Below, piece after piece: positions 1 through 56,637 of a stretch of DNA of 56,637 bases. The position numbers were made by a program, and so were the translations under genes. How positions within the stretch are numbered: position 1 is the first letter of the stretch; each line of letters starts with the position of its first letter. Source of the DNA: Planctomycetota bacterium (lineage in GTDB: Bacteria; Planctomycetota; UBA1135; GCA-002748355); NCBI GenBank assembly GCA_026984035.1, contig JALSSW010000095.1, positions 1 to 56,637 of the forward strand, read 5' to 3'. Below the pieces are notes generated by a model. It did no database searches, had not been told where the DNA came from, and worked only from the letters and a program-made list of their open reading frames with translations.

Positions 1-2
1 CG

Positions 3-31
3 TAAAGAATTCCGACAACTTTTGCCGATAA
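3..31 (+). promoter_or_regulatory. Possible sigma-28-like promoter before flgB
   Basis: The bases GCCGATAA at 24-31 match the FliA (sigma-28) -10 box exactly, and TAAAG starts at 3. The distance from TAAA to the -10 box is 17 bases, where the enterobacterial consensus has 15, so the match is imperfect. The site lies about 47 bases before the flgB start. Whether this organism uses that consensus is not known from the window. Confidence 0.3.
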
Positions 32-77
32 CTAAAGTCCAGTCATATGGGCACTTCAAAGGCAAAGGATTGAAAGG

Positions 78-428
78 ATGAACCTGGATCGAATCACTCT
101 CTTCTATGAGAAAGCACTTGCGGGATTAGAGCTCAGGCAGAGAGCTATCTCCAACAATATTGCAAACCAAAATACCCCTGGCTATCGGACAAAGGATGTT
201 CAGTTTGAATCGGTCCTAAGTGAGGTGATGGGTGATGGAGACCACCTGGCCGGTGTCCGTTTTTCGTTCGTGCGTGAGGGGAAGACGAGGGTGAAAGCCA
301 ATGGTAATGACGTCAATGTCATGAATGAACTCATGAAAATGGAGAAGGTCAAACTGCTCCATGAGGTTTTCACTAAAGCGGCAGGTGGAACTTATAAAAC
401 CCTGATAGAAGCGATTAGGGCTCGTTGA
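78..428 (+). CDS. flgB: Flagellar basal-body rod protein FlgB
   Basis: FlgB forms part of the proximal rod that joins the MS ring to the distal rod in the periplasm. The 116-residue product carries the rod-protein N-terminal signature (ISNNIANQNTPGYRTKDVQF, residues ~24-43) that this family shares with FlgC, FlgF, FlgG and hook protein, and is slightly shorter than typical FlgB. The ATG at 78 is preceded by a purine-rich AAAGG stretch. It is the first gene of the flagellar run in the window; the stop overlaps the Shine-Dalgarno region of flgC, so the two are translated from one message. Identification is firm from motif and from order (flgB-flgC-fliE-fliF). Confidence 0.95.
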   Translation: MNLDRITLFYEKALAGLELRQRAISNNIANQNTPGYRTKDVQFESVLSEVMGDGDHLAGVRFSFVREGKTRVKANGNDVNVMNELMKMEKVKLLHEVFTKAAGGTYKTLIEAIRAR

Positions 429-442
429 AGGAGGAAACCACA

Positions 443-856
443 ATGACGGATGGACTCTTTAGTGGATTTGATGTCTCCATTTCGGGAATGGCAGCTGAGC
501 GAACTCGGCTGGATGTCATTGCCTCCAATATCGCCAATGCCAACACAGTTGGCCCGGATGGTCCATACAATAGGAAGCAAGTGACATTCAAAGAAATCTT
601 GGATGGAGAAGGAGTCGTGGGAGGGGTTGCTGTCCAAAGTATTGTCCCCGACTTAAAAAGCGAGCATCCGAGGGTGAGGATCCCGGGTCACCCCTATGCT
701 GACTCGGAAGGTTTCGTCCGCCTTCCTAATGTCAATATTATGTTTGAGATGGTTGATCTAGCTTCTGCGCGTCGATCCTTTGTTTCCAACCTCCAAGCTT
801 TCAGGGCTTATAGGGCCATGGCGAAGCAAACCGTTTCCAATATGAGTACTCGCTGA
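443..856 (+). CDS. flgC: Flagellar basal-body rod protein FlgC
   Basis: FlgC is the second proximal-rod subunit. The product (137 aa) starts with the rod signature MAAERTRLDVIASNIANANT and ends with a helical C-terminal segment (FVSNLQAFRAYRAMAKQTVS), both typical of FlgC. I chose ATG 443 because AAGGAGG at 428-434 sits eight bases upstream; an in-frame TTG at 425 would add six residues but has no comparable ribosome site. The stop TGA overlaps the fliE ATG (TGATG), which indicates coupled translation. Confidence 0.95.
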   Translation: MTDGLFSGFDVSISGMAAERTRLDVIASNIANANTVGPDGPYNRKQVTFKEILDGEGVVGGVAVQSIVPDLKSEHPRVRIPGHPYADSEGFVRLPNVNIMFEMVDLASARRSFVSNLQAFRAYRAMAKQTVSNMSTR

Positions 857-1212
857 TGGAATCTCTCAAGATGCTTCAGGGGGGTGCAAAGGCTTTGATT
901 CAAAAGCCCCTACGGGGGATCCAGCCTCATGGGGGAGATCCATTCCTGGATCCTGAGATTGCAGGGGACAGCGAAGGGCAAGCACCCAAGGAAGTCGACT
1001 TCGGAAGCATCCTGTTGGATGGCTTGAAAGAAGTGACAGGAAAGCAAATGGAAGTCAAAAGAAAGATGGAGGGCCTGGTAACGGGGGAAACAAAAAGCGT
1101 GGAAGAGGTGATGGCTGCAATGGGAAAATCGGATGTGGCCTTCAAGCTCATGTTGGAAATCCGGAGCCGCCTTGTCGAGGCGTGGAAAGAAGTCACTCGG
1201 ATCCAAGTTTAA
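856..1212 (+). CDS. fliE: Flagellar hook-basal body complex protein FliE
   Basis: FliE is the small adaptor that connects the MS ring (FliF) to the rod. The 118-aa product has the FliE C-terminal pattern: a FGSILLDGLKEV segment, then VEEVMAAMGKSDVAFKLMLE and a final VEAWKEVTRIQV that corresponds to the usual KVLEAYQEIMRM ending. The first ~45 residues are variable. Its start overlaps the flgC stop by one base, and fliF follows after a 24-base gap, the usual neighbour order for this gene. Confidence 0.9.
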   Translation: MESLKMLQGGAKALIQKPLRGIQPHGGDPFLDPEIAGDSEGQAPKEVDFGSILLDGLKEVTGKQMEVKRKMEGLVTGETKSVEEVMAAMGKSDVAFKLMLEIRSRLVEAWKEVTRIQV

Positions 1213-1236
1213 TCTCGCATTACCAAAAGGTGGAGA

Positions 1237-2751
1237 ATGCCACAGTTTTTGCAGGATCTGATTAGCCAACTCAAGAATATCTGGATTCAACTGACTGGCG
1301 CTCAACGATTGATCGTTGGCGTTGTTTTGACGGCAGTTGTTCTTGGGATGAGTTCTCTGGTCTATTTTGGAACTCGTCCGGACTTCGTTCCTTTTCGCAA
1401 CGATTTGGTGGGGGAAGAACGAGCGAAAGCCATCAGGCTCCTTGAAGATGCAGGAATTCGTATTCGGCTTCAGGGTGATGTCCTTCTGGTTGACTCGAGA
1501 GATCGCTCCAAGGCCGGGACTGCGATGGCTAAAGCCGGCTTGGGGAAAGGCAGTGATGATTCCGGGGGGTTGAATGCCTTAGATTCCGTGACCATGTCCA
1601 GGGATATGACGCGGGAGATGATGAGGCGGGTGCGAGCCAAAGAAGTTGAAAAAGCGATCCGAGCTAACCGTTCTGTGGTTTGGGCAAAAGTAATCTATAA
1701 CAACCCCAAGAGAAGCTTTTTTGTTTCCAAGGAGCAATCCGTTCGGCCCAGTGCAAGCGTCATTATTTCTTTGAGAAATCCAGAAGCTTTCAAGTCTGTA
1801 GCCAGGCAGGCGGTTGAAATCACAACAAAGTCCTTGGGGATCGATCGATCGATGGTGACGGTCAACAGCACGGACGGTCATTCTTTTTCCGAAGGGGAGG
1901 CTGGAGGCGGGGGAGCAAGCTCAGATCTTCTTGCTCTCGAGATGAAGCACTCCTCGATCCTGACTGCCAAGGCACAAATGGCCCTTGAGCGCTTGTATCC
2001 CGGGAAAACCCAGGTGACCGCTTCGGTGACCTATGCGAATACGATTACGAGTCTCAAAGAGGCGATTGTTCCCGAAGATAAGGTTCTGAGGGAAAAAACC
2101 TCAACAAAGTCCAATTCAATAAACCGCCCAAAAACGGCCCAAGGAGACCCTGGAGTTGGGTCTATCGCTGGTGGATCTGCCGGGCAGGGGGGCGGAGGAG
2201 CGGGAGCAAATACTCAAGAAGAAAGTCGAACTCATGAGGTTTACGAGTCGACACTCGGGACCCGGATTACCCGGCCCTTGGCCCCAGAAGTAAAAAAAAT
2301 CACCATTTCTTTGGCGATTGACAAGACTTTAGAAAAAGACAAAGGCCAAATTGTCAACCTCGTAATGGGAGCTGTCGGGTGGGATTCTAAAAGAGACGGT
2401 TCCATTACCCCGGCCATTACCGAATTTCCAAAGGACGAAACCGAGGCTTCTCCTGAGGGTGGGATCTTGGAGACCGTGAAGCAATATGGCCCCCTTGGAG
2501 CGCAGATTCTCTCCATCATTTTTGTTCTTCTTTTCTTGAGAAGTCTGCTCAAGAAGGGGAAAAAATCGTCGGGGTTGTCGGTCGGAGTCGGTGGTTTGGG
2601 AGCCGGTTCTGATTCCGGCGGGGAAGAAGAAGTCAACCCCGCAAAGCAAATCAAAAAATTGAGAAAAGAGATTGAGAAGGTTGTGGCTGAGGACCCAGGA
2701 GGGGTGAGTCGGCTCATGGAGAATTGGTTGCGTGAGAAAGTAGATGCATAA
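1237..2751 (+). CDS. fliF: Flagellar MS-ring protein FliF
   Basis: FliF assembles the MS ring in the inner membrane, the base on which the C-ring and export gate are built. The 504-aa product has an N-terminal membrane helix (~25-45), a periplasmic ring-building domain, a glycine-rich linker (around 310-330) and a second membrane helix (~416-436), followed by a cytoplasmic tail that should bind FliG. This is the family architecture, with a slightly shorter periplasmic part than the enterobacterial protein. Start ATG 1237 follows a GGTGGAG ribosome site. The stop overlaps the fliG start (TAATG), fitting the need for matched FliF and FliG amounts. Confidence 0.95.
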   Translation: MPQFLQDLISQLKNIWIQLTGAQRLIVGVVLTAVVLGMSSLVYFGTRPDFVPFRNDLVGEERAKAIRLLEDAGIRIRLQGDVLLVDSRDRSKAGTAMAKAGLGKGSDDSGGLNALDSVTMSRDMTREMMRRVRAKEVEKAIRANRSVVWAKVIYNNPKRSFFVSKEQSVRPSASVIISLRNPEAFKSVARQAVEITTKSLGIDRSMVTVNSTDGHSFSEGEAGGGGASSDLLALEMKHSSILTAKAQMALERLYPGKTQVTASVTYANTITSLKEAIVPEDKVLREKTSTKSNSINRPKTAQGDPGVGSIAGGSAGQGGGGAGANTQEESRTHEVYESTLGTRITRPLAPEVKKITISLAIDKTLEKDKGQIVNLVMGAVGWDSKRDGSITPAITEFPKDETEASPEGGILETVKQYGPLGAQILSIIFVLLFLRSLLKKGKKSSGLSVGVGGLGAGSDSGGEEEVNPAKQIKKLRKEIEKVVAEDPGGVSRLMENWLREKVDA

Positions 2752-3767
2752 TGAGTGAAGGCCTTACCAAGACCCAAAAGGTGGCAGCTATCCTTCTGGG
2801 TATCGATACCGATCTTTCCGCCAATATTCTTCGCCATATGGGTGAAGATCAAGTGGAAACTTTGACGCGTGCAATGAAGGAATTGGAAGAGATCGCTTTC
2901 GGTGAGGGCGATCTTGTATCTGTGTTTTCCGAAGCTGCTGAGAGGTTTAAAGGTGCCGGTCTTTTACTTGGGGATGTTGGGGATTCCATTCGCACTGTTT
3001 TGAAACAGGCCTTTGGGGAGGAGAAGGGCCGTTCTCTGATCAACAATGTTGAACAAAAGACCCTCGATCAGAGACCCTTTGCTGTCTTCGAAGAGATCTC
3101 GGATGAAGACTTGGCGGGTCTTCTTGTGGATGAACATCCCCAAATTACTGCCGTTTTTCTAGCACACTTAGATGCCGGGAAGTCAGGAAAGGTCCTTGCG
3201 CAGTTTCCCGAAGAACAGCGTGCCAATCTACTGCACAGGATTGCGACTTTGGGGCATTCAGCTCCTGAAGTCATTCAAAGGGTCGTCGAAGTGATGCGAC
3301 AGAAGGTCAAAGATTTGGATCTCTCTGTGAGTCATTCGGAGCCAAAGGTCTGGATAAAAAAAGCTGCAAGTATTTTGAACAACATAGGGGGAAGCGGGGA
3401 GAAAGCAGTTCTGGATGGCATCTCGGAGAAGGATGAGAAGATTGCAGAGCTGATCCGGGATGAGATGTTCACCTTTGATGATTTGGCACTCTTGGATAAG
3501 AAACCTATGCAGAAAGTCTTGGCTTCTATTGACACCGCAGTGCTGGCCCTGGCTCTGAAGGCCTGTGGCCCGGAAACCGAATACAATATTTTTAACAACC
3601 TATCCAAAAGGGCAAGAGAGATTGTCTTGGACGAGCGGGATGCTAAGGGTCCAGTACCTTTGAGCGAAGTTCTTGATGCACAAAAAGAAATCCTTGGAAC
3701 TGTTCGCTCCATGATCGAAAGCGGAGATATCCAACCAGTTGGGGGTGGAGGGGAGAAAATGGTATGA
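2751..3767 (+). CDS. fliG: Flagellar motor switch protein FliG
   Basis: FliG is the C-ring protein that touches the stator and generates torque. The 338-aa length is standard. The N-terminal domain begins with TKTQKVAAILLGID, the middle domain carries the conserved EHPQ motif (about residues 126-131, DEHPQITAVFLAHL) that binds FliM, and the C-terminal domain contains the charged torque helix region (SKRAREIVLDERDAKGPV). It overlaps fliF at its start and fliH at its end by four bases. Confidence 0.97.
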   Translation: MSEGLTKTQKVAAILLGIDTDLSANILRHMGEDQVETLTRAMKELEEIAFGEGDLVSVFSEAAERFKGAGLLLGDVGDSIRTVLKQAFGEEKGRSLINNVEQKTLDQRPFAVFEEISDEDLAGLLVDEHPQITAVFLAHLDAGKSGKVLAQFPEEQRANLLHRIATLGHSAPEVIQRVVEVMRQKVKDLDLSVSHSEPKVWIKKAASILNNIGGSGEKAVLDGISEKDEKIAELIRDEMFTFDDLALLDKKPMQKVLASIDTAVLALALKACGPETEYNIFNNLSKRAREIVLDERDAKGPVPLSEVLDAQKEILGTVRSMIESGDIQPVGGGGEKMV

Positions 3768-4366
3768 AGACCCAATGCCTTCGTTTCCCTTCCAGGCTTC
3801 GCCAGGTTCGTTTTCATCTTCAGTGTTCCGATGAGGGAGCCGGTCCTCAAGAAGGAGGTTCCGGAAGGCCCTGTTGGGACCCGATCCTTGAACGGGCTGA
3901 ACAGGAGCAGAGGGAAAGGGAAGAAGTCCTTCAAGTTTTTCAATCGATCCAAAGGACTCTCCCTGAGTTGCATTCATTGGTCCAAACGCGTTTGGATCAA
4001 TGGGCCCCTTACATCTTGGAATTGGGACTCCGTCTTGCAGGCGAAGTCCTTGGGAGAGAACTTGAAGCCGGCAACTATGATCTCATTCCTGTTATTCGAG
4101 AGTCTCTTTCCCAAGCAGTAGGTGCCGATGATGAGAGTCTTCTCGTCTTTCTAAATCCTCAGGACCTTGGGCGGGTTCTTGAAAGATGGGGGAATGGTCA
4201 GGCCCAAGAAGGACAAACTCATCAAAGGGAGCCTGAGTTCCAGGTCGATCCCGGAGTTCCACCAGGGGCTTGTCGCATAGAAAGCAACCATGGCAGGATT
4301 GTCCATGACCCAGGGTCTGTTCTCGAGGCCATGATTAAAAAGATTCTGGGGGAACTGGGCCAATGA
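3764..4366 (+). CDS. fliH: Flagellar export ATPase regulator FliH
   Basis: FliH forms the peripheral stalk that holds and regulates the export ATPase FliI. The 200-aa product has a charged, probably coiled central part (EQEQREREEVLQVFQSIQ) and a C-terminal region with LGLRLAGEVLGRELE and a later GACRIESNHGRIVHD segment, typical of FliH and the related V/F-ATPase stator E subunits (the usual form is GGCRVESDFGEIDA). The N-terminal ~70 residues are not recognisable. Position between fliG and fliI, with ATGA overlaps at both ends, supports the call. Confidence 0.85.
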   Translation: MKTQCLRFPSRLRQVRFHLQCSDEGAGPQEGGSGRPCWDPILERAEQEQREREEVLQVFQSIQRTLPELHSLVQTRLDQWAPYILELGLRLAGEVLGRELEAGNYDLIPVIRESLSQAVGADDESLLVFLNPQDLGRVLERWGNGQAQEGQTHQREPEFQVDPGVPPGACRIESNHGRIVHDPGSVLEAMIKKILGELGQ

Positions 4367-5679
4367 CTTTACCTGGGTTGGAGCAAATCCTTGATGTGAG
4401 TCGAAGTACCCAGCGACGTGAGCAGGTTGGGAAGATCACCGGGCTTTCCGGGATCACTCTTGAAGCGGTTGGTCTTGAAGCTGCCCTTGGCGAACTCTGT
4501 ATGGTGGGCTCAAAGACAGGAACCGTCCCGGCGGAAATCGTCGGTTTTTCCCGAGGACATGCTGTCCTCATGCCCATAGGGAACGCCTATGGTGTTGCTC
4601 CCGGAGATTCCGTTCGACAAACGGGACAACCTCTTACGATCCGGGTGGGGGATGAATGTCTGGGAAGAGTTTTGGATGGCCTGGGTCGGCCGCTTGATGG
4701 TGGTCCCGCTCCTCGTGGAAAGGAGATGGATGTCCAGCGAGATCCTCCTCCTCCAATGGAAAGGCAAGCGATTGTTACCCCCTTGGAGACAGGAATCTCG
4801 GCCATTGATGGCTTCTTGACAAACGGTCTTGGTCAGAGAATTGGGATCTTTGCAGGCTCGGGAGTTGGTAAGTCTACCTTAATGGGGATGATTGCTCGGG
4901 GGGCAAGTTCTGATGTCAACGTGATTGCTCTTGTGGGTGAACGTGGGCGAGAGGTTAAAGATTTCGTTGAAGATGTCCTTGGGCCCGAAGGGATGGCGAA
5001 ATCCGTTTTAATTGTGGCTACAAGTGATGCCTCACCACTTCTTCGATACAAGGCGACCTTTTCCGCAGTCACGATTGCAGAGTATTTTCGGGATCAGGGC
5101 AAGCACGTCCTCTTCATGATGGATTCAGTGACAAGGTTTGCTGCAGCATCCCGGGAAATCGGTTTGGCCGCAGGTGAGCCACCGACACTCCGTGGGTATC
5201 CGCCTTCTTTTTTTGCGACACTTCCCCGAGTTGTTGAGAGGCTTGGGACCGCAAGCCGGGGGTCGATCACCGGAATGCTGACTGTCCTCGTCGAGGGGGA
5301 TGATCTTAATGAGCCGGTCTCCGATACAGTTCGAGGGCTTTTGGATGGCCATATCGTTTTAGACCGCAAGATCGCTTCCCGAGGGAATTTCCCTGCTATC
5401 GATATCCTTGAATCGGTAAGTCGCTTGATGGATCGCATTGTCCCCCCGGAAGCCACTATGAAGGCGCGAACTTTGAGAAAGGCTCTTTCAATCTATGAGG
5501 AGAACCGAGATTTGATTCAGGTGGGAGCCTGGAAGAGGGGGGCTGATCCCGAACTGGATCTTGCCATTGATCTTATGCCCGGGATTCAAGAATTACTTTT
5601 CCAAGGAGGGGAGGAACGAAGCTTGAGCCAAACCAGGGAAATCATGGAGAAATTGACATCGGGCCTCGGCTCATCTTAG
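4363..5679 (+). CDS. fliI: Flagellum-specific ATP synthase-like export ATPase FliI
   Basis: FliI is the hexameric ATPase that energises and primes type III flagellar protein export. The 438-aa product has an F1-beta-like fold: an N-terminal barrel, Walker A AGSGVGKS (residues ~164-171), the LVGERGREVKDFVED segment, Walker B LFMMDSVTRFA, and the catalytic-loop region GYPPSFFATLPRVVERLG. All are FliI/SctN family hallmarks. Its start overlaps the fliH stop. A 173-base gap follows before fliJ, the longest gap inside the operon. Confidence 0.97.
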   Translation: MTLPGLEQILDVSRSTQRREQVGKITGLSGITLEAVGLEAALGELCMVGSKTGTVPAEIVGFSRGHAVLMPIGNAYGVAPGDSVRQTGQPLTIRVGDECLGRVLDGLGRPLDGGPAPRGKEMDVQRDPPPPMERQAIVTPLETGISAIDGFLTNGLGQRIGIFAGSGVGKSTLMGMIARGASSDVNVIALVGERGREVKDFVEDVLGPEGMAKSVLIVATSDASPLLRYKATFSAVTIAEYFRDQGKHVLFMMDSVTRFAAASREIGLAAGEPPTLRGYPPSFFATLPRVVERLGTASRGSITGMLTVLVEGDDLNEPVSDTVRGLLDGHIVLDRKIASRGNFPAIDILESVSRLMDRIVPPEATMKARTLRKALSIYEENRDLIQVGAWKRGADPELDLAIDLMPGIQELLFQGGEERSLSQTREIMEKLTSGLGSS

Positions 5680-5852
5680 CTCCCATGATTCGGGGGCAGC
5701 ATCTTATGAAGGGTTCCATGCCCCTTAGATTGGAATAGACCTCTTGGAACGCGATTTTTTCGGTCTGGAAGCCCGTTGAAAAAAAGACTTCTCTTGAGGG
5801 ATCTTATGAATTATTGGGGCTGGAGCCTAGATTCTGTCGATAAGAAGGGACG

Positions 5853-6320
5853 ATGAAGCGCTTTGTCTTTCGATTGGAAAAGATACGAAAGCTTGTCTCT
5901 CGTGCAGAGAAGGCTAAGCGCCTCCAATTCGCCAAGGCTCAAGCTGAGCATGAAAGCCTTCTTCAAAATCGGAAGAGTTTGGAGAGAGCATGCAGGGAGG
6001 CGGAAACGGAGATGGCCCAGATGGGATCCAATGTGGAAATCTGGAAAGCCTACTGGGTGCATCTTCACGCCAACCTAAGAAGCTTAGGATTTCGGATCCG
6101 AAGGTCTGAAGCCCTCTTGGCGGAGATTGAAGCCGAATGGCTTGAGACCTACCGAGAGCGGAAGGGATTAGATCGTCTACGTGAAATCCGAAAAGAGACT
6201 TGGATGGATGAGCAAAACAAGTTGGAACAAAGCCAAATCGAAGAGCTTGCTTCCTTGTCAAGGGGGCAGGCGCGGCTTGAGCAGGGAAATCATGTTGTAA
6301 GAGAAGGGATGGACCAATGA
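5853..6320 (+). CDS. fliJ: Flagellar export chaperone FliJ (probable)
   Basis: FliJ is a short coiled-coil protein that sits in the centre of the FliI hexamer and recycles chaperones. The 155-aa product is almost entirely charged helix, starts with FVFRLEKIRKLVSRAEKAKR (the family normally begins with F-L-L..VR..EE) and has no globular motif. The assignment rests on this composition, the length (family ~145-150 aa) and the position after fliI. An AGAAGGGA ribosome site precedes ATG 5853. The stop overlaps the next start (ATGA). Confidence 0.75.
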   Translation: MKRFVFRLEKIRKLVSRAEKAKRLQFAKAQAEHESLLQNRKSLERACREAETEMAQMGSNVEIWKAYWVHLHANLRSLGFRIRRSEALLAEIEAEWLETYRERKGLDRLREIRKETWMDEQNKLEQSQIEELASLSRGQARLEQGNHVVREGMDQ

Positions 6321-7135
6321 AAGGCGTTGTCGCGGGTATGGGCTTGGCTACGGCGGGGGTAGCTGTATTTGGGGCATCCGTTGTGGGGCTTCTGGGTGTG
6401 GCTGGCAGATTAAATCCCGAAGGGGTCAAGTCGGTTCCTGTGCTAAATCAATTTTTGAAGCCGCCAGAACCTCCGACTTCTGATGAATTTGGACCGATCG
6501 ACGCATCTGCAACAAAGGAGAATGAGGCTAAGAAGGAAGAGGCGAAGGAGCAGAAGCAGGAAAAAAAGAAACTTCCAAAGAGAGATGTTCATGTGGTCTC
6601 AGCGGACCGAACTCGGAAAAAACGGCTTTTTTCTTTGGAGAGTTTTATTCCTCAGACCACACGAGAAGAAATCCTGGAGTTCTATCGCTCAGCGGAGGAA
6701 TTGAAGGACCAGCTCATTGCAAAAAAGGCATCGATAAAGACAAAAGAGTTTGAGCTCCAGCTTCGGGAATCCGACATCGAAGATCGTCGGGGATCGATCC
6801 GCAAGGAAATGGACAATGTGCTTCGAAAAATGGAGGAAGTGGAACGGAGGATCTCCGATCTCAAAGCTCTAAAAGCTCGGTTTGAAGCAGATATTACGAT
6901 CCTCAAGAAGAGTGAAAACAAAAACTTAAAACGCCAGGCCGTCTCCTTGGCGCTCATGAAACCTCAAAAGGCATCGGAGGTTCTTCTCGAGTTTTTGCCG
7001 GACAAAGAGGCTTTAGCTGTGAAAATCTTGGTTTCCATGGACCCCGAGGCTGCAGCAAAGATTCTGGAGATCATGGACGCTCAGCGTGGAGCCCAACTGA
7101 TCCAGCGGGCTATAAAGCTGATTCGACCTAAATAA
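6317..7135 (+). CDS. MotE-like flagellar protein with MgtE-N-type C-terminal domain
   Basis: The 272-aa product has an N-terminal membrane helix (~5-28), a Lys/Glu-rich linker (60-95), a long coiled coil (~125-200) and a C-terminal helical domain (ALMKPQKASEVLLEFLP through MDAQRGAQLIQRAI) resembling the MgtE N-terminal domain. This is the arrangement of MotE, a periplasmic chaperone of MotC reported in alphaproteobacteria, and of the magnesium-transporter-like proteins found in many flagellar operons beside fliJ and motA. Its location between fliJ and motA suggests a role in stator or export assembly. The exact role here is inferred. Confidence 0.65.
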   Translation: MKGVVAGMGLATAGVAVFGASVVGLLGVAGRLNPEGVKSVPVLNQFLKPPEPPTSDEFGPIDASATKENEAKKEEAKEQKQEKKKLPKRDVHVVSADRTRKKRLFSLESFIPQTTREEILEFYRSAEELKDQLIAKKASIKTKEFELQLRESDIEDRRGSIRKEMDNVLRKMEEVERRISDLKALKARFEADITILKKSENKNLKRQAVSLALMKPQKASEVLLEFLPDKEALAVKILVSMDPEAAAKILEIMDAQRGAQLIQRAIKLIRPK

Positions 7136-7306
7136 GATCAATCCCCGGTTTGGGCTAGGCTTCGTCAAAACCCCAATGGGATCGGGCTGTTGCAGTTTTG
7201 AACAGTAAGGCGGCCAAACTGCCGATTTTTCCCTTGTGGGATTGGGGGGCAATGGATGCTTCCCATGGGAACAGTCGCATCTTGGAACTAAGGGGGGGAA
7301 GACCGA

Positions 7307-8074
7307 ATGGATCTCGCGTCACTGATTGGCGTTCTTCTCGGCCTGGTCCTCGTTCTGGTCGCAATCATGATGGGTGGCCCCATCTCTATTTTTTGGGATT
7401 CACCCTCGGTCATGATTGTGATGGGAGGAACGATTGCCTCCATTCTGACTTGCTTCAAATTATCAGCAGTGCTTTCTGTGATGGGGGTGGTCAAGAAGGT
7501 TCTTCTCTATCCTCTTCCAACCCCAACTGAAGAGATTGAAAGAATCGTTTCCTTCTCCAATCTGGCCCGTAAGGAAGGACTCCTCGCCCTGGAAGAAAAG
7601 CTCGAGGAGCTGGATGACGAGTTCATGAAAAAAGGGCTGCGCCTGATCATTGATGGTTTCCCGGGTGCGACTGTAAGGGAAATCCTTGAAATTGATCTTA
7701 TGAATCTCATGGGCCGTCACGCTCAAGGAAAGTCCATTCTCGAAACAATGGGATCCATGGCCCCCGCTTTTGGGATGATCGGGACACTGATCGGTCTGGT
7801 TCAAATGCTCCAAAATATGTCGGATCCAAGCTCCATCGGTTCAGGTATGGCGGTCGCTCTCCTTACGACTTTTTATGGCGCTTTTACCGCAAACCTCTTT
7901 TACATCCCCTTTGCGACAAAATTGGAAAATCGATCCAAGGAAGAGGTCGCCCTCAAGGGCTTAATGGTCGAAGGGATTATTGCGATTCAGGCAGGAGATA
8001 AACCGGCTTTGGTCAAAGAGAAACTGAAGTCTTTCTTGTCACCGAGCGAAAGAAAAACGGTTGAATCGAGTTGA
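7307..8074 (+). CDS. motA: Flagellar motor stator protein MotA
   Basis: MotA is the membrane ring of the stator ion channel that drives rotation. The 255-aa product has four membrane helices: two near the N-terminus (to ~50), then a large cytoplasmic loop with conserved charged residues, then GSMAPAFGMIGTLIGLVQML and VALLTTFYGAFTANLFYIPF, both diagnostic MotA/TolQ/ExbB segments with the channel-lining Pro and Thr. The start is preceded by an AGGGGGGGA ribosome site; 171 bases separate it from the previous gene, so an internal promoter is possible. Confidence 0.95.
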   Translation: MDLASLIGVLLGLVLVLVAIMMGGPISIFWDSPSVMIVMGGTIASILTCFKLSAVLSVMGVVKKVLLYPLPTPTEEIERIVSFSNLARKEGLLALEEKLEELDDEFMKKGLRLIIDGFPGATVREILEIDLMNLMGRHAQGKSILETMGSMAPAFGMIGTLIGLVQMLQNMSDPSSIGSGMAVALLTTFYGAFTANLFYIPFATKLENRSKEEVALKGLMVEGIIAIQAGDKPALVKEKLKSFLSPSERKTVESS

Positions 8075-8099
8075 ATAGGGCCGAAACCAGGAGGGCTGC

Positions 8100-8819
8100 A
8101 TGGACGTTCCTGAAGAAGATCCGCCAGAGGGCGCACCCGAATGGTTGGTGACTTTCTCGGACCTCGTTTCCCTACTGGTGACTCTTTTTATCATGATGCT
8201 TACTTTTACCACCCAGGAGACAGACACTCTCAACAAGGTGATGGACATGGTGAAGGGTGGATTTGGGATCGTGGGAAAGGAGAAAAAGAATAAGCCCGAC
8301 CTGATGGAGACGCCCACCCTTGACCATCGGGCCAACACTGGAGTTTCTCGGCCTGATCCCGAGGCCAATCCCGACCTCGAGAACCAGATTCGGAAATTAG
8401 ATGGTTTTGTTATTTCCGATAAGGCTCTGGATGCGGGGGTAAGGATTGTCCCAACTACGATCAGCTGTTTTGCCCCAGGAGATGATCGTCTTTCGGCCAG
8501 CTTTGAGGAGGAAGTTCGCAAACTTGGGCGTAGGTTAAGGTTGCATAGAGGCCGGAGGTTTATGATTGAAGGGCATTGTGATGCTCTTTCCGACAAGGGC
8601 TCTCGTTTGGGGGGCTTTGATTCCCTGGCTCTTGCTAGGGCGAGGCGCGTGGCCCGAATCTTAGGGCTCGAAGGAGTCCAATTGGAAATGGTGACGATCC
8701 GTTCCGAAGGTGCCCGTCATCCCAGGACCCGCGGGATCGGAGATGAAGAGCAGTCACAAAACCGGAGGGTTGAGATCTTGGTCCTTCCTAAGAGTGGGAA
8801 CAAAAAGGAAGGGCGTTGA
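8100..8819 (+). CDS. motB: Flagellar motor stator protein MotB (first copy)
   Basis: MotB anchors the stator to peptidoglycan and carries the ion-binding aspartate. The 239-aa product opens with EWLVTFSDLVSLLVTLFIMM; Asp21 in the F-S-D motif at the head of the single membrane helix is the expected ion-binding residue. A periplasmic OmpA-like peptidoglycan-binding domain follows (FMIEGHCDALSDKG, LARARRVARIL). The gene directly follows motA and overlaps a second motB-like gene by one base, so two different B subunits are made with one A subunit. Confidence 0.92.
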   Translation: MDVPEEDPPEGAPEWLVTFSDLVSLLVTLFIMMLTFTTQETDTLNKVMDMVKGGFGIVGKEKKNKPDLMETPTLDHRANTGVSRPDPEANPDLENQIRKLDGFVISDKALDAGVRIVPTTISCFAPGDDRLSASFEEEVRKLGRRLRLHRGRRFMIEGHCDALSDKGSRLGGFDSLALARARRVARILGLEGVQLEMVTIRSEGARHPRTRGIGDEEQSQNRRVEILVLPKSGNKKEGR

Positions 8820-9487
8820 TGGCTGTCGAGGTTAAAGAGGAAAAGAAGGCAGGGGTTCCCGCCTATATGGCGACCTTCGCAGACTTGATGACTCTGCTTT
8901 TAGTGTTCTTCATTTTGCTCAATGTATATGCCCAACAACAGCAGGCCGGTCTTCTTGAGGCAATGCGAGGTTCGATGGCAAATGCAATTTATTCGACCGT
9001 GGGGCTTGGGGGGTTATTGGATGGATCCGAATACATAAGCAAGAACAATGCGCCAAGGCCTCATTATGTGAAGCAGGATAAGACCCCGGGAGAGTTGTCC
9101 GAGGAGGAGAGGACTGGGGATGAGGTGGAGCTCCATCAAAGTAAAAGTGAGAAACTCGAGGCTACCGAAGAAATTGAGATGACGGCCCCCTTTGTCTTTG
9201 CCCATCACTCTGCCGAGATTCCACAGGAGGGACTTGCGTATTTGGATGAACTGGCAAGGAGCCTGAATGGGGGGGACTTTACTGTCGAATTTCGCACTTA
9301 TGCCAGTTTTATCGAAAGCATGACTCCCTTAGATCTCGCGTCCCAACGCTGTCAAAACATCTTACAATTTCTTAGGGAGGTCGGCTGCAATGCCGAATTA
9401 CGTCCCTCTGCCGGTGTTTTGAGGGCAAACAGATCCAAGAATGGAGCCTGGAGGACGGTTTCGATCCGGGTTGTGCGCAAACGTTGA
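8819..9487 (+). CDS. Second MotB-like stator subunit
   Basis: This 222-aa protein repeats the MotB plan: a short lysine-rich N-terminus, the plug-helix motif YMATFADLMTLLLVFF with the ion-binding Asp22, an acidic Glu-rich linker (~80-115) and an OmpA-like C-terminal domain that is shorter and more divergent than in the first copy. I start it at ATG 8819, which overlaps the motB stop as TGATG; an in-frame TTG three bases earlier is less likely. Sequence similarity to the first copy is confined mainly to the membrane motif, so this is an old paralogue rather than a recent duplication. It could form mixed B dimers or a second stator type. Confidence 0.85.
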   Translation: MAVEVKEEKKAGVPAYMATFADLMTLLLVFFILLNVYAQQQQAGLLEAMRGSMANAIYSTVGLGGLLDGSEYISKNNAPRPHYVKQDKTPGELSEEERTGDEVELHQSKSEKLEATEEIEMTAPFVFAHHSAEIPQEGLAYLDELARSLNGGDFTVEFRTYASFIESMTPLDLASQRCQNILQFLREVGCNAELRPSAGVLRANRSKNGAWRTVSIRVVRKR

Positions 9488-9534
9488 GAGGAGGGCCATC
9501 GGTGGGAATCCCATGCAAGTCATGAGGCCAAAGT

Positions 9535-9542
9535 GCCGATAA
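9535..9542 (+). promoter_or_regulatory. Second GCCGATAA box, upstream of fliL
   Basis: The bases GCCGATAAC recur here 60 bases before fliL, matching the box upstream of flgB. No convincing TAAA-type -35 lies 15 bases upstream. It may be a sigma-28 -10 box, another shared site, or chance. Confidence 0.2.
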
Positions 9543-9594
9543 CAAAGGGAAGTGCGAGTTTTTACTGCTTGTCCAGAAGTGAAGGGAAGGTCCG

Positions 9595-10092
9595 ATGGCG
9601 GATGAGAAGGAAAAGAAAGATGAACAAGAGGGCGGTCGTAAGTCCAAATTGCTTCCGATATTTCTTGGGATGATACTTGTGGTTGGTGGGGCCGTGGGGG
9701 TTGTTGCCATGACCGCTCCTCAGAAGCCCAAGGAAGAAAAGAAAGAAGTCGACTTGGACAGCTTTCCCCCAAAAGTTTGGCCTGAAAAGCTCTCCTGGAC
9801 ATTTAATCCGGGAACTCGGCGTAATGTCGCAAAGATTGGGATCTCCTTTGAATACAAAGCTGAGGACGACATCAAGACTCAAGGGGTGATTGTGGAAGCC
9901 CTTCCCAAGGCGCGCAGTCGGATTCAAATACTTCTGCTGGGAAAAAGTGTGGATGAGCTCACGGGGGGAGACAATGCTCTGCAGCTGAAATTGGAAATGA
10001 GGGACATCTTAAATGAAACCTTCTTTCCCAATTCGGAGGAGGCCCATGCCAAGGTCTCGGATGTCTATTTCGACGAGTATTTGATCAAGTAG
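9595..10092 (+). CDS. fliL: Flagellar basal body-associated protein FliL
   Basis: FliL is a single-pass inner-membrane protein that surrounds and supports the stator. The 165-aa product has a charged cytoplasmic N-terminus, a membrane helix (~20-41, LLPIFLGMILVVGGAVGVVA), and a periplasmic stomatin-like domain ending in VSDVYFDEYLIK, close to the usual V.DVYFTEFVVQ ending of FliL. Position before fliM and fliN is the conserved arrangement. ATG 9595 follows a GAAGGGAAGG ribosome site. Confidence 0.9.
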   Translation: MADEKEKKDEQEGGRKSKLLPIFLGMILVVGGAVGVVAMTAPQKPKEEKKEVDLDSFPPKVWPEKLSWTFNPGTRRNVAKIGISFEYKAEDDIKTQGVIVEALPKARSRIQILLLGKSVDELTGGDNALQLKLEMRDILNETFFPNSEEAHAKVSDVYFDEYLIK

Positions 10093-10114
10093 GTCCTCTT
10101 ACTCGGAACATCCT

Positions 10115-11110
10115 GTGGAAGAGATTCTTTCAAATGCTGAGATCGATGCCCTTCTGGACCTCTTTCAAAATGAGGGGATGCCGGAAGAGTTGGAGGAGGC
10201 CGATGATCTTGATTTCTCTGGGGCAGAGATCCAAGGGGCTTACAAGGTCGCAGAGTTAGACCTCCTTAAACCCAACCGATTTACGCGGTCAGAACTCCAG
10301 GTTCTTACACGCATTCAAGAGATGGTCGCCCGGAAAATGGGGGCTGCGATTGCGGAACGTCTCCGTCTAGAGGCAAGCTGTGATTGCGTGGGTGTGGAGC
10401 AGCTCCGGTTTTCCAATTGGATTTCCCTTCTGGATCATCCGACCGGAACCTACATCCTTCAGATGGACCCATTAAGGTTTCCCTCGGTGCTTACGGTATC
10501 ACCTGAGTTGTTGTATGGGGCCGTTGACCGCATCCTGGGTGGGACAGGCGAAGCCCATGCTTGCCCTCAAGATCTTTCTGAAGCGGAATACGAGGTCGCG
10601 GACGCGCTTGTGCAACCATTGCTCGGCCATATTCAAGAGGGCTTGGGAGAGATGGTTGAGGTCCATCCCAAGGTGATTGGTCGGTATACAAACCCCTCAC
10701 TCGCTCAGGTTCTCCCTGCACAAGAAGTTGTCCTTGCTTTACATTTTCAGGTATCAGGCAATCCTTTGTTCGGAGATATTCGGCTCGCAATTCCTTATGC
10801 CGCGCTTGAGCCTCACCTCGGAGGATTGGAGAGCTCGCGCTTCTTGTCTGAGGGGCGAAAGGATGGGGTCTATCGCAGTGTTCTTACGGAAACGATTTCC
10901 GGCATTCCGATGGATCTCAAGGTCATCTTGGGTGAAATGGAACTGAACCTCAGAGATATTCTCGCCTTGAAAAAAGGGGATGTTTTGACGCTCACTACAA
11001 AGCCCGGAGATCTTCTGGAGATCCCAGTGCAGGGGAAAACGAAATTCCGTGGCGTTCTGGGGACGCGCGGTCGGCGCTATGCCACCAAAATCCTTCAAGT
11101 GGTGGACTAA
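10115..11110 (+). CDS. fliM: Flagellar motor switch protein FliM
   Basis: FliM forms the wall of the C-ring and binds phosphorylated CheY. The 331-aa product starts at GTG 10115 and has the N-terminal CheY-binding peptide ILSNAEIDALLDLF. The middle CheC-like domain (residues ~50-230) includes LSEAEYEVADALVQPLLGHI, and the C-terminal SpoA-like domain contains LRDILALKKGDVLTL. Full length for the family. The N-terminal peptide fixes the start even though the ribosome site is weak. Confidence 0.95.
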   Translation: MEEILSNAEIDALLDLFQNEGMPEELEEADDLDFSGAEIQGAYKVAELDLLKPNRFTRSELQVLTRIQEMVARKMGAAIAERLRLEASCDCVGVEQLRFSNWISLLDHPTGTYILQMDPLRFPSVLTVSPELLYGAVDRILGGTGEAHACPQDLSEAEYEVADALVQPLLGHIQEGLGEMVEVHPKVIGRYTNPSLAQVLPAQEVVLALHFQVSGNPLFGDIRLAIPYAALEPHLGGLESSRFLSEGRKDGVYRSVLTETISGIPMDLKVILGEMELNLRDILALKKGDVLTLTTKPGDLLEIPVQGKTKFRGVLGTRGRRYATKILQVVD

Positions 11111-11133
11111 AGAAGAAATTCTAGGTGAAGAAC

Positions 11134-11508
11134 ATGGAAGACGGAATGGAAGAGAATATGACAGATAGTGTGGAAAGTTCGGAAATCACGGCTCAAAACG
11201 TTGATTTTGGTCCTCTCGAGGGCGGTGGAGGGGAAGGTGCAGAACGTCAGAATTTGGATCTTCTCTTGGACGTTCCCATCCCCATTTCTGTAGAGGTCGG
11301 GCGAACTGAAATGAGTTTGGACCAGGTTTTGGATCTGGGCCCGGGGAGCATTCTTCCGCTCGATAAGAAGTCTGAAGAGCCTGTCGATTTACGGGTAAAC
11401 GGAAAGTTAATTGCTCGGGGAGAGGTCGTGATGGTGGATGATTGTTATGGGCTACGGATTACCCAGATTTTGGATCAAGCGGGTCGAATCGAGTCCCTTC
11501 GGAAATAA
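11134..11508 (+). CDS. fliN: Flagellar motor switch protein FliN
   Basis: FliN forms the base of the C-ring and docks FliH. The 124-aa product has an acidic, variable N-terminus and one SpoA domain: LLLDVPIPISVEVGRTEMSL, then DLGPGSILPLDK and VNGKLIARGEVVMVDDCYGL, all standard FliN. I prefer ATG 11134, five bases after AGGTGA, over the in-frame GTG 11125. It is the last gene of the operon; its stop faces the stop of the convergent gene at 11515 with only six bases between. Export-gate genes (flhA, flhB, fliP) are not in the window. Confidence 0.93.
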   Translation: MEDGMEENMTDSVESSEITAQNVDFGPLEGGGGEGAERQNLDLLLDVPIPISVEVGRTEMSLDQVLDLGPGSILPLDKKSEEPVDLRVNGKLIARGEVVMVDDCYGLRITQILDQAGRIESLRK

Positions 11509-11514
11509 ACTTTT

Positions 11515-12591
11515 TCAGCGAACTCTTTTCGCAACTTCCATGAGGTCCTTTTCCCATGCATCCACTGTTTTTTTGGGACCTACCAGCTTGAAGTAGAAAG
11601 GTCCCTTGGCCGTTTTGGTGATCCATGCGAAGATTCGGCTGCGGCCTTTGGTTTTGGCTCCGCTCATTCCCCCTCCGTAATTTCCGTCAAGACTCAATAA
11701 GATGGTCTTGTGTTTGCTTTGGTTGAGTTCTTTCTCCACCACGTTTTTTGGATCGCTGAACTGCCCTTTCCAGCGGTCGAGATTCATGCGAATGGAGCCA
11801 CTTGAAGGACCAAAGTAATAGGCGGATAAGACCCCTTCACCGGCCTTTCCTTTGATGTGGAGTTCAAGGAGGCGCATGTTGTTGGAAGGCTTGGTTTTGA
11901 TCCAGGCTTTTGGGTAGGTGATTACAAGATCCCTGACCTTTGTTTGAAGCCATCCCTTTTTTATGGGGCTTGCCGAGGTTTGCCTTACGGAGGTCGGCTT
12001 CGAACGGGCTGAGCTGGGTGAGGTGCTCGGTCTTGAGGTAGGACTTGAGGGCTTTGGAGAAACCTGTCGCTGGGGAAGTGGCTTTCCTTTGACTCGGAAG
12101 GTGAATAGCAGCCGTTTGAAACTGGGTCGCTGCTTGAGAAAGAGGGTCTCCTCCCCAGTTGCGACAAAGCGGATCAAGCCCTTGTTGGTTTGAAAAACCG
12201 CGATAAGCGCCCGATCTTGGGAGGGTTTTTCTTTTCCTGCCTGCATGTTGAATTCGATGCCCAAGAAGGTGATTCCCGTGGAGTTTCCGCCATAGTATTT
12301 GGGATTGGACTTTCGTCCGAGTCGGCCAAAGCGATCCATTAAATATTGTTGAGGGCTGAGTTTGGTTTTGAGAGGTTCCAAACTCATGGAGAGATCTTTC
12401 CCGTGTTGGCCTTGGAGAACCCAGCGGATTTTTTTGCCTTCAGGCTTTGCTCGTTTCCATGCTTTGGGGGTTTGGAACTCGAAGCCTTGAAAGGTAACCG
12501 ACTTTTCCTCGGGGGGGACCTTGGCTTCTTGGGGGGGCTGGAAGACTCCCAGAGAAAGGAGGGGCGAAAGCGAGAGAAGAATGAGTGACAT
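11515..12591 (-). CDS. Secreted two-domain protein of unknown function
   Basis: I do not recognise this 358-aa protein. It has a signal peptide (MSLILLSLSPLLSLGVF), then two domains of ~130 residues that look like diverged copies of one fold: the first begins GFEFQTPKAWKRAK, the second VRDLVITYPKAWIKTK, each starting with a beta strand and a P-K-A-W motif. A Ser/Thr/Pro-rich linker (~175-210) separates them. Such layouts occur in exported bacterial PsbP-like or lipoprotein-like proteins, but no active site is evident. It begins four bases after the stop of the upstream EIIA-type gene, so it is probably the last gene of that operon. Confidence 0.75.
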   Translation of the reverse strand: MSLILLSLSPLLSLGVFQPPQEAKVPPEEKSVTFQGFEFQTPKAWKRAKPEGKKIRWVLQGQHGKDLSMSLEPLKTKLSPQQYLMDRFGRLGRKSNPKYYGGNSTGITFLGIEFNMQAGKEKPSQDRALIAVFQTNKGLIRFVATGEETLFLKQRPSFKRLLFTFRVKGKPLPQRQVSPKPSSPTSRPSTSPSSARSKPTSVRQTSASPIKKGWLQTKVRDLVITYPKAWIKTKPSNNMRLLELHIKGKAGEGVLSAYYFGPSSGSIRMNLDRWKGQFSDPKNVVEKELNQSKHKTILLSLDGNYGGGMSGAKTKGRSRIFAWITKTAKGPFYFKLVGPKKTVDAWEKDLMEVAKRVR

Positions 12592-12595
12592 TGGT

Positions 12596-13267
12596 TTACC
12601 TTTGTGCCAGTTTTTCGTCGAGGGCTTTAGCAGCCGTGAAAAGTTCTTCGGAGGATGCGCGGTTTCTCAAGAGAGCACGAAAGCTGCTGTCCCGAACGGC
12701 GAAAGAAATCCGAGAGAGGAGCCCTAGGTGGCGTCGTACGCCGGGGCTTACGAGGGCGAAGAGAGTATCGACCGGTTGATGGTCAATGGCTGCCCAATTG
12801 ACCGGTGTTTCAAGAAAAAAGAGTCCGAGGATGGGTGTTTCCACATGAAGGACGAGGGGGGCACGCACATGGGGGATGGCGATGCCTTCACCAATTCCTG
12901 TGGATGCAAGGTCCTCTCGAGCGAGAAGGACGTGATGGAAAAAAACTCGGTCGATGGGGTCGGGTAGCACCAAGAGCTGCGAGACCTGCTCCAGGCATTC
13001 TTCTACCGTTGTGCCCGGCACCTGGTAATGAATCCCTCCTTGGGATAAAGCTTGGTGGATGCTTGGGGGGGCTGCGTCCTTTTCACCTGGGACTTCTTTG
13101 GCGAGATGGAAACTATGAGCATCGGCCCAGTCGATCAGTTCTGTTCGTTGGAACTCGGGACCCTTGCTCCCTTCCGTAAAGGGGAGACCTAAGATGTCAA
13201 TCCAGCGCCGGATCGTCCGCTCGGAGACCTGGAGAAGGTTGGCTGCTTCGGAAACGTTGAGCTTCAT
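12596..13267 (-). CDS. HTH (excisionase/MerR-type) protein fused to a PTS EIIA-like domain
   Basis: The product (223 aa) starts with a MerR/excisionase-like helix-turn-helix (MKLNVSEAANLLQVSERTIR, followed by RWIDILGLPF), and residues ~70-220 form a PTS EIIA type-2 domain of the PtsN family. The phosphoacceptor histidine lies in GEGIAIPHVR, and the VDTLFALVSP segment is also typical. PtsN-like proteins are regulatory phosphate acceptors rather than sugar transporters. I start at ATG 13267 because the longer reading frame would run into addA; addA ends 72 bases upstream. The HTH suggests DNA binding controlled by phosphorylation, which is an inference. Confidence 0.85.
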   Translation of the reverse strand: MKLNVSEAANLLQVSERTIRRWIDILGLPFTEGSKGPEFQRTELIDWADAHSFHLAKEVPGEKDAAPPSIHQALSQGGIHYQVPGTTVEECLEQVSQLLVLPDPIDRVFFHHVLLAREDLASTGIGEGIAIPHVRAPLVLHVETPILGLFFLETPVNWAAIDHQPVDTLFALVSPGVRRHLGLLSRISFAVRDSSFRALLRNRASSEELFTAAKALDEKLAQR

Positions 13268-13338
13268 GCGGGAGAGTGTCGGGCTCGGGCGACTGGCTGT
13301 CAACTCAGGCCGAAGAAATCCGAGGAGCGAGGGGCGGG

Positions 13339-16300
13339 TTATCTTTGGGGATAGCGGTAGGACAGGCTCCCTCGGAGGGCCCAAATCTCAGCATAGGGGG
13401 GGTGAGGGAGATTGAAGGCCTGCTGGATGGCCCCTTGATAGACCTTGATCTGGCCTTGATAACGGCTTGCCAAGGGGAGGATCCCTTTTTCTCCAAGAAG
13501 GTTGGTTTTGTAATCGACGACCACGAGCCCACCCTCTTCTTTCAGGAGGAGGTCGATCATTCCCCGCCAGGGTTGTCCTTGGGCGTCGAGGTGGAGAATG
13601 GGTAGCTCTTTTCCAAGGATTTCTCCGGCCTGTAGCCGCGCCTGTAACTCGGAGAGACCAAAGACCCTAAAGATTTCCTCACAGGCCTGCAAAAGCATCC
13701 TGCCCTCCCGTTCACGTCCGAGCCTGCGCCTAACCCAAGCTTGGGCGCTTTCCATGCGCTCCTTCAGTTCTCCCCTGGGAAGCTTCTGGAGGATCCAGTG
13801 ACAGAGGAATCCTAATTCCCGGGCCAAGATTCCTTGCTTTGGATCTCCTTTTTTCCCTGTCCTTTTGGCGGCCGGTTTTTCTTCCTGTTTCTCCTGTTGA
13901 CTTGGGAGCTTGAAGGAATGGCGCATGGAAGAGAATGCCTGTTTTTCGATCCGCTTCCGTTTCTGGATCCACTTCTCAACAAGGTCGAATGAGAGTTTGG
14001 ATTTCAAGTTTGTGGACCCTTCCATCTCCTCATCTCCCGAAAGGGTCTCAATGGGGACCCCGGGATCCAAGCCATCCATAATGGGGGGAATCTCGGGGCT
14101 TTGCCGAGCTTGGGGAGCATAATTCCAACTGAGCCAAAGCTCGTTGCGCGCTCGGGTCATACCGACATATTCAAGTCTCCGTTCCTCAGCTTTCTCGTGT
14201 TCTTCCTTACGCTCTTTCATCACAAGGAATTGGGGCGTGCAAAAAGGGCCGATTTTGAATGTGGATACCCATCCTTTTGTGGGGCTTTTGAAGCCGTAGA
14301 CCCCATCTTGAAACCTTGCCAAGGGCGGGGAAGAGAGGTCCGCGAGGATTGTGAGGTCAAACTCCAAACCCTTGGCCTTGTGAAGGGTCATGATGCGGAC
14401 GGCCTTAGCATTGGGATCGAAAAGGGATGCCTCGTTGAAGTCCACCGTCTGCTTGGCAAGACGAGTGAGATCGGCATAAGCGCGATGGAGGTCGCCCCCC
14501 TCTCTACGGACTTTGCCTGCGCAGTCTTCGACCAGAAGGTTCAGGTTGGCAAGGCGTTGCTTTCCACCAAAACTTGCGGCTTCTGCAACTTGTAAGCCTG
14601 AGTCCTGGAGCAGGGCCTTAAGGGCGAGATCCGCCGGGAGGCCCAAAACCCGCTCACGCAAATTACGTAAACGAAATACCGCCTCGCTCATCTGGGTTGG
14701 CAAATCCCCCAAGTTCTCCGCCTCCCGCAACAGAAGCTCCCCAAGGGGACACCCATTTTTCTCCCGGACGCCAATCGCGAACTCCTTCAATTCCGCATCG
14801 GGAACCCCTCCGATGGGGCTCCTGAGAACCGCCAGAAAAGCTGTTTCATCATGGGGTTGCACCATGAGCCCTAGCAGGGCCAGGTAGCGCTGCACCTCAA
14901 AGCGCTCATAAAACTTCTTCCCGCCTTCCCTTAGAACTGGGACACCCATGTTCTGTAACTCTTTCGAAAAGACCTCCCCCGTGTCCCCTTTCCGGACGAG
15001 AAGACCGATGCCTTTCCAAGCATCGTCGCTCCCGATTCGAGCTCGCCGTTCCAAGAGCAGGGTCCCCAGCTGTCTGGCCTCCTGGATCCGTCGTTGTGCG
15101 GCTTTTTCCCTCGGGGGACATTCCGTCCGCAAGAGGCGAATGCATGGCTCTTTCTCTGGGGCAAAAGTTCGTCCGCTGCTGAGGGCTTCATAGGGGGGTT
15201 GTATGCCTGGGGACTCGACGATTTTGTGACCAGAGATCCGATTGACGAATGCTAGGATCTCCGGTCGACTGCGGAAGTTTGCACTGAGCGTGCATTGCGA
15301 CCCTTGCGAGAGGATTTGGGCTGTGGCTGATTCGTATGCTTCCATATCAGCACCCCGGAATCGGTAGATGCTTTGCTTGGGGTCGCCCACCACGAAGAGG
15401 GAGCCCCGATGTTCCCCCACACTGAGGATGATGGCGTTTTGTGAGGGGTCGGTATCTTGGAATTCATCGACCAGGAGGAGCCGGTAGCGTTTTTGCAGGT
15501 TCTGCCGGACCTGGGTTCCTTTTGTCTCATCACAAACAAGAATCCGGCTTCGCTCAATCATCTCATCGTAGCTCAGCATTCCTGCCAGGGTGTTGTGTTC
15601 CCGGTAACGAGCCCACAGTTCCTTCAGGAGTTTTTCAAGGATGGAGAGGAGCTCCGGGGTGAGGATGGAAGAGACGGACGCCATGATTTTTTTGGCCTTT
15701 TTTCCGATTTTTTCCAAAACCTCTTTTCCCCCATATCCAGAAGGGATACCAAGGCTGGGGCCGCCTGTTTGATGGAGATAGGGTTCGATGTTCCTCCAAG
15801 CCTCGGAATCGCGGCATTTGAGGCCTTGTTGGAGCAACTCTCCCAAAGCCTTGTGGTAGCCCACAAGGACGGGTTCGAAATTTTTATTCCTTTTGGTGCA
15901 GTGCGGGCGGGCTCGCTCGATATGGCTGGCCATCTCCTCGTGCAGTGTCCGCGCTTGATCCAGCAGAGGCCCCAAGTCCTTGTCTAGAGGGAGTTCGGCC
16001 CATCGAGGATGGGACACCCAATGTTGGATGAGTTGGCGAAGGTCATCCATGCTCAGCTTCTCAAAGCAGAGATCCCACTCGGAGCTTTCAAGAATGGCTG
16101 TTCCTTTTGTGGGCTCAGCGGGACCGGTCTTTCCGAACTCGTTTTCGAGAAAGTCTTTGAAAAAGGAGTTAAAGAGATCTTCCTGGGAGATTTCGTCGAG
16201 GAGTTCTAGATCGGGGGGGAGGTCGGCCTCGCGGGCATGGTCCCGGAGGATGCTGAAACAAAAAGCGTGGATGGTCTGCATGCTTGGCAAGCCTGCTTCA

Positions 16301-16623
16301 AGGTGAGCGGCCGCCAGGTCTCGAACGCTTTCGGGGTCAAGATTTAAGGCGGTTAAGGCCCGACCGGCGTCACTTTCCGAATTTATGCATCCTCTACTGC
16401 ATTCGAGGAGGGCCTTCTCGATTCGTTCGGCCATTTCTGCAGCGGAGGCTTCGGTAAAGGTCGTAACAAGGATTTGGTCTGGGGACAGGCCCTGCCCCAA
16501 AAGGGCGGTGAGGACGCGTCCGGTCAGAAGGCTTGTCTTTCCTGTTCCGGCTCCAGCGATCACAAGAATGTTCTCATCGAAGGCCCTCAGGGCTTTCTCG
16601 CGCTCTTCTTGATCTGGGATCAC
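13339..16623 (-). CDS. addA: AddA: UvrD-family helicase-nuclease subunit of the AddAB recombination complex
   Basis: AddA unwinds and digests double-strand-break ends and loads RecA after Chi recognition. The 1094-aa product has superfamily 1A motifs in order: Walker A VIAGAGTGKTSLLTG (~16-30), motif II LLLVDEFQDTDPSQ, motif III SIYRFRGAD, motif IV LSANFRSRPEI, motif V IMTLHKAKGLEFDLT, motif VI RLEYVGMTRARNEL. A C-terminal RecB-type nuclease domain carries MIDLLLKEEGGLVVVDYKT. Length is typical of AddA. Its ATG overlaps the addB stop (ATGA), as expected for a co-translated pair. RecB is an alternative name for this domain set, but the partner below is AddB-like. Confidence 0.92.
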   Translation of the reverse strand: MIPDQEEREKALRAFDENILVIAGAGTGKTSLLTGRVLTALLGQGLSPDQILVTTFTEASAAEMAERIEKALLECSRGCINSESDAGRALTALNLDPESVRDLAAAHLEAGLPSMQTIHAFCFSILRDHAREADLPPDLELLDEISQEDLFNSFFKDFLENEFGKTGPAEPTKGTAILESSEWDLCFEKLSMDDLRQLIQHWVSHPRWAELPLDKDLGPLLDQARTLHEEMASHIERARPHCTKRNKNFEPVLVGYHKALGELLQQGLKCRDSEAWRNIEPYLHQTGGPSLGIPSGYGGKEVLEKIGKKAKKIMASVSSILTPELLSILEKLLKELWARYREHNTLAGMLSYDEMIERSRILVCDETKGTQVRQNLQKRYRLLLVDEFQDTDPSQNAIILSVGEHRGSLFVVGDPKQSIYRFRGADMEAYESATAQILSQGSQCTLSANFRSRPEILAFVNRISGHKIVESPGIQPPYEALSSGRTFAPEKEPCIRLLRTECPPREKAAQRRIQEARQLGTLLLERRARIGSDDAWKGIGLLVRKGDTGEVFSKELQNMGVPVLREGGKKFYERFEVQRYLALLGLMVQPHDETAFLAVLRSPIGGVPDAELKEFAIGVREKNGCPLGELLLREAENLGDLPTQMSEAVFRLRNLRERVLGLPADLALKALLQDSGLQVAEAASFGGKQRLANLNLLVEDCAGKVRREGGDLHRAYADLTRLAKQTVDFNEASLFDPNAKAVRIMTLHKAKGLEFDLTILADLSSPPLARFQDGVYGFKSPTKGWVSTFKIGPFCTPQFLVMKERKEEHEKAEERRLEYVGMTRARNELWLSWNYAPQARQSPEIPPIMDGLDPGVPIETLSGDEEMEGSTNLKSKLSFDLVEKWIQKRKRIEKQAFSSMRHSFKLPSQQEKQEEKPAAKRTGKKGDPKQGILARELGFLCHWILQKLPRGELKERMESAQAWVRRRLGREREGRMLLQACEEIFRVFGLSELQARLQAGEILGKELPILHLDAQGQPWRGMIDLLLKEEGGLVVVDYKTNLLGEKGILPLASRYQGQIKVYQGAIQQAFNLPHPPYAEIWALRGSLSYRYPQR

Positions 16624-19600
16624 GGTTTCTGACCCTTTCTGGTAGGAGATTTTATTTTCAGGGAGCGGAAGCTCGCTGTTCGCGGTTCCGCTTCCATGCG
16701 GTCCTGAGTGGGAGCATGGTGCCGAGGGCAGGCCGAGGCAAACTCACAATGGCGGCAAGGTCCATGTTCGCTCTCGAAGGGGAAGTGCCCTTCTTCACAG
16801 AGTTCCAGGAGAGTTGCTAGGCTGTCCTCGAGGTCGTCCTTGAGGGGGGCATCCCAGAATTTTTCATTGAGGGGGGTCTCTGGCAGAACCCTGCTTTCTG
16901 TCACTGGGAATTTTGGACCGACTCCTCGAAGGGCTGCAAGAGGATGTCTGTCGCCAGGCTGAGAAGGAGTTCCTTCGCTTTCGAGGAAGAGTCGTTGATA
17001 GAGGTAAAGCTGCGTTTTTCGTCCCTGGAGGACATCCTTGGAAGGGAGTTTCTTGGCGCTCGTGCCAGTCTTGTAGTCGAGGATGCGATAACGACCGTCG
17101 GGAAGTCGGTCGAGCCGATCATATTTGCCTTTGAGAAGGAGGGGAGGAGTCTTTTGCGGTCCTTCTCCTTTCAATTTTTGAAAGCTGAGAGCTGCTTCCA
17201 GCTTTTTTTCGAGGGCTACGGGGCGTGCTCCCGACTTTTGAAGCTCCTCGAGATCCAGTCGGAATTGGGCTTCGAGATTCTTTCCCCAAAGGGCGAGGAC
17301 TTCTTGGCGCAGCCGGGGAAAGCGAAGGAATTGCCTAGACATGATTCGGTCCGCTTCGGTGCGGAGGCTGTGACCGATTTCTTGAATGCCGAGGTCAAGG
17401 CAAGTATCGATTGGGAGAGGATCTTGGTCGAAGAGCCCTTCGGCAAGGAGCTTTTCGTAAACCTTTTGCAAAATTCTATGAACGGCCGACCCACGTTCGA
17501 GAGCGGAGACCAGGTCGAGGCTAGGCTCTTCGGGAAGGGGGCGAAGGCCAAGGATGTGCCGGAAAAAGAACCGGAGGGGGCAATTCCCAAGATCCTCGAA
17601 GGCGGTCACTGAGATGGGCTGCCCCGGGCGGAGGCTTGGGCCGAGGCCGAGAGCATCGAAGGGGCTGGGCGTTTCCCCTGGGTGAAAGCGATCCCGAGCC
17701 GCGACAAACTCTCCTGCTTGCCGGGGGATGCAGGAAAAGCGCCCGTCAAAATGGCGCAGAGCTTCGTCCTTTCGTTCAAAACTCGCAAGGGTCATGGCTT
17801 CAAGCTCAGAAAATCCCAAAGGCTCCGGCCCTCGTCGACTCAATCGGTCCCCGAGAGCCGCAGAGAGGGGGCGCAAAGAATGGGTGTCCCCTTTGGCCGT
17901 GCGCAGCTCTTCGAGCCAAGGGGAGGGGGCCTTGGGTTTGGCTCGCAGGTCAACGCCTGGATAGGAGAGGCAGAGGGTTCCTTTGCAGCGTTTCAGGAGG
18001 AGCAGCAGCCTTTGTCGCTCCTGCTCTTCTTCGCGGCTGGGGGGGCAGGGGCAGGGGGGAAGAATCCCTTTCGCCTGTAGGACCCCGAACCGCTCCCGAA
18101 ATTTCTCCCCCAAATGCTCAATGTCCTTCGGGGACAGCCATGGATTGATACGAGGTTTGGAGGGCCAGCGTCCACGCAAGCATCCCAGGATCAGGATGTG
18201 GTCAAAATCGAGGACACCCATTCTTTGGAGGGGGAGGACGCGGACTCCTTCCTGGACAGTTTGGGGGAGGGGGATGGACTGCTCCTCTAATTGGGCCTCG
18301 AGGAGCTGTGCCAGCTCTTCGAGGGAGAAGGGTGGGCATTTTGGGGGAAGAAGGGCTTGGGCCTTGGGTAGGGAGGCTAGAACCTGGGCAAAGGGATTGT
18401 TCTCGTCTTCTCCCAAGAGCCCCCATCGCTCCATGGACTCCTCGAGGAGCGAACAACGGCTGGCCGTGTCCTGATGTTTATTCAGTGCATCCCATAAAAA
18501 GACCATTTTGTTGAGGGACTTTTTGAGTTCTTCCAAACCTTCCGGCTGGTTCTTTATCTCATCCAAAAGGTTTCGGAGGTCTTTCAATCCTCCTAACCAA
18601 GCCTGGTCCCTTGCGATCCGGTCCAAGGCTGCAGCCGCGGGAGTGCCCATCCCAGGGAGAAGAGGCTCCAGCAGCAAAGGGCCTCGGAACTCCGCTGGCC
18701 CATCCAATAACACAAAGCGCAGCCAATTCCGCCCCCCCCGCCCCAATGCCGTCAACCGGAAGGCCACCCCCTTCGTCGGTCGCAATGGAAACCCCACAGC
18801 CTCAGCCCGTTCTTCAATCAAGCGGAGATAAGGTTCCGCACTCACAAAACTCAAGGCGATCCGGTCCGGCCTCACCCCTTTTTGGATCCAAGCCCGGATC
18901 CGTTCCAGTGCTTCCTCCGTCTCTGCCTCCTCCCCCTGGGCCGTAAAAAATTCCAGGTCCGGCAGCTTCTTCGGCAATGCCAATTGTGCCCCTGTCCCCA
19001 AGATCTCCGTCCCCGTTTCCTCGAAAACCTGCGCCCCAAGCCCCTGCAAACAAGCCGCATAGGCCAAAAACTCCGGGCTTTTCCCCCCGGCAGGGAGGGC
19101 AATAAGGGACACCCATTCTTTGTCCGCGAGCCAGCCCGGGAGGAGGGCCAGCCCTGTGCTCAAGCGACGCGCCGGGTCCCACATTTCCGCCCGATCCAAA
19201 GCTTCATCGAAGGGCTCTAAAAAAAGCCCCAGCAACCGCCCACCTCGGGTGGGGGGTAAGTCACTTGTTCTGATGCAGCCATACAAGCGAACCTGGAGAA
19301 GAGCTTGCGCCAGTGCAGCACGGGCCTTTGGAAAGCGCCGCAGATAGGCCAGATCCTCTCTCAAGTCGTTCGAAAGCTTCCCCCGCTTTCCCTCGCAAAG
19401 TTCTACAACCCATTGACCTACCCAAGCTTGGGCCGCCGCCCGCGGGAGATCCGAAAAGAAGGGTGTCCCGCATTCTTCGGAGAGGACGCGGAACAGGGAG
19501 CTCGGGGTGTGAAAGGAGATGCCTACGCAGGATCCGTTGCGTTCGAGCAGCCGGTGAGCGCATTCTTCTGCAAACAGTGCCGAGGGCACCAAGCAGAGGA

Positions 19601-19730
19601 GGCCAGGGCTCTTCATTTTTTTTTGTATTTTCTTGGCCACATCCTCCACAAAAGCGTCCAGAAAACTGTGCTGATGTTCAGGCGGGCGAGCAGAGGGCAA
19701 AGCGGGGTTCATCGGAGGTTTCCGGGTCAT
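16620..19730 (-). CDS. addB: AddB-like: nuclease subunit of the AddAB complex
   Basis: This ~1036-aa partner has an inactive-helicase-like body and a C-terminal RecB-type nuclease with YRILDYKTG. Four cysteines that would bind an iron-sulfur cluster are visible: one in GNCPLRFFFRHILGL before the nuclease and three in CRHCEFASACPRHH near the end, the AddB hallmark. The usual N-terminal Walker A of AddB is missing: the equivalent strand reads LLCLVPSALFAEECAHRL, so ATP binding is probably lost. I start at ATG 19730, just after the upstream gene's stop; the longer frame overlaps that gene by over 200 bases. ATG 19712 is an alternative start. Confidence 0.87.
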   Translation of the reverse strand: MTRKPPMNPALPSARPPEHQHSFLDAFVEDVAKKIQKKMKSPGLLCLVPSALFAEECAHRLLERNGSCVGISFHTPSSLFRVLSEECGTPFFSDLPRAAAQAWVGQWVVELCEGKRGKLSNDLREDLAYLRRFPKARAALAQALLQVRLYGCIRTSDLPPTRGGRLLGLFLEPFDEALDRAEMWDPARRLSTGLALLPGWLADKEWVSLIALPAGGKSPEFLAYAACLQGLGAQVFEETGTEILGTGAQLALPKKLPDLEFFTAQGEEAETEEALERIRAWIQKGVRPDRIALSFVSAEPYLRLIEERAEAVGFPLRPTKGVAFRLTALGRGGRNWLRFVLLDGPAEFRGPLLLEPLLPGMGTPAAAALDRIARDQAWLGGLKDLRNLLDEIKNQPEGLEELKKSLNKMVFLWDALNKHQDTASRCSLLEESMERWGLLGEDENNPFAQVLASLPKAQALLPPKCPPFSLEELAQLLEAQLEEQSIPLPQTVQEGVRVLPLQRMGVLDFDHILILGCLRGRWPSKPRINPWLSPKDIEHLGEKFRERFGVLQAKGILPPCPCPPSREEEQERQRLLLLLKRCKGTLCLSYPGVDLRAKPKAPSPWLEELRTAKGDTHSLRPLSAALGDRLSRRGPEPLGFSELEAMTLASFERKDEALRHFDGRFSCIPRQAGEFVAARDRFHPGETPSPFDALGLGPSLRPGQPISVTAFEDLGNCPLRFFFRHILGLRPLPEEPSLDLVSALERGSAVHRILQKVYEKLLAEGLFDQDPLPIDTCLDLGIQEIGHSLRTEADRIMSRQFLRFPRLRQEVLALWGKNLEAQFRLDLEELQKSGARPVALEKKLEAALSFQKLKGEGPQKTPPLLLKGKYDRLDRLPDGRYRILDYKTGTSAKKLPSKDVLQGRKTQLYLYQRLFLESEGTPSQPGDRHPLAALRGVGPKFPVTESRVLPETPLNEKFWDAPLKDDLEDSLATLLELCEEGHFPFESEHGPCRHCEFASACPRHHAPTQDRMEAEPRTASFRSLKIKSPTRKGQKP

Positions 19731-19743
19731 AAACTGCTGGATG

Positions 19744-20787
19744 CTATCGCTTGTGCACCTTGTCCTGGTTCCAGTGCTTACGGATAACTGCACGGATTGC
19801 TTTTGTCGCCAACTGAAAATTGCGGCCCACAGGATAGGGCTCGGGGAACCACTTCCATAAAAAGGCCCCCAAGACTCTGTCCTCCTTTTCAATCGCCCGA
19901 AGAGCTGCAGCCAAGCAGCGCCGTTGTAAGGGCTTCGCATCAGCCCCATCGGTCCCATAATTCCAAGGCTCCCGGGCGGCCTTATGACTTCGGTTATAGC
20001 CGATCTCCGTGAAGATAATGTTGCGATTGGTCTTCTCGGAAAAAGCTCTGAGTTTTTCCATTTGTCCCTCCCACGCGCGGTCGAGTTCTCGGTCGCTTGG
20101 GTTGACTGCCTCTGTCAAGGGGAAATACGCTTGGATCCCAATCACATCCAGAGCGTCCCAAAAAGGGACCCGCTCATAATCCGTCCAGTTCGCCGCGTAG
20201 GTCAGCGGTGCCTTCGTTCTCTTGCGGACCTCCGCGATGAGTGCTCGCCATTCTTTTTCTTTGACCACTGTCTTGTCCAGCTCCGTCCCCACCACGAACC
20301 CATCCGCGTCCTTACAAGCCTCCGCCAAAGCCAAGATCCAAGCTCGGTATTCCCGGAAAAACCGTTTCCAGTCCTCCCTGCGATGGAAGGTGATTTCTCC
20401 CCGCCAAGCGAAGCGCGTTCCCCAATAGGCAATATGGGGTTTGATCAAGATTTTGAGCCCCGCCTTGTGAGCCAGGGTGATCGGTTTACTCCAATAGGAA
20501 GGGGTTCCTCCCTTTTTCCCCCGCCTCCAAGTCACTCGTCCATCTTCATGGATGCGAGCATAGGGATGCAGGGCAATCCACTCCGCCCCCGTGTTTCGAA
20601 TCTTCTTGAGAGTCGGACCCATGACCTTTGGGTTTGCCCATTCCCGGCCCATTCCATGGGTCGAAATCGTGATCCCACGGACCGTCTCTCCCTTGGGAGG
20701 GCTTGGTTTTTGAGGGCTTCGAGCTTGAAGATTTGGGAGTGGAAGACACAGAGCAGGGAATAAAAAGCACAAGAAGAAGGAGGACAT
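19744..20787 (-). CDS. Secreted glycoside hydrolase, GH113 beta-mannanase-like
   Basis: The product (~347 aa) has a signal peptide (MSSFFLCFLFPALCLPLP) and a TIM-barrel hydrolase domain. Two acidic motifs fit the GH113/GTA-barrel family: VGTEL (acid-base glutamate at the end of strand 4) and FTEIGYNRS (nucleophile glutamate at strand 7). The segments THGMGREWANP, ALHPYARIHEDG and LKILIKPHIAYWG are also typical. Family members cleave beta-1,4-mannan; the true substrate here is unknown. ATG 20787 puts the signal peptide at the N-terminus; an in-frame ATG at 20829 adds 14 residues. It lies upstream of addB with a 13-base gap, perhaps in one transcript. Confidence 0.8.
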   Translation of the reverse strand: MSSFFLCFLFPALCLPLPNLQARSPQKPSPPKGETVRGITISTHGMGREWANPKVMGPTLKKIRNTGAEWIALHPYARIHEDGRVTWRRGKKGGTPSYWSKPITLAHKAGLKILIKPHIAYWGTRFAWRGEITFHRREDWKRFFREYRAWILALAEACKDADGFVVGTELDKTVVKEKEWRALIAEVRKRTKAPLTYAANWTDYERVPFWDALDVIGIQAYFPLTEAVNPSDRELDRAWEGQMEKLRAFSEKTNRNIIFTEIGYNRSHKAAREPWNYGTDGADAKPLQRRCLAAALRAIEKEDRVLGAFLWKWFPEPYPVGRNFQLATKAIRAVIRKHWNQDKVHKR

Positions 20788-20829
20788 GGAGCTTAATCTA
20801 CCCCAAAGTCGTGCATCAAAGCATGGCAA

Positions 20830-21096
20830 GCCTCTTTTCTCTTCTTTGATTCATGGGAAGCTTCAATCTGTCTGGTGTTTTTCCTCATGTTCTTGATGAA
20901 TCGAGAGGAGAGGAATCCTAGCTTTCACCCATGGCTTTCGGGGGAGCGATCCCATTGACAAGCAGCGGTCTCAACGCGAAATTCGCATTTTGACGGATGG
21001 AAGCGAAACCCTGATCCGGTTTTGGCTCATTCCCTTTGCAGTATGGAGAAGAATGCAGACTAGGCATTCTTGGGATATTCTATATAGTGATTCAAT
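20830..21096. other. Intergenic region upstream of a two-hairpin structure; no convincing gene
   Basis: This stretch lies between the hydrolase start and the RND gene stop. On the + strand a frame without ATG or GTG reads ILTDGSETLIRFWLIPFAVW (around 20990-21050), which looks protein-like and may be a remnant, but I cannot name it. A TTGACA at about 20955 has no good -10 at the normal distance. The region leads into two strong hairpins on the + strand. Confidence 0.4.
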
Positions 21097-21170
21097 CTGA
21101 GAAACCCCATTTTCTCAGTGCCCTTGAAAGGGAAGGGTCTGGCCCACCCGGCTCTTCCCTTTCCTTTTTT
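21097..21170 (+). terminator. Two adjacent hairpins with a T run: rho-independent terminator or end of a small RNA
   Basis: The first hairpin pairs CTGAGAAA (21097-21104) with TTTCTCAG (21111-21118) around a six-base loop, a perfect 8-bp stem. The second pairs GAAAGGGAAG (21126-21135) with CTTCCCTTTC (21154-21163), a perfect 10-bp stem, and is followed by TTTTTT at 21165-21170. The T run is on the + strand, although both flanking genes are on the - strand, so the structure would end an unannotated + strand transcript. In the - direction it lacks a T tail. Confidence 0.55.
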
Positions 21171-21185
21171 ATCCATACACAAAGC

Positions 21186-24100
21186 CTATGCAGACTCCTC
21201 TTTTCCCTTGGAGCGCCTGCCCCCAGTAAGGTCTTCCAGCACTAAATACAGGCAGGGCACAAGGACCAGAGTAATGACAGTGGAAAAGACGATTCCAAAG
21301 CCGAGGGAGACCGCCATCGGGATCAAAAACCGTGCTTGAAGGCTTTTTTCAAGGAGCATGGGTGTTAATCCTGCGAAGGTGGTGGCGGAGGTCAACAGGA
21401 TCGGCCGAAAACGTTGGGCACCAGCTTCTCGGACTGCCTGGTGAAGGCCAATACCTTTCCTTCTTGCTCGGTTGATAAAGTCCACTACAACCAAGCTGTC
21501 GTTCACGACCACCCCCGAAAGGGCCAGGAGTCCAATCAAGGACATCATCGTGAGGTTCATTCCCAGCAAAAGGTGTCCCATCACTGCCCCCACAATCCCG
21601 AAGGGGATGACCGACATCACAATTAAAGGTTGCAAGTAGGAACGGAAGGGGATGGCGAGGAGGATAAAGATCAAAACAATCGAGAACAGAGCCTGCTTCT
21701 TCATTCCCTCCATGAAGGATCGTTGTTCTCGTTGTGTCCCCTCAAACGAATAATTCAGTCCTGGATAGCGACGCTTCAGGCTGGGAAGAAAATGGCCTTT
21801 GAGATCCGTCAGGATCTTCTCCTGGTCACCCTTGTCCTTGTCCACATTCGCGGTCACTGTCACCGCTCGATTTCGGTCGGATCGCTTGATCTCCGAGAGA
21901 GTCCTCGCATAGGAAACATCGGCCACCGCACTGAGGGGAACTTCATCGCCACCCTGAAAACGGATTCGCATGTCTTCGATGGCATAAAGGCTCTTGAGGT
22001 CTTGATCGGGATAGCGGACCATTACAGGGACATCATCTCTGCCCCGTTGGACACGTTGTGCTTCTTCACCATAGACTGCTTGTCGAACTTGTCGGGACAT
22101 GGAAACCTGTCGGAGTCCCAATGGTTCGGCTTCCGGTTTCAGCCGAAGATGCACTTCTCTTTTACCGACTCGGAAGGAATCCGAAAGGTCGTAGACTCCA
22201 GGATAAGACGCCAACATCGCCTTTACTTCCTGACGCGCCTTACGAAGGACCGCAATATCTGGACTTGTCAATTGGAGGTTGATGTCTGCCCCACTCGAGA
22301 CCAGGTCTCCTGTGAAGCTCAGTTCCACTGCGTCCGGAATCTTGCCAACCAATTCCCTCCAGCGATCAGCAATCTTGCGGCTTCCGATCTCCCGGTCTTC
22401 CGAGGGTGTCAGCTCCAAGGTGACTTCTCCCAGATGAGAAACCGGCCGGGCTCCCATGAGCCCACCCCCCGAATTCCGTGATTGCTGGATCCTGTAAGGT
22501 TGCGATCCCAGAGTGGAGAGAGTGTGCCTGATGATGCTCCCTGGAGTTTGCTCAAACTCTTTCCTGAGTTTTTCCACAGCCTTTGTGATCCGATCCAGAG
22601 AGGCTTGAGTGGTTTCTGCGGGAGTTCCGATGGGCATGGTGAGGGCACAAGACACATTATCCGCATCAATCTTGGGGAAGAAGGTGAACTTGAGCCAACC
22701 CGCAGCGACCACTCCAATCGTAAGGAAGAGTGTCGCCACTCCTACAGACAAAGTCAGGTAACGCCAACGCAGGAGAACATCCAAGCTGGGTTTGTAGACG
22801 AAACGAATGAACTGATCGAGACCTCGCGTAAAGATGGATTGAAAGGCCAGCCAAAGCCGATTCCATCCCACGGGATCCTTTGTTTCCACTTTGAGATGCC
22901 GAAGGTGGGTTGGGAGAACAAAAAGTGACTCCACCAGGCTGAAACAGAGACAGGCGATGACGACCAAGGGGATGTTGCGGGAGAACTGCCCATAGGTCCC
23001 GGGGAGTCCAAGCATGGGGAGGAAGGCCGCAATGGTGGTGAGGACGGCGAATACAACAGGAACAAGGACCTCTGTGGTCCCGTCCTTGATCGCCTGCTTG
23101 ATGGGTTTTCCTCGAGCAAGATGAGAGAAAACATTTTCACCGACAACGATGGCGTCATCTACAACGATTCCGAGGACGACAATAAAGCCGAAGAGGGAGA
23201 TCAGATTGATGGTGACGTTGAGACTGGGTAGAAGCCAGAGGGCGCCGAGGAAGGAGATGGGGATCCCGAAGGCTGTCCACCAAGCCAGCCTGAGCCTCAG
23301 AAATAAAGCCAAAGTCAGAAAAACCAAAAGGAGCCCGATGCGTCCGTTGCGAATCAGGAGGTCCAAGCGTCCATTCAGAAGGCGTGCATTGTCCAACCAG
23401 ATCGTGAGCGAAACGTTTTTTGGGAGCTGTTGTTTTTTCAGCTCCAGGTATTTCTTGGTGGTTTCGGCCACTGCAATGGCACTTTGGTCACCAACGCGAT
23501 AGACCTTGATGAGCAGAGAGTTCTTACCGTCGAAGAGAGTCTTTGTCGCCAGGTCTTCGAAGCCATCCACGACCTTTGCAACGTCACCCAGTAAAACCCG
23601 CTCACCATTGGCTTGTGTGAGGACTGGGATTTTTTCGAATTCCTTTGGGTTGTAAGCTTGTCCAATCCCTCGGATCAGAACTTCGCCGCTGCGGGTTTTC
23701 AGGGTTCCGGCTGGGAGGTCAAGGCTTGACATTCGGATCGCGTCTGCAACCTGGGAAAAGCTGATGCCCCATTTTCGCAGATTTTCTTCCGGTACCTGGA
23801 TTTTGATCTCAAAGGGCCGGCCTCCAATCAAATCCACACGGGTGATCCCATCTAGGACCGAGATTTCATCCCGGATCCGTTCCCCAAGACGTCGCAACCC
23901 CATCTCCGTGGTGGGAGCGGCAAGGGCGATGGTCAGGACCTCAGTTTGCACTTCAAGCTGTTGAACCACAGGTTCCTTCGCATCTTCGGGAAATGTGTCA
24001 ATAGCATCGACCCTGTTTTTTACTTCACCCAGGAGTTTGCCGAGATCGCTTCCTTCGAGGGCTTCGATGATGACGACCCCCGCGCCTTCAGTGGAGGAGG

Positions 24101-24347
24101 AGGTGATACGCTTGACTGCCTCCAGGTCTTGCACCTCCTCTTCGATTTTGATGCAGATGGATTCCTCGACTTCGGCGGGAGTGGCTCCCGGGTAAGGGAC
24201 AGTGACCGTGATCCTTTCAGTGTTGATTTCCGGGATGACCTCCTTGCGGAGCCCGAACATCGAGAGGATTCCCCCGACCACGACGAGGAACATCAGGAGG
24301 TTGGCGGCGACTGAGTTTTCCGCAAACCATTCGACCCACTTCTTCAT
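21186..24347 (-). CDS. RND-family multidrug efflux permease (AcrB/HAE-like)
   Basis: This inner-membrane trimer uses the proton gradient to export drugs or other amphiphiles. The 1053-aa product has 12 membrane helices in two halves, each with a large periplasmic loop. The N-terminal ENSVAANLLMFLVVVGG helix, the TM4 motif GIVVDDAIVVGENV (~395-408) with its proton-relay aspartates, and the second-half GIVGAVMGHLLLG and LSGVVVNDSLVVVDFIN segments are hallmarks. Length is typical. It is the last gene of a four-gene operon; its ATG overlaps the adaptor stop. Substrate cannot be predicted. Confidence 0.95.
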   Translation of the reverse strand: MKKWVEWFAENSVAANLLMFLVVVGGILSMFGLRKEVIPEINTERITVTVPYPGATPAEVEESICIKIEEEVQDLEAVKRITSSSTEGAGVVIIEALEGSDLGKLLGEVKNRVDAIDTFPEDAKEPVVQQLEVQTEVLTIALAAPTTEMGLRRLGERIRDEISVLDGITRVDLIGGRPFEIKIQVPEENLRKWGISFSQVADAIRMSSLDLPAGTLKTRSGEVLIRGIGQAYNPKEFEKIPVLTQANGERVLLGDVAKVVDGFEDLATKTLFDGKNSLLIKVYRVGDQSAIAVAETTKKYLELKKQQLPKNVSLTIWLDNARLLNGRLDLLIRNGRIGLLLVFLTLALFLRLRLAWWTAFGIPISFLGALWLLPSLNVTINLISLFGFIVVLGIVVDDAIVVGENVFSHLARGKPIKQAIKDGTTEVLVPVVFAVLTTIAAFLPMLGLPGTYGQFSRNIPLVVIACLCFSLVESLFVLPTHLRHLKVETKDPVGWNRLWLAFQSIFTRGLDQFIRFVYKPSLDVLLRWRYLTLSVGVATLFLTIGVVAAGWLKFTFFPKIDADNVSCALTMPIGTPAETTQASLDRITKAVEKLRKEFEQTPGSIIRHTLSTLGSQPYRIQQSRNSGGGLMGARPVSHLGEVTLELTPSEDREIGSRKIADRWRELVGKIPDAVELSFTGDLVSSGADINLQLTSPDIAVLRKARQEVKAMLASYPGVYDLSDSFRVGKREVHLRLKPEAEPLGLRQVSMSRQVRQAVYGEEAQRVQRGRDDVPVMVRYPDQDLKSLYAIEDMRIRFQGGDEVPLSAVADVSYARTLSEIKRSDRNRAVTVTANVDKDKGDQEKILTDLKGHFLPSLKRRYPGLNYSFEGTQREQRSFMEGMKKQALFSIVLIFILLAIPFRSYLQPLIVMSVIPFGIVGAVMGHLLLGMNLTMMSLIGLLALSGVVVNDSLVVVDFINRARRKGIGLHQAVREAGAQRFRPILLTSATTFAGLTPMLLEKSLQARFLIPMAVSLGFGIVFSTVITLVLVPCLYLVLEDLTGGRRSKGKEESA

Positions 24348-25552
24348 TTGTCTTCACCCTTCTTGGGGGCCGGTTCTTCGTTTGAAGTTCGAACTCTCAT
24401 GCCATCGACAATGGTTTCCAAGAAGCTCAGGAGGAGCCTCTGACCTGGATGAATCCCCGAACCAACAATGATGGTGTCCCGGTTTTTCTTTAGGACTTCC
24501 ACACGTTGACGATGTAGATGGTTCTCTTTGTCGATGAGAGTCACATAGCTCTCCTCCTGAAGAGCCATGCGGGGAAGTTCGAAGACCTTGGCCATGCGTC
24601 GCCCCTCGATGGAAGCATGCACAAAGAGTCCGGGGAAAAGGGGGGGATTGGAGGCAAATGGCTTCTCGACTCGGGCGATGAGGTGGGCCATGCGACTTTT
24701 GGAATCGATCCGACCTTCCATGCGGACAATGTGCCCACTCCAGATGGCTTTTCTTCCGGCAAAGCGGGTGGAAATGCGGACCCTTGGGTAAAGGGTCTTT
24801 TCCACGCTATTGGAAAGAGTGCGGGGGAGATCGATCCAAGCGAGGTCGTCTGTTCGAACGGGTAGGCGCAGTTCGACAGCATCGGTGGAAAACACTTTGA
24901 AAAGGGGTGTCCCCGGGCCGACCCAAGTTCCTCGATCGACGAGGCGGCTATCGATGATCCCATCGAAAGGGGCTTTGACTTGGGTGCGGGCAAGATTGCG
25001 TTTTGCTTGTTCGAGAGTTTTTTGGGCAGCACTCAGATCGGCGAGGGCTTCCATGATTTGTGGTTTTCGCAGGAGGAGAGAGTCCGGCTCCCCTTTTTCT
25101 TTGGAGCGCTTCCATTCTTCCCGGGCAAGTTGAGCTTCTTTGCGTTCTTCAGCGAGACGGCGCTCTGCCTTTGCGATCCCGGCCTTGGCGGTCACTACTT
25201 GGGTTTGGAAATCGCTCGCATCAATTTTGAGGAGAACCTCGTCTTCCTTGACACGGACCCCTGCTTCGAGTTTGGGGGACACCCAGAGGACTTGTCCCGG
25301 GACCAAGGCGACGATGGAGGATTCGTGGGCGGCTTGGACGGTTCCCTGGGTTTCCACTCGAAAGGTGTGTTCTGTAGGTTTGACGAGGTGGAAGCGGACG
25401 AGGGGGATCACCTTTGCAGGGGGGATGCGTTTGGGTGGAGTCCGGCTTTGGATCAGGATGATTGTGCCCAGGACCCCTAGCCCAAGCACAAGGACGGGGA
25501 GAACCCAGGCGAGAATGAGGGAAAACGTGCTTCTTTTGTGGGCTTCGGTCAT
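24344..25552 (-). CDS. RND efflux periplasmic adaptor (membrane fusion protein)
   Basis: The adaptor bridges the RND pump and the outer-membrane channel. The 402-aa product has an N-terminal membrane anchor (~12-32, LILAWVLPVLVLGLGVLGT), a lipoyl half (GTVQAAHESSIVALVPGQVL), a coiled-coil hairpin (~115-185) and the second lipoyl half (VKAPFDGIIDSRLVDRGTWV), followed by beta-barrel and membrane-proximal domains. This is the HlyD/AcrA order. ATGA overlaps with both neighbours show a strict operon. Confidence 0.93.
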   Translation of the reverse strand: MTEAHKRSTFSLILAWVLPVLVLGLGVLGTIILIQSRTPPKRIPPAKVIPLVRFHLVKPTEHTFRVETQGTVQAAHESSIVALVPGQVLWVSPKLEAGVRVKEDEVLLKIDASDFQTQVVTAKAGIAKAERRLAEERKEAQLAREEWKRSKEKGEPDSLLLRKPQIMEALADLSAAQKTLEQAKRNLARTQVKAPFDGIIDSRLVDRGTWVGPGTPLFKVFSTDAVELRLPVRTDDLAWIDLPRTLSNSVEKTLYPRVRISTRFAGRKAIWSGHIVRMEGRIDSKSRMAHLIARVEKPFASNPPLFPGLFVHASIEGRRMAKVFELPRMALQEESYVTLIDKENHLHRQRVEVLKKNRDTIIVGSGIHPGQRLLLSFLETIVDGMRVRTSNEEPAPKKGEDK

Positions 25553-27024
25553 CGTTTGCTTACCTTTGTTCCTTCGAGGCGTCCTCCCATCGCGAGGCAG
25601 AGATCGACACGGTTTTGGAGGAGGTTGCGGCGGACAGTCACCAGGGCGGATTGGGCCTGGTAGAGGGCCTTTTTGGCATTGAGGGTTTCGAGAATGGTGG
25701 CGCGCCCGTTTCGGTAGCGGTCCCGTGTGGTGAACTCGGAGGCCTTGGCTGCGGCGACCCAGGAGCTTCCCGCTTCGTACTCACGACGGAGATGCTGTTC
25801 GTTACTGAGACTTTGCTCGACTTCGAGTAAGGCGCGCAGGACGAGATCGGCGAAATCTTGGAGGCTGGCACGGGCGAGGGCGTCGTTGGCGCGGACCTGG
25901 GCCCTTAGTGAACCCCCCATGAAGATAGGTTGAAGGAGGTTTCCGGCGAGGCTCCAGACGCTGAAGTCGCCGTCAATCAGATCCTTGAACTGGTTGCTGC
26001 GGGTGCCTCCGCTCGTGGTAAGGGAGAGGCTTGGATAGAGAGATGCCTTGCTTGCCTTGTGGAGTTCTTTTCGCGAAAGCAACTCGAGGCGGGCGGCTCG
26101 CAGGTCGGGTCGGCGGTCCAGGAGGCTTGCCGGCATTCCTGCGGGTGGGGCAGGGGGGAGGGGGGGGAGTTTCCGAGTTTTGGGGAGCACTCCCTTCGGT
26201 GGTTTTCCCAGAAGGTATTCGAGTTGCCTTGCTGTCACTGCAACAAGGCGCTTGCTTCGTGCCAAGGTTGTCTCCGAGTTTTTCTCTCGTTCCCTCGCGA
26301 GCTGCACATCAACGAAGCGGTTTTTTCCTGAGCGGTATCGGTTTTGGATAAAACTCAAAATCTGCTGATCGGTTTCCAATGTGCGCTTTGCGAGGGCTTC
26401 TTGTTCTGTTGCTCCAAGAAGGGCAAACCATGCTTTTGCGATCTGTCCCGAAAGACTGAGAGCGGCTCCTTGGTAAAGTTCTTCGCTCCTTTTTGCTTGG
26501 AGGACCGCCGAGCGAGTGCTGGCAGAGACCTTGCCCCAAAGATCCAATTCCCAGGAGAGATTGAGGGAGAGGCCATAGCTGTTGGATCTCGAGCTGAGGG
26601 GGCCGCTGCGTCCGGGAATGGGGAAGCCGACGAAGATCTGCTTGCTTCGATTCGCGGAGAGACCCGCGCTTACCTGTGGGTAGAGGCTGGCACCGGAAGC
26701 TTCCGCTTGGGCCCTTGCCGCTTCGATCCGTCTTGCTGCGGCTTTGAGGCTGTGGCTTCCCTTCAATCCCTCCTCAATCAGCTTGTTCAATTCGGTGCTG
26801 GAAATGCTCTCCCACCATCTCTGCCCCTCCCAGAGAGGGGATGTTTGGTTTTTTGCAACATCGCTGACGAAGTTCTTGGGAAGAGGAATTTCGAGTTCTT
26901 TTTCTGAAAAGCGGGCTGGCGCCCAACAGGCAGCCAGAAACAATGGAGTGGCGAAGAGGCTGCCAAGGAAGAGGGTGTAGAAGGAACGGCCCGAGTCTTT
27001 GGCGAAAGCAGGGAAGGATGTCAT
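25549..27024 (-). CDS. Outer-membrane efflux lipoprotein (TolC/NodT family)
   Basis: This is the outer-membrane duct of the tripartite pump. The 491-aa product has a lipoprotein signal with a lipobox (TPLFLAAC; Cys ~33) and two OEP repeats. Typical segments are LNLSWELDLWGKVSASTRSA, FIQNRYRSGKNRFVDVQLAR and the matching RDRYRNGRATILETLNAKKA in the second repeat. NodT-type lipid-anchored channels are the normal partners of RND pumps. Its start overlaps the end of the tetR gene by four bases. Confidence 0.92.
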   Translation of the reverse strand: MTSFPAFAKDSGRSFYTLFLGSLFATPLFLAACWAPARFSEKELEIPLPKNFVSDVAKNQTSPLWEGQRWWESISSTELNKLIEEGLKGSHSLKAAARRIEAARAQAEASGASLYPQVSAGLSANRSKQIFVGFPIPGRSGPLSSRSNSYGLSLNLSWELDLWGKVSASTRSAVLQAKRSEELYQGAALSLSGQIAKAWFALLGATEQEALAKRTLETDQQILSFIQNRYRSGKNRFVDVQLAREREKNSETTLARSKRLVAVTARQLEYLLGKPPKGVLPKTRKLPPLPPAPPAGMPASLLDRRPDLRAARLELLSRKELHKASKASLYPSLSLTTSGGTRSNQFKDLIDGDFSVWSLAGNLLQPIFMGGSLRAQVRANDALARASLQDFADLVLRALLEVEQSLSNEQHLRREYEAGSSWVAAAKASEFTTRDRYRNGRATILETLNAKKALYQAQSALVTVRRNLLQNRVDLCLAMGGRLEGTKVSKR

Positions 27025-27815
27025 GTGTTGTCTCCCAATTCACCTTCGTCAATCCGGTAGTCTTCCAGGTTTTCCCAGTCCAGGTCGAGAGCTTCGGGGT
27101 CCTGCTTGAGACCGGCGAGAGCGAAGGAAAGGATCTGGCGTAAGGACTCTTCCGACTTCTCAGCGGGGTGATATCCCAGCAGGCTGAGTGGTGGAAAGTC
27201 CGTGGCCAACATGGTGTTGACAAGGATTCCTACAATGAAATGGAGTTTCCAAATCAGCTCCTGCCTGGGGCGTCCCCCAAGGCTCAAATCAAACTCTTGG
27301 AGGAATCGGTTTTTCATCTCGGCAAACTCTTCATCGATGAGTTTCCGGATGAGTTCCGGCGCATCGCTGAACATCCGGCCGATCAGGCGGGGGAGGTAGG
27401 GTCGGGCACAGTGTTCCTGGAAACAGATCAAGAGAGGGGGGACGAAAAAGATTTTGACCAGCTCTTCCAGGGGGAGGGGGGCATCGGCGGCCTTTGCGCG
27501 GGCCTCGGAGAGGAGGGCGAGTCGTTTTTCGTTGACCGGGCGAATCAGGCGACGATAGACCTCCAGAACAAGGCCGTCCTTGGATCCAAAATAATAATGG
27601 ACCCCAGCGATGTTGGCCTCGGCTTCACGGGTGATCCGCCTGAGAGAAGCCGCATCCACTCCCTGTTCGGCGAAGATGCGCTCTGCGGCATCCAGGATGC
27701 GTGTTCGGGCCGAACCGGTCTGTTCTGCCGGATTCGGGCGCCCTGACCCCTGCTTATCCCTCTTTCTATCCCCTTGCCTGTCCTTCTGATGGGGTTTTTT
27801 CTCTGAGCCATTCAT
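27021..27815 (-). CDS. TetR/AcrR-family transcriptional repressor of the efflux operon
   Basis: The 264-aa product has a basic N-terminal extension (~1-37) and a TetR DNA-binding domain: RTRILDAAERIFAEQGVDAA followed by SLRRITREAEANIAGVHYYFGSKDGLV, whose HYYFGSK end of the recognition helix is diagnostic. The C-terminal ligand-binding part contains a CerR-type pattern (ICFQEHCARPYLPRLIGRMF). It is the first gene of the operon with the outer-membrane, adaptor and RND genes, so it probably represses itself and the pump through the palindrome just upstream. The inducing ligand is unknown. Confidence 0.93.
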   Translation of the reverse strand: MNGSEKKPHQKDRQGDRKRDKQGSGRPNPAEQTGSARTRILDAAERIFAEQGVDAASLRRITREAEANIAGVHYYFGSKDGLVLEVYRRLIRPVNEKRLALLSEARAKAADAPLPLEELVKIFFVPPLLICFQEHCARPYLPRLIGRMFSDAPELIRKLIDEEFAEMKNRFLQEFDLSLGGRPRQELIWKLHFIVGILVNTMLATDFPPLSLLGYHPAEKSEESLRQILSFALAGLKQDPEALDLDWENLEDYRIDEGELGDNT

Positions 27816-27835
27816 AGGGCTCAGAGTTTATGGTG

Positions 27836-27867
27836 AATCAATCGTTCGTTTCAAGCGAACGTTTGAT
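27836..27867. promoter_or_regulatory. Palindromic operator, probable TetR-binding site
   Basis: A near-perfect inverted repeat lies 21 bases before the tetR start. AATCA at 27836-27840 pairs with TGATT at 27863-27867, and CGTTCG at 27843-27848 pairs with CGAACG at 27856-27861 around a short TTTCAAG spacer. Size and location fit a TetR-family dimer site; binding by this particular repressor is inferred. Confidence 0.65.
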
Positions 27868-27883
27868 TTCCTTCTCTCTCCCC

Positions 27884-28828
27884 TCAGAAAATCAGCCAAT
27901 CGGAGAAGGCTTTCTTTCCTTCTTTAGAAGTCATCCAGGCCAGAACCTTCATGAGACTCACGCTGTTATGGACCTTTTCGTTGTAGGCGAGATAGAGGGC
28001 GACTTTGAGTGGATAGCGTTCTAGGACAAGGTTGTCCCGGGTCGGGAGCACCCCGTCCACCATGGAGTAGAGGAAGCCTCGGTTTTTTCGGGGCAGCGGG
28101 ATCAGCGAGTAGCCTTGGTTCTTCAGCGCATCGTCTACCGAGCGCAAACGGAGTGGAACCCGGCTGGAAGTCGCGGCGGGGAAGAAGCGCCCCTTGAGCA
28201 ATCCGCCCACGAACCAAGGGGCGTTGTATGCCTGGAGTTGGAGGGGAAGCGCTGGTGGCATGGGTCCCGAAGCAGCAAGGGCGGGTGCGCCGATCAAGAA
28301 ATCATAGATCTGGTTCCGAGCGACCCGAGGGGGCAGCCCGGCTCCCTTCCCCGACGCAATCACTGCCGCAACATAGCCCAGCTTGTTTTCCCGGATTCCC
28401 CGCCTCCGGTCCCTGTGCCGGAGCCCCCAGGAGCTGATCATGATCGATCCCATTTCTTGGTAAAGGCGTTGGCGCCCCTCCTCCACCCTCAGCCGAACAC
28501 TGGGGAAGCTGAAACGAGGGAATCGCTCCTCCAAAACCTTGCGGAAATCCAAGCGCTGCATTCCATCCGTCACCGGATCAAACAGGAGTTGGATCTGTCG
28601 CCTGGAAGGCTTTCTGCTGCGGTGCTTTCTCTTTGCCAATCCCTTCGAAGGAGAAGAATCCTCCAAGACCGGGATCCGAACCCCCAGCCCGATCCCTTCC
28701 TCCAGCTCGTGATCCAAAGTCGGCAGGTCTTCCTCGACCTGCTTTCGATGTCCCCCAAACCCCACAATGCCGATAGATCCCACAATCAATGCGATCCCAG
28801 CCACAATCCCCCATTGGGCTTTGTCCAT
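27884..28828 (-). CDS. Membrane-anchored periplasmic phosphate-binding-like (PstS/PBP) protein
   Basis: The 314-aa product has an N-terminal membrane anchor (~6-26, WGIVAGIALIVGSIGIVGFG) and a basic linker, then a periplasmic-binding-type fold. The C-terminal part DNLVLERYPLKVALYLAYN matches the conserved hinge region of PstS-like proteins, where YPL[SA]RPLY is usual. The ATP-binding and permease partners of a phosphate transporter are not nearby, and the N-terminal lobe is atypical, so it may sense or bind something other than phosphate. It ends 68 bases from the tetR start. Confidence 0.65.
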   Translation of the reverse strand: MDKAQWGIVAGIALIVGSIGIVGFGGHRKQVEEDLPTLDHELEEGIGLGVRIPVLEDSSPSKGLAKRKHRSRKPSRRQIQLLFDPVTDGMQRLDFRKVLEERFPRFSFPSVRLRVEEGRQRLYQEMGSIMISSWGLRHRDRRRGIRENKLGYVAAVIASGKGAGLPPRVARNQIYDFLIGAPALAASGPMPPALPLQLQAYNAPWFVGGLLKGRFFPAATSSRVPLRLRSVDDALKNQGYSLIPLPRKNRGFLYSMVDGVLPTRDNLVLERYPLKVALYLAYNEKVHNSVSLMKVLAWMTSKEGKKAFSDWLIF

Positions 28829-28960
28829 TTTCCCCCCATTCCCCGGTGAGTGTCCGATTTATCGGCAGGGAATGGCCCCAGCTCCCCCTAAATCGTTGAA
28901 AAATTCGCCACTTTTTCAAACTCCCATGGGATGGAAACAAGGTGAGCGGGTGGAAACCCC

Positions 28961-29103
28961 GTGGAAAACCCCTCCGGGGGTTTTTTGGTGAAAACGCTTC
29001 AAGCGTTTTTGTTGTATGGAAATGGTTTCAGTAGCTTGTGTTTTTGGTGTTCCTGAAAGCCCAGAGGGCTTTTGACCAAAAAACCCGCGGACGGGTTTTC
29101 CAC
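28961..29103 (+). repeat. Quasi-palindromic intergenic element, copy 1 (143 bp)
   Basis: The element has 29-base terminal inverted repeats at 28961-28989 and 29075-29103, each itself a hairpin (AAAACCCC against GGGGTTTT, and AAAACCCG against CGGGTTTT). Inside are a perfect AAAACGCTT/AAGCGTTTT hairpin and an AAAGCCC/GGGCTTT hairpin. Extra half-units of GTGGAAACCCC and TGGTTTTCCAC flank both ends. Copies at 29894 and 35030 share all four hairpins, while the middle spacer varies. It resembles a MITE or a compound REP element. Confidence 0.8.
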
Positions 29104-29157
29104 ATGGTTTTCCACGGGTTTTTTCAGGGGGGCTGTGAGGTTTATGGGGTTGTGGGT

Positions 29158-29218
29158 CTTAGATGTCCAGTCTCTTAAAGATGACGGAAGGGATGCTGCG
29201 GATGATGAGGGAGACGAG
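29158..29218 (-). pseudogene. Duplicated 3' end of the downstream short-chain dehydrogenase gene
   Basis: These 61 bases match 30087-30147, the last codons and stop of the SDR gene, at 60 of 61 positions. They encode LVSLIIRSIPSVIFKRLDI and a stop on the - strand. The rest of the gene is absent: 5' of it lies an unrelated remnant. As at the intact gene, the fragment lies 40-60 bases from a copy of the inverted-repeat element, so element plus gene end seem to have been duplicated together. Confidence 0.8.
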
Positions 29219-29225
29219 CAGGAGC

Positions 29226-29560
29226 CTAGTCGGGGACACCCTCATAGTCCTCCGGTTCGCGCCCTTTGCTTTTGATGAGCTGCCTGACCTTTAGGTGGAT
29301 GATGATTCCCAACATGAGGAAGGCGACTGCCTGGAGTCAAAGTGGAATGAGCCTCTGAGGCTCTTGGACCTTCTTGGGGTCTATGGGCTTTGTTTCCACG
29401 GGAGCGAAGGCATGAAAGAGGGCGATGATGCCCAAGGCTCATCCCAAGCCGAAGAGGAGGATGGCCAATATGTCTGCTGCCTTGAGATCTCTCTTTTTGT
29501 AGGTCGTCCTGTGATTTTTCTCTGTCTTGGTATTGATATGGCGGAAGTTCTGGGAATAGA
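29226..29560 (-). pseudogene. Broken gene for a small two-helix membrane protein
   Basis: Read on the - strand in one frame, this stretch gives YKKRDLKAADILAILLFGLG, a TGA stop, then ALGIIALFHAFAPVETKPID with PKKVQEPQRLIPL, a second TGA, then LQAVAFLMLGIIIHLKVRQL and a normal end at 29226. Two hydrophobic helices, the linker between them and a basic tail are obvious, so a real membrane protein once stood here; both TGA codons fall where tryptophan would fit well. I cannot name the family. The 5' boundary is uncertain because no start is visible. Confidence 0.55.
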
Positions 29561-29604
29561 GCTACAAGGGTTTCTCGGAGCGATTTGTAAGGTGGAGGAC
29601 AAGC

Positions 29605-29844
29605 TTATTTTTCCCACTTTTCGTTTTGAATCACAACCCGATAACCATCGATGTCTTCAAAAGTCTTTCCCTCTAGATCCCAATAGGGGTTGTAGGATTC
29701 AACTTCTTTGAAGCCTGCCGAAATCATTTTTGCACAACGCTGTTTCCACTCTTTTTCGTCGGGCACATAAAAAACCAGGAGATGATCTTTGCTGGGGGCT
29801 GTGCCGACGGGGTGTCCTTTCCTAGAGGTGAACTCGATGTGTTT
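29605..29844 (-). pseudogene. 5'-truncated VOC (glyoxalase/bleomycin-resistance-like) gene
   Basis: The last ~79 codons of a vicinal-oxygen-chelate family gene remain: HIEFTSRKGHPVGTAPSKDH, LLVFYVPDEKEWKQRCAKM, then a C-terminal NPYWDLEGKTFEDIDGYRVV that is the typical ending (NPYW...G.TFEDPDGYRVVL). A stop codon precedes residue 1 and no start is present; the N-terminal half has been lost toward the inverted-repeat copy at 29894. The remaining frame has no internal stop, so the truncation is probably recent. Confidence 0.7.
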
Positions 29845-29893
29845 TTATTGGCAATGTGGTGGAATCCTGCCGGCCTTCCCCCCTGGAAAACCC

Positions 29894-30036
29894 GTGGAAA
29901 ACCCGTCCGGGGGTTTTTTGGTAAAAAGCCCTCTGGGCTTTCGGGAATACCAAAAACACAAGCAACCAAAACCCTCTCCATATAACAAAAACGCTAGAAG
30001 CGTTTTCACCAAAAAACCCCCGGAGGGGTTTTCCAC
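29894..30036 (-). repeat. Quasi-palindromic intergenic element, copy 2 (143 bp, inverted)
   Basis: This is the same element as at 28961 but in the opposite orientation: the order on the + strand is terminal repeat, GCCC/GGGC hairpin, spacer, ACGCT/AGCGT hairpin, terminal repeat. Length is identical (143 bp). The spacer carries TGCTTGTGTTTTTGGT on the - strand, nearly as in copy 1. It lies between the truncated VOC gene and the end of the SDR gene. Confidence 0.8.
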
Positions 30037-30087
30037 GGGTTTTCTGTGGGGTTTGAGGGGGGGTGGGTTTGAGGGGGGCAGGGGGGC

Positions 30088-30837
30088 TTAGATGTCCAGT
30101 CTCTTAAAGATGATGGAAGGGATGCTGCGGATGATGAGGGAGACGAGTGCCCAGCGGGCGGGGACGTAGGCAGTCGAGCGGTGGCGGCGAACGGCCTTGG
30201 TGATCATTTGGGCTGCTTCGTCGGCGGTTTTGAGCCAGAAGAGCCCGTCCATCCCGCGGGTCATCGGGGTGTCGATGAAGCCAGGTTTGATGGTGGTGAC
30301 TTGGACACCGTGGGGGGCGAGGCGGTTGCGGAGAGATTCGAGGAAGGTGCTGAGGCCCGCTTTGGCGGCGTGATAGGAGGGGAAGGCCCGCCGTCCGCGG
30401 TCGCCGGCGATGGAGGAGATTCCGACGATAATGCCGTGGCCTTGGGCTTGGAAACGGGTGGCGATGGGGTTGAGCCATGCGATGGCGCCGGTGAGGTTGA
30501 CGTCGAGGACTTGTTTGTCTTTGCTGAAGTCGTATTCGTCCTTACCGATTTTGGCCATGACTCCCGCGGCGTAGCAAAAGAGGCTGATGGGGCCCATTTC
30601 TTCTTCGATCTGGCGAAGGAGGGCGGGGGGGGCTTGGAAATCCAGAACATCGTTTTGGTAAATACGGGCACGGCCTTGCCCCCAGCCGGTTTCGATGCCG
30701 CGCTGGACCTTCTCAAGCTCGGGGAGGCGGCGAGCCAGGAGGGCGACCTTGTAACCGGAGGATGCGAGGCTTCGGGCATAGGCGGCGCCGATCCCGGAGG
30801 AGGCTCCTACCACGATGGCGTTCTTGTTCTTGTCCAT
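30088..30837 (-). CDS. Short-chain dehydrogenase/reductase (classical SDR)
   Basis: The 249-aa product is a classical SDR: the dinucleotide-binding VGASSGIGAAYARSL (~7-21), a LLARR end of strand 2 that suggests NADP preference, the catalytic serine in GISSIAGDRG and the YHAAK tyrosine-lysine pair, then PGFIDTPMT. Such enzymes reduce a carbonyl or oxidise an alcohol; the substrate cannot be read from sequence. The C-terminal ~20 residues (IIRSIPSIIFKRLDI) are hydrophobic and basic, perhaps membrane-associated. Its last 61 bases are duplicated at 29158. It is divergent from the lipid kinase gene, 84 bases away. Confidence 0.9.
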   Translation of the reverse strand: MDKNKNAIVVGASSGIGAAYARSLASSGYKVALLARRLPELEKVQRGIETGWGQGRARIYQNDVLDFQAPPALLRQIEEEMGPISLFCYAAGVMAKIGKDEYDFSKDKQVLDVNLTGAIAWLNPIATRFQAQGHGIIVGISSIAGDRGRRAFPSYHAAKAGLSTFLESLRNRLAPHGVQVTTIKPGFIDTPMTRGMDGLFWLKTADEAAQMITKAVRRHRSTAYVPARWALVSLIIRSIPSIIFKRLDI

Positions 30838-30921
30838 GCAGGGAGATTAGCCCCTTTTCCCGAGGAGGACACCCTACTTTTGGGGGGACTTTTTGGGGGA
30901 GCGGGGGCTACGATTCTCTTT

Positions 30922-31851
30922 GTGGTGGGTGTCCCTTCGACAATTCTGATTCTTGCAAATCCCAAGGCAGGGGGAGGCCTGGCTGGGGAGTTGGTTCCCT
31001 ATTTAGCTCGGGATTTGCAAGAAGCGGGACATCCTGTGGAGATTTTTTTGAGCTCGGGGGCAGGGCAGATTCGTGAGAGGGCCAGGGATCTGGAAAAGGT
31101 CTACCGCGCTCTTTGTGTCGTGGGCGGTGACGGGACGGTCAGGGAGGTCGTGGAGGCGGATCCGGGGCCGGAGATTGGGATCGCGGTCTGTCCGACGGGG
31201 ACGGCCAATGTCCTGGCCAAGGAGCTGGGCCTCCCTAAGTCACCGAGGGAAACTGCGGCGATGGTTTCGGCCGGACATAGGGTGTCCTTTGACGCAGGGA
31301 GGATCCGCTCGGAGGAAGGGGAGCGGCGCTTTTTCCTCTGTGTGGGCCTGGGTCTCGACGGCAAGATCGTGGCCGAGGTCCATGCAAAACGGGGGGGAGG
31401 GACCCTGGGCAAGCTCAAATATGTGGGGCCGATCCTGGGATCCCTTTGGAACTACGAGAAGGGTCGCCACTTTTTTGTCCTGGAGGACGGGGAGCGCTTG
31501 GGGCCTTTTGAAGAAGTGCTTGTGACCAATGTGGCGCAGATCGGGGGCTTTTGGAAACTGCCTCGCGGCATCAGTTGGGACGACGGGCTCTTGGATGTCC
31601 TCGGTTTCTCGGCCGGAACCGCGACTTCGATGCTGGGGCATGTAGTCAAGGGGATGTTTGGGGGGTTGGCTGAAGGAAAGAATCTTGTCCATCGCCAGAT
31701 CGGCCGGGTCCGGATCGAGACCGAAACGGGAGGAGAGGTGCAAGTGGATGGAGATCCCGGGCCACGCCCGCCCTTGGAAATCGAAGTCTGCAAGGCGGCC
31801 CTCTCTTTCTTTGTCCCCGGGCCTCTTTCGGGCGCGGACGGGGGGATGTGA
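30922..31851 (+). CDS. Diacylglycerol/sphingosine kinase-like lipid kinase (DagK/YegS family)
   Basis: The ~309-aa product has the DAGK catalytic domain: TILILANPKAGGG at the N-terminus, nucleotide-binding VVGGDGTVREVV (~67-78) and PTGTANVLAKELG, then a C-terminal beta domain with GLGLDGKIVAEV and WDDGLLDVLGF. The family phosphorylates diacylglycerol or related lipids in membrane recycling. The frame is open far upstream, antisense to the SDR gene, but conserved sequence begins only at GTG 30922 or 30925, so I start there. kdsA follows after 32 bases, probably in one transcript. Confidence 0.85.
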   Translation: MVGVPSTILILANPKAGGGLAGELVPYLARDLQEAGHPVEIFLSSGAGQIRERARDLEKVYRALCVVGGDGTVREVVEADPGPEIGIAVCPTGTANVLAKELGLPKSPRETAAMVSAGHRVSFDAGRIRSEEGERRFFLCVGLGLDGKIVAEVHAKRGGGTLGKLKYVGPILGSLWNYEKGRHFFVLEDGERLGPFEEVLVTNVAQIGGFWKLPRGISWDDGLLDVLGFSAGTATSMLGHVVKGMFGGLAEGKNLVHRQIGRVRIETETGGEVQVDGDPGPRPPLEIEVCKAALSFFVPGPLSGADGGM

Positions 31852-31883
31852 GGAGAAGCCGGACCAACCCAAGGAGAACATAG

Positions 31884-32696
31884 ATGAGTGAACGCAAAGC
31901 AGAAAATCCCGTCCGGGTGGGACCCGTTTCAATGGGTGGGGGCGGCCCCTTGGCACTTCTCGCCGGCCCCTGTGTTTTGGAGGATCCAGCTCATGCAATC
32001 CGCCATGCCGAGGTCATCGGCGAGATCTGCGATCGTCTTTCCATCCCCTTTGTGTTCAAATCCAGTTTTGACAAGGCCAACCGCACCTCCCTCGATGCCT
32101 ACCGGGGTCCCGGCCTCAAGCGGGGCTTAGAATGGCTGGCCGAGGTCAAAGAGCGCACTGGCCGGCCCATTGTCACCGATATCCACGAGCCTTCCCAAGC
32201 CGAAGCCGTGGCGGAGGTGGCCGACCTCCTCCAGATCCCCGCTTTCCTCTGCCGGCAGACGGACCTTCTCGTGGCCGCCGCTAAAACAGGGAAACCCGTC
32301 AATATTAAAAAAGGGCAGTTCTTGAGCCCCTCTGACATGCGCCATCCTCTGCGCAAGGTGGTGGAAAGCGGTAACCCGCAGGTGCTCCTCACCGAGCGCG
32401 GAACGAGTTTTGGCTATAACAGGCTCGTTGTGGACTTCACCGGCCTGGTCGAGATGCGCGCATGGGGGACACCCATTGTTTTCGATGCAACCCACTCCGT
32501 GCAGCGTCCCGGCGGGGCTGGGGGCTCCACTTCGGGGGACCGGCGGATGGTTCCACCCTTGGCCCGCGCAGCCGTTGCCGTGGGGATTGACGCCCTCTTC
32601 CTGGAAGTTCATGAAGATCCGGACCATGCCCCCTCCGATGGTCCGAATATGCTGCGTTTGTCCGATTTGGAGGAGCTTCTTTCGGATCTTTTATGA
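31884..32696 (+). CDS. kdsA: 3-deoxy-8-phosphooctulonate (KDO-8-phosphate) synthase
   Basis: KdsA joins phosphoenolpyruvate and arabinose 5-phosphate to make KDO 8-phosphate for LPS inner core. The 270-aa product has all signature segments: [58 protein letters not shown] and [12 protein letters not shown]. The N-terminal AGPCVLED has cysteine where the E. coli enzyme has asparagine, which is the mark of the metal-dependent class. Its presence argues for an outer membrane with LPS-type sugar. ATG 31884 follows AAGGAGAAC. Confidence 0.96.
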
Positions 32697-32723
32697 GTCT
32701 TCAGAAGCAACCGATATAAAAAG

Positions 32724-34193
32724 ATGATGGACTTGATCGAAATCGCAGCAAAACTCGGAATCGTCCCGGAGGAGGTCGAGGGTTGGGGGATGTCCACCCA
32801 TTCCAACTCGGTGGTCGTCCGCCCCAAAAACCAGGACGAGGTTCGAAGGATCTTCACCTTTGCCCGGGAAAACAAAGTTCCGGTGGGGTTTCGAGGGACG
32901 GGTTGCAGCTATGGCGATGCCGCTCAAAACGGGGAAGGGATCCTGTTGGACTTGACCGGCTTTGATCGGATCCTCTCCTTCGATGAAGAGAGTGGAGTTA
33001 TCGTCATGGAACCGGGGGTTACCATCGAGAAAGTCTGGCGCAGTGTCATTGCCAAGGGCTATTGGCCACCCGTCGTCTCGGGAACCATGTATCCCACCTA
33101 TGGCGGCCTTCTCTCGATGAACGTCCACGGCAAAAACAACTGGAAGTATGGCACCGTCGGCGAGCATGTGCTTTCCTTCCGCTTTCTCACTCTCGACGGC
33201 GAAGTCCATACATGCAGTCGCGAGGAGAACCCCGAGTTGTTTTTCGCCGCCATTTCCGGCTTCGGGATGCTGGGCTGCTTTGTGGAGATCAGCATGCGCC
33301 TAAAAAAAGTCTATTCCGGCCAGGTCGAAGTCGAAGCCATTTCCACGCCCACCCTGGAGCACATGGCCTGCTTCTTGGACGAACACAGGGATGACTACGA
33401 CTACCTTGTAGGTTGGATTGATTGCTTCCCCCGGGGGAAACGGCTCGGCCGCGGCCTCATCCACGCGGCCCGGTATCTGGGCGAGGGCGAAGACCCCAAT
33501 CCAAAGGCTATGTTGGACCCTGCAGCCCAGGATCTTCCCCAACGCCTCTTTGGTGTTGTTCCAAAAAGCTGGATGTGGCGAGGGTTGAAGTTCTTCATGA
33601 ACGATTTCGGGATGCGCACCGTCAACGCAGCCAAGTTTTTCATGGGAACCCGAGGCCAAACGAGGAACAAGCCCTACCGGCAGGGACACGCGGCCTTCAA
33701 CTTTCTCTTGGATTACGTCCCCGACTGGAAGAAGGCCTACCTCCCAGGTGGCCTCATCCAATACCAGTCCTTCGTCCCCAAAGAGAACGCCACCCGCGTC
33801 CACACCGAACTCCTCCGCATGTGTCACCGCGATGGTCTCATCCCCTACCTTGGTGTCTACAAGCGTCACCGCCCCGATCCCTTCCTCCTCACCCACGCCA
33901 TCGATGGCTTCTCCTTCGCAATGGATTTCAAGGTCACCGACCAAAACCGCGAGCGTCTTTGGTACCACGCCCACAAGATGGACGAAGTGGTCCTCGATGC
34001 AGGAGGCAAATTCTATTTTGCCAAAGACGCCACTCTGGAGAGTGCATCCGCCCATCGCTTTTTCCCCAAGGAAAACCTCGAGGCCTTCCTCGAACTGAAG
34101 CATCGCTTGGATCCCGATGGGCTCCTCCAGACCAACCTCTCGAGGCGCCTTTTCCCTGAGTTTGCGATGAGTCCCGTCCCTACCGAGGCCTGA
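32724..34193 (+). CDS. FAD-linked oxidase (DprE1 / sugar-lactone-oxidase-like)
   Basis: The 489-aa product belongs to the FAD-binding PCMH/vanillyl-alcohol-oxidase fold. The N-terminal FAD domain shows VPVGFRGTGCSYGDAAQNGE, LDLTGFDRIL, VMEPGVTIEKVW and TYGGLLSMNVHGKNNW, the last containing the conserved NVHGK region near the flavin. The C-terminal cap domain resembles D-arabinono-lactone oxidase and DprE1, enzymes that oxidise a sugar or sugar-lipid hydroxyl. With the SDR-like gene that follows after only six bases it could perform a DprE1/DprE2-type oxidation and reduction pair. The substrate is inferred only. Confidence 0.8.
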   Translation: MMDLIEIAAKLGIVPEEVEGWGMSTHSNSVVVRPKNQDEVRRIFTFARENKVPVGFRGTGCSYGDAAQNGEGILLDLTGFDRILSFDEESGVIVMEPGVTIEKVWRSVIAKGYWPPVVSGTMYPTYGGLLSMNVHGKNNWKYGTVGEHVLSFRFLTLDGEVHTCSREENPELFFAAISGFGMLGCFVEISMRLKKVYSGQVEVEAISTPTLEHMACFLDEHRDDYDYLVGWIDCFPRGKRLGRGLIHAARYLGEGEDPNPKAMLDPAAQDLPQRLFGVVPKSWMWRGLKFFMNDFGMRTVNAAKFFMGTRGQTRNKPYRQGHAAFNFLLDYVPDWKKAYLPGGLIQYQSFVPKENATRVHTELLRMCHRDGLIPYLGVYKRHRPDPFLLTHAIDGFSFAMDFKVTDQNRERLWYHAHKMDEVVLDAGGKFYFAKDATLESASAHRFFPKENLEAFLELKHRLDPDGLLQTNLSRRLFPEFAMSPVPTEA

Positions 34194-34199
34194 ACCCCC

Positions 34200-34997
34200 A
34201 TGCCGCCGAAGATCTTGGTGACAGGGGGGACAGGCTACCTGGGCCACGAAGTCATTAAAGTCCTCCAAGGTCGCCGTCTCGAATACGAACTTCTTGGAAG
34301 GGCACAAGGTTTTGACCTCTTCTGGCCTTTCCAAATTGAAGAGCGGTTCTTGAAACGCTTTGGCGAATCAAAAGGGGATCTCCTCCTTCTTCATCTCGCC
34401 GCCATGAGTCGCTACGGACGTTGCCAGGAGCGCCCCGAAGACGCATCCCGCGTCAATGTTGAATCCACTGGAGCCTTCGCTCATTGCATCCGCTCTCTAG
34501 GAGGGCGGATGGTCTTCACCTCGACAGATTTGGTCTTCGATGGAGAGCATGCTCCTTATGGCGAGAAGGCGATTCCCAAGCCTCTCTCTGTATATGGAGA
34601 AACGAAGGCCGAGGGAGAAGAGTTTGTCCTTGAGGATTCAAAAGGGCTCGTGGTTCGGATTCCCCTTCTGTATGGACCTTCCTTTGATGGGCAGCATGGG
34701 GCAAGCGACCATGTCCTCGAGGAGCTGAGAGGGGGGAGAAAAGTTCATTTGTTTTCGGATGAAATCAGGACACCCCTTTTGGTGAAGGAAGCGGCCGAAG
34801 CTTTGGTGGCTTTGGCTCTTGATCCTGGGGTTGTAGGGGTCCGACATTTGCCAGGACCCGAATCCTTATCCAGGTTTGAGCTGGGCCATCGGGTGGCGAA
34901 GGAGGCCGGCCTTGATGGGTCTTTGATTGTGGAGACCAGTCGTCTCGAAATGCCGGGGCCACCCAGGCCCAGGGACTGTTCCTTGGTGAGGGGGTAG
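34200..34997 (+). CDS. RmlD-like NAD(P)-dependent sugar-nucleotide reductase/epimerase
   Basis: The 265-aa product is an extended SDR with ILVTGGTGYLGHEVIKVL at the N-terminus (Gly-rich cofactor loop), HLAAMSRYGRC, the catalytic threonine region FTSTDLVFDG and YGETKAEGE with the Tyr-Lys pair. This is the dTDP-4-dehydrorhamnose reductase (RmlD) pattern, although the rest of an rml cluster is absent. It directly follows the FAD oxidase gene, suggesting a joint pathway. The gene ends 33 bases before the third inverted-repeat element. Confidence 0.8.
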   Translation: MPPKILVTGGTGYLGHEVIKVLQGRRLEYELLGRAQGFDLFWPFQIEERFLKRFGESKGDLLLLHLAAMSRYGRCQERPEDASRVNVESTGAFAHCIRSLGGRMVFTSTDLVFDGEHAPYGEKAIPKPLSVYGETKAEGEEFVLEDSKGLVVRIPLLYGPSFDGQHGASDHVLEELRGGRKVHLFSDEIRTPLLVKEAAEALVALALDPGVVGVRHLPGPESLSRFELGHRVAKEAGLDGSLIVETSRLEMPGPPRPRDCSLVRG

Positions 34998-35029
34998 AAG
35001 GCTTGGGTGGGAGCCTTGGTGGATGGTCT

Positions 35030-35174
35030 GTGGAAAACCCGTCCGCGGGTTTTTTGGTGGAAACGCTTCTAGCGTTTTTTTGTTGAATTGAGATTCTTTG
35101 AAGGGCTTTAGGTTTTGGTTTTCCCGAAAGCCCAGAGGGCTTTCTACCGAAAAACCCGCGGACGGGTTTTCCAC
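35030..35174 (+). repeat. Quasi-palindromic intergenic element, copy 3 (145 bp)
   Basis: The third copy is in the same orientation as copy 1. Its terminal repeats (35030-35058 and 35146-35174) pair at 28 of 29 positions. The AAACGCT/AGCGTTT and AAAGCCC/GGGCTTT hairpins are conserved, whereas the middle spacer is almost entirely different. It lies between two convergent genes, where it could also end transcription in both directions. Confidence 0.8.
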
Positions 35175-35224
35175 GGGGTTTTCCACGGGGTTTTCCACGG
35201 GGTTTGCTACGGGGTTTGCTACGG
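35163..35224 (+). repeat. Tandem 12-bp repeats extending the element's right end
   Basis: Five 12-base units run from 35163: one CGGGTTTTCCAC, two GGGGTTTTCCAC, and two GGGGTTTGCTAC, ending four bases before the stop of the next gene. The first unit is the outer half of the element's right terminal repeat, so the array seems to have grown from the element's end. Shorter versions flank copies 1 and 2. Confidence 0.85.
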
Positions 35225-35228
35225 TTTT

Positions 35229-37478
35229 TTACTTGCGCCTTTTGGGGCTGAAGCTTGGACCTCTAGTTTTTTTTTGCGCGCCTTTGATCTCTTCGAGCGG
35301 ATTTTTGGTGATCCAATCAGCGTCAAGCACCCCATCTTCCAGGATCAGTGGAATCTCGAATTGGAAGCGGAAGGCGGAGGGCTTAATTCGCGGGCCACCC
35401 CTGTAGATGAGCATATTCCGAGAAGCGTCCATCTTGAGGGTCGGCGGGTTTCGCCGGGTTGCCTGGCGGACAATGGCTTTGGAGTAGGGCATCCATGCCA
35501 AGTATTGACCATTGTTATCCCGGACGAGGAGAATGGATCGGTCGGTGGGGACGCGGAGGTTGCCCGGTTGGAGCACCATGGTCTTGGGAAGCTTTTTGTG
35601 GCCGAAGTTTTTGATGTCTTCGTCAGTCATTCCGTAGCGATCCACCACGGGCTCCCAGTTCTTGGCGATGGCTTTAAGAGCTGCGCTGATCTCTTTTTTG
35701 CTCTGTTTCTTGGATTTTTTCTTGGACCGTTTTTTCTTTTTTGGCTTCCGCTTCTTTTTCTTCTTCTTCTTCTTTTTCTTGGCTTTCTTGCGGATGCTTT
35801 TGCCTTTCTTTTTTGCTTCAGCGGCAGCTTTTTCAGCTGCTTCTTTGGCTTCCTTGGCCTCTTTGGCTTCGACGCTGGGGCGTTTCTTGTGAATCTTGAG
35901 GTATTTGTAGCCAGCGCCCAGGGCGACTTCGAGTTCTCTTGGGAGTCCTGCGCCCCGGAAGTGGATCGAGTAAATCCCCTTCTGGAGGCTGACCATGGTG
36001 GGCTTGCCAACCGGTAGGGCCGGTTGCTTGACTTTGACTGTCTCCGAGGTGAAAACGACTGCGATCGGCATCCCGACATGTTTGATGTCGCCGATCTGGG
36101 AGGTTTTCACAAGAAATTCTTTTTCTTTGGTGACAAGAAGCTCCCGAACAGGGATCACCGAGATCATATGGTAGGACTTGATGATCTCGGGGTTTTCGGA
36201 ATCGAGTTCCCAACGTTCAATCCCACGTTGATCGAAGGTCAGCTTCTGTCCCCGTTCCATGCGGGAGAGTTCACTGCGCTTGGGGAGATCGATGTCCCGA
36301 TCTCCGATGTAGTCCACGTTGAGGTCAAGTTTCCAGTTGATGGCGGCATCAAAAGCAGGCTGAGGAGATTTGGCGATCCGGAAACCTAGGTCTTCGAAGA
36401 GGACTCCTTGATCCTTGGCGAGCCTTGCTGTGGTGGTAAAGGCAAGGATGGGCTGGTGCAGAGCCGTCACATAGGATCCCCCCAGGCAAACCCTCTTGGT
36501 GGCGTCGAAAGTCGGGGGAAAGAGGGGTTGGCTTTTTTGCCTTTTGAGTTCCCGGTTGTAGGAACGGAATGCAGATTGAAATCCATTAAAGGCTTTGAAG
36601 GGGGATTGGGTCCATTCCCAGACTCCGCCCAGTAAATCCTCGACCCCGAAAACCGATTTGGATTTTGGGGCGCAGCATGCAGCCCGCAGTTTCCGGTTTC
36701 TTTTTTGGTCGTAGCCAAGCTTTTCCATGATCTTGGCGCTTTTCCAGTCTTTACCCCAGAGGAGGCGATCCATTTTGTCGCCTCGAAGTGCGCGGTTCCA
36801 TTCGGGTTCGGTGGGGAGGCGTAAACCTGCCCATTTGCAATACCCCATGGCCTCGCGGTAGGAAATATAACGGGCCGGGTAGTTCTCCTTCCCCTTGGGC
36901 ATTTCCCATTCGAGCTCCTGAAAGTTGGTCTTCCAAAACTCAATGGGACGGAAGGGAGGAGCCTTGCTGGCTTTGTTCTTTTTGTAGTAGAGCTTTCGTT
37001 GCTTATCCTGGTCTCTTCGCGGCCACCAGTCGAAGGGGAAGCGCACCCCGTTTGCTTTGATCGTGACCTCTTTGCCATCCCGCATCACCTTTTTTTCTAT
37101 CTGGTGCGCAAGGACATAGGCACGGAACTGGGCATTGGTGACTTCGTGTTTCCCGATGAAGAAACTGGGGAGGAAGATCTTTTCGTCTCCCAGTTCCCTT
37201 GCTTGGATCCTTCGGCCTCGATCGAGTTCGTTTTTTCGCCCACGGGCGTGAAGCTCAGCGATGGGCTCGAGATCCTTCTTTCCATTGATTCCCAGATGGA
37301 CCATTCCCGCAGGAATATAAACAAGATCGCTGGGATAGCCCTTGGGGAGTTGGATGCTGGGAGCTGACTTCTTCTGGGCTCTTCCCACTGTAGGAAGGAG
37401 GGCGCTAAAGAGGGCAGTCGAAGCCAGAACTGCGATAAAGGCTTGAGTTGAGAAAACCGAGGGAAGGCGTCGGACCAT
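35229..37478 (-). CDS. Secreted formylglycine-generating-enzyme-like (SUMF1) protein with poly-lysine tract
   Basis: The ~749-aa product has a signal peptide (ending around LLPTVGRAQ) and an FGE/SUMF1-type domain: LVYIPAGMVHLGI, GKHEVTNAQFRAYVLAHQ, ARYISYREAMGYCKWAGLRL, PTEPEWNRALRG and GGVWEWTQSPF. True FGE enzymes modify sulfatase cysteines; many bacterial relatives lost that activity and I do not see the C-terminal cysteine pair. After a beta-rich C-terminal region, around residues 560-620, there is a long lysine tract with runs of 10 or more basic residues, unusual for an exported protein. ATG 37478 places the signal peptide correctly; ATG 37523 and 37508 are alternatives. Confidence 0.75.
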   Translation of the reverse strand: MVRRLPSVFSTQAFIAVLASTALFSALLPTVGRAQKKSAPSIQLPKGYPSDLVYIPAGMVHLGINGKKDLEPIAELHARGRKNELDRGRRIQARELGDEKIFLPSFFIGKHEVTNAQFRAYVLAHQIEKKVMRDGKEVTIKANGVRFPFDWWPRRDQDKQRKLYYKKNKASKAPPFRPIEFWKTNFQELEWEMPKGKENYPARYISYREAMGYCKWAGLRLPTEPEWNRALRGDKMDRLLWGKDWKSAKIMEKLGYDQKRNRKLRAACCAPKSKSVFGVEDLLGGVWEWTQSPFKAFNGFQSAFRSYNRELKRQKSQPLFPPTFDATKRVCLGGSYVTALHQPILAFTTTARLAKDQGVLFEDLGFRIAKSPQPAFDAAINWKLDLNVDYIGDRDIDLPKRSELSRMERGQKLTFDQRGIERWELDSENPEIIKSYHMISVIPVRELLVTKEKEFLVKTSQIGDIKHVGMPIAVVFTSETVKVKQPALPVGKPTMVSLQKGIYSIHFRGAGLPRELEVALGAGYKYLKIHKKRPSVEAKEAKEAKEAAEKAAAEAKKKGKSIRKKAKKKKKKKKKKRKPKKKKRSKKKSKKQSKKEISAALKAIAKNWEPVVDRYGMTDEDIKNFGHKKLPKTMVLQPGNLRVPTDRSILLVRDNNGQYLAWMPYSKAIVRQATRRNPPTLKMDASRNMLIYRGGPRIKPSAFRFQFEIPLILEDGVLDADWITKNPLEEIKGAQKKTRGPSFSPKRRK

Positions 37479-37726
37479 GATTAATTGGATCTCGGTAGAT
37501 GGTTTCATCCAAATGTCCAGCATAAGCCTGGGGAAGACTCCCGCGTCAAAGATCTCAAGGTTAGAAAGACTCGCAGAACGAGCTTCCTAAAAAGAGGCCA
37601 GGGGAGAACAACCGCAGGTTTTGTCGGAGCCGAAAAATTTGGATTCTAAGTCCATGGCTCGGAGGAGGGGCAACCCCACCGAATCGCTTGAGAAAAAAAC
37701 CAGGTTACAAGAATGGAAGGGGTGGG

Positions 37727-38779
37727 TCAAAGGGCGGGGAAGAGGAAGGTTTGTCCCCCTGCTTGTTCCGTTTCGGAAGAAAACTCTTGAAAAAAAGCAG
37801 CTCCTCTGGAACGAACTCCTTCGGCCACAATCTTTCCCAAATCGGGATCAAAGTGATGGCCGGCTTCCTGCTCGAAAAAGTCCGCGATTTTTTCGGGGCT
37901 CCAAGGTTTTTTATAGGACCTGGTTGTTGCGAGGGCATCAAAGACTTCCGCAAGGATCAAAATACGCCCGGGGAGTGCAACTTCTTCTCCTTTAAGGCCT
38001 TGTGGGTAGCCCCGGCCATCCCATCTTTCGTGGTGCTGATACACCCAGTCTCGGACACGCGGGAAATCCTTGAGAGGTTCGATGATTTTGAATCCGATCT
38101 CAGGGTGCTGTTGGATGACCAGCCTCTCCTCTTGATTGAGTTTGCCTGGCTTGGTCAGAATGGACTCGGGGATGCCGATCTTGCCCACGTCATGGAGTTG
38201 GGCCGCTAAGCGGAGGTCGCGTCGCTCCTCCTCGCCCACACCCGATTTGATGGCGAGGGTGTCCGCATACCTCACGACACGGTCCGAATGCCCCCTTGTC
38301 GTGGGATCTTTGGCCTCGATCGCATTCGGGAGGATGGCTGAGAGGAGGCTGTTGTCCCGCTCCAACTCGGAGAGTCGTGCTCGAAGCCGCATTTCGGTGA
38401 CGGCTTTTTGGGCGCGGCGCCAAAGCACGGGGAGGTGCACGGGTTTTGTCAAGAAGTCAAAGGCATGGCTTCTGATCCCCGCGATGGCGAGGTCCAGGGA
38501 GGGTTTGCCTGTCAGGAGGATGACCGGCAGGTTGGGGCGGTTTTCGGCACAGTATTCGGCCAGAATCTGTCCCCCGGGGGTGGGGCGTCCTGATTGCAGG
38601 TAAACGTCAGTAATAAGGAGGTCCAGCTCAGGGAGGGCTTCGAGGGTGCTGAGAGCTTTCTCAAGATCGAAAACTGTATGAACCTTGCATCCCTTGGATG
38701 TGAACCAATTTCCGATGCTGCGGGCAAGATGTTCTTCGTCATCGACCAGAAGAACCCGGATCCCTTCCATTCCTTCCAA
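37727..38779 (-). CDS. Response regulator with HD-GYP cyclic-di-GMP phosphodiesterase domain
   Basis: The 350-aa product begins with a receiver domain (RVLLVDDEEHLARSIGNWF; phosphoacceptor Asp in LLITDVYL; conserved KPV lysine) and continues with an HD-GYP domain: RGHSDRVVRYA, LHDVGKIGIPESIL, QQHPEIGF and HHERWDGRGYPQGL. It should hydrolyse cyclic di-GMP when phosphorylated and so favour motility over attachment. The cognate kinase is not adjacent. TTG 38779 has GGAGG six bases upstream; ATG 38770 is the alternative start. Confidence 0.92.
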   Translation of the reverse strand: MEGMEGIRVLLVDDEEHLARSIGNWFTSKGCKVHTVFDLEKALSTLEALPELDLLITDVYLQSGRPTPGGQILAEYCAENRPNLPVILLTGKPSLDLAIAGIRSHAFDFLTKPVHLPVLWRRAQKAVTEMRLRARLSELERDNSLLSAILPNAIEAKDPTTRGHSDRVVRYADTLAIKSGVGEEERRDLRLAAQLHDVGKIGIPESILTKPGKLNQEERLVIQQHPEIGFKIIEPLKDFPRVRDWVYQHHERWDGRGYPQGLKGEEVALPGRILILAEVFDALATTRSYKKPWSPEKIADFFEQEAGHHFDPDLGKIVAEGVRSRGAAFFQEFSSETEQAGGQTFLFPAL

Positions 38780-38950
38780 AAACAGCCTCCCAGGTTTGGT
38801 TTGGGCTTCGGAACTCCGCCATGATTCGCTGTGATGGAGCCTTTGGCCGCAGTCAAACTGTAACCGAAAATGCTATAGTCGCAAGCTCTGTCTGATTGGG
38901 CTGGCCCCTGAGTCCCCAGATTGATAGCGTTCCTGGGCAAGGAGCGAAGT

Positions 38951-39976
38951 GTGACCTCGGACAAACCAAAGGACAGGGAATCGGTGAATTGGGAAGGAGC
39001 CATCGAGATCGAAACGCGATCCGAGGAGGTCGGACTCCGCTTGGATCGCTTCCTGGCCCTTCGCTTCGAAGATTCCAGCCGGGCATGGCTCCAAAAGCTG
39101 ATCCGCGAAGGGAGGGTCGACATCGCGGGGCAAGAAGGGCTGTCTCCTTCGACGAGGCTGCGGAAGGGAGACCTCGTCCGCGTTGCCTACTACGAGGCCA
39201 GCGCCCTGCCTCCTGAGCGCATGGAGGACATCCCTCCCCTGACCCCAATCTATGAGGATGAAGAGATCCTGGTCATCGACAAAGAGGCGGGAATCGTTTG
39301 CCATCCTGGAGCCGGCGCCAGGCGCGTGACTGTTTCGGATATGGCCTGTGCGCACTGCGGACTTCTTCTGCCTTCGCCTCCCGGGGAGCCGCGTCCGGGG
39401 ATCGTGCACAGATTGGATCGTGAGACTTCAGGGGTCATGGTCCTGGCCAAGACACTTCCGGCGATGGCGGCCTTGCAAAAACAGTTTCATGATCGTGTGG
39501 TGCAAAAGGAATATCTGGCCATTGTGTTTGGGGCTCCTCGCTTCTTCTCCGACTGGATCACGGTTCCTCTCCAGCGCGATCCCAAGAGGCCCGAGCGGAT
39601 TCGTGTCGCACCTTTGGGAGGGCGGAAGGCCGAGACCTACTATGAGGTCAAAGAGCGGTTTCGGGAATTTGCCTTTTTACTGTGCCGTCCCAAGACGGGG
39701 CGAACGCACCAGATTCGTGTGCATCTGGATTCGGTGCATCACTCGATCGTAGGGGACCGGGTGTATCGCTCGCGCAAGGTGCAGGGGATTCGGGTTCCTG
39801 AGGATGCGCCGGTGCCCAAACGGCAGGCCTTGCACGCTCATCGGCTGGAGTTTGTGCATCCGGCCAGTGGGAAGAAGATGAGCTTTGAAGCCCCAGTTCC
39901 CGCGGACATGGAGCGTTTTCTCGAATGGTTACGGGCCGAGCGAGCGATACCCCAAGAAAAGGGGCGGGGGCGGTGA
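38951..39976 (+). CDS. rluD: RluA/RluD-family 23S rRNA pseudouridine synthase
   Basis: The enzyme isomerises uridines in 23S rRNA. The 341-aa product has an N-terminal S4 RNA-binding domain (GLRLDRFLALRFEDSSRAWL, QKLIREGRVDI) and the RluA catalytic domain with IVHRLDRETSGVMVLAKT, where the aspartate of HRLD is the nucleophile, and KTGRTHQIRVHL. I choose GTG 38951 because an AAGGAG ribosome site lies about seven bases before it; TTG 38921 would add ten residues. RluD is the most likely member; RluC or RluA specificity is not excluded. It heads a four-gene overlapping run. Confidence 0.87.
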   Translation: MTSDKPKDRESVNWEGAIEIETRSEEVGLRLDRFLALRFEDSSRAWLQKLIREGRVDIAGQEGLSPSTRLRKGDLVRVAYYEASALPPERMEDIPPLTPIYEDEEILVIDKEAGIVCHPGAGARRVTVSDMACAHCGLLLPSPPGEPRPGIVHRLDRETSGVMVLAKTLPAMAALQKQFHDRVVQKEYLAIVFGAPRFFSDWITVPLQRDPKRPERIRVAPLGGRKAETYYEVKERFREFAFLLCRPKTGRTHQIRVHLDSVHHSIVGDRVYRSRKVQGIRVPEDAPVPKRQALHAHRLEFVHPASGKKMSFEAPVPADMERFLEWLRAERAIPQEKGRGR

Positions 39977-40934
39977 GGGAGGAAGGGGCGTCCCTGGACT
40001 GTCCTGCTTGTGGCGGAAGGAGCTTCGCTCCCCTGTTTTCGATGTGGGAGCACCGGTACGAGGAGTGTCGGGAGTGCGGATTCCAGCGCATGGCTGACCC
40101 CCCTTCCCCCGTGGAGCTTGATGGGTTCTACAGCGAAAGCCGCCAGCACGCCTTTGATGCCTACCAAGAGCACGAGAAAAACCTGAAGCGCTTTCACAAG
40201 ATCCTGGAAAGGCTCGAGAGATCTGTGCGGCCGGGGCGCATCCTGGATGTGGGCTGTTCGATGGGGACCTCGCTTGTGGCGGCATCGGAGAGGGGGTGGG
40301 AGGCTGTGGGCACGGAGCTCTGTGTTCCCGCCGCCGAATATGGAAGGGAGGAGTTGGGGCTCGATATCCGGGTGACGAGCCTCGAGGAAGGAGCCTTTGT
40401 GCAGGAAGGTTTGGAGGAGGAGAGCTTTGACGCGGTGTTGATGCATCACACCTTTGAACATCTCCGTCATCCGGACAGGGTGGCAGGGATCGTGCATCGG
40501 CTCCTGCGTCCAGGAGCTGTCTTTTATACGGCCCAGCCCAATCATGCCTGTCTCAAGGCCAGACTCTTTGGGGCTTGTTGGAGTTATGGAGTGACCCCCG
40601 AACACCTGAATCTGTTTTCGCCCCGCTCTCTCAAGCTCCTGCTGGCGCGCCAGGGTTTCAAGGTCCTGGGCTACCAAACATGGTCGGACCGAAGAGACCC
40701 TCGTTTGATCTATGACCTGATGCGTCGCTTGGGTAGGGAGGATACGCTACGGCGTTGGTGCGGCATCGAGGGTGAGTCCTTTGACGACAAGGCCCAGGAG
40801 GCTTATGTCGCTTTTTTAACCAAGCGCCGGCTTCCTTATTTTGTGAGCAATTTTCTCTGGCCGGCCCGCTTGGTGGGGGCACTCCGGCTGGGGCAGGATC
40901 TACATATGCATGCACGAAAGCTGGGAGGGAATGG

Positions 40935-40938
<4 letters not shown>
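39973..40938 (+). CDS. SAM-dependent methyltransferase with N-terminal zinc ribbon
   Basis: The 321-aa product starts with a zinc ribbon (CPACG and CRECG, ~10-42) and then a class I methyltransferase fold: ILDVGCSMGTSLVAASERG (motif I), FDAVLMHHTFEHLRHPD (motif IV) and HLLRPGAVFY-like LLRPGAVFYTAQPN. This layout is common in cell-surface sugar and small-molecule methyltransferases. GTG 39973 overlaps the rluD stop (GTGA) and places the zinc ribbon at the start. The substrate is unknown. Confidence 0.85.
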
Positions 40939-42928
<1,990 letters not shown>

Positions 42929-43316
42929 GGCGGATCTGGGAGGACCCAAAACAGAAGCAAACAACCGCACCGGGGGGGCAGTGAACCTTTTCCTTTGTTT
43001 CTCTTTGGGGGGGAGGGAGAACTTCCCTCTTCGGTGAGAAGTTACACAGGTCCCAGGTTTTAATTGCTTGGATTGCAAAAAATACTGATCTCCCTATGCT
43101 CTTCTTCCAGTCCGAAGTCTTCTTGATACCTGGTCTGGATTCTTGAAACCTCGCTCCTGTTTTTCCATGAACGCACCTTTCGGAGCGTCTTTGCCATGGG
43201 GGAATGGGGCTATCAGTCTTGCGTTTTCAATTTGAGTCCAGGTTGGTTCCAGGGATTCAAGAGGATGAGGGGCTTTCTATTTTCTCGTCTCTCATAAATT
43301 CCAAGGAGGCATTTTT
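42929..43316. other. Intergenic region upstream of the subtilisin gene
   Basis: The 388 bases between hemB and the protease hold no gene I can support. A small stem GAGGGA/TCCCTC near 43011-43030 follows hemB but has no T run. A strong ribosome site AAGGAGG at 43303-43309 belongs to the protease. The region is AT-richer than the genes around it and presumably contains the protease promoter, but I cannot point to clear -35 and -10 boxes. Confidence 0.4.
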
Positions 43317-46037
43317 ATGCTTAAATCCTCTTCCTTTCTTTCCTTGCTGGCTCTCTCAGCGGCCTTGTCTGCCCAAGGATTTCCCCCAGGGTCTGTTCCC
43401 CCTCAAGCGGTTTCCGACAAGCCCTTTGAAAGTAAAGCTACCGTTTCCGCACCGGTTCAAAATTCTGTTTTCCCAAAGAAGCATGGCATTTTGGGGACGC
43501 TTCCCGGGACTGAACGTTGGATTGCTCATTTCAAGAAACGCCCATTTTCTCTGAAAGAGTACCGGACCGAAATGTGGGGAAAGCGAGACCCCAAAAAGAT
43601 TTCTCGTATTGTCGCCGGGTTGGAAGCCAAGATGAAGGCGCACCAAAAGAACTTTGTCGAGGAGGTGCGATCTTTGGGTGGCAAAGTTGTTTTCCAGTAT
43701 TGGCTGGTCAATGCCTGCTGTTTTGAAATCGCCCCCAAGCATCTCGATGCTTTGCGGCGATTTCCCAATGTCGCATGGTTACAACCTGATGAAGTGGCGA
43801 CTCCCCAGATCAAGACCGCGACAAACGCGAATAACCACAACGCGGACGCCTTGCAAGCGCAGGGTTACACCGGGAGCAATGTTGGTCTAGCGATCATCGA
43901 CACCGGTATTGATAACAATATGCACGGCACCGGGCGCATCCATGTGATGTTGTCAAGGCGCGGGAATACCGGCCAAAGTCGCCTTTGTGTTGCTCGGAAA
44001 ATCGGGCGTCAGCCCTTTGACGATATTCATGGCCATGGAACAGGTGTTACCTCCATTGCCGCGGGTTGGCATTGGCGGACTTCCACGGCGGACAATGGTC
44101 ATGCCTTTGACGCAAGGATTGCGGGTTATTCGATTGCGGACTATTCCAATGGTAGTTCCAGCCTCTCGACCATGGCCGCGGCATATAACAAGGTGGCGGC
44201 GGACGCTGCAGCTTGCCGAATTGTTGCTACGAACCTTTCCTACAGCGGAAGTTCGAATCCTTTGTCAGTGGAGCAAAAGGCCATGGATAGCCTTGCGCTT
44301 AATGCCGACATCGTGAACTGCACCGCCGCTGGGAACTATGGTTCCAACGTCCTTAATAGCCATGCCAATATCAATGGCCTCTCTGTCGCTGCTGTGAGAG
44401 AAAACTCTAAAACTTTGGCTGGCTTTTCCTCTCGTGGGATGCAGGGGGGTCGCTATTTCCCCAATATTGCTGCCAACGGCGTTTCTACAAACATGGCTCG
44501 TCGTGATAACGAAAACGTCGATTGGGTTGCATCGGGAACATCCATGGCTTCTCCCCAAGTTTGCGGAGCGGTGACCCAGATCCGTGGGATCAATCGTTCG
44601 CTTCGGGCAGATGAGACCCGTGCAGTGATGTTGGCATCGACCTTTGCCAGCCCCGGAACGGGAAGCACCATCAAGGTTCTGGGTCCTGGCGCAGGCTATC
44701 TCAAAAACGATGGTGCTCGGGATATTGCTCGCGCGGCTGCAAGGCATGGTCGAGGTGTTTTGGGTGGAGCGATCCGCACCTACAGTCGGAAGGTTTTCGT
44801 TCGTACCGGACAAAAGCTTCAATGCGCCATTGCCTGGAATCGGCAAAATGTTAATTCCACGAGTTGGTCCAATTTAGACCTTAGCTTGAAACGGGGCCCA
44901 ACGGTCCTGGTCAACTCCAATACCGGCTTGAACACGGAGGAGTTTATTCGCTACACGGCTACCCGCAATGAGACTTTGATGATCGAGGTCAAGCTTGTTT
45001 CTCTTGCACCAGGCTTGACTCGGCAAGCCTTTGGTTGGGCCTGTTCGCTATCCACGGGAAATCCTACGGTCCCCGGACGCTATGTGCGCTTTGGCCGAGG
45101 CTGCCCAGGCTCTCGGACCATTCCCGCCTATCACAATATTTTGCCAAAGGCGTATCGGACAAAGATGGGCCAGGGTACAAACACCTATCCGCATGCCATG
45201 CGGATGCGCTACCAACAGATCTTCCTCGGCTCGGAAATCGGAGGATCTCAATGGTGGAGCCAGCTTTGCCTTCGCCGGGACGAGCGCTATGGAGGTCCTG
45301 CAGAGACCCAGAGGCTTCAGGTTTATCTTGGGCAATCGACGCGCACCCCTGCCACGATCGGCCGGAATTTTATGGCGAATTATTCGGGAGGACGTCGTCT
45401 CGTTTTTGATGGGATTCTGCATCTTCCGAATCGAACCGGAGGTGGTGGAACGAAGTCTTTCGATGTTTGTTTCCCCTTCAAGAGGCCCTATCTCTGGTTA
45501 CGTAATGGGCGAAACCTGATCGTGGAAATGGTCAATACGAGTAAGTCCTCGCGGCCGCATTACGAAGATTTTTGTTATGGAAGAGATGCGACCACCACGC
45601 GAATTTTCTCGAGGAACCCGAGTGCGGCCACAGCTAGTTACATAGGTCGTAACCAAGGCTTGGTCATGAGTCTTGGGCGGCCGGCGAGACGGCTTGCTCC
45701 TGTGTTGAGCAATGGTGGAGTGCCCGAGGTCGGACGCTCATTCCGTGTCTATCTCTTTAATGCTCGGGCACGGACCGTGGCCTACTTGATCCAAGGTTTA
45801 CGAACTTCGCGCCCTCTTTCAGGAGCTCCGGGATGTACCCTTTATGCCACCATGCAGTCCATCGTGACTCGAGTTACGACGACGAACTACGGTTTTGCCT
45901 TCGGAACGATCTCGATTCCTAACAACATTTCCCTCCTTGGTCGTAAGTTTGCAAACCAATGGTGGGTGCGGGATGTTGTGAATCAGCGTGGTTATGTTCT
46001 TTCGAATGGAGGCGAAGGAACCATCGGGAGTCGATAA
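43317..46037 (+). CDS. Secreted subtilisin-like (S8) serine protease with long C-terminal region
   Basis: The 906-aa product has a signal peptide (MLKSSSFLSLLALSAALSAQG), an inhibitor-like propeptide (~60-160) and an S8 catalytic domain with the triad in order: Asp in GLAIIDTGIDNN, His in DIHGHGTGVTSIAAG and Ser in SGTSMASPQVCG. After a jelly-roll-like P domain (~490-580) comes a ~320-residue C-terminal region rich in Arg and aromatic residues with no motif I know; its ending, with a cysteine-containing loop and a final VLSNGGEGTIGSR, is of the style seen in exported planctomycete proteins. AAGGAGG lies seven bases before ATG. Confidence 0.9.
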   Translation: MLKSSSFLSLLALSAALSAQGFPPGSVPPQAVSDKPFESKATVSAPVQNSVFPKKHGILGTLPGTERWIAHFKKRPFSLKEYRTEMWGKRDPKKISRIVAGLEAKMKAHQKNFVEEVRSLGGKVVFQYWLVNACCFEIAPKHLDALRRFPNVAWLQPDEVATPQIKTATNANNHNADALQAQGYTGSNVGLAIIDTGIDNNMHGTGRIHVMLSRRGNTGQSRLCVARKIGRQPFDDIHGHGTGVTSIAAGWHWRTSTADNGHAFDARIAGYSIADYSNGSSSLSTMAAAYNKVAADAAACRIVATNLSYSGSSNPLSVEQKAMDSLALNADIVNCTAAGNYGSNVLNSHANINGLSVAAVRENSKTLAGFSSRGMQGGRYFPNIAANGVSTNMARRDNENVDWVASGTSMASPQVCGAVTQIRGINRSLRADETRAVMLASTFASPGTGSTIKVLGPGAGYLKNDGARDIARAAARHGRGVLGGAIRTYSRKVFVRTGQKLQCAIAWNRQNVNSTSWSNLDLSLKRGPTVLVNSNTGLNTEEFIRYTATRNETLMIEVKLVSLAPGLTRQAFGWACSLSTGNPTVPGRYVRFGRGCPGSRTIPAYHNILPKAYRTKMGQGTNTYPHAMRMRYQQIFLGSEIGGSQWWSQLCLRRDERYGGPAETQRLQVYLGQSTRTPATIGRNFMANYSGGRRLVFDGILHLPNRTGGGGTKSFDVCFPFKRPYLWLRNGRNLIVEMVNTSKSSRPHYEDFCYGRDATTTRIFSRNPSAATASYIGRNQGLVMSLGRPARRLAPVLSNGGVPEVGRSFRVYLFNARARTVAYLIQGLRTSRPLSGAPGCTLYATMQSIVTRVTTTNYGFAFGTISIPNNISLLGRKFANQWWVRDVVNQRGYVLSNGGEGTIGSR

Positions 46038-46067
46038 TATGAGCTAGGTATCCTCCCTGCTCCCTGT

Positions 46068-46088
46068 CCCATTTTCTGAGCGAATGGG
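46068..46088. terminator. Possible bidirectional terminator hairpin
   Basis: CCCATT at 46068-46073 pairs with AATGGG at 46083-46088 between the convergent protease and hydrolase genes. The stem is short and no clear T run follows in either direction, so this is weak. Confidence 0.25.
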
Positions 46089-46128
46089 GCTTGGGGCAGG
46101 GTCTTTGGGCTTTGCCCTCTTGGATTCC

Positions 46129-46905
46129 TTACTCTTTCAATAATTTCACCCGCGATCCGGGGGCGATGGCGAGGCTTCCGTCGTCCTCGAAGCGGACTTG
46201 GCACTTGGTTCCGCCATCGTAGTCCTCGGCTTGGAGCATGAGGGTGAGGGGACGCCCGAGGGCCTGTGCGGGGCGTTCTTCGGAGGGCCGAAGGCCGCGC
46301 CAGAGTTGGATGAAGGGGTTGTGTTCCCATTCGTGTGCGAGGGTGCTTGGGTCTGTGTGACCTGGGTGGATGGGGGTGCTGTGGGGGAGGGCCATCAGAA
46401 CTTTCATGATGGAGTGTTGGAGATCTTCGAATCGGGTGTGTCCGGGGCCCATGGTTCCCCCGACACTGCCACGAAAGAGGGTGTCCCCAGTGAAGAGGGC
46501 GTGAGTGCTGGGATCGCTTCCGGGGGCTTGGACGAGAAAGGCCATTTGCCCTTGGGTGTGGCCTGGGATGAGCAAGCATTGGATCTTGAGTGTGCCCAGG
46601 GGCAGGCAGTCTCTGTCCCCTAGCCCTTGGACCATGGAAGCTCTGGGCATCAGGGGGATTTCTTCGTGGGCTGCGAGGATGGGGGCGCCAAAGCGATTGC
46701 TGTAGAACTGATTGTGTTCGATGTGGTCGTGATGGTGGTGAGTGCAGAGGATGTAGCGCAACTTTGCTTCGCCCTGCTCGAGGAGGGAGGCTAGGGGCTC
46801 GGTGGGCGCCCCGCTGTCTATGAGTGCCGCTTCTCTACTTTCGGAATCGATCAGAAGGTAGGAGTTGGAGAGATAGCGGGGATGGAGGGATCTGAGGATA
46901 CGCAT
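46129..46905 (-). CDS. Metallo-beta-lactamase-fold hydrolase (glyoxalase II-like)
   Basis: The 258-aa product has the MBL-fold metal site: THHHHDHIEH (H-x-H-x-D-H), the later histidine in IPGHTQGQ, and the bridging aspartate in LFTGDTLFRGSVGG, plus PGHTDPSTL near the end. Spacing and the GDTLF motif match glyoxalase II and related thioester hydrolases. Substrate is uncertain. It follows the small zinc-ribbon gene on the same strand after 60 bases. Confidence 0.88.
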   Translation of the reverse strand: MRILRSLHPRYLSNSYLLIDSESREAALIDSGAPTEPLASLLEQGEAKLRYILCTHHHHDHIEHNQFYSNRFGAPILAAHEEIPLMPRASMVQGLGDRDCLPLGTLKIQCLLIPGHTQGQMAFLVQAPGSDPSTHALFTGDTLFRGSVGGTMGPGHTRFEDLQHSIMKVLMALPHSTPIHPGHTDPSTLAHEWEHNPFIQLWRGLRPSEERPAQALGRPLTLMLQAEDYDGGTKCQVRFEDDGSLAIAPGSRVKLLKE

Positions 46906-46965
46906 GCGGAGAGGAGTATCTTCGCCTGGGGCTTGGGGGGCAAGCCCGGCGCTGGGATTCGCCTC

Positions 46966-47193
46966 TTAGAGCACGCCGCTCGATCCGCAATGGTCGCACC
47001 AGGCTTGCAAGCGCGGAAAACCCGAACGACTCCTGAGTTCACGGAAGGAGAGGGGCGCTTTTTCACAGACCGGGCAGAGGTCACCTTCTTCCATGCCGAC
47101 TTCCTGGTCGGTGAGAGTGCGGCGGGGACTGGAATGGAAATACTCGGATTCAAAACGGTTGCTGTCGAGAAATTCTACATCAGATTCCATCAT
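46966..47193 (-). CDS. Small zinc-ribbon protein
   Basis: The 75-aa product starts at ATG 47193, preceded by GAGAAGG. Its C-terminal half carries four cysteines in a zinc-ribbon spacing (CPVCEKAPLSF and CDHCGSS); the N-terminal half is acidic and polar. No function can be assigned. The gene is convincing because of its ribosome site, cysteine pattern and co-direction with the hydrolase gene. It is divergent from the mutase gene, 126 bases away. Confidence 0.65.
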   Translation of the reverse strand: MMESDVEFLDSNRFESEYFHSSPRRTLTDQEVGMEEGDLCPVCEKAPLSFRELRSRSGFPRLQAWCDHCGSSGVL

Positions 47194-47319
47194 GACCTTC
47201 TCATCGGCTCTTTCTGCGGGAGACTTGAGCACTTGAAAGGCAGAATGTTGTAAATCTGGGCGCTTTGGGTGGAATGTGGGGTCTCGGGCTCTGGTGGCCC
47301 GGGCAGGAGAAATGGAGCG

Positions 47320-48993
47320 ATGGTGGAAGGCGTGGAAGGTAAGGGCAAGGGGTCGGAGGGCGCGGAGGGCTTCTCGAAGATGAGCCTTGAGGAGTGGAAG
47401 GCACAGATCTATGGGCCGGCCCGTGCGCGTTTTGGAGAACGGAGGGATGTGTTTCGGACGCCTTCGGGGATTGTGTTGGAGCCTTGCTATGGCGAAGGCG
47501 AGGGGATGCCCGGGGTGGCGCCTTTTACGCGGGGGGTGCAGCCGACCATGTATCGCAGCCGCTTTTGGACGATGCGGCAGTATTCGGGTTTTGGTTCGGC
47601 CCGGGAGACCAACAAGCGTTTTCGGTATTTGCTGGAGCAGGGGCAGAGCGGGCTTTCGGTGGCCTTTGATCTCCCGACACAGATGGGCTACGACTCGGAC
47701 CATCCCTTGGCCCTGCCCGAGGTGGGCAAGGTGGGTGTCCCGATCAATTCCTTGCTGGACATGGAACGGCTCTTGGCGGAGATCCCGCTGGACAAGGTAT
47801 CGACCTCGATGACGATCAACGCGACGGCGCCGATCCTTCTTGCGCTCTATCTAGCCGTGGCCAAGAAGCGGGGGATCTCTGGAGAGCAAGTTTCGGGAAC
47901 GATCCAAAATGACATCCTCAAAGAATACGCGGCTCGGGGGACCTACCGTTTTCCGGTGCAGGGTTCGATGCGGCTCATCACCGATGTGTTCGCCTACGCG
48001 ACGGAGAACGTCCCCAAGTGGAACACCATCTCGATTTCGGGATATCACATTCGGGAGGCGGGTTCGACCGCAGTGCAGGAGTTGGCCTTCACCCTGGCCA
48101 ACGGTTTAGCCTATGTCGAGGCGGCCCGGGAGAGGGGCCTGGACCCCAATGTTTTCGGGCGGAGGCTGTCCTTTTTCTTCAACGCGCACAATGATTTTTT
48201 CGAGGAGATTGCCAAGTTTCGGGCGGCCCGCCGGATGTGGGCGCGCTTTATGAAAGAGCGTTTCTCGGTGACGGATCGCAAGGCCTTGATGCTCCGTTTC
48301 CATACCCAAACGGCTGGTTCGACTTTGACGAGTCAGCAACCGATGAACAATGTCGCCCGGGTTACGGTGCAGGCTCTTTCGGCCGTTTTGGGGGGGACCC
48401 AGAGTCTTCATACGAACTCCATGGATGAGGCCCTAGGTTTGCCTACGGAGCTTTCGGCGCGGACGGCCCTGAGGACCCAGCAGATTCTTGCCCACGAGTC
48501 GGGAGTCGCGGATGTGGTGGATCCGCTTGGAGGTTCCCCCTTTGTCGAAGCCTTGACGAATGCTGTAGAGGAAGAGGCTTTGGCCCTCATTCACAAGATC
48601 GACGAACGCGGGGGTGCGGTGGCTGCGATCGAGAGTGGTTTCTACCAGGAGGAGATCCATCGTTCGGCCATGCGCTGGCAGAAGGAGATCGAGAAGGGCG
48701 AACGGGTGATCGTCGGCCTCAATCGTTTTGAGGTGGAGGAAGAGGATGTCGAAATCTTTAGGGTCGACGATTCGTTGCGCGAGGAGACCTTGAGGGACCT
48801 GGAAGAGTGTCGTCGTTCGCGGGATGCTGTGGCTGTAGAAGCTGCTCTCGACAAGGTCCAGGAGGTCGCTGCTACAGATGAAAACCTGATGCCCCACATT
48901 CTCCATGCCGTAGAGGTTTTGGCTACAGTGGGGGAAGTTTGCGAGCGCTTGGAAAAAGTGTTTGGTAAGTACTTACCCGGGAGTGTTTTCTAA
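47320..48993 (+). CDS. Acyl-CoA mutase large subunit (methylmalonyl-CoA mutase family)
   Basis: The ~558-aa product is the substrate-binding TIM-barrel of a B12-dependent acyl-CoA mutase. Signatures include [19 protein letters not shown] (catalytic tyrosine), [60 protein letters not shown] and [18 protein letters not shown]. The C-terminal cobalamin-binding domain is absent, so it needs a separate small subunit, as in isobutyryl-CoA-mutase-like enzymes; none is in the window, nor is the MeaB chaperone. Start ATG 47320 is most likely; ATG 47380 is an alternative. Confidence 0.92.
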
Positions 48994-49143
48994 CCCACTG
49001 TTTTTGTGGCCTGCGTTTCTGGGCACAATCTCAGGAAGAAAGCAGGTTAAGGGTTTTTTCTCTCGGGTTTTTTTATCCCAAGGAGATGTGATTTCTTGGA
49101 TAATGCGGGCTAGAACGAAGTTTTCAGGGCAGGATGTTTGGGC

Positions 49144-49449
49144 ATGTTTCGGGGAGCGACACAAGAAGAAACGAGGACGGAACAGGTAACGCGGACCAAG
49201 ACCGCGCCGCCGTGGAGTGTGATTGTACATGACGATCCGATCTCGTTGATGAGCTATGTGGTGGATGTCCTTCAGAAGGTTTTCGGCTATTCGACTGCCA
49301 AAGCGCGAAAGCTCATGCTTGAGGTGCACAACAAGGGGCGTTCCATCGTGTGGACCGGGGATCGGGAGCGGGCTGAGATCTTTGCGGGGAAGCTGCAATC
49401 TTTTCATCTCCGGACGACGATCGAGCGGGTCGGGGCAGGAAGGGATTGA
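49144..49449 (+). CDS. clpS: ATP-dependent Clp protease adaptor ClpS
   Basis: ClpS delivers N-degron substrates to ClpAP. The 101-aa product has a polar N-terminal tail and the ClpS fold: WSVIVHDDPISLMSYVVDVL (the usual form is Y.V.L.NDD.T...FVV..L), VFGYSTAKARKLMLEVHNKG and a final GDRERAEIFAGKLQ. The residues forming the N-degron pocket (the D-D pair and the H of EVHNKG) are present. ATG 49144 is the likely start; the next gene begins five bases after the stop. Confidence 0.9.
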   Translation: MFRGATQEETRTEQVTRTKTAPPWSVIVHDDPISLMSYVVDVLQKVFGYSTAKARKLMLEVHNKGRSIVWTGDRERAEIFAGKLQSFHLRTTIERVGAGRD

Positions 49450-49453
49450 ATTC

Positions 49454-50011
49454 GTGGAGGAACCTTACGCTGCCAAAGAGCCCGAAGGGCATGTAACCCT
49501 TCACAACCTCCCTGCTTTTTATATCCAGTGTCTCTTGATCTTGCCTGAGATCCTGGATCGGCGGGAAGAGGATATCCGTGAGGCCCTCTTTCCCAATGCT
49601 TTTCAACAGGCTCCTGAGCTGCGGGAGGATTGGGAGAAGTACGCTCGCCCGGATCTACTCCATCTTTTTGGGGATCGCGTGGAGATCATCCGCGAGGATC
49701 TCAAGAATTTTGGGATCAACCCTTTGACTCTGTCCTTTAATCTTGAAATTCCTGAGACCCATCTGAGTGCTTGGCTTGCGAGCCTCAATGCGGCGCGCCT
49801 CCTTTTGGGGGATGACCATGGTGTGACTGCCGCAGACATGGATCGGGAGCCCATTCTCGACGAAGAACCGGCAGAAAAAGAGATCGCTCTCCTGCAGATC
49901 TCCATCCTCGGGCATGTGCAGCATCTCCTGTTGGAGCCAAGGGAGAAGTTTCAGCAGGGGGAGTTGGATTTGGGGGATTTGGGAGAAGACGGGCCGGTGG
50001 AAAAGGGATGA
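49454..50011 (+). CDS. DUF2017-like protein linked to ClpS
   Basis: The 185-aa product starts at GTG 49454, five bases after the clpS stop, and is all-helical with an acidic composition. Length, position directly after clpS and segments such as EDIREALFPNAFQQAPELRE fit the DUF2017 family, which usually neighbours clpS. Its function is unknown. The stop overlaps the ABC ATPase start (ATGA). Family assignment rests mainly on context. Confidence 0.6.
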   Translation: MEEPYAAKEPEGHVTLHNLPAFYIQCLLILPEILDRREEDIREALFPNAFQQAPELREDWEKYARPDLLHLFGDRVEIIREDLKNFGINPLTLSFNLEIPETHLSAWLASLNAARLLLGDDHGVTAADMDREPILDEEPAEKEIALLQISILGHVQHLLLEPREKFQQGELDLGDLGEDGPVEKG

Positions 50012-50949
50012 CTCCAGCCATTCAAGTCACAGGTTTAGGCAAGAAGTATGGCCAGGTGCATGCCCTTCGAGGGATCTCTTTCGAGGTTGCGCAGGGAGAG
50101 TTTTTTGGTCTTCTGGGACCGAATGGTGCAGGGAAGAGCACAACCCTCAATATTTTGGCGGGCCTGACTCGGCCCAGCTCGGGGATCGCCCGGGTCATGG
50201 GCTACGATGTCGTGGGAGAATTTCGGCTGAGCCGGCGGAATCTTGGGGTGGTTCCCCAGGAGGTTTCGACGGATCGCTTGATGTCGATCAGGAAAACTCT
50301 CCAGGTTCAGGCGGGTCTTTTTGGTGTGCGCAAGGCGAGTGCTTGGATCGAAGAACTTCTCCATCGTCTTTACCTCTGGGAACATCGCGACAAGCTGGGG
50401 CACGAGCTTTCCGGAGGGATGAAACGCCGCCTCCTTGTTGCCAAAGCCCTGGTCCACAAGCCCCCGGTTGTCATTCTCGATGAACCGACCGCCGGAGTCG
50501 ATGTGGAGCTTCGGCGGGAGTTTTGGGGCTTTATCCGGGAGATTCACGCAGCAGGGACCACCATCCTGCTGACGACCCACTACCTGGACGAAGCCGAGGA
50601 TGGTTGTGAGCGCATCGGCATCTTGGGACAGGGGCGGATTCTCGCCCTCGAAAAGACCAGCGACTTGTTGAAGCGTCACAGCGATCGTGAGCTGAGGTTG
50701 CGCTTCGATCGTCCCTTACCACAGATCCCAGTGAGCCTCCGCGAGTTCGCGGCGGAGCTTTTGGAAGGGGGCCATGTCCTCGCGCTGAGAACCAAAGGCA
50801 AGGAGGATCGCGAAGCCTTTTGGCGTCGACTCGCCGACCTGGGGATCGCCCCCGTCGATGTCGAAGTCAAACGCCCCGATCTTGAAGATGTTTTCCTCGA
50901 GTTGACCCGAGGCCGGGGAGAGCAGCAAGGAAGGGAGCTTCCCGTATGA
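50008..50949 (+). CDS. ABC-2-type transporter ATP-binding protein
   Basis: The 313-aa product is a complete ABC ATPase: Walker A GLLGPNGAGKSTTLNIL (~33-49), Q-loop GVVPQEV, signature HELSGGMKRRL, Walker B PPVVILDEPTAGVD and H-loop ILLTTHYLDEAE. The C-terminal extension with DVEVKRPDLEDVFLELT is typical of CcmA/NodI/DrrA-like exporters of drugs, lipids or polysaccharides. It overlaps both neighbours; the permease follows. Confidence 0.95.
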   Translation: MTPAIQVTGLGKKYGQVHALRGISFEVAQGEFFGLLGPNGAGKSTTLNILAGLTRPSSGIARVMGYDVVGEFRLSRRNLGVVPQEVSTDRLMSIRKTLQVQAGLFGVRKASAWIEELLHRLYLWEHRDKLGHELSGGMKRRLLVAKALVHKPPVVILDEPTAGVDVELRREFWGFIREIHAAGTTILLTTHYLDEAEDGCERIGILGQGRILALEKTSDLLKRHSDRELRLRFDRPLPQIPVSLREFAAELLEGGHVLALRTKGKEDREAFWRRLADLGIAPVDVEVKRPDLEDVFLELTRGRGEQQGRELPV

Positions 50950-51752
50950 GTCCACTCTCTCCAAAGCCTAAGGATCGGGTTCTCCCACTCTTCGGTTTTC
51001 CTTTTTGGACCCTCGTCCGCCGCGAGATCATGCGTTTTATGATCGTAGTCGTACAGACCGTCGTGACCCCTTTGGTGACGGCAGGTCTCTACTTGGTCAT
51101 CTTCGTCGGAGGTCTCGGGGATCGCCTCCAGGACGTGCAAGCAGGGGTCAGCTATATGCAATACCTCGTCCCCGGACTTGCGATGATGGGCGCCATGCAG
51201 CACGCCTTCAACAACTCAGCCTCCACCATCCTGATCAGCAAATTCCAAAACAACCTGGTCGACCTATTGGTGTCTCCCCTGACGGACCTGGAGATCGCCC
51301 TCGCATACAGCGCAGCCTCCGTCACCCGAGGCGCCCTCGTCGGCATCCTGACCTGGGCCGTCACCCTCCCCTTCGGGGGGCCCATCCCTGCGCACCCCTT
51401 CCTCGCCCTCTTCATCCTCTGCATGTCCTGCCTGGGCTTTTCCCTCCTAGGAGTCACCGCAGGAGTTTTCGCAACCAAGTTCGACGACGTCGCCCGCATC
51501 TCCACCTTCATCATCCTCCCCTTCACCTACCTCGGCGCCGTCTTCATCCCCGTCTCCCGTTACCCCGACTGGATTGAACCCGCAGCCTTTTGGAACCCCC
51601 TGCTGTATTGCATCGACGGACTCCGCCTGGCCTTCCTCGGAAAGAGCGAAGTGAGCCTCATAGCCTCCCTCTCGGTCATCCTAGGATCAGTCCTCCTGAC
51701 AGCCCTCCTCTCGAGGTTCGCCTGGAAACACTCCACCTCGATTCGCACCTGA
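50946..51752 (+). CDS. ABC-2-type transporter permease
   Basis: The 268-aa product has six predicted membrane helices and the ABC-2 motifs MQYLVPGLAMMGAMQHAFNN and FIILPFTYLGAVFIPVSRYP (NodJ/YadH-like). It forms the exporter with the preceding ATPase. The protein ends normally at 51752, but the DNA immediately downstream switches to a truncated foreign hsdM gene, so the boundary of the inserted island lies within a few bases of this stop. Confidence 0.92.
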   Translation: MSPLSPKPKDRVLPLFGFPFWTLVRREIMRFMIVVVQTVVTPLVTAGLYLVIFVGGLGDRLQDVQAGVSYMQYLVPGLAMMGAMQHAFNNSASTILISKFQNNLVDLLVSPLTDLEIALAYSAASVTRGALVGILTWAVTLPFGGPIPAHPFLALFILCMSCLGFSLLGVTAGVFATKFDDVARISTFIILPFTYLGAVFIPVSRYPDWIEPAAFWNPLLYCIDGLRLAFLGKSEVSLIASLSVILGSVLLTALLSRFAWKHSTSIRT

Positions 51753-51754
51753 GT

Positions 51755-53401
51755 AGCAAAAACGATGTGCTGGGCACGCTGATCGAGAAGCTGCTCTCTC
51801 CGGACATCAACCTGAGCCCGAACCCCTTACTGAACGGCGACGGCTCGGTGAAGCAGCCCGGCCTCGACAACCACGGCATGGGCACGGTGTTCGAGGAGCT
51901 GGTCCGCCGCTTCAACGAAGAGAACAACGAGGAGGGGGGCGAGCACTGGACGCCGCGCGACGCCGTGAAGCTCATGGCCAAGCTGATCTTCTTGCCCGCC
52001 GCCGCCGAGATCGAGTCAGGCACCTACCTGCTCTATGACGGCGCCTGCGGCACGGGCTGCATGCTGACCGTCGCGGAGGAGACGCTGCAGGAACTCGCTG
52101 CAGCGGAGGGCAAGCAGGTGGCCACGCACCTCTACGGCCAGGAGATCAACGCCGAGACCTAGGCCATCTGCAAGGCCGACCTTCTGCTCAAGGGCGAGGG
52201 CGACGCGGCGGACAACATCGTCGGCGGCCCCGAGTACTCGACGCTCGACCACGACGCGTTCCCCTCGCGTGAGTTCGACTTCATGCTCTCCAATCCGCCC
52301 TATGGCAAGAGCTGGAAGAGTGACCTGGAGCGAATGGGCGGCAAGCAGGGCCTCAAGGACCCGCGCTTCTTGATCGAGCATGCGGGCGACCAGGAATATT
52401 CGCTCGTCACCCGATCGAGCGACGGCCAGATGCTCTTCCTGGCCAACATGCTCTCGAAGATGAAGCGAGGCACGCCGCTCGGCAGCCGCATCGCCGAGGT
52501 GCACAACGGGTCATCGCTCTTCACCGGCAACGCGGGCCAGGGCGAGAGCAACATCCGCCGCTGGATCATCGAGAACGACTGGCTGGAAGCGATCGTCGCC
52601 CTGCCGCTCAACATGTTCTACAACACCAGCATCGCCACCTACATCTGGGTGCTGACGAACCGCAAGCCCGAGCACCGCCGGGGCCAGGTGCAGCTCATTG
52701 ACGCGACGCAGTGGTTCAAGCCCCTGCGCAAGAACCTCGGCAAGAAGAACTGCGAACTCTCGGCCGAGGACATCCAGCGCATCTGCGACGTCTTTCTCGC
52801 CTTCGAGGAGACCGAGCAGTCGAAGATCTTCCCCAATGCTGCCTTCGGCTACTGGAAGGTCACCGTCGAGCGGCCCCTGCGCCTGGCGGGCGTCGACCCC
52901 GAGCACGCCTACAAGGCTGCCGAAATCAAGAAGCTCAAAGCGACCCACGAGCGTGCCGAGGATGCACCGCCGGTCATCAAGAAGATCCACAAGAAGGGCA
53001 CTGCCGCCGATCCGCTCCGCGGCCTGTTCGAGGCCACGATCGGCGGCAAGCCCGCGGTGGTCGAGTACGAGCGCGACCCGGACCTGCGTGACACCGAGCA
53101 GATCCCCCTGCTGGAGGAAGGCGGCATCGAGGCTTTCCTGCGTCGCGAGGTGCTGCCGCATGCCCCCGATGCCTGGTACGTCCCCGACAGCGTGAAGACC
53201 GGCTACGAGATCAGCTTCACCCGGTACTTCTACAAGCCGCAGCCGCTGCGCACTCTGGAAGAGATCCGGGCGGACATCCTGGCGCTCGAGAAGGAGACGG
53301 AGGGGCTGCTGGGCGAGATCATCGGGGGGGGGCTCCCTGACTTGTTCAAGGCTGACTTTAACAGGGCTTGGATTCGCCGCCATATTCAAGGTAGCCTTTA
53401 A
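51755..53401 (+). pseudogene. hsdM: hsdM remnant: type I DNA methyltransferase, 5'-truncated and with a nonsense codon
   Basis: One frame reads NDVLGTLIEKLLSPDINLSP, EEGGEHWTPRDAVKLM, YDGACGTGCMLTVAEETL (SAM-binding motif) and LYGQEINAET, then TAG at 52160-52162, then AICKADLLLKGEG, LSNPPYGKSW (catalytic NPPY) and on to ILALEKETEGLLGEIIGG. The N-terminal ~150 residues are missing and there is no start; the TAG stands where family members have tyrosine. The last ~20 codons after IIGG look unrelated. Codon use is much more GC-rich than in the genes to the left, a sign of transfer. Confidence 0.88.
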
Positions 53402-53442
53402 TATGGAGCTGAACCTTGTCCTTGTTATAGGCTGGCGCAGGC

Positions 53443-54672
53443 ATGGAGCGAAATGGCAACCATGTTGCAGGTATAACAACCGTGTGGGGACCACGACCCA
53501 AAGTGAGTGAAAACACTATCAGAGCAGGCAGATATATCCAGCAGCCGGAGGGCTACCGGGCGTTTATTCCGAATCCGCTGCCACCCGATCCGGCTGTGAT
53601 CATCAGCCCTGAAATTCAGGTACTGCTGTCGCAGGCGGATCGCGCTTTGGGTCGCCTGGACGGCTCCATTCAGACCTTGCCGCACCCGGATCTGTTCGTC
53701 TTCATGTATGTCCGCAAGGAAGCGGTGTTGTCGAGTCAGATCGAAGGAACCCAGAGCTCCTTGCAGGATGTTCTCGCTGCCGAAGCCCGGATTCTTACCC
53801 CCGATCGCCCCCAGGACGTTGGCGAGGTCGTGAACTATGTCAGGGCAATGAACCTCGGATTGAAACGACTGAGAGAGCTGCCGGTCTCCGTTAGGCTGAT
53901 TCGTGAGATTCATGCCGAACTGCTCCGGGGAGTTCGGGGCCAGCATCTCACTCCCGGTGAGCTCCGCACCAGTCAGAACTGGATCGGCCCGGCTGGCTGC
54001 CTCCTCAATGAAGCGACCTTTGTGCCGCCCCCGCCTCATGAGGTCACCCGGCACTTGAGCGAACTGGAACAGTTCCTGCATTCCGACACGCCGCTTCCCA
54101 TGCTCATTCGCATTGGTCTGGCCCATGCCCAATTCGAGACCATTCACCCGTTCCTGGATGGGAATGGCCGCGTCGGGCGCCTGCTGATTGCGTTCTTGCT
54201 GTGCGAACAGGAGATTCTACTCAAGCCGGTTCTGTATCTTTCGCACTACTTCAAGCAGTACCGGCAGGAGTACTACGAGCAATTGCAGTCGGTACGCGAC
54301 CGAGGAACCTGGGAAGACTGGCTAACTTTTTTTCTGCGCGGCGTGGTCGATGTCAGCAAGCAGGCGACCGAAACCGCTCGCCGCATCCTGACGCTGCGAG
54401 AAACGCATCGGGCGACGATCACGGAAAATTTCGGTAGAGCCGCAGGGAACGGGCACCGCGTGCTGGAACATCTCTACGAGCACCCCATTGTTTCCGTAAA
54501 CGAAGTCCAAAGCCTGATCCGCACCACCTATACTGCTGCCAATAGTCTGGTTGGGAAGTTTGTCAGCAGCGGCATCCTGAATGAGATCACCGGCCATTTG
54601 CGCAACCGCAAGTTCATGTACCAGCGTTATATTGATTTGTTTCGTGATGATGAAGGGAAGGCCGAGTCATGA
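53443..54672 (+). CDS. Fic-domain protein (AMPylator family) with N-terminal inhibitory motif
   Basis: Fic proteins transfer AMP or other nucleotide parts to target hydroxyls. The 409-aa product has a Fic_N domain with the inhibitory helix motif SSQIEGTQSS (S-x-x-x-E-G, ~91-100), then the Fic core with HPFLDGNGRVGRLL carrying the catalytic histidine, and a C-terminal winged-helix-like region. All key residues are present, so it seems functional. It lies between the hsdM and hsdS remnants, a known context for Fic genes, and overlaps the hsdS start by four bases. GTG near 53503 is an alternative start. Confidence 0.92.
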   Translation: MERNGNHVAGITTVWGPRPKVSENTIRAGRYIQQPEGYRAFIPNPLPPDPAVIISPEIQVLLSQADRALGRLDGSIQTLPHPDLFVFMYVRKEAVLSSQIEGTQSSLQDVLAAEARILTPDRPQDVGEVVNYVRAMNLGLKRLRELPVSVRLIREIHAELLRGVRGQHLTPGELRTSQNWIGPAGCLLNEATFVPPPPHEVTRHLSELEQFLHSDTPLPMLIRIGLAHAQFETIHPFLDGNGRVGRLLIAFLLCEQEILLKPVLYLSHYFKQYRQEYYEQLQSVRDRGTWEDWLTFFLRGVVDVSKQATETARRILTLRETHRATITENFGRAAGNGHRVLEHLYEHPIVSVNEVQSLIRTTYTAANSLVGKFVSSGILNEITGHLRNRKFMYQRYIDLFRDDEGKAES

Positions 54673-55739
54673 TTGCCGACCTGGAGCCCTATCCCGCGAT
54701 GAAGGACTCCGGCGTGCCGTGGCTGGGGGAGGTGTCGGAGCATTGGCGGGTCGATCGAGGCAAGTGGCTCTTTCCGCACAAGGAGCATGTCAACGCGGAT
54801 GGAGCAGAGACGAATGTTCTCTCGCTTACCTTGAGAGGAGTTGTCCATAACGATCCAGAAGACCCTGAGGGCTTGGTTCCTAAAGATTAAGGCACCTACC
54901 AATTGTTTCGCCGCGGAGACCTCGTCTTCAAGCTCATTGACCTGGAGAACCTACGTACAAGCAGGGTTGGCTTGGTCCACGAAGACGGAATCATGAGCTC
55001 TCCTTATGTGCAACTGGTTCCGCAGGTGGACGATCTCGTGGCGCTTTACCTGGGCGGGGCGGACCGCGACCGGCTTGACCCCATCCTCGACGCCTGCGTC
55101 GAGGATTACCGCGAGCGTCTCGACGAGGACGGGCAAGTGGACTTCAAGGGCAAGGCGAAGGCCTTCCTGCGCGCCTATGGGTTTCTGTCACAGGTCCTTC
55201 CATACAGCAAGGCCGAGTGGGAGAAGCTCTCGATCTTCCTGACCTTCCTCGTGCCGAAGCTGCCGGCTCCCGTTGAGGAGGACTTATCGAAGGGCATCCT
55301 CGAGGCGATCGACATGGACAGCTACCGGGTGGAGAAGCAGGCGGCCGTGAAGGTTCTGCTTCCGGATACCGACGCCGAGATCGAGCCGGTGACGACCACC
55401 GGCGGCGGCCACAAGCCCGAACCCGAGCACGACCGGCTCTCGAACATCCTCAAAGTCTTCAACGATCAGTTCGGCAACATCCCCTGGTCCGACGCCGATC
55501 GGGTGCACAAGCTAATCACCGAAGACATCCCTCAGCGGGTCGCAGCCGACAAGGCCTACCCGAATGCGCGCCAGAACTCGGACAAGCAGAACGCCCGCAT
55601 CGAGCACGACAAGGCACTGACGCGGGTGATGACGGCCGTGTTGAAGGATGACACGGAGCTGTTCAAGCAGTTCATGGACAATGAGGGCTTCCGGCGCTGG
55701 CTGACGGACACGGTGTTTGGGTTGACCTACGAGGCGTAA
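54669..55739 (+). pseudogene. hsdS-hsdR fusion remnant with a nonsense codon
   Basis: The frame starts as HsdS, the DNA-specificity subunit: MKDSGVPWLGEVSEHW, LTLRGVVHNDPEDPEGLVPK, then D and TAA at 54888-54890, then GTYQLFRRGDLVFKLIDLEN and IMSSPYVQLVP. Near 55030 it passes in frame into the C-terminal part of HsdR, the restriction subunit (YLGGADRDRLDPILDACVED through FRRWLTDTVFGLTYEA). Most of hsdS and the whole hsdR motor and nuclease are deleted. The TAA stands at a usual tyrosine (DYGTYQ). No restriction activity is possible. Confidence 0.88.
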
Positions 55740-55748
55740 GGGGCGGGA

Positions 55749-55812
55749 GGCCTAACAACCGATGAAGCTGAAGGTCGCCTTCGGCGCCCGCAGCTTATCG
55801 GCAGGACATTAA
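55749..55812 (+). other. Integron attC-like hairpin
   Basis: GCCTAAC at 55750-55756 fits the attC R-box pattern RYYYAAC. CCGATGAAGCTG (55759-55770) pairs with CAGCTTATCGG (55791-55801) except for one unpaired G, the extrahelical base typical of attC folds, and an inner GGTCGCC/GGCGCCC arm continues the stem. The opposite R box expected on the right (GTTRRRY) is degenerate. It lies ten bases after the hsdR end, where a cassette's attC would be. Confidence 0.45.
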
Positions 55813-56355
55813 TACTGTCCAAGTAACAACGTAACTTTTCGACTTGAGATAACGCTCATACTGAATACGGGGAAGTGGTCAGCGATTTTCTTCTCTAGAA
55901 AGCATAGGTGAGCACAAGTTGAGCCTTCTGCGATACAAGGCCTCCAAAATCCTGCCCTCACCGCAAGATCTGTTATTGGCTTCCTGAAAGTGTGTATCTA
56001 TTCCTCGGGCTTTAGGGCGAGAAGGCAGGAGGAAACAGAGCCTAAAAAAAACGCATCTTCTTTCTTGAATTGAGAAGATAGGTAAATCCCTTCCCTCGCG
56101 CCCATTTCAAGGCTGGTGTGGCCAGGATAAGAGTAGTTTTGGACCTTCCATGCTCCACGGATGGAGGGATGTCCTAAGCCCGACAGCTACTTCGGAAATT
56201 GGTCACCACTATGGGTTTTTCAAAAAAGACGAGCAAAAAAGCAGGGAATTATTGCCTTCTTGTAAAAAACTTTGTCCCCCCCCCCTCTTATAAGTGAGGG
56301 ACAAGAAATTGTTCTTAAAGGATTGAATTATTGATTTAACAATAAAGGTGAAACC
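55813..56355. other. AT-richer intergenic region, no gene seen
   Basis: Between the attC-like site and the last gene I find no supported gene, RNA or repeat. Base composition drops back from the GC-rich island. A run of nine C at 56279-56287 precedes a short TTATAAG, and the AT-rich stretch 56310-56345 could contain the promoter of the following gene. A ribosome site AAAGGTG lies six bases before its ATG. Confidence 0.4.
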
Positions 56356-56637
56356 ATGAACAAAAGAACCATCGTTTTTATCCTTGGGTTGGTTGGGATC
56401 GGTTTTGGGTTGGGAGCCCAAGTGTTAAGGGGAGTGGGGCATCGAAAGCAAAGATCAAAAACCTACAAAATGGCTCTCGAAGATTTGAGTTTTGTCGTGG
56501 GTCTGGGAAAGGGAAAGTGCTGTAAGGATTCAGCCAATCTCTGTGGAGGAGCAGGTAACGGTGAGTGTCATGCTCCTCTCCCATGGAAATGCTCTTGCAC
56601 GAACCCCGATAGTCCATGCCATCGATACGTCTCCCCT
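56356..56637 (+). CDS. Start of a cysteine-rich exported protein (cut by window end)
   Basis: An open frame of 94 codons runs off the right edge. It starts with a signal or membrane segment (MNKRTIVFILGLVGIGFGLG) and then a basic stretch; the visible end has eight cysteines within about 34 residues (GKCCKDSANLCGG, GECHAPLPWKCSC, PDSPCH). The AAAGGTG ribosome site and the export-like start support it as real. Such cysteine density suggests a disulfide-rich or metal-binding secreted peptide. I recognise no family. Confidence 0.6.
   Translation, partial: MNKRTIVFILGLVGIGFGLGAQVLRGVGHRKQRSKTYKMALEDLSFVVGLGKGKCCKDSANLCGGAGNGECHAPLPWKCSCTNPDSPCHRYVSP

What the first reader, a model, noticed from the sequence alone, without database searches (positions are those of the whole stretch)
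51755..55739. Dead type I restriction-modification locus around an intact Fic gene
hsdM lacks its 5' part and has a nonsense codon; hsdS is joined in frame to the end of hsdR by a deletion that removes the motor and nuclease. The fic gene between them keeps inhibitory motif, catalytic histidine and full length. The GC-rich codon use marks the island as foreign. Retention of fic while its neighbours decay suggests it has its own benefit or is simply newer.
Basis: partly seen in the sequence, partly recalled or inferred. Interest (0 to 1): 0.5.

Follow-up and report, generated by a model that had tools for sequence, protein, structure and literature searches.

The report
Phage-defence gene outliving broken restriction operon
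A bacterial restriction operon has recently broken down around a single-gene phage-defence toxin that stayed whole, and that toxin gene proves to carry its own conserved set of likely control sites, shared with relatives in many bacterial phyla, which could let it work without the dead neighbours.

Summary
The locus is real. Decay is recent: codon models still show strong constraint on dead hsdM, so an intact fic here, or its dN/dS, says nothing about selection (P of no stop by luck about 0.4).

Fic matches the SoFic single-gene defence family. (2) Between hsdM and fic lie 25-bp palindromes (cATATTAAAGGCwGCCTTTAATATg), mostly 40 bp apart where repeated. They occur at 47 of 51 fic genes on one side of a supported tree branch and 1 of 28 on the other, with or without hsd. 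More distant relatives have another palindrome, often at 31-bp steps. I infer that Fic represses its own promoter through its C-terminal winged helix, as shown in print for the Fic protein CccR, making fic a self-contained cassette. Binding was not tested.

The parts
50946..51752 (+). intact ABC-2 permease gene; the island starts at its stop codon
   Evidence: 94% identical to G001 (same genus); DNA similarity ends exactly at the TGA
51753..53401 (+). hsdM remnant: 5' part missing, nonsense codon at 52160-52162, homology ends near 53334
   Evidence: N6_Mtase hits on both pieces; alignment to HsdM of L031 and L045 and comparison with L152
52160..52162 (+). in-frame TAG in hsdM
53341..53365 (+). 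palindromic site 1 (19.5 bits)
53381..53405 (+). palindromic site 2 (30.0 bits), 40 bp after site 1
53443..54672 (+). fic: SoFic-type class II Fic with predicted C-terminal winged helix; true start may be GTG 53482 or 53503
   Evidence: PADLOC SoFic 404 bits; Pfam Fic_N and Fic; model pLDDT 89, residues 1-17 under 50; motifs; start codons
54669..55022 (+). hsdS 5' remnant (junction with hsdR approximate), overlaps fic stop by ATGA
   Evidence: 35% identity to HsdS of L031 over 121 columns
54888..54890 (+). in-frame TAA in the hsdS remnant
55023..55739 (+). hsdR 3' remnant fused in frame to hsdS (junction approximate)
   Evidence: matches HsdR of L031 from ~970 to its C-terminal end

Best explanation
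A hsdM-fic-hsdS-hsdR operon, probably gained by horizontal transfer, has recently been inactivated; fic is still whole. Fic is a SoFic-type class II AMPylase, held back by its own S-x-x-x-E-G helix and thought to cause abortive infection. It is an autonomous cassette set into a variable slot after hsdM. Upstream it carries 25-bp palindromes, one or more, in tandem at 40-bp steps, on which Fic dimers, through the C-terminal winged helix, probably bind and repress the fic promoter. Because silencing (own helix) and expression control (own operators) are both built into fic, loss of hsdM, hsdS and hsdR neither frees nor silences it. Shown by computation: dead hsd, intact SoFic-type gene, conserved palindromes. 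Inferred: transfer, binding by Fic, repression, present-day defence activity.
For: SoFic: PADLOC 404 bits; fold matches SoFic 3eqx, 3zcn and 3zec, query-normalised TM 0.72-0.75; helix-strand order of a winged helix at 331-392 (my reading). Palindromes: with seeds taken from training halves only, held-out hits 24/40 and 26/39 at a 1% shuffle threshold, against 1/38 and 0/37 downstream of fic. With a model trained on all loci: 37 of 40 spacings between sites of 12 bits or more are 39-41 bp, in the 24 of 53 loci that have two or more such sites; sites of 14 bits or more at 47 of 51 tree rows on one side of a supported branch (plus both unplaced rows L040 and L055) against 1 of 28 on the other; at 13/14 hsd-linked, 6/6 remnant and 31/61 unlinked fic. 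More distant relatives: palindrome TTTAcTAGcgagactcgCTAgTAAA, blind held-out hits 18/36 and 24/36, 21 of 31 spacings exactly 31 bp. Among ORFs of 60 aa or more within 3 kb, no family other than fic is shared by more than 17 of the 50 site-bearing loci. Precedent: CccR, a Fic protein, binds inverted repeats in its own promoter through its HTH domain and represses it (PMC9755527). Recurrence: hsd reduced to remnants at 6 of 20 fic loci with hsd traces; the label needs 4 changes on the fic tree, at least 3 by starred branches.
Against: No binding or expression data. Protein-operator covariation was inconclusive: the C-terminal domain is no better associated with operator letters than the rest of Fic. 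A regulator shorter than 60 aa or outside 3 kb was not looked for. Fic scores 157 bits, below the NCBIfam SoFic equivalog cut-off of 550. CccR's operator differs in architecture (10-bp repeats 26 bp apart). At 12 bits 4 of 28 of the other clade have a site. The three viral-contig relatives nearest to the query (L190-L192, 55-61% identical) have no site of 12 bits or more.
Confidence: 0.68

Rival explanations
1. fic is whole only because too little time has passed since the operon died; nothing retains it.
For: Neutral time on the hsdM branch at most about 0.03-0.075 substitutions per codon; P(no stop in fic by luck)=0.39; with five disabling events (my count) shared by length, 0.15.
Against: WIN, L025 and L085 form a supported clade in which hsdM is reduced to three different remnants while fic stays open as far as it is held (L085 is cut at 271 aa); L033, L037 and L041 do the same elsewhere on the tree.
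Confidence: 0.35
2. The palindromes are read by a host regulator or an unlinked or very small repressor, not by Fic.
For: Binding was not tested; covariation inconclusive; ORFs under 60 aa were not compared. RptR shows that dedicated repressors of type I loci exist (PMC12255303, abstract and passages).
Against: Sites follow one side of the fic tree across 12 named phyla; no neighbour family of 60 aa or more reaches beyond 17 of 50 loci; RptR's site is TAGCTA, a different motif.
Confidence: 0.18
3. The array is an RNA element (type III toxin-antitoxin-like repeats), not DNA operators.
For: Tandem repeats of about 40 bp upstream of a toxin gene; slight excess of paired halves over shuffled halves (64.5% against 57.9%, z 6.5).
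Against: About 35% of the pairs are broken, so no stem is kept; Rfam finds nothing in window 53200-53600 up to E=1.
Confidence: 0.04
4. fic was a guard toxin silenced by the restriction complex, like PrrC (recalled).
For: fic lies inside hsd operons, with an ATGA overlap to hsdS here and in L031.
Against: Catalytic and inhibitory motifs stay intact where hsd is reduced to remnants; 61 of 81 fic loci have no hsd match in the DNA held (up to 8 kb per side, often less).
Confidence: 0.03
5. The junction at 51752/51753 is an assembly or binning chimera at a contig end.
For: The contig ends 0.9 kb after the locus; blastn finds no match past 51752 in the G001 stretch beyond short chance pieces; the genome is in 210 contigs, 90% complete with 2.6% contamination.
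Against: The lesions lie inside the island and do not depend on the junction; 55760-55811 is 92% identical to a G001 stretch.
Confidence: 0.1

Closest known systems
SoFic/SoFIC (PADLOC PDLC03963; Shewanella SO_4266; E. coli H397 Sofic)
   Same: Fic_N+Fic domains, N-terminal inhibitory motif, C-terminal winged helix, single gene
   Different: 24-25% identical to the solved SoFic chains 3eqx, 3zcn, 3zec; below the NCBIfam equivalog cut-off; the next gene is an overlapping hsdS, whereas E. coli Sofic has the small gene AS1 downstream; palindromes upstream are not mentioned in the sections and passages of PMC12249575 that I read
CccR of Yersinia pseudotuberculosis (PMC9755527)
   Same: Fic toxin with C-terminal HTH and inverted repeats in its own promoter, autorepressed
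   Different: secreted effector; operator is 10-bp repeats 26 bp apart, not tandem 25-bp palindromes
Type I operons with embedded defence genes (TgvAB, PMC11411939; DarTG2 with RptR, PMC12255303)
   Same: defence cargo inside the hsd operon; in the RptR case a dedicated repressor with repeated short palindromes
   Different: cargo here is SoFic, and the hsd host is dead

Membership tests
SoFic defence family (PADLOC) | match to the SoFic model | tested here: met
   404 bits, 37-401 against 5-359/361
SoFic defence family (PADLOC) | class II inhibitory motif and catalytic HPFxDGNGRxxR | tested here: met
   SSQIEG, HPFLDGNGRVGR
SoFic defence family (PADLOC) | C-terminal winged-helix domain | tested here: met
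   predicted structure, block pLDDT 84-98 over 331-400; match to 3eqx
SoFic defence family (PADLOC) | AMPylation-dependent phage defence | not testable with these tools
   needs plaque assay
NCBIfam NF046030 ProtAdlyltaseSoFic equivalog | score over the curated cut-off of 550 bits | tested here: not met
   157 bits: not filed under this narrower model
Functional type I restriction-modification system | full-length HsdM, HsdS, HsdR | tested here: not met
Autoregulated Fic toxin (CccR-like) | inverted repeats upstream of the gene | tested here: met
Autoregulated Fic toxin (CccR-like) | Fic binds them and represses | not testable with these tools
   needs EMSA and reporter
Type III toxin-antitoxin | repeats forming RNA structure | tested here: not met
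   about 35% of pairs broken; no Rfam match

The most novel reading that the evidence does not exclude
The palindrome array is more than autorepression: SoFic dimers parked in phased rows on their own promoter are the inactive store of the toxin, and loss of that DNA (phage attack on the chromosome, or competition from incoming DNA) both de-represses the gene and frees or activates the enzyme. DNA binding would then be the missing infection sensor of SoFic defence, with group-specific operators and spacings (40 bp and 31 bp) as its code. A section heading of PMC10628234 (seen in passages) reports that DNA binding stimulates another Fic enzyme.
Probability: 0.15. Interest if true: 0.82.

Novelty: new variant of a known kind. 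Interest (0 to 1): 0.55.

Why it matters
SoFic is among the most prevalent defence families in two surveys of environmental genomes (PMC10924106 and PMC12259885, passages), yet its activation during infection is called elusive (PMC12249575). Conserved palindrome arrays give a concrete and cheap test: does SoFic repress itself, and does infection lift it? They would also explain how a toxin gene can sit in, and outlive, a restriction operon. The dead locus is a natural knock-out suggesting that SoFic does not need the restriction complex to stay harmless.

Tried and rejected
Internal hsdM deletion: inferred from L031, rejected after L152, L154 and L155. dN/dS as a test of fic retention: uninformative; with a distant outgroup (L026) branch lengths saturated and omega=1 on the window branch was not rejected (2dlnL 2.38). 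Covariation of Fic residues with operator letters: inconclusive. Coding-region control for the motif search: not a fair control, because it finds conserved codons (38/40 and 35/39). The first cross-validation (25/40, 22/39) used seeds I had typed after looking at the loci; it was repeated with blind seeds. Site counts by clade and by hsd linkage use a model trained on all loci, so they are not blind. Integron: an attC-like hairpin after hsdR, but no integrase over the cut-off in 7 genomes. Same locus in the nearest relatives: no hsdM match at E 1e-100 in G001 or G003 (G002 has one, 45% identical), no fic match better than 3.6e-19 in G001 and none at 0.001 in G003, so no strain comparison was possible. 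Rows dropped: L040 and L055 (stop inside fic) before the tree; loci with cut or broken fic before the covariation test (46 of 50 site-bearing loci used). HsdM-first sample: I fetched 40 of the 57 listed non-window matches; fic was sought there only with a profile built from L031's fic. Pfam was run on 10 slot proteins only.
Full report
What is there. The window is a whole contig (C95, 56,637 bp) of a genome of 3.81 Mb in 210 contigs, 90% complete, by its look a MAG. The locus lies 0.9 kb from the contig end. Upstream is an ABC permease, 94% identical in a genome of the same genus; DNA similarity stops exactly at its TGA, and the sequence that follows in that relative is different. G001 and G003 have no hsdM match at E 1e-100; G002, of the same family, has one at 45% identity. 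The window fic is the only fic match at E 0.001 in its genome. Other type I genes exist there: HsdM, HsdS and the start of HsdR at a contig end on C24, and HsdM and HsdS on C44.

Lesions. Against the Rhodanobacter locus L031 (hsdM 5489-7879, fic 7992-9197, hsdS 9194-10585, hsdR 10582-14205), the window hsdM lacks about 153 residues and has a TAG; the rest aligns at 80% over 377 columns and 67% over 131. The hsdS piece (35% identity) has a TAA and runs in frame into HsdR from residue ~970 to its end. Relatives L152, L154 and L155 share the short form of hsdM.

How old is the decay? In codon models the window branch of hsdM has omega 0.05 (with L152, L155) or 0.04 (with L152, L154), and omega=1 is rejected (2dlnL 19.7 and 46.7). 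The neutral part of that branch is at most about 0.03-0.075 substitutions per codon at two log-likelihood units. Two stops in 2645 nt of dead frames predict 0.93 in fic, so fic would be stop-free by luck with P=0.39. For fic itself (WIN, L025, L085; 255 codons) omega is 0.03 on the window branch and 0.09 on the others (2dlnL 6.95; omega=1 rejected, 71.8), but dead hsdM is constrained about as strongly. So retention in this window alone proves nothing.

What the fic is. Pfam finds Fic_N and Fic; PADLOC SoFic 404 bits; NCBIfam SoFic equivalog 157 bits against a cut-off of 550. AlphaFold2 on 40 aligned rows gives pLDDT 89, a C-terminal helix-strand order that I read as a winged helix (331-392) and disordered residues 1-17, suggesting a start further in (GTG 53482 or 53503). 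The best folds are a mycobacterial Fic and SoFic. SoFic is reported as a single-protein, class 2 Fic defence system thought to act by abortive infection (PMC12249575; introduction, results and discussion read).

The slot. I took 40 loci found by HsdM, not by fic. With a profile from L031's fic, 2 of them have a fic inside the operon (L166, L184). Ten proteins lying between hsdM and the next hsd gene, from ten loci, were typed: Mrr, three GmrSD, RhuM, a helicase, two YhcG nucleases, DUF488 and the L166 Fic. So this place is a cargo slot, as in print for TgvAB and DarTG2 (PMC11411939, passages; PMC12255303, abstract and passages). Synechocystis pSYSX also has a related fic (58% identical) beside hsdS, in opposite orientation.

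Recurrent survival. In six the hsd genes are remnants: window, L025, L085, L033, L037, L041. L033's remnant is about 2.2 kb from fic, and L041's is an hsdR end about 3.7 kb downstream. L035 and L057 have hsdM in several pieces and were counted as hsd-linked. On the fic tree the remnant label needs 4 changes (at least 3 by starred branches); WIN, L025 and L085 form a clade (100/97) with three different hsdM remnants. No stop lies inside fic in 79 of 81 (L040 and L055 have one; L034, L085 and L102 are cut by contig ends). This sample is biased to whole fic genes.

The palindromes. While comparing the hsdM-fic gap I saw repeated palindromes. A symmetric 25-bp model learnt blind from half the loci is found in 24/40 and 26/39 of the held-out loci at a threshold passed by 1% of shuffles, against 1/38 and 0/37 for DNA downstream of fic. 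Consensus cATATTAAAGGCwGCCTTTAATATg. With a model trained on all loci there are 93 sites of 12 bits or more in 53 loci; 24 of the 53 have two or more, and 37 of 40 neighbouring spacings are 39-41 bp. L032 has eight sites at 9 bits or more. In the flanks of these loci, away from fic, none above 14 bits occurs in 1.75 million positions. In the HsdM-first set 6 sites above 13 bits occur in 543 kb, the best 17.8 and 17.6, both in genome G181; I take these for chance. Sites of 14 bits or more are at 47 of 51 tree rows on one side of a branch supported 100/99, plus the two unplaced rows L040 and L055, and at 1 of 28 on the other side (4 of 28 at 12 bits); at 13/14 hsd-linked, 6/6 remnant and 31/61 unlinked loci; in 12 named phyla plus one doubtful case, L088. 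In this genome only the two sites at fic match a consensus pattern within 3 mismatches; the backwards control pattern matched once. In 98 further loci (viral contigs, plasmids, relatives) 6 have a site of 14 bits or more; of these L006 and the plasmid locus L270, both about 65% identical to the window fic, are near kin; the viral loci L190-L192 (55-61%) have none. The more distant ones carry another palindrome, TTTAcTAGcgagactcgCTAgTAAA: learnt blind from half, held-out 18/36 and 24/36, and 21 of 31 spacings exactly 31 bp (72 loci after removing near-copies of 92; these were not placed on a tree or scanned with PADLOC).

What reads them. Halves of a site are complementary at 64.5% of positions against 57.9% for shuffled halves: too broken for an RNA stem, as expected for two half-sites read by one dimer. 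Among ORFs of 60 aa or more within 3 kb, no family besides fic reaches beyond 17 of the 50 site-bearing loci, and that one follows the hsd-linked loci; shorter proteins were not compared. CccR, a Fic protein with a C-terminal HTH, binds inverted repeats in its promoter and represses itself (PMC9755527; passages and the first part of the section on regulation read). A sigma-70-like promoter overlaps the sites at 53358-53386 (9 of 12 matches; 0.1 expected). A covariation test was inconclusive.

Novelty in print. Searches for Fic protein with palindrome and autoregulation (3 papers, all listed), SoFic with promoter (20 of 167 listed), Fic family with operator terms (12 of 21 listed) and SoFic with transcription or DNA binding (15 of 82 listed) gave CccR and a Coxiella Fic, and no description of SoFic operators in the titles, abstract starts and passages I saw. 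Only open-licence papers are held and the listings were partial, so this is not proof.

Changes made on checking. The clade count is now given by tree rows, the second palindrome is ascribed to 'more distant relatives' rather than to one subfamily, and the limit to ORFs of 60 aa or more is stated; the confidence of the best explanation went from 0.70 to 0.68 and the other-regulator rival from 0.17 to 0.18 for that last reason.

Noticed in passing
window 55750-55812: Just after the hsdR stop: an attC-like imperfect hairpin (GCCTAAC box recognised by eye, fold z -3.6 on the bottom strand); 55760-55811 is 92% identical to G001:C21, where a DUF433/DUF5615-like gene pair (recognised by eye) follows. 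No integron integrase over the cut-off in 7 genomes. Possibly a cassette end.
   Followed up: partly
L190-L269 (viral contigs): Predicted viral contigs carry SoFic-like genes; many of the distant ones have a different palindrome (TTTACTAGC...GCTAGTAAA) at 31-bp steps.
   Followed up: partly
L166 11006-11581, between hsdM and hsdS: A different Fic (Pfam Fic and Fic-like_C) sits in the same slot of another type I operon.
   Followed up: no
L032, upstream of fic (positions -332 to -53 from a conserved fic codon): Eight tandem palindromes at 39-40-bp steps (9 bits or more), the longest array seen.
   Followed up: no
G000 C44 (L115): A second hsdM with hsdS; the profile matches hsdM in several pieces, so it may be broken too.
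   Followed up: no
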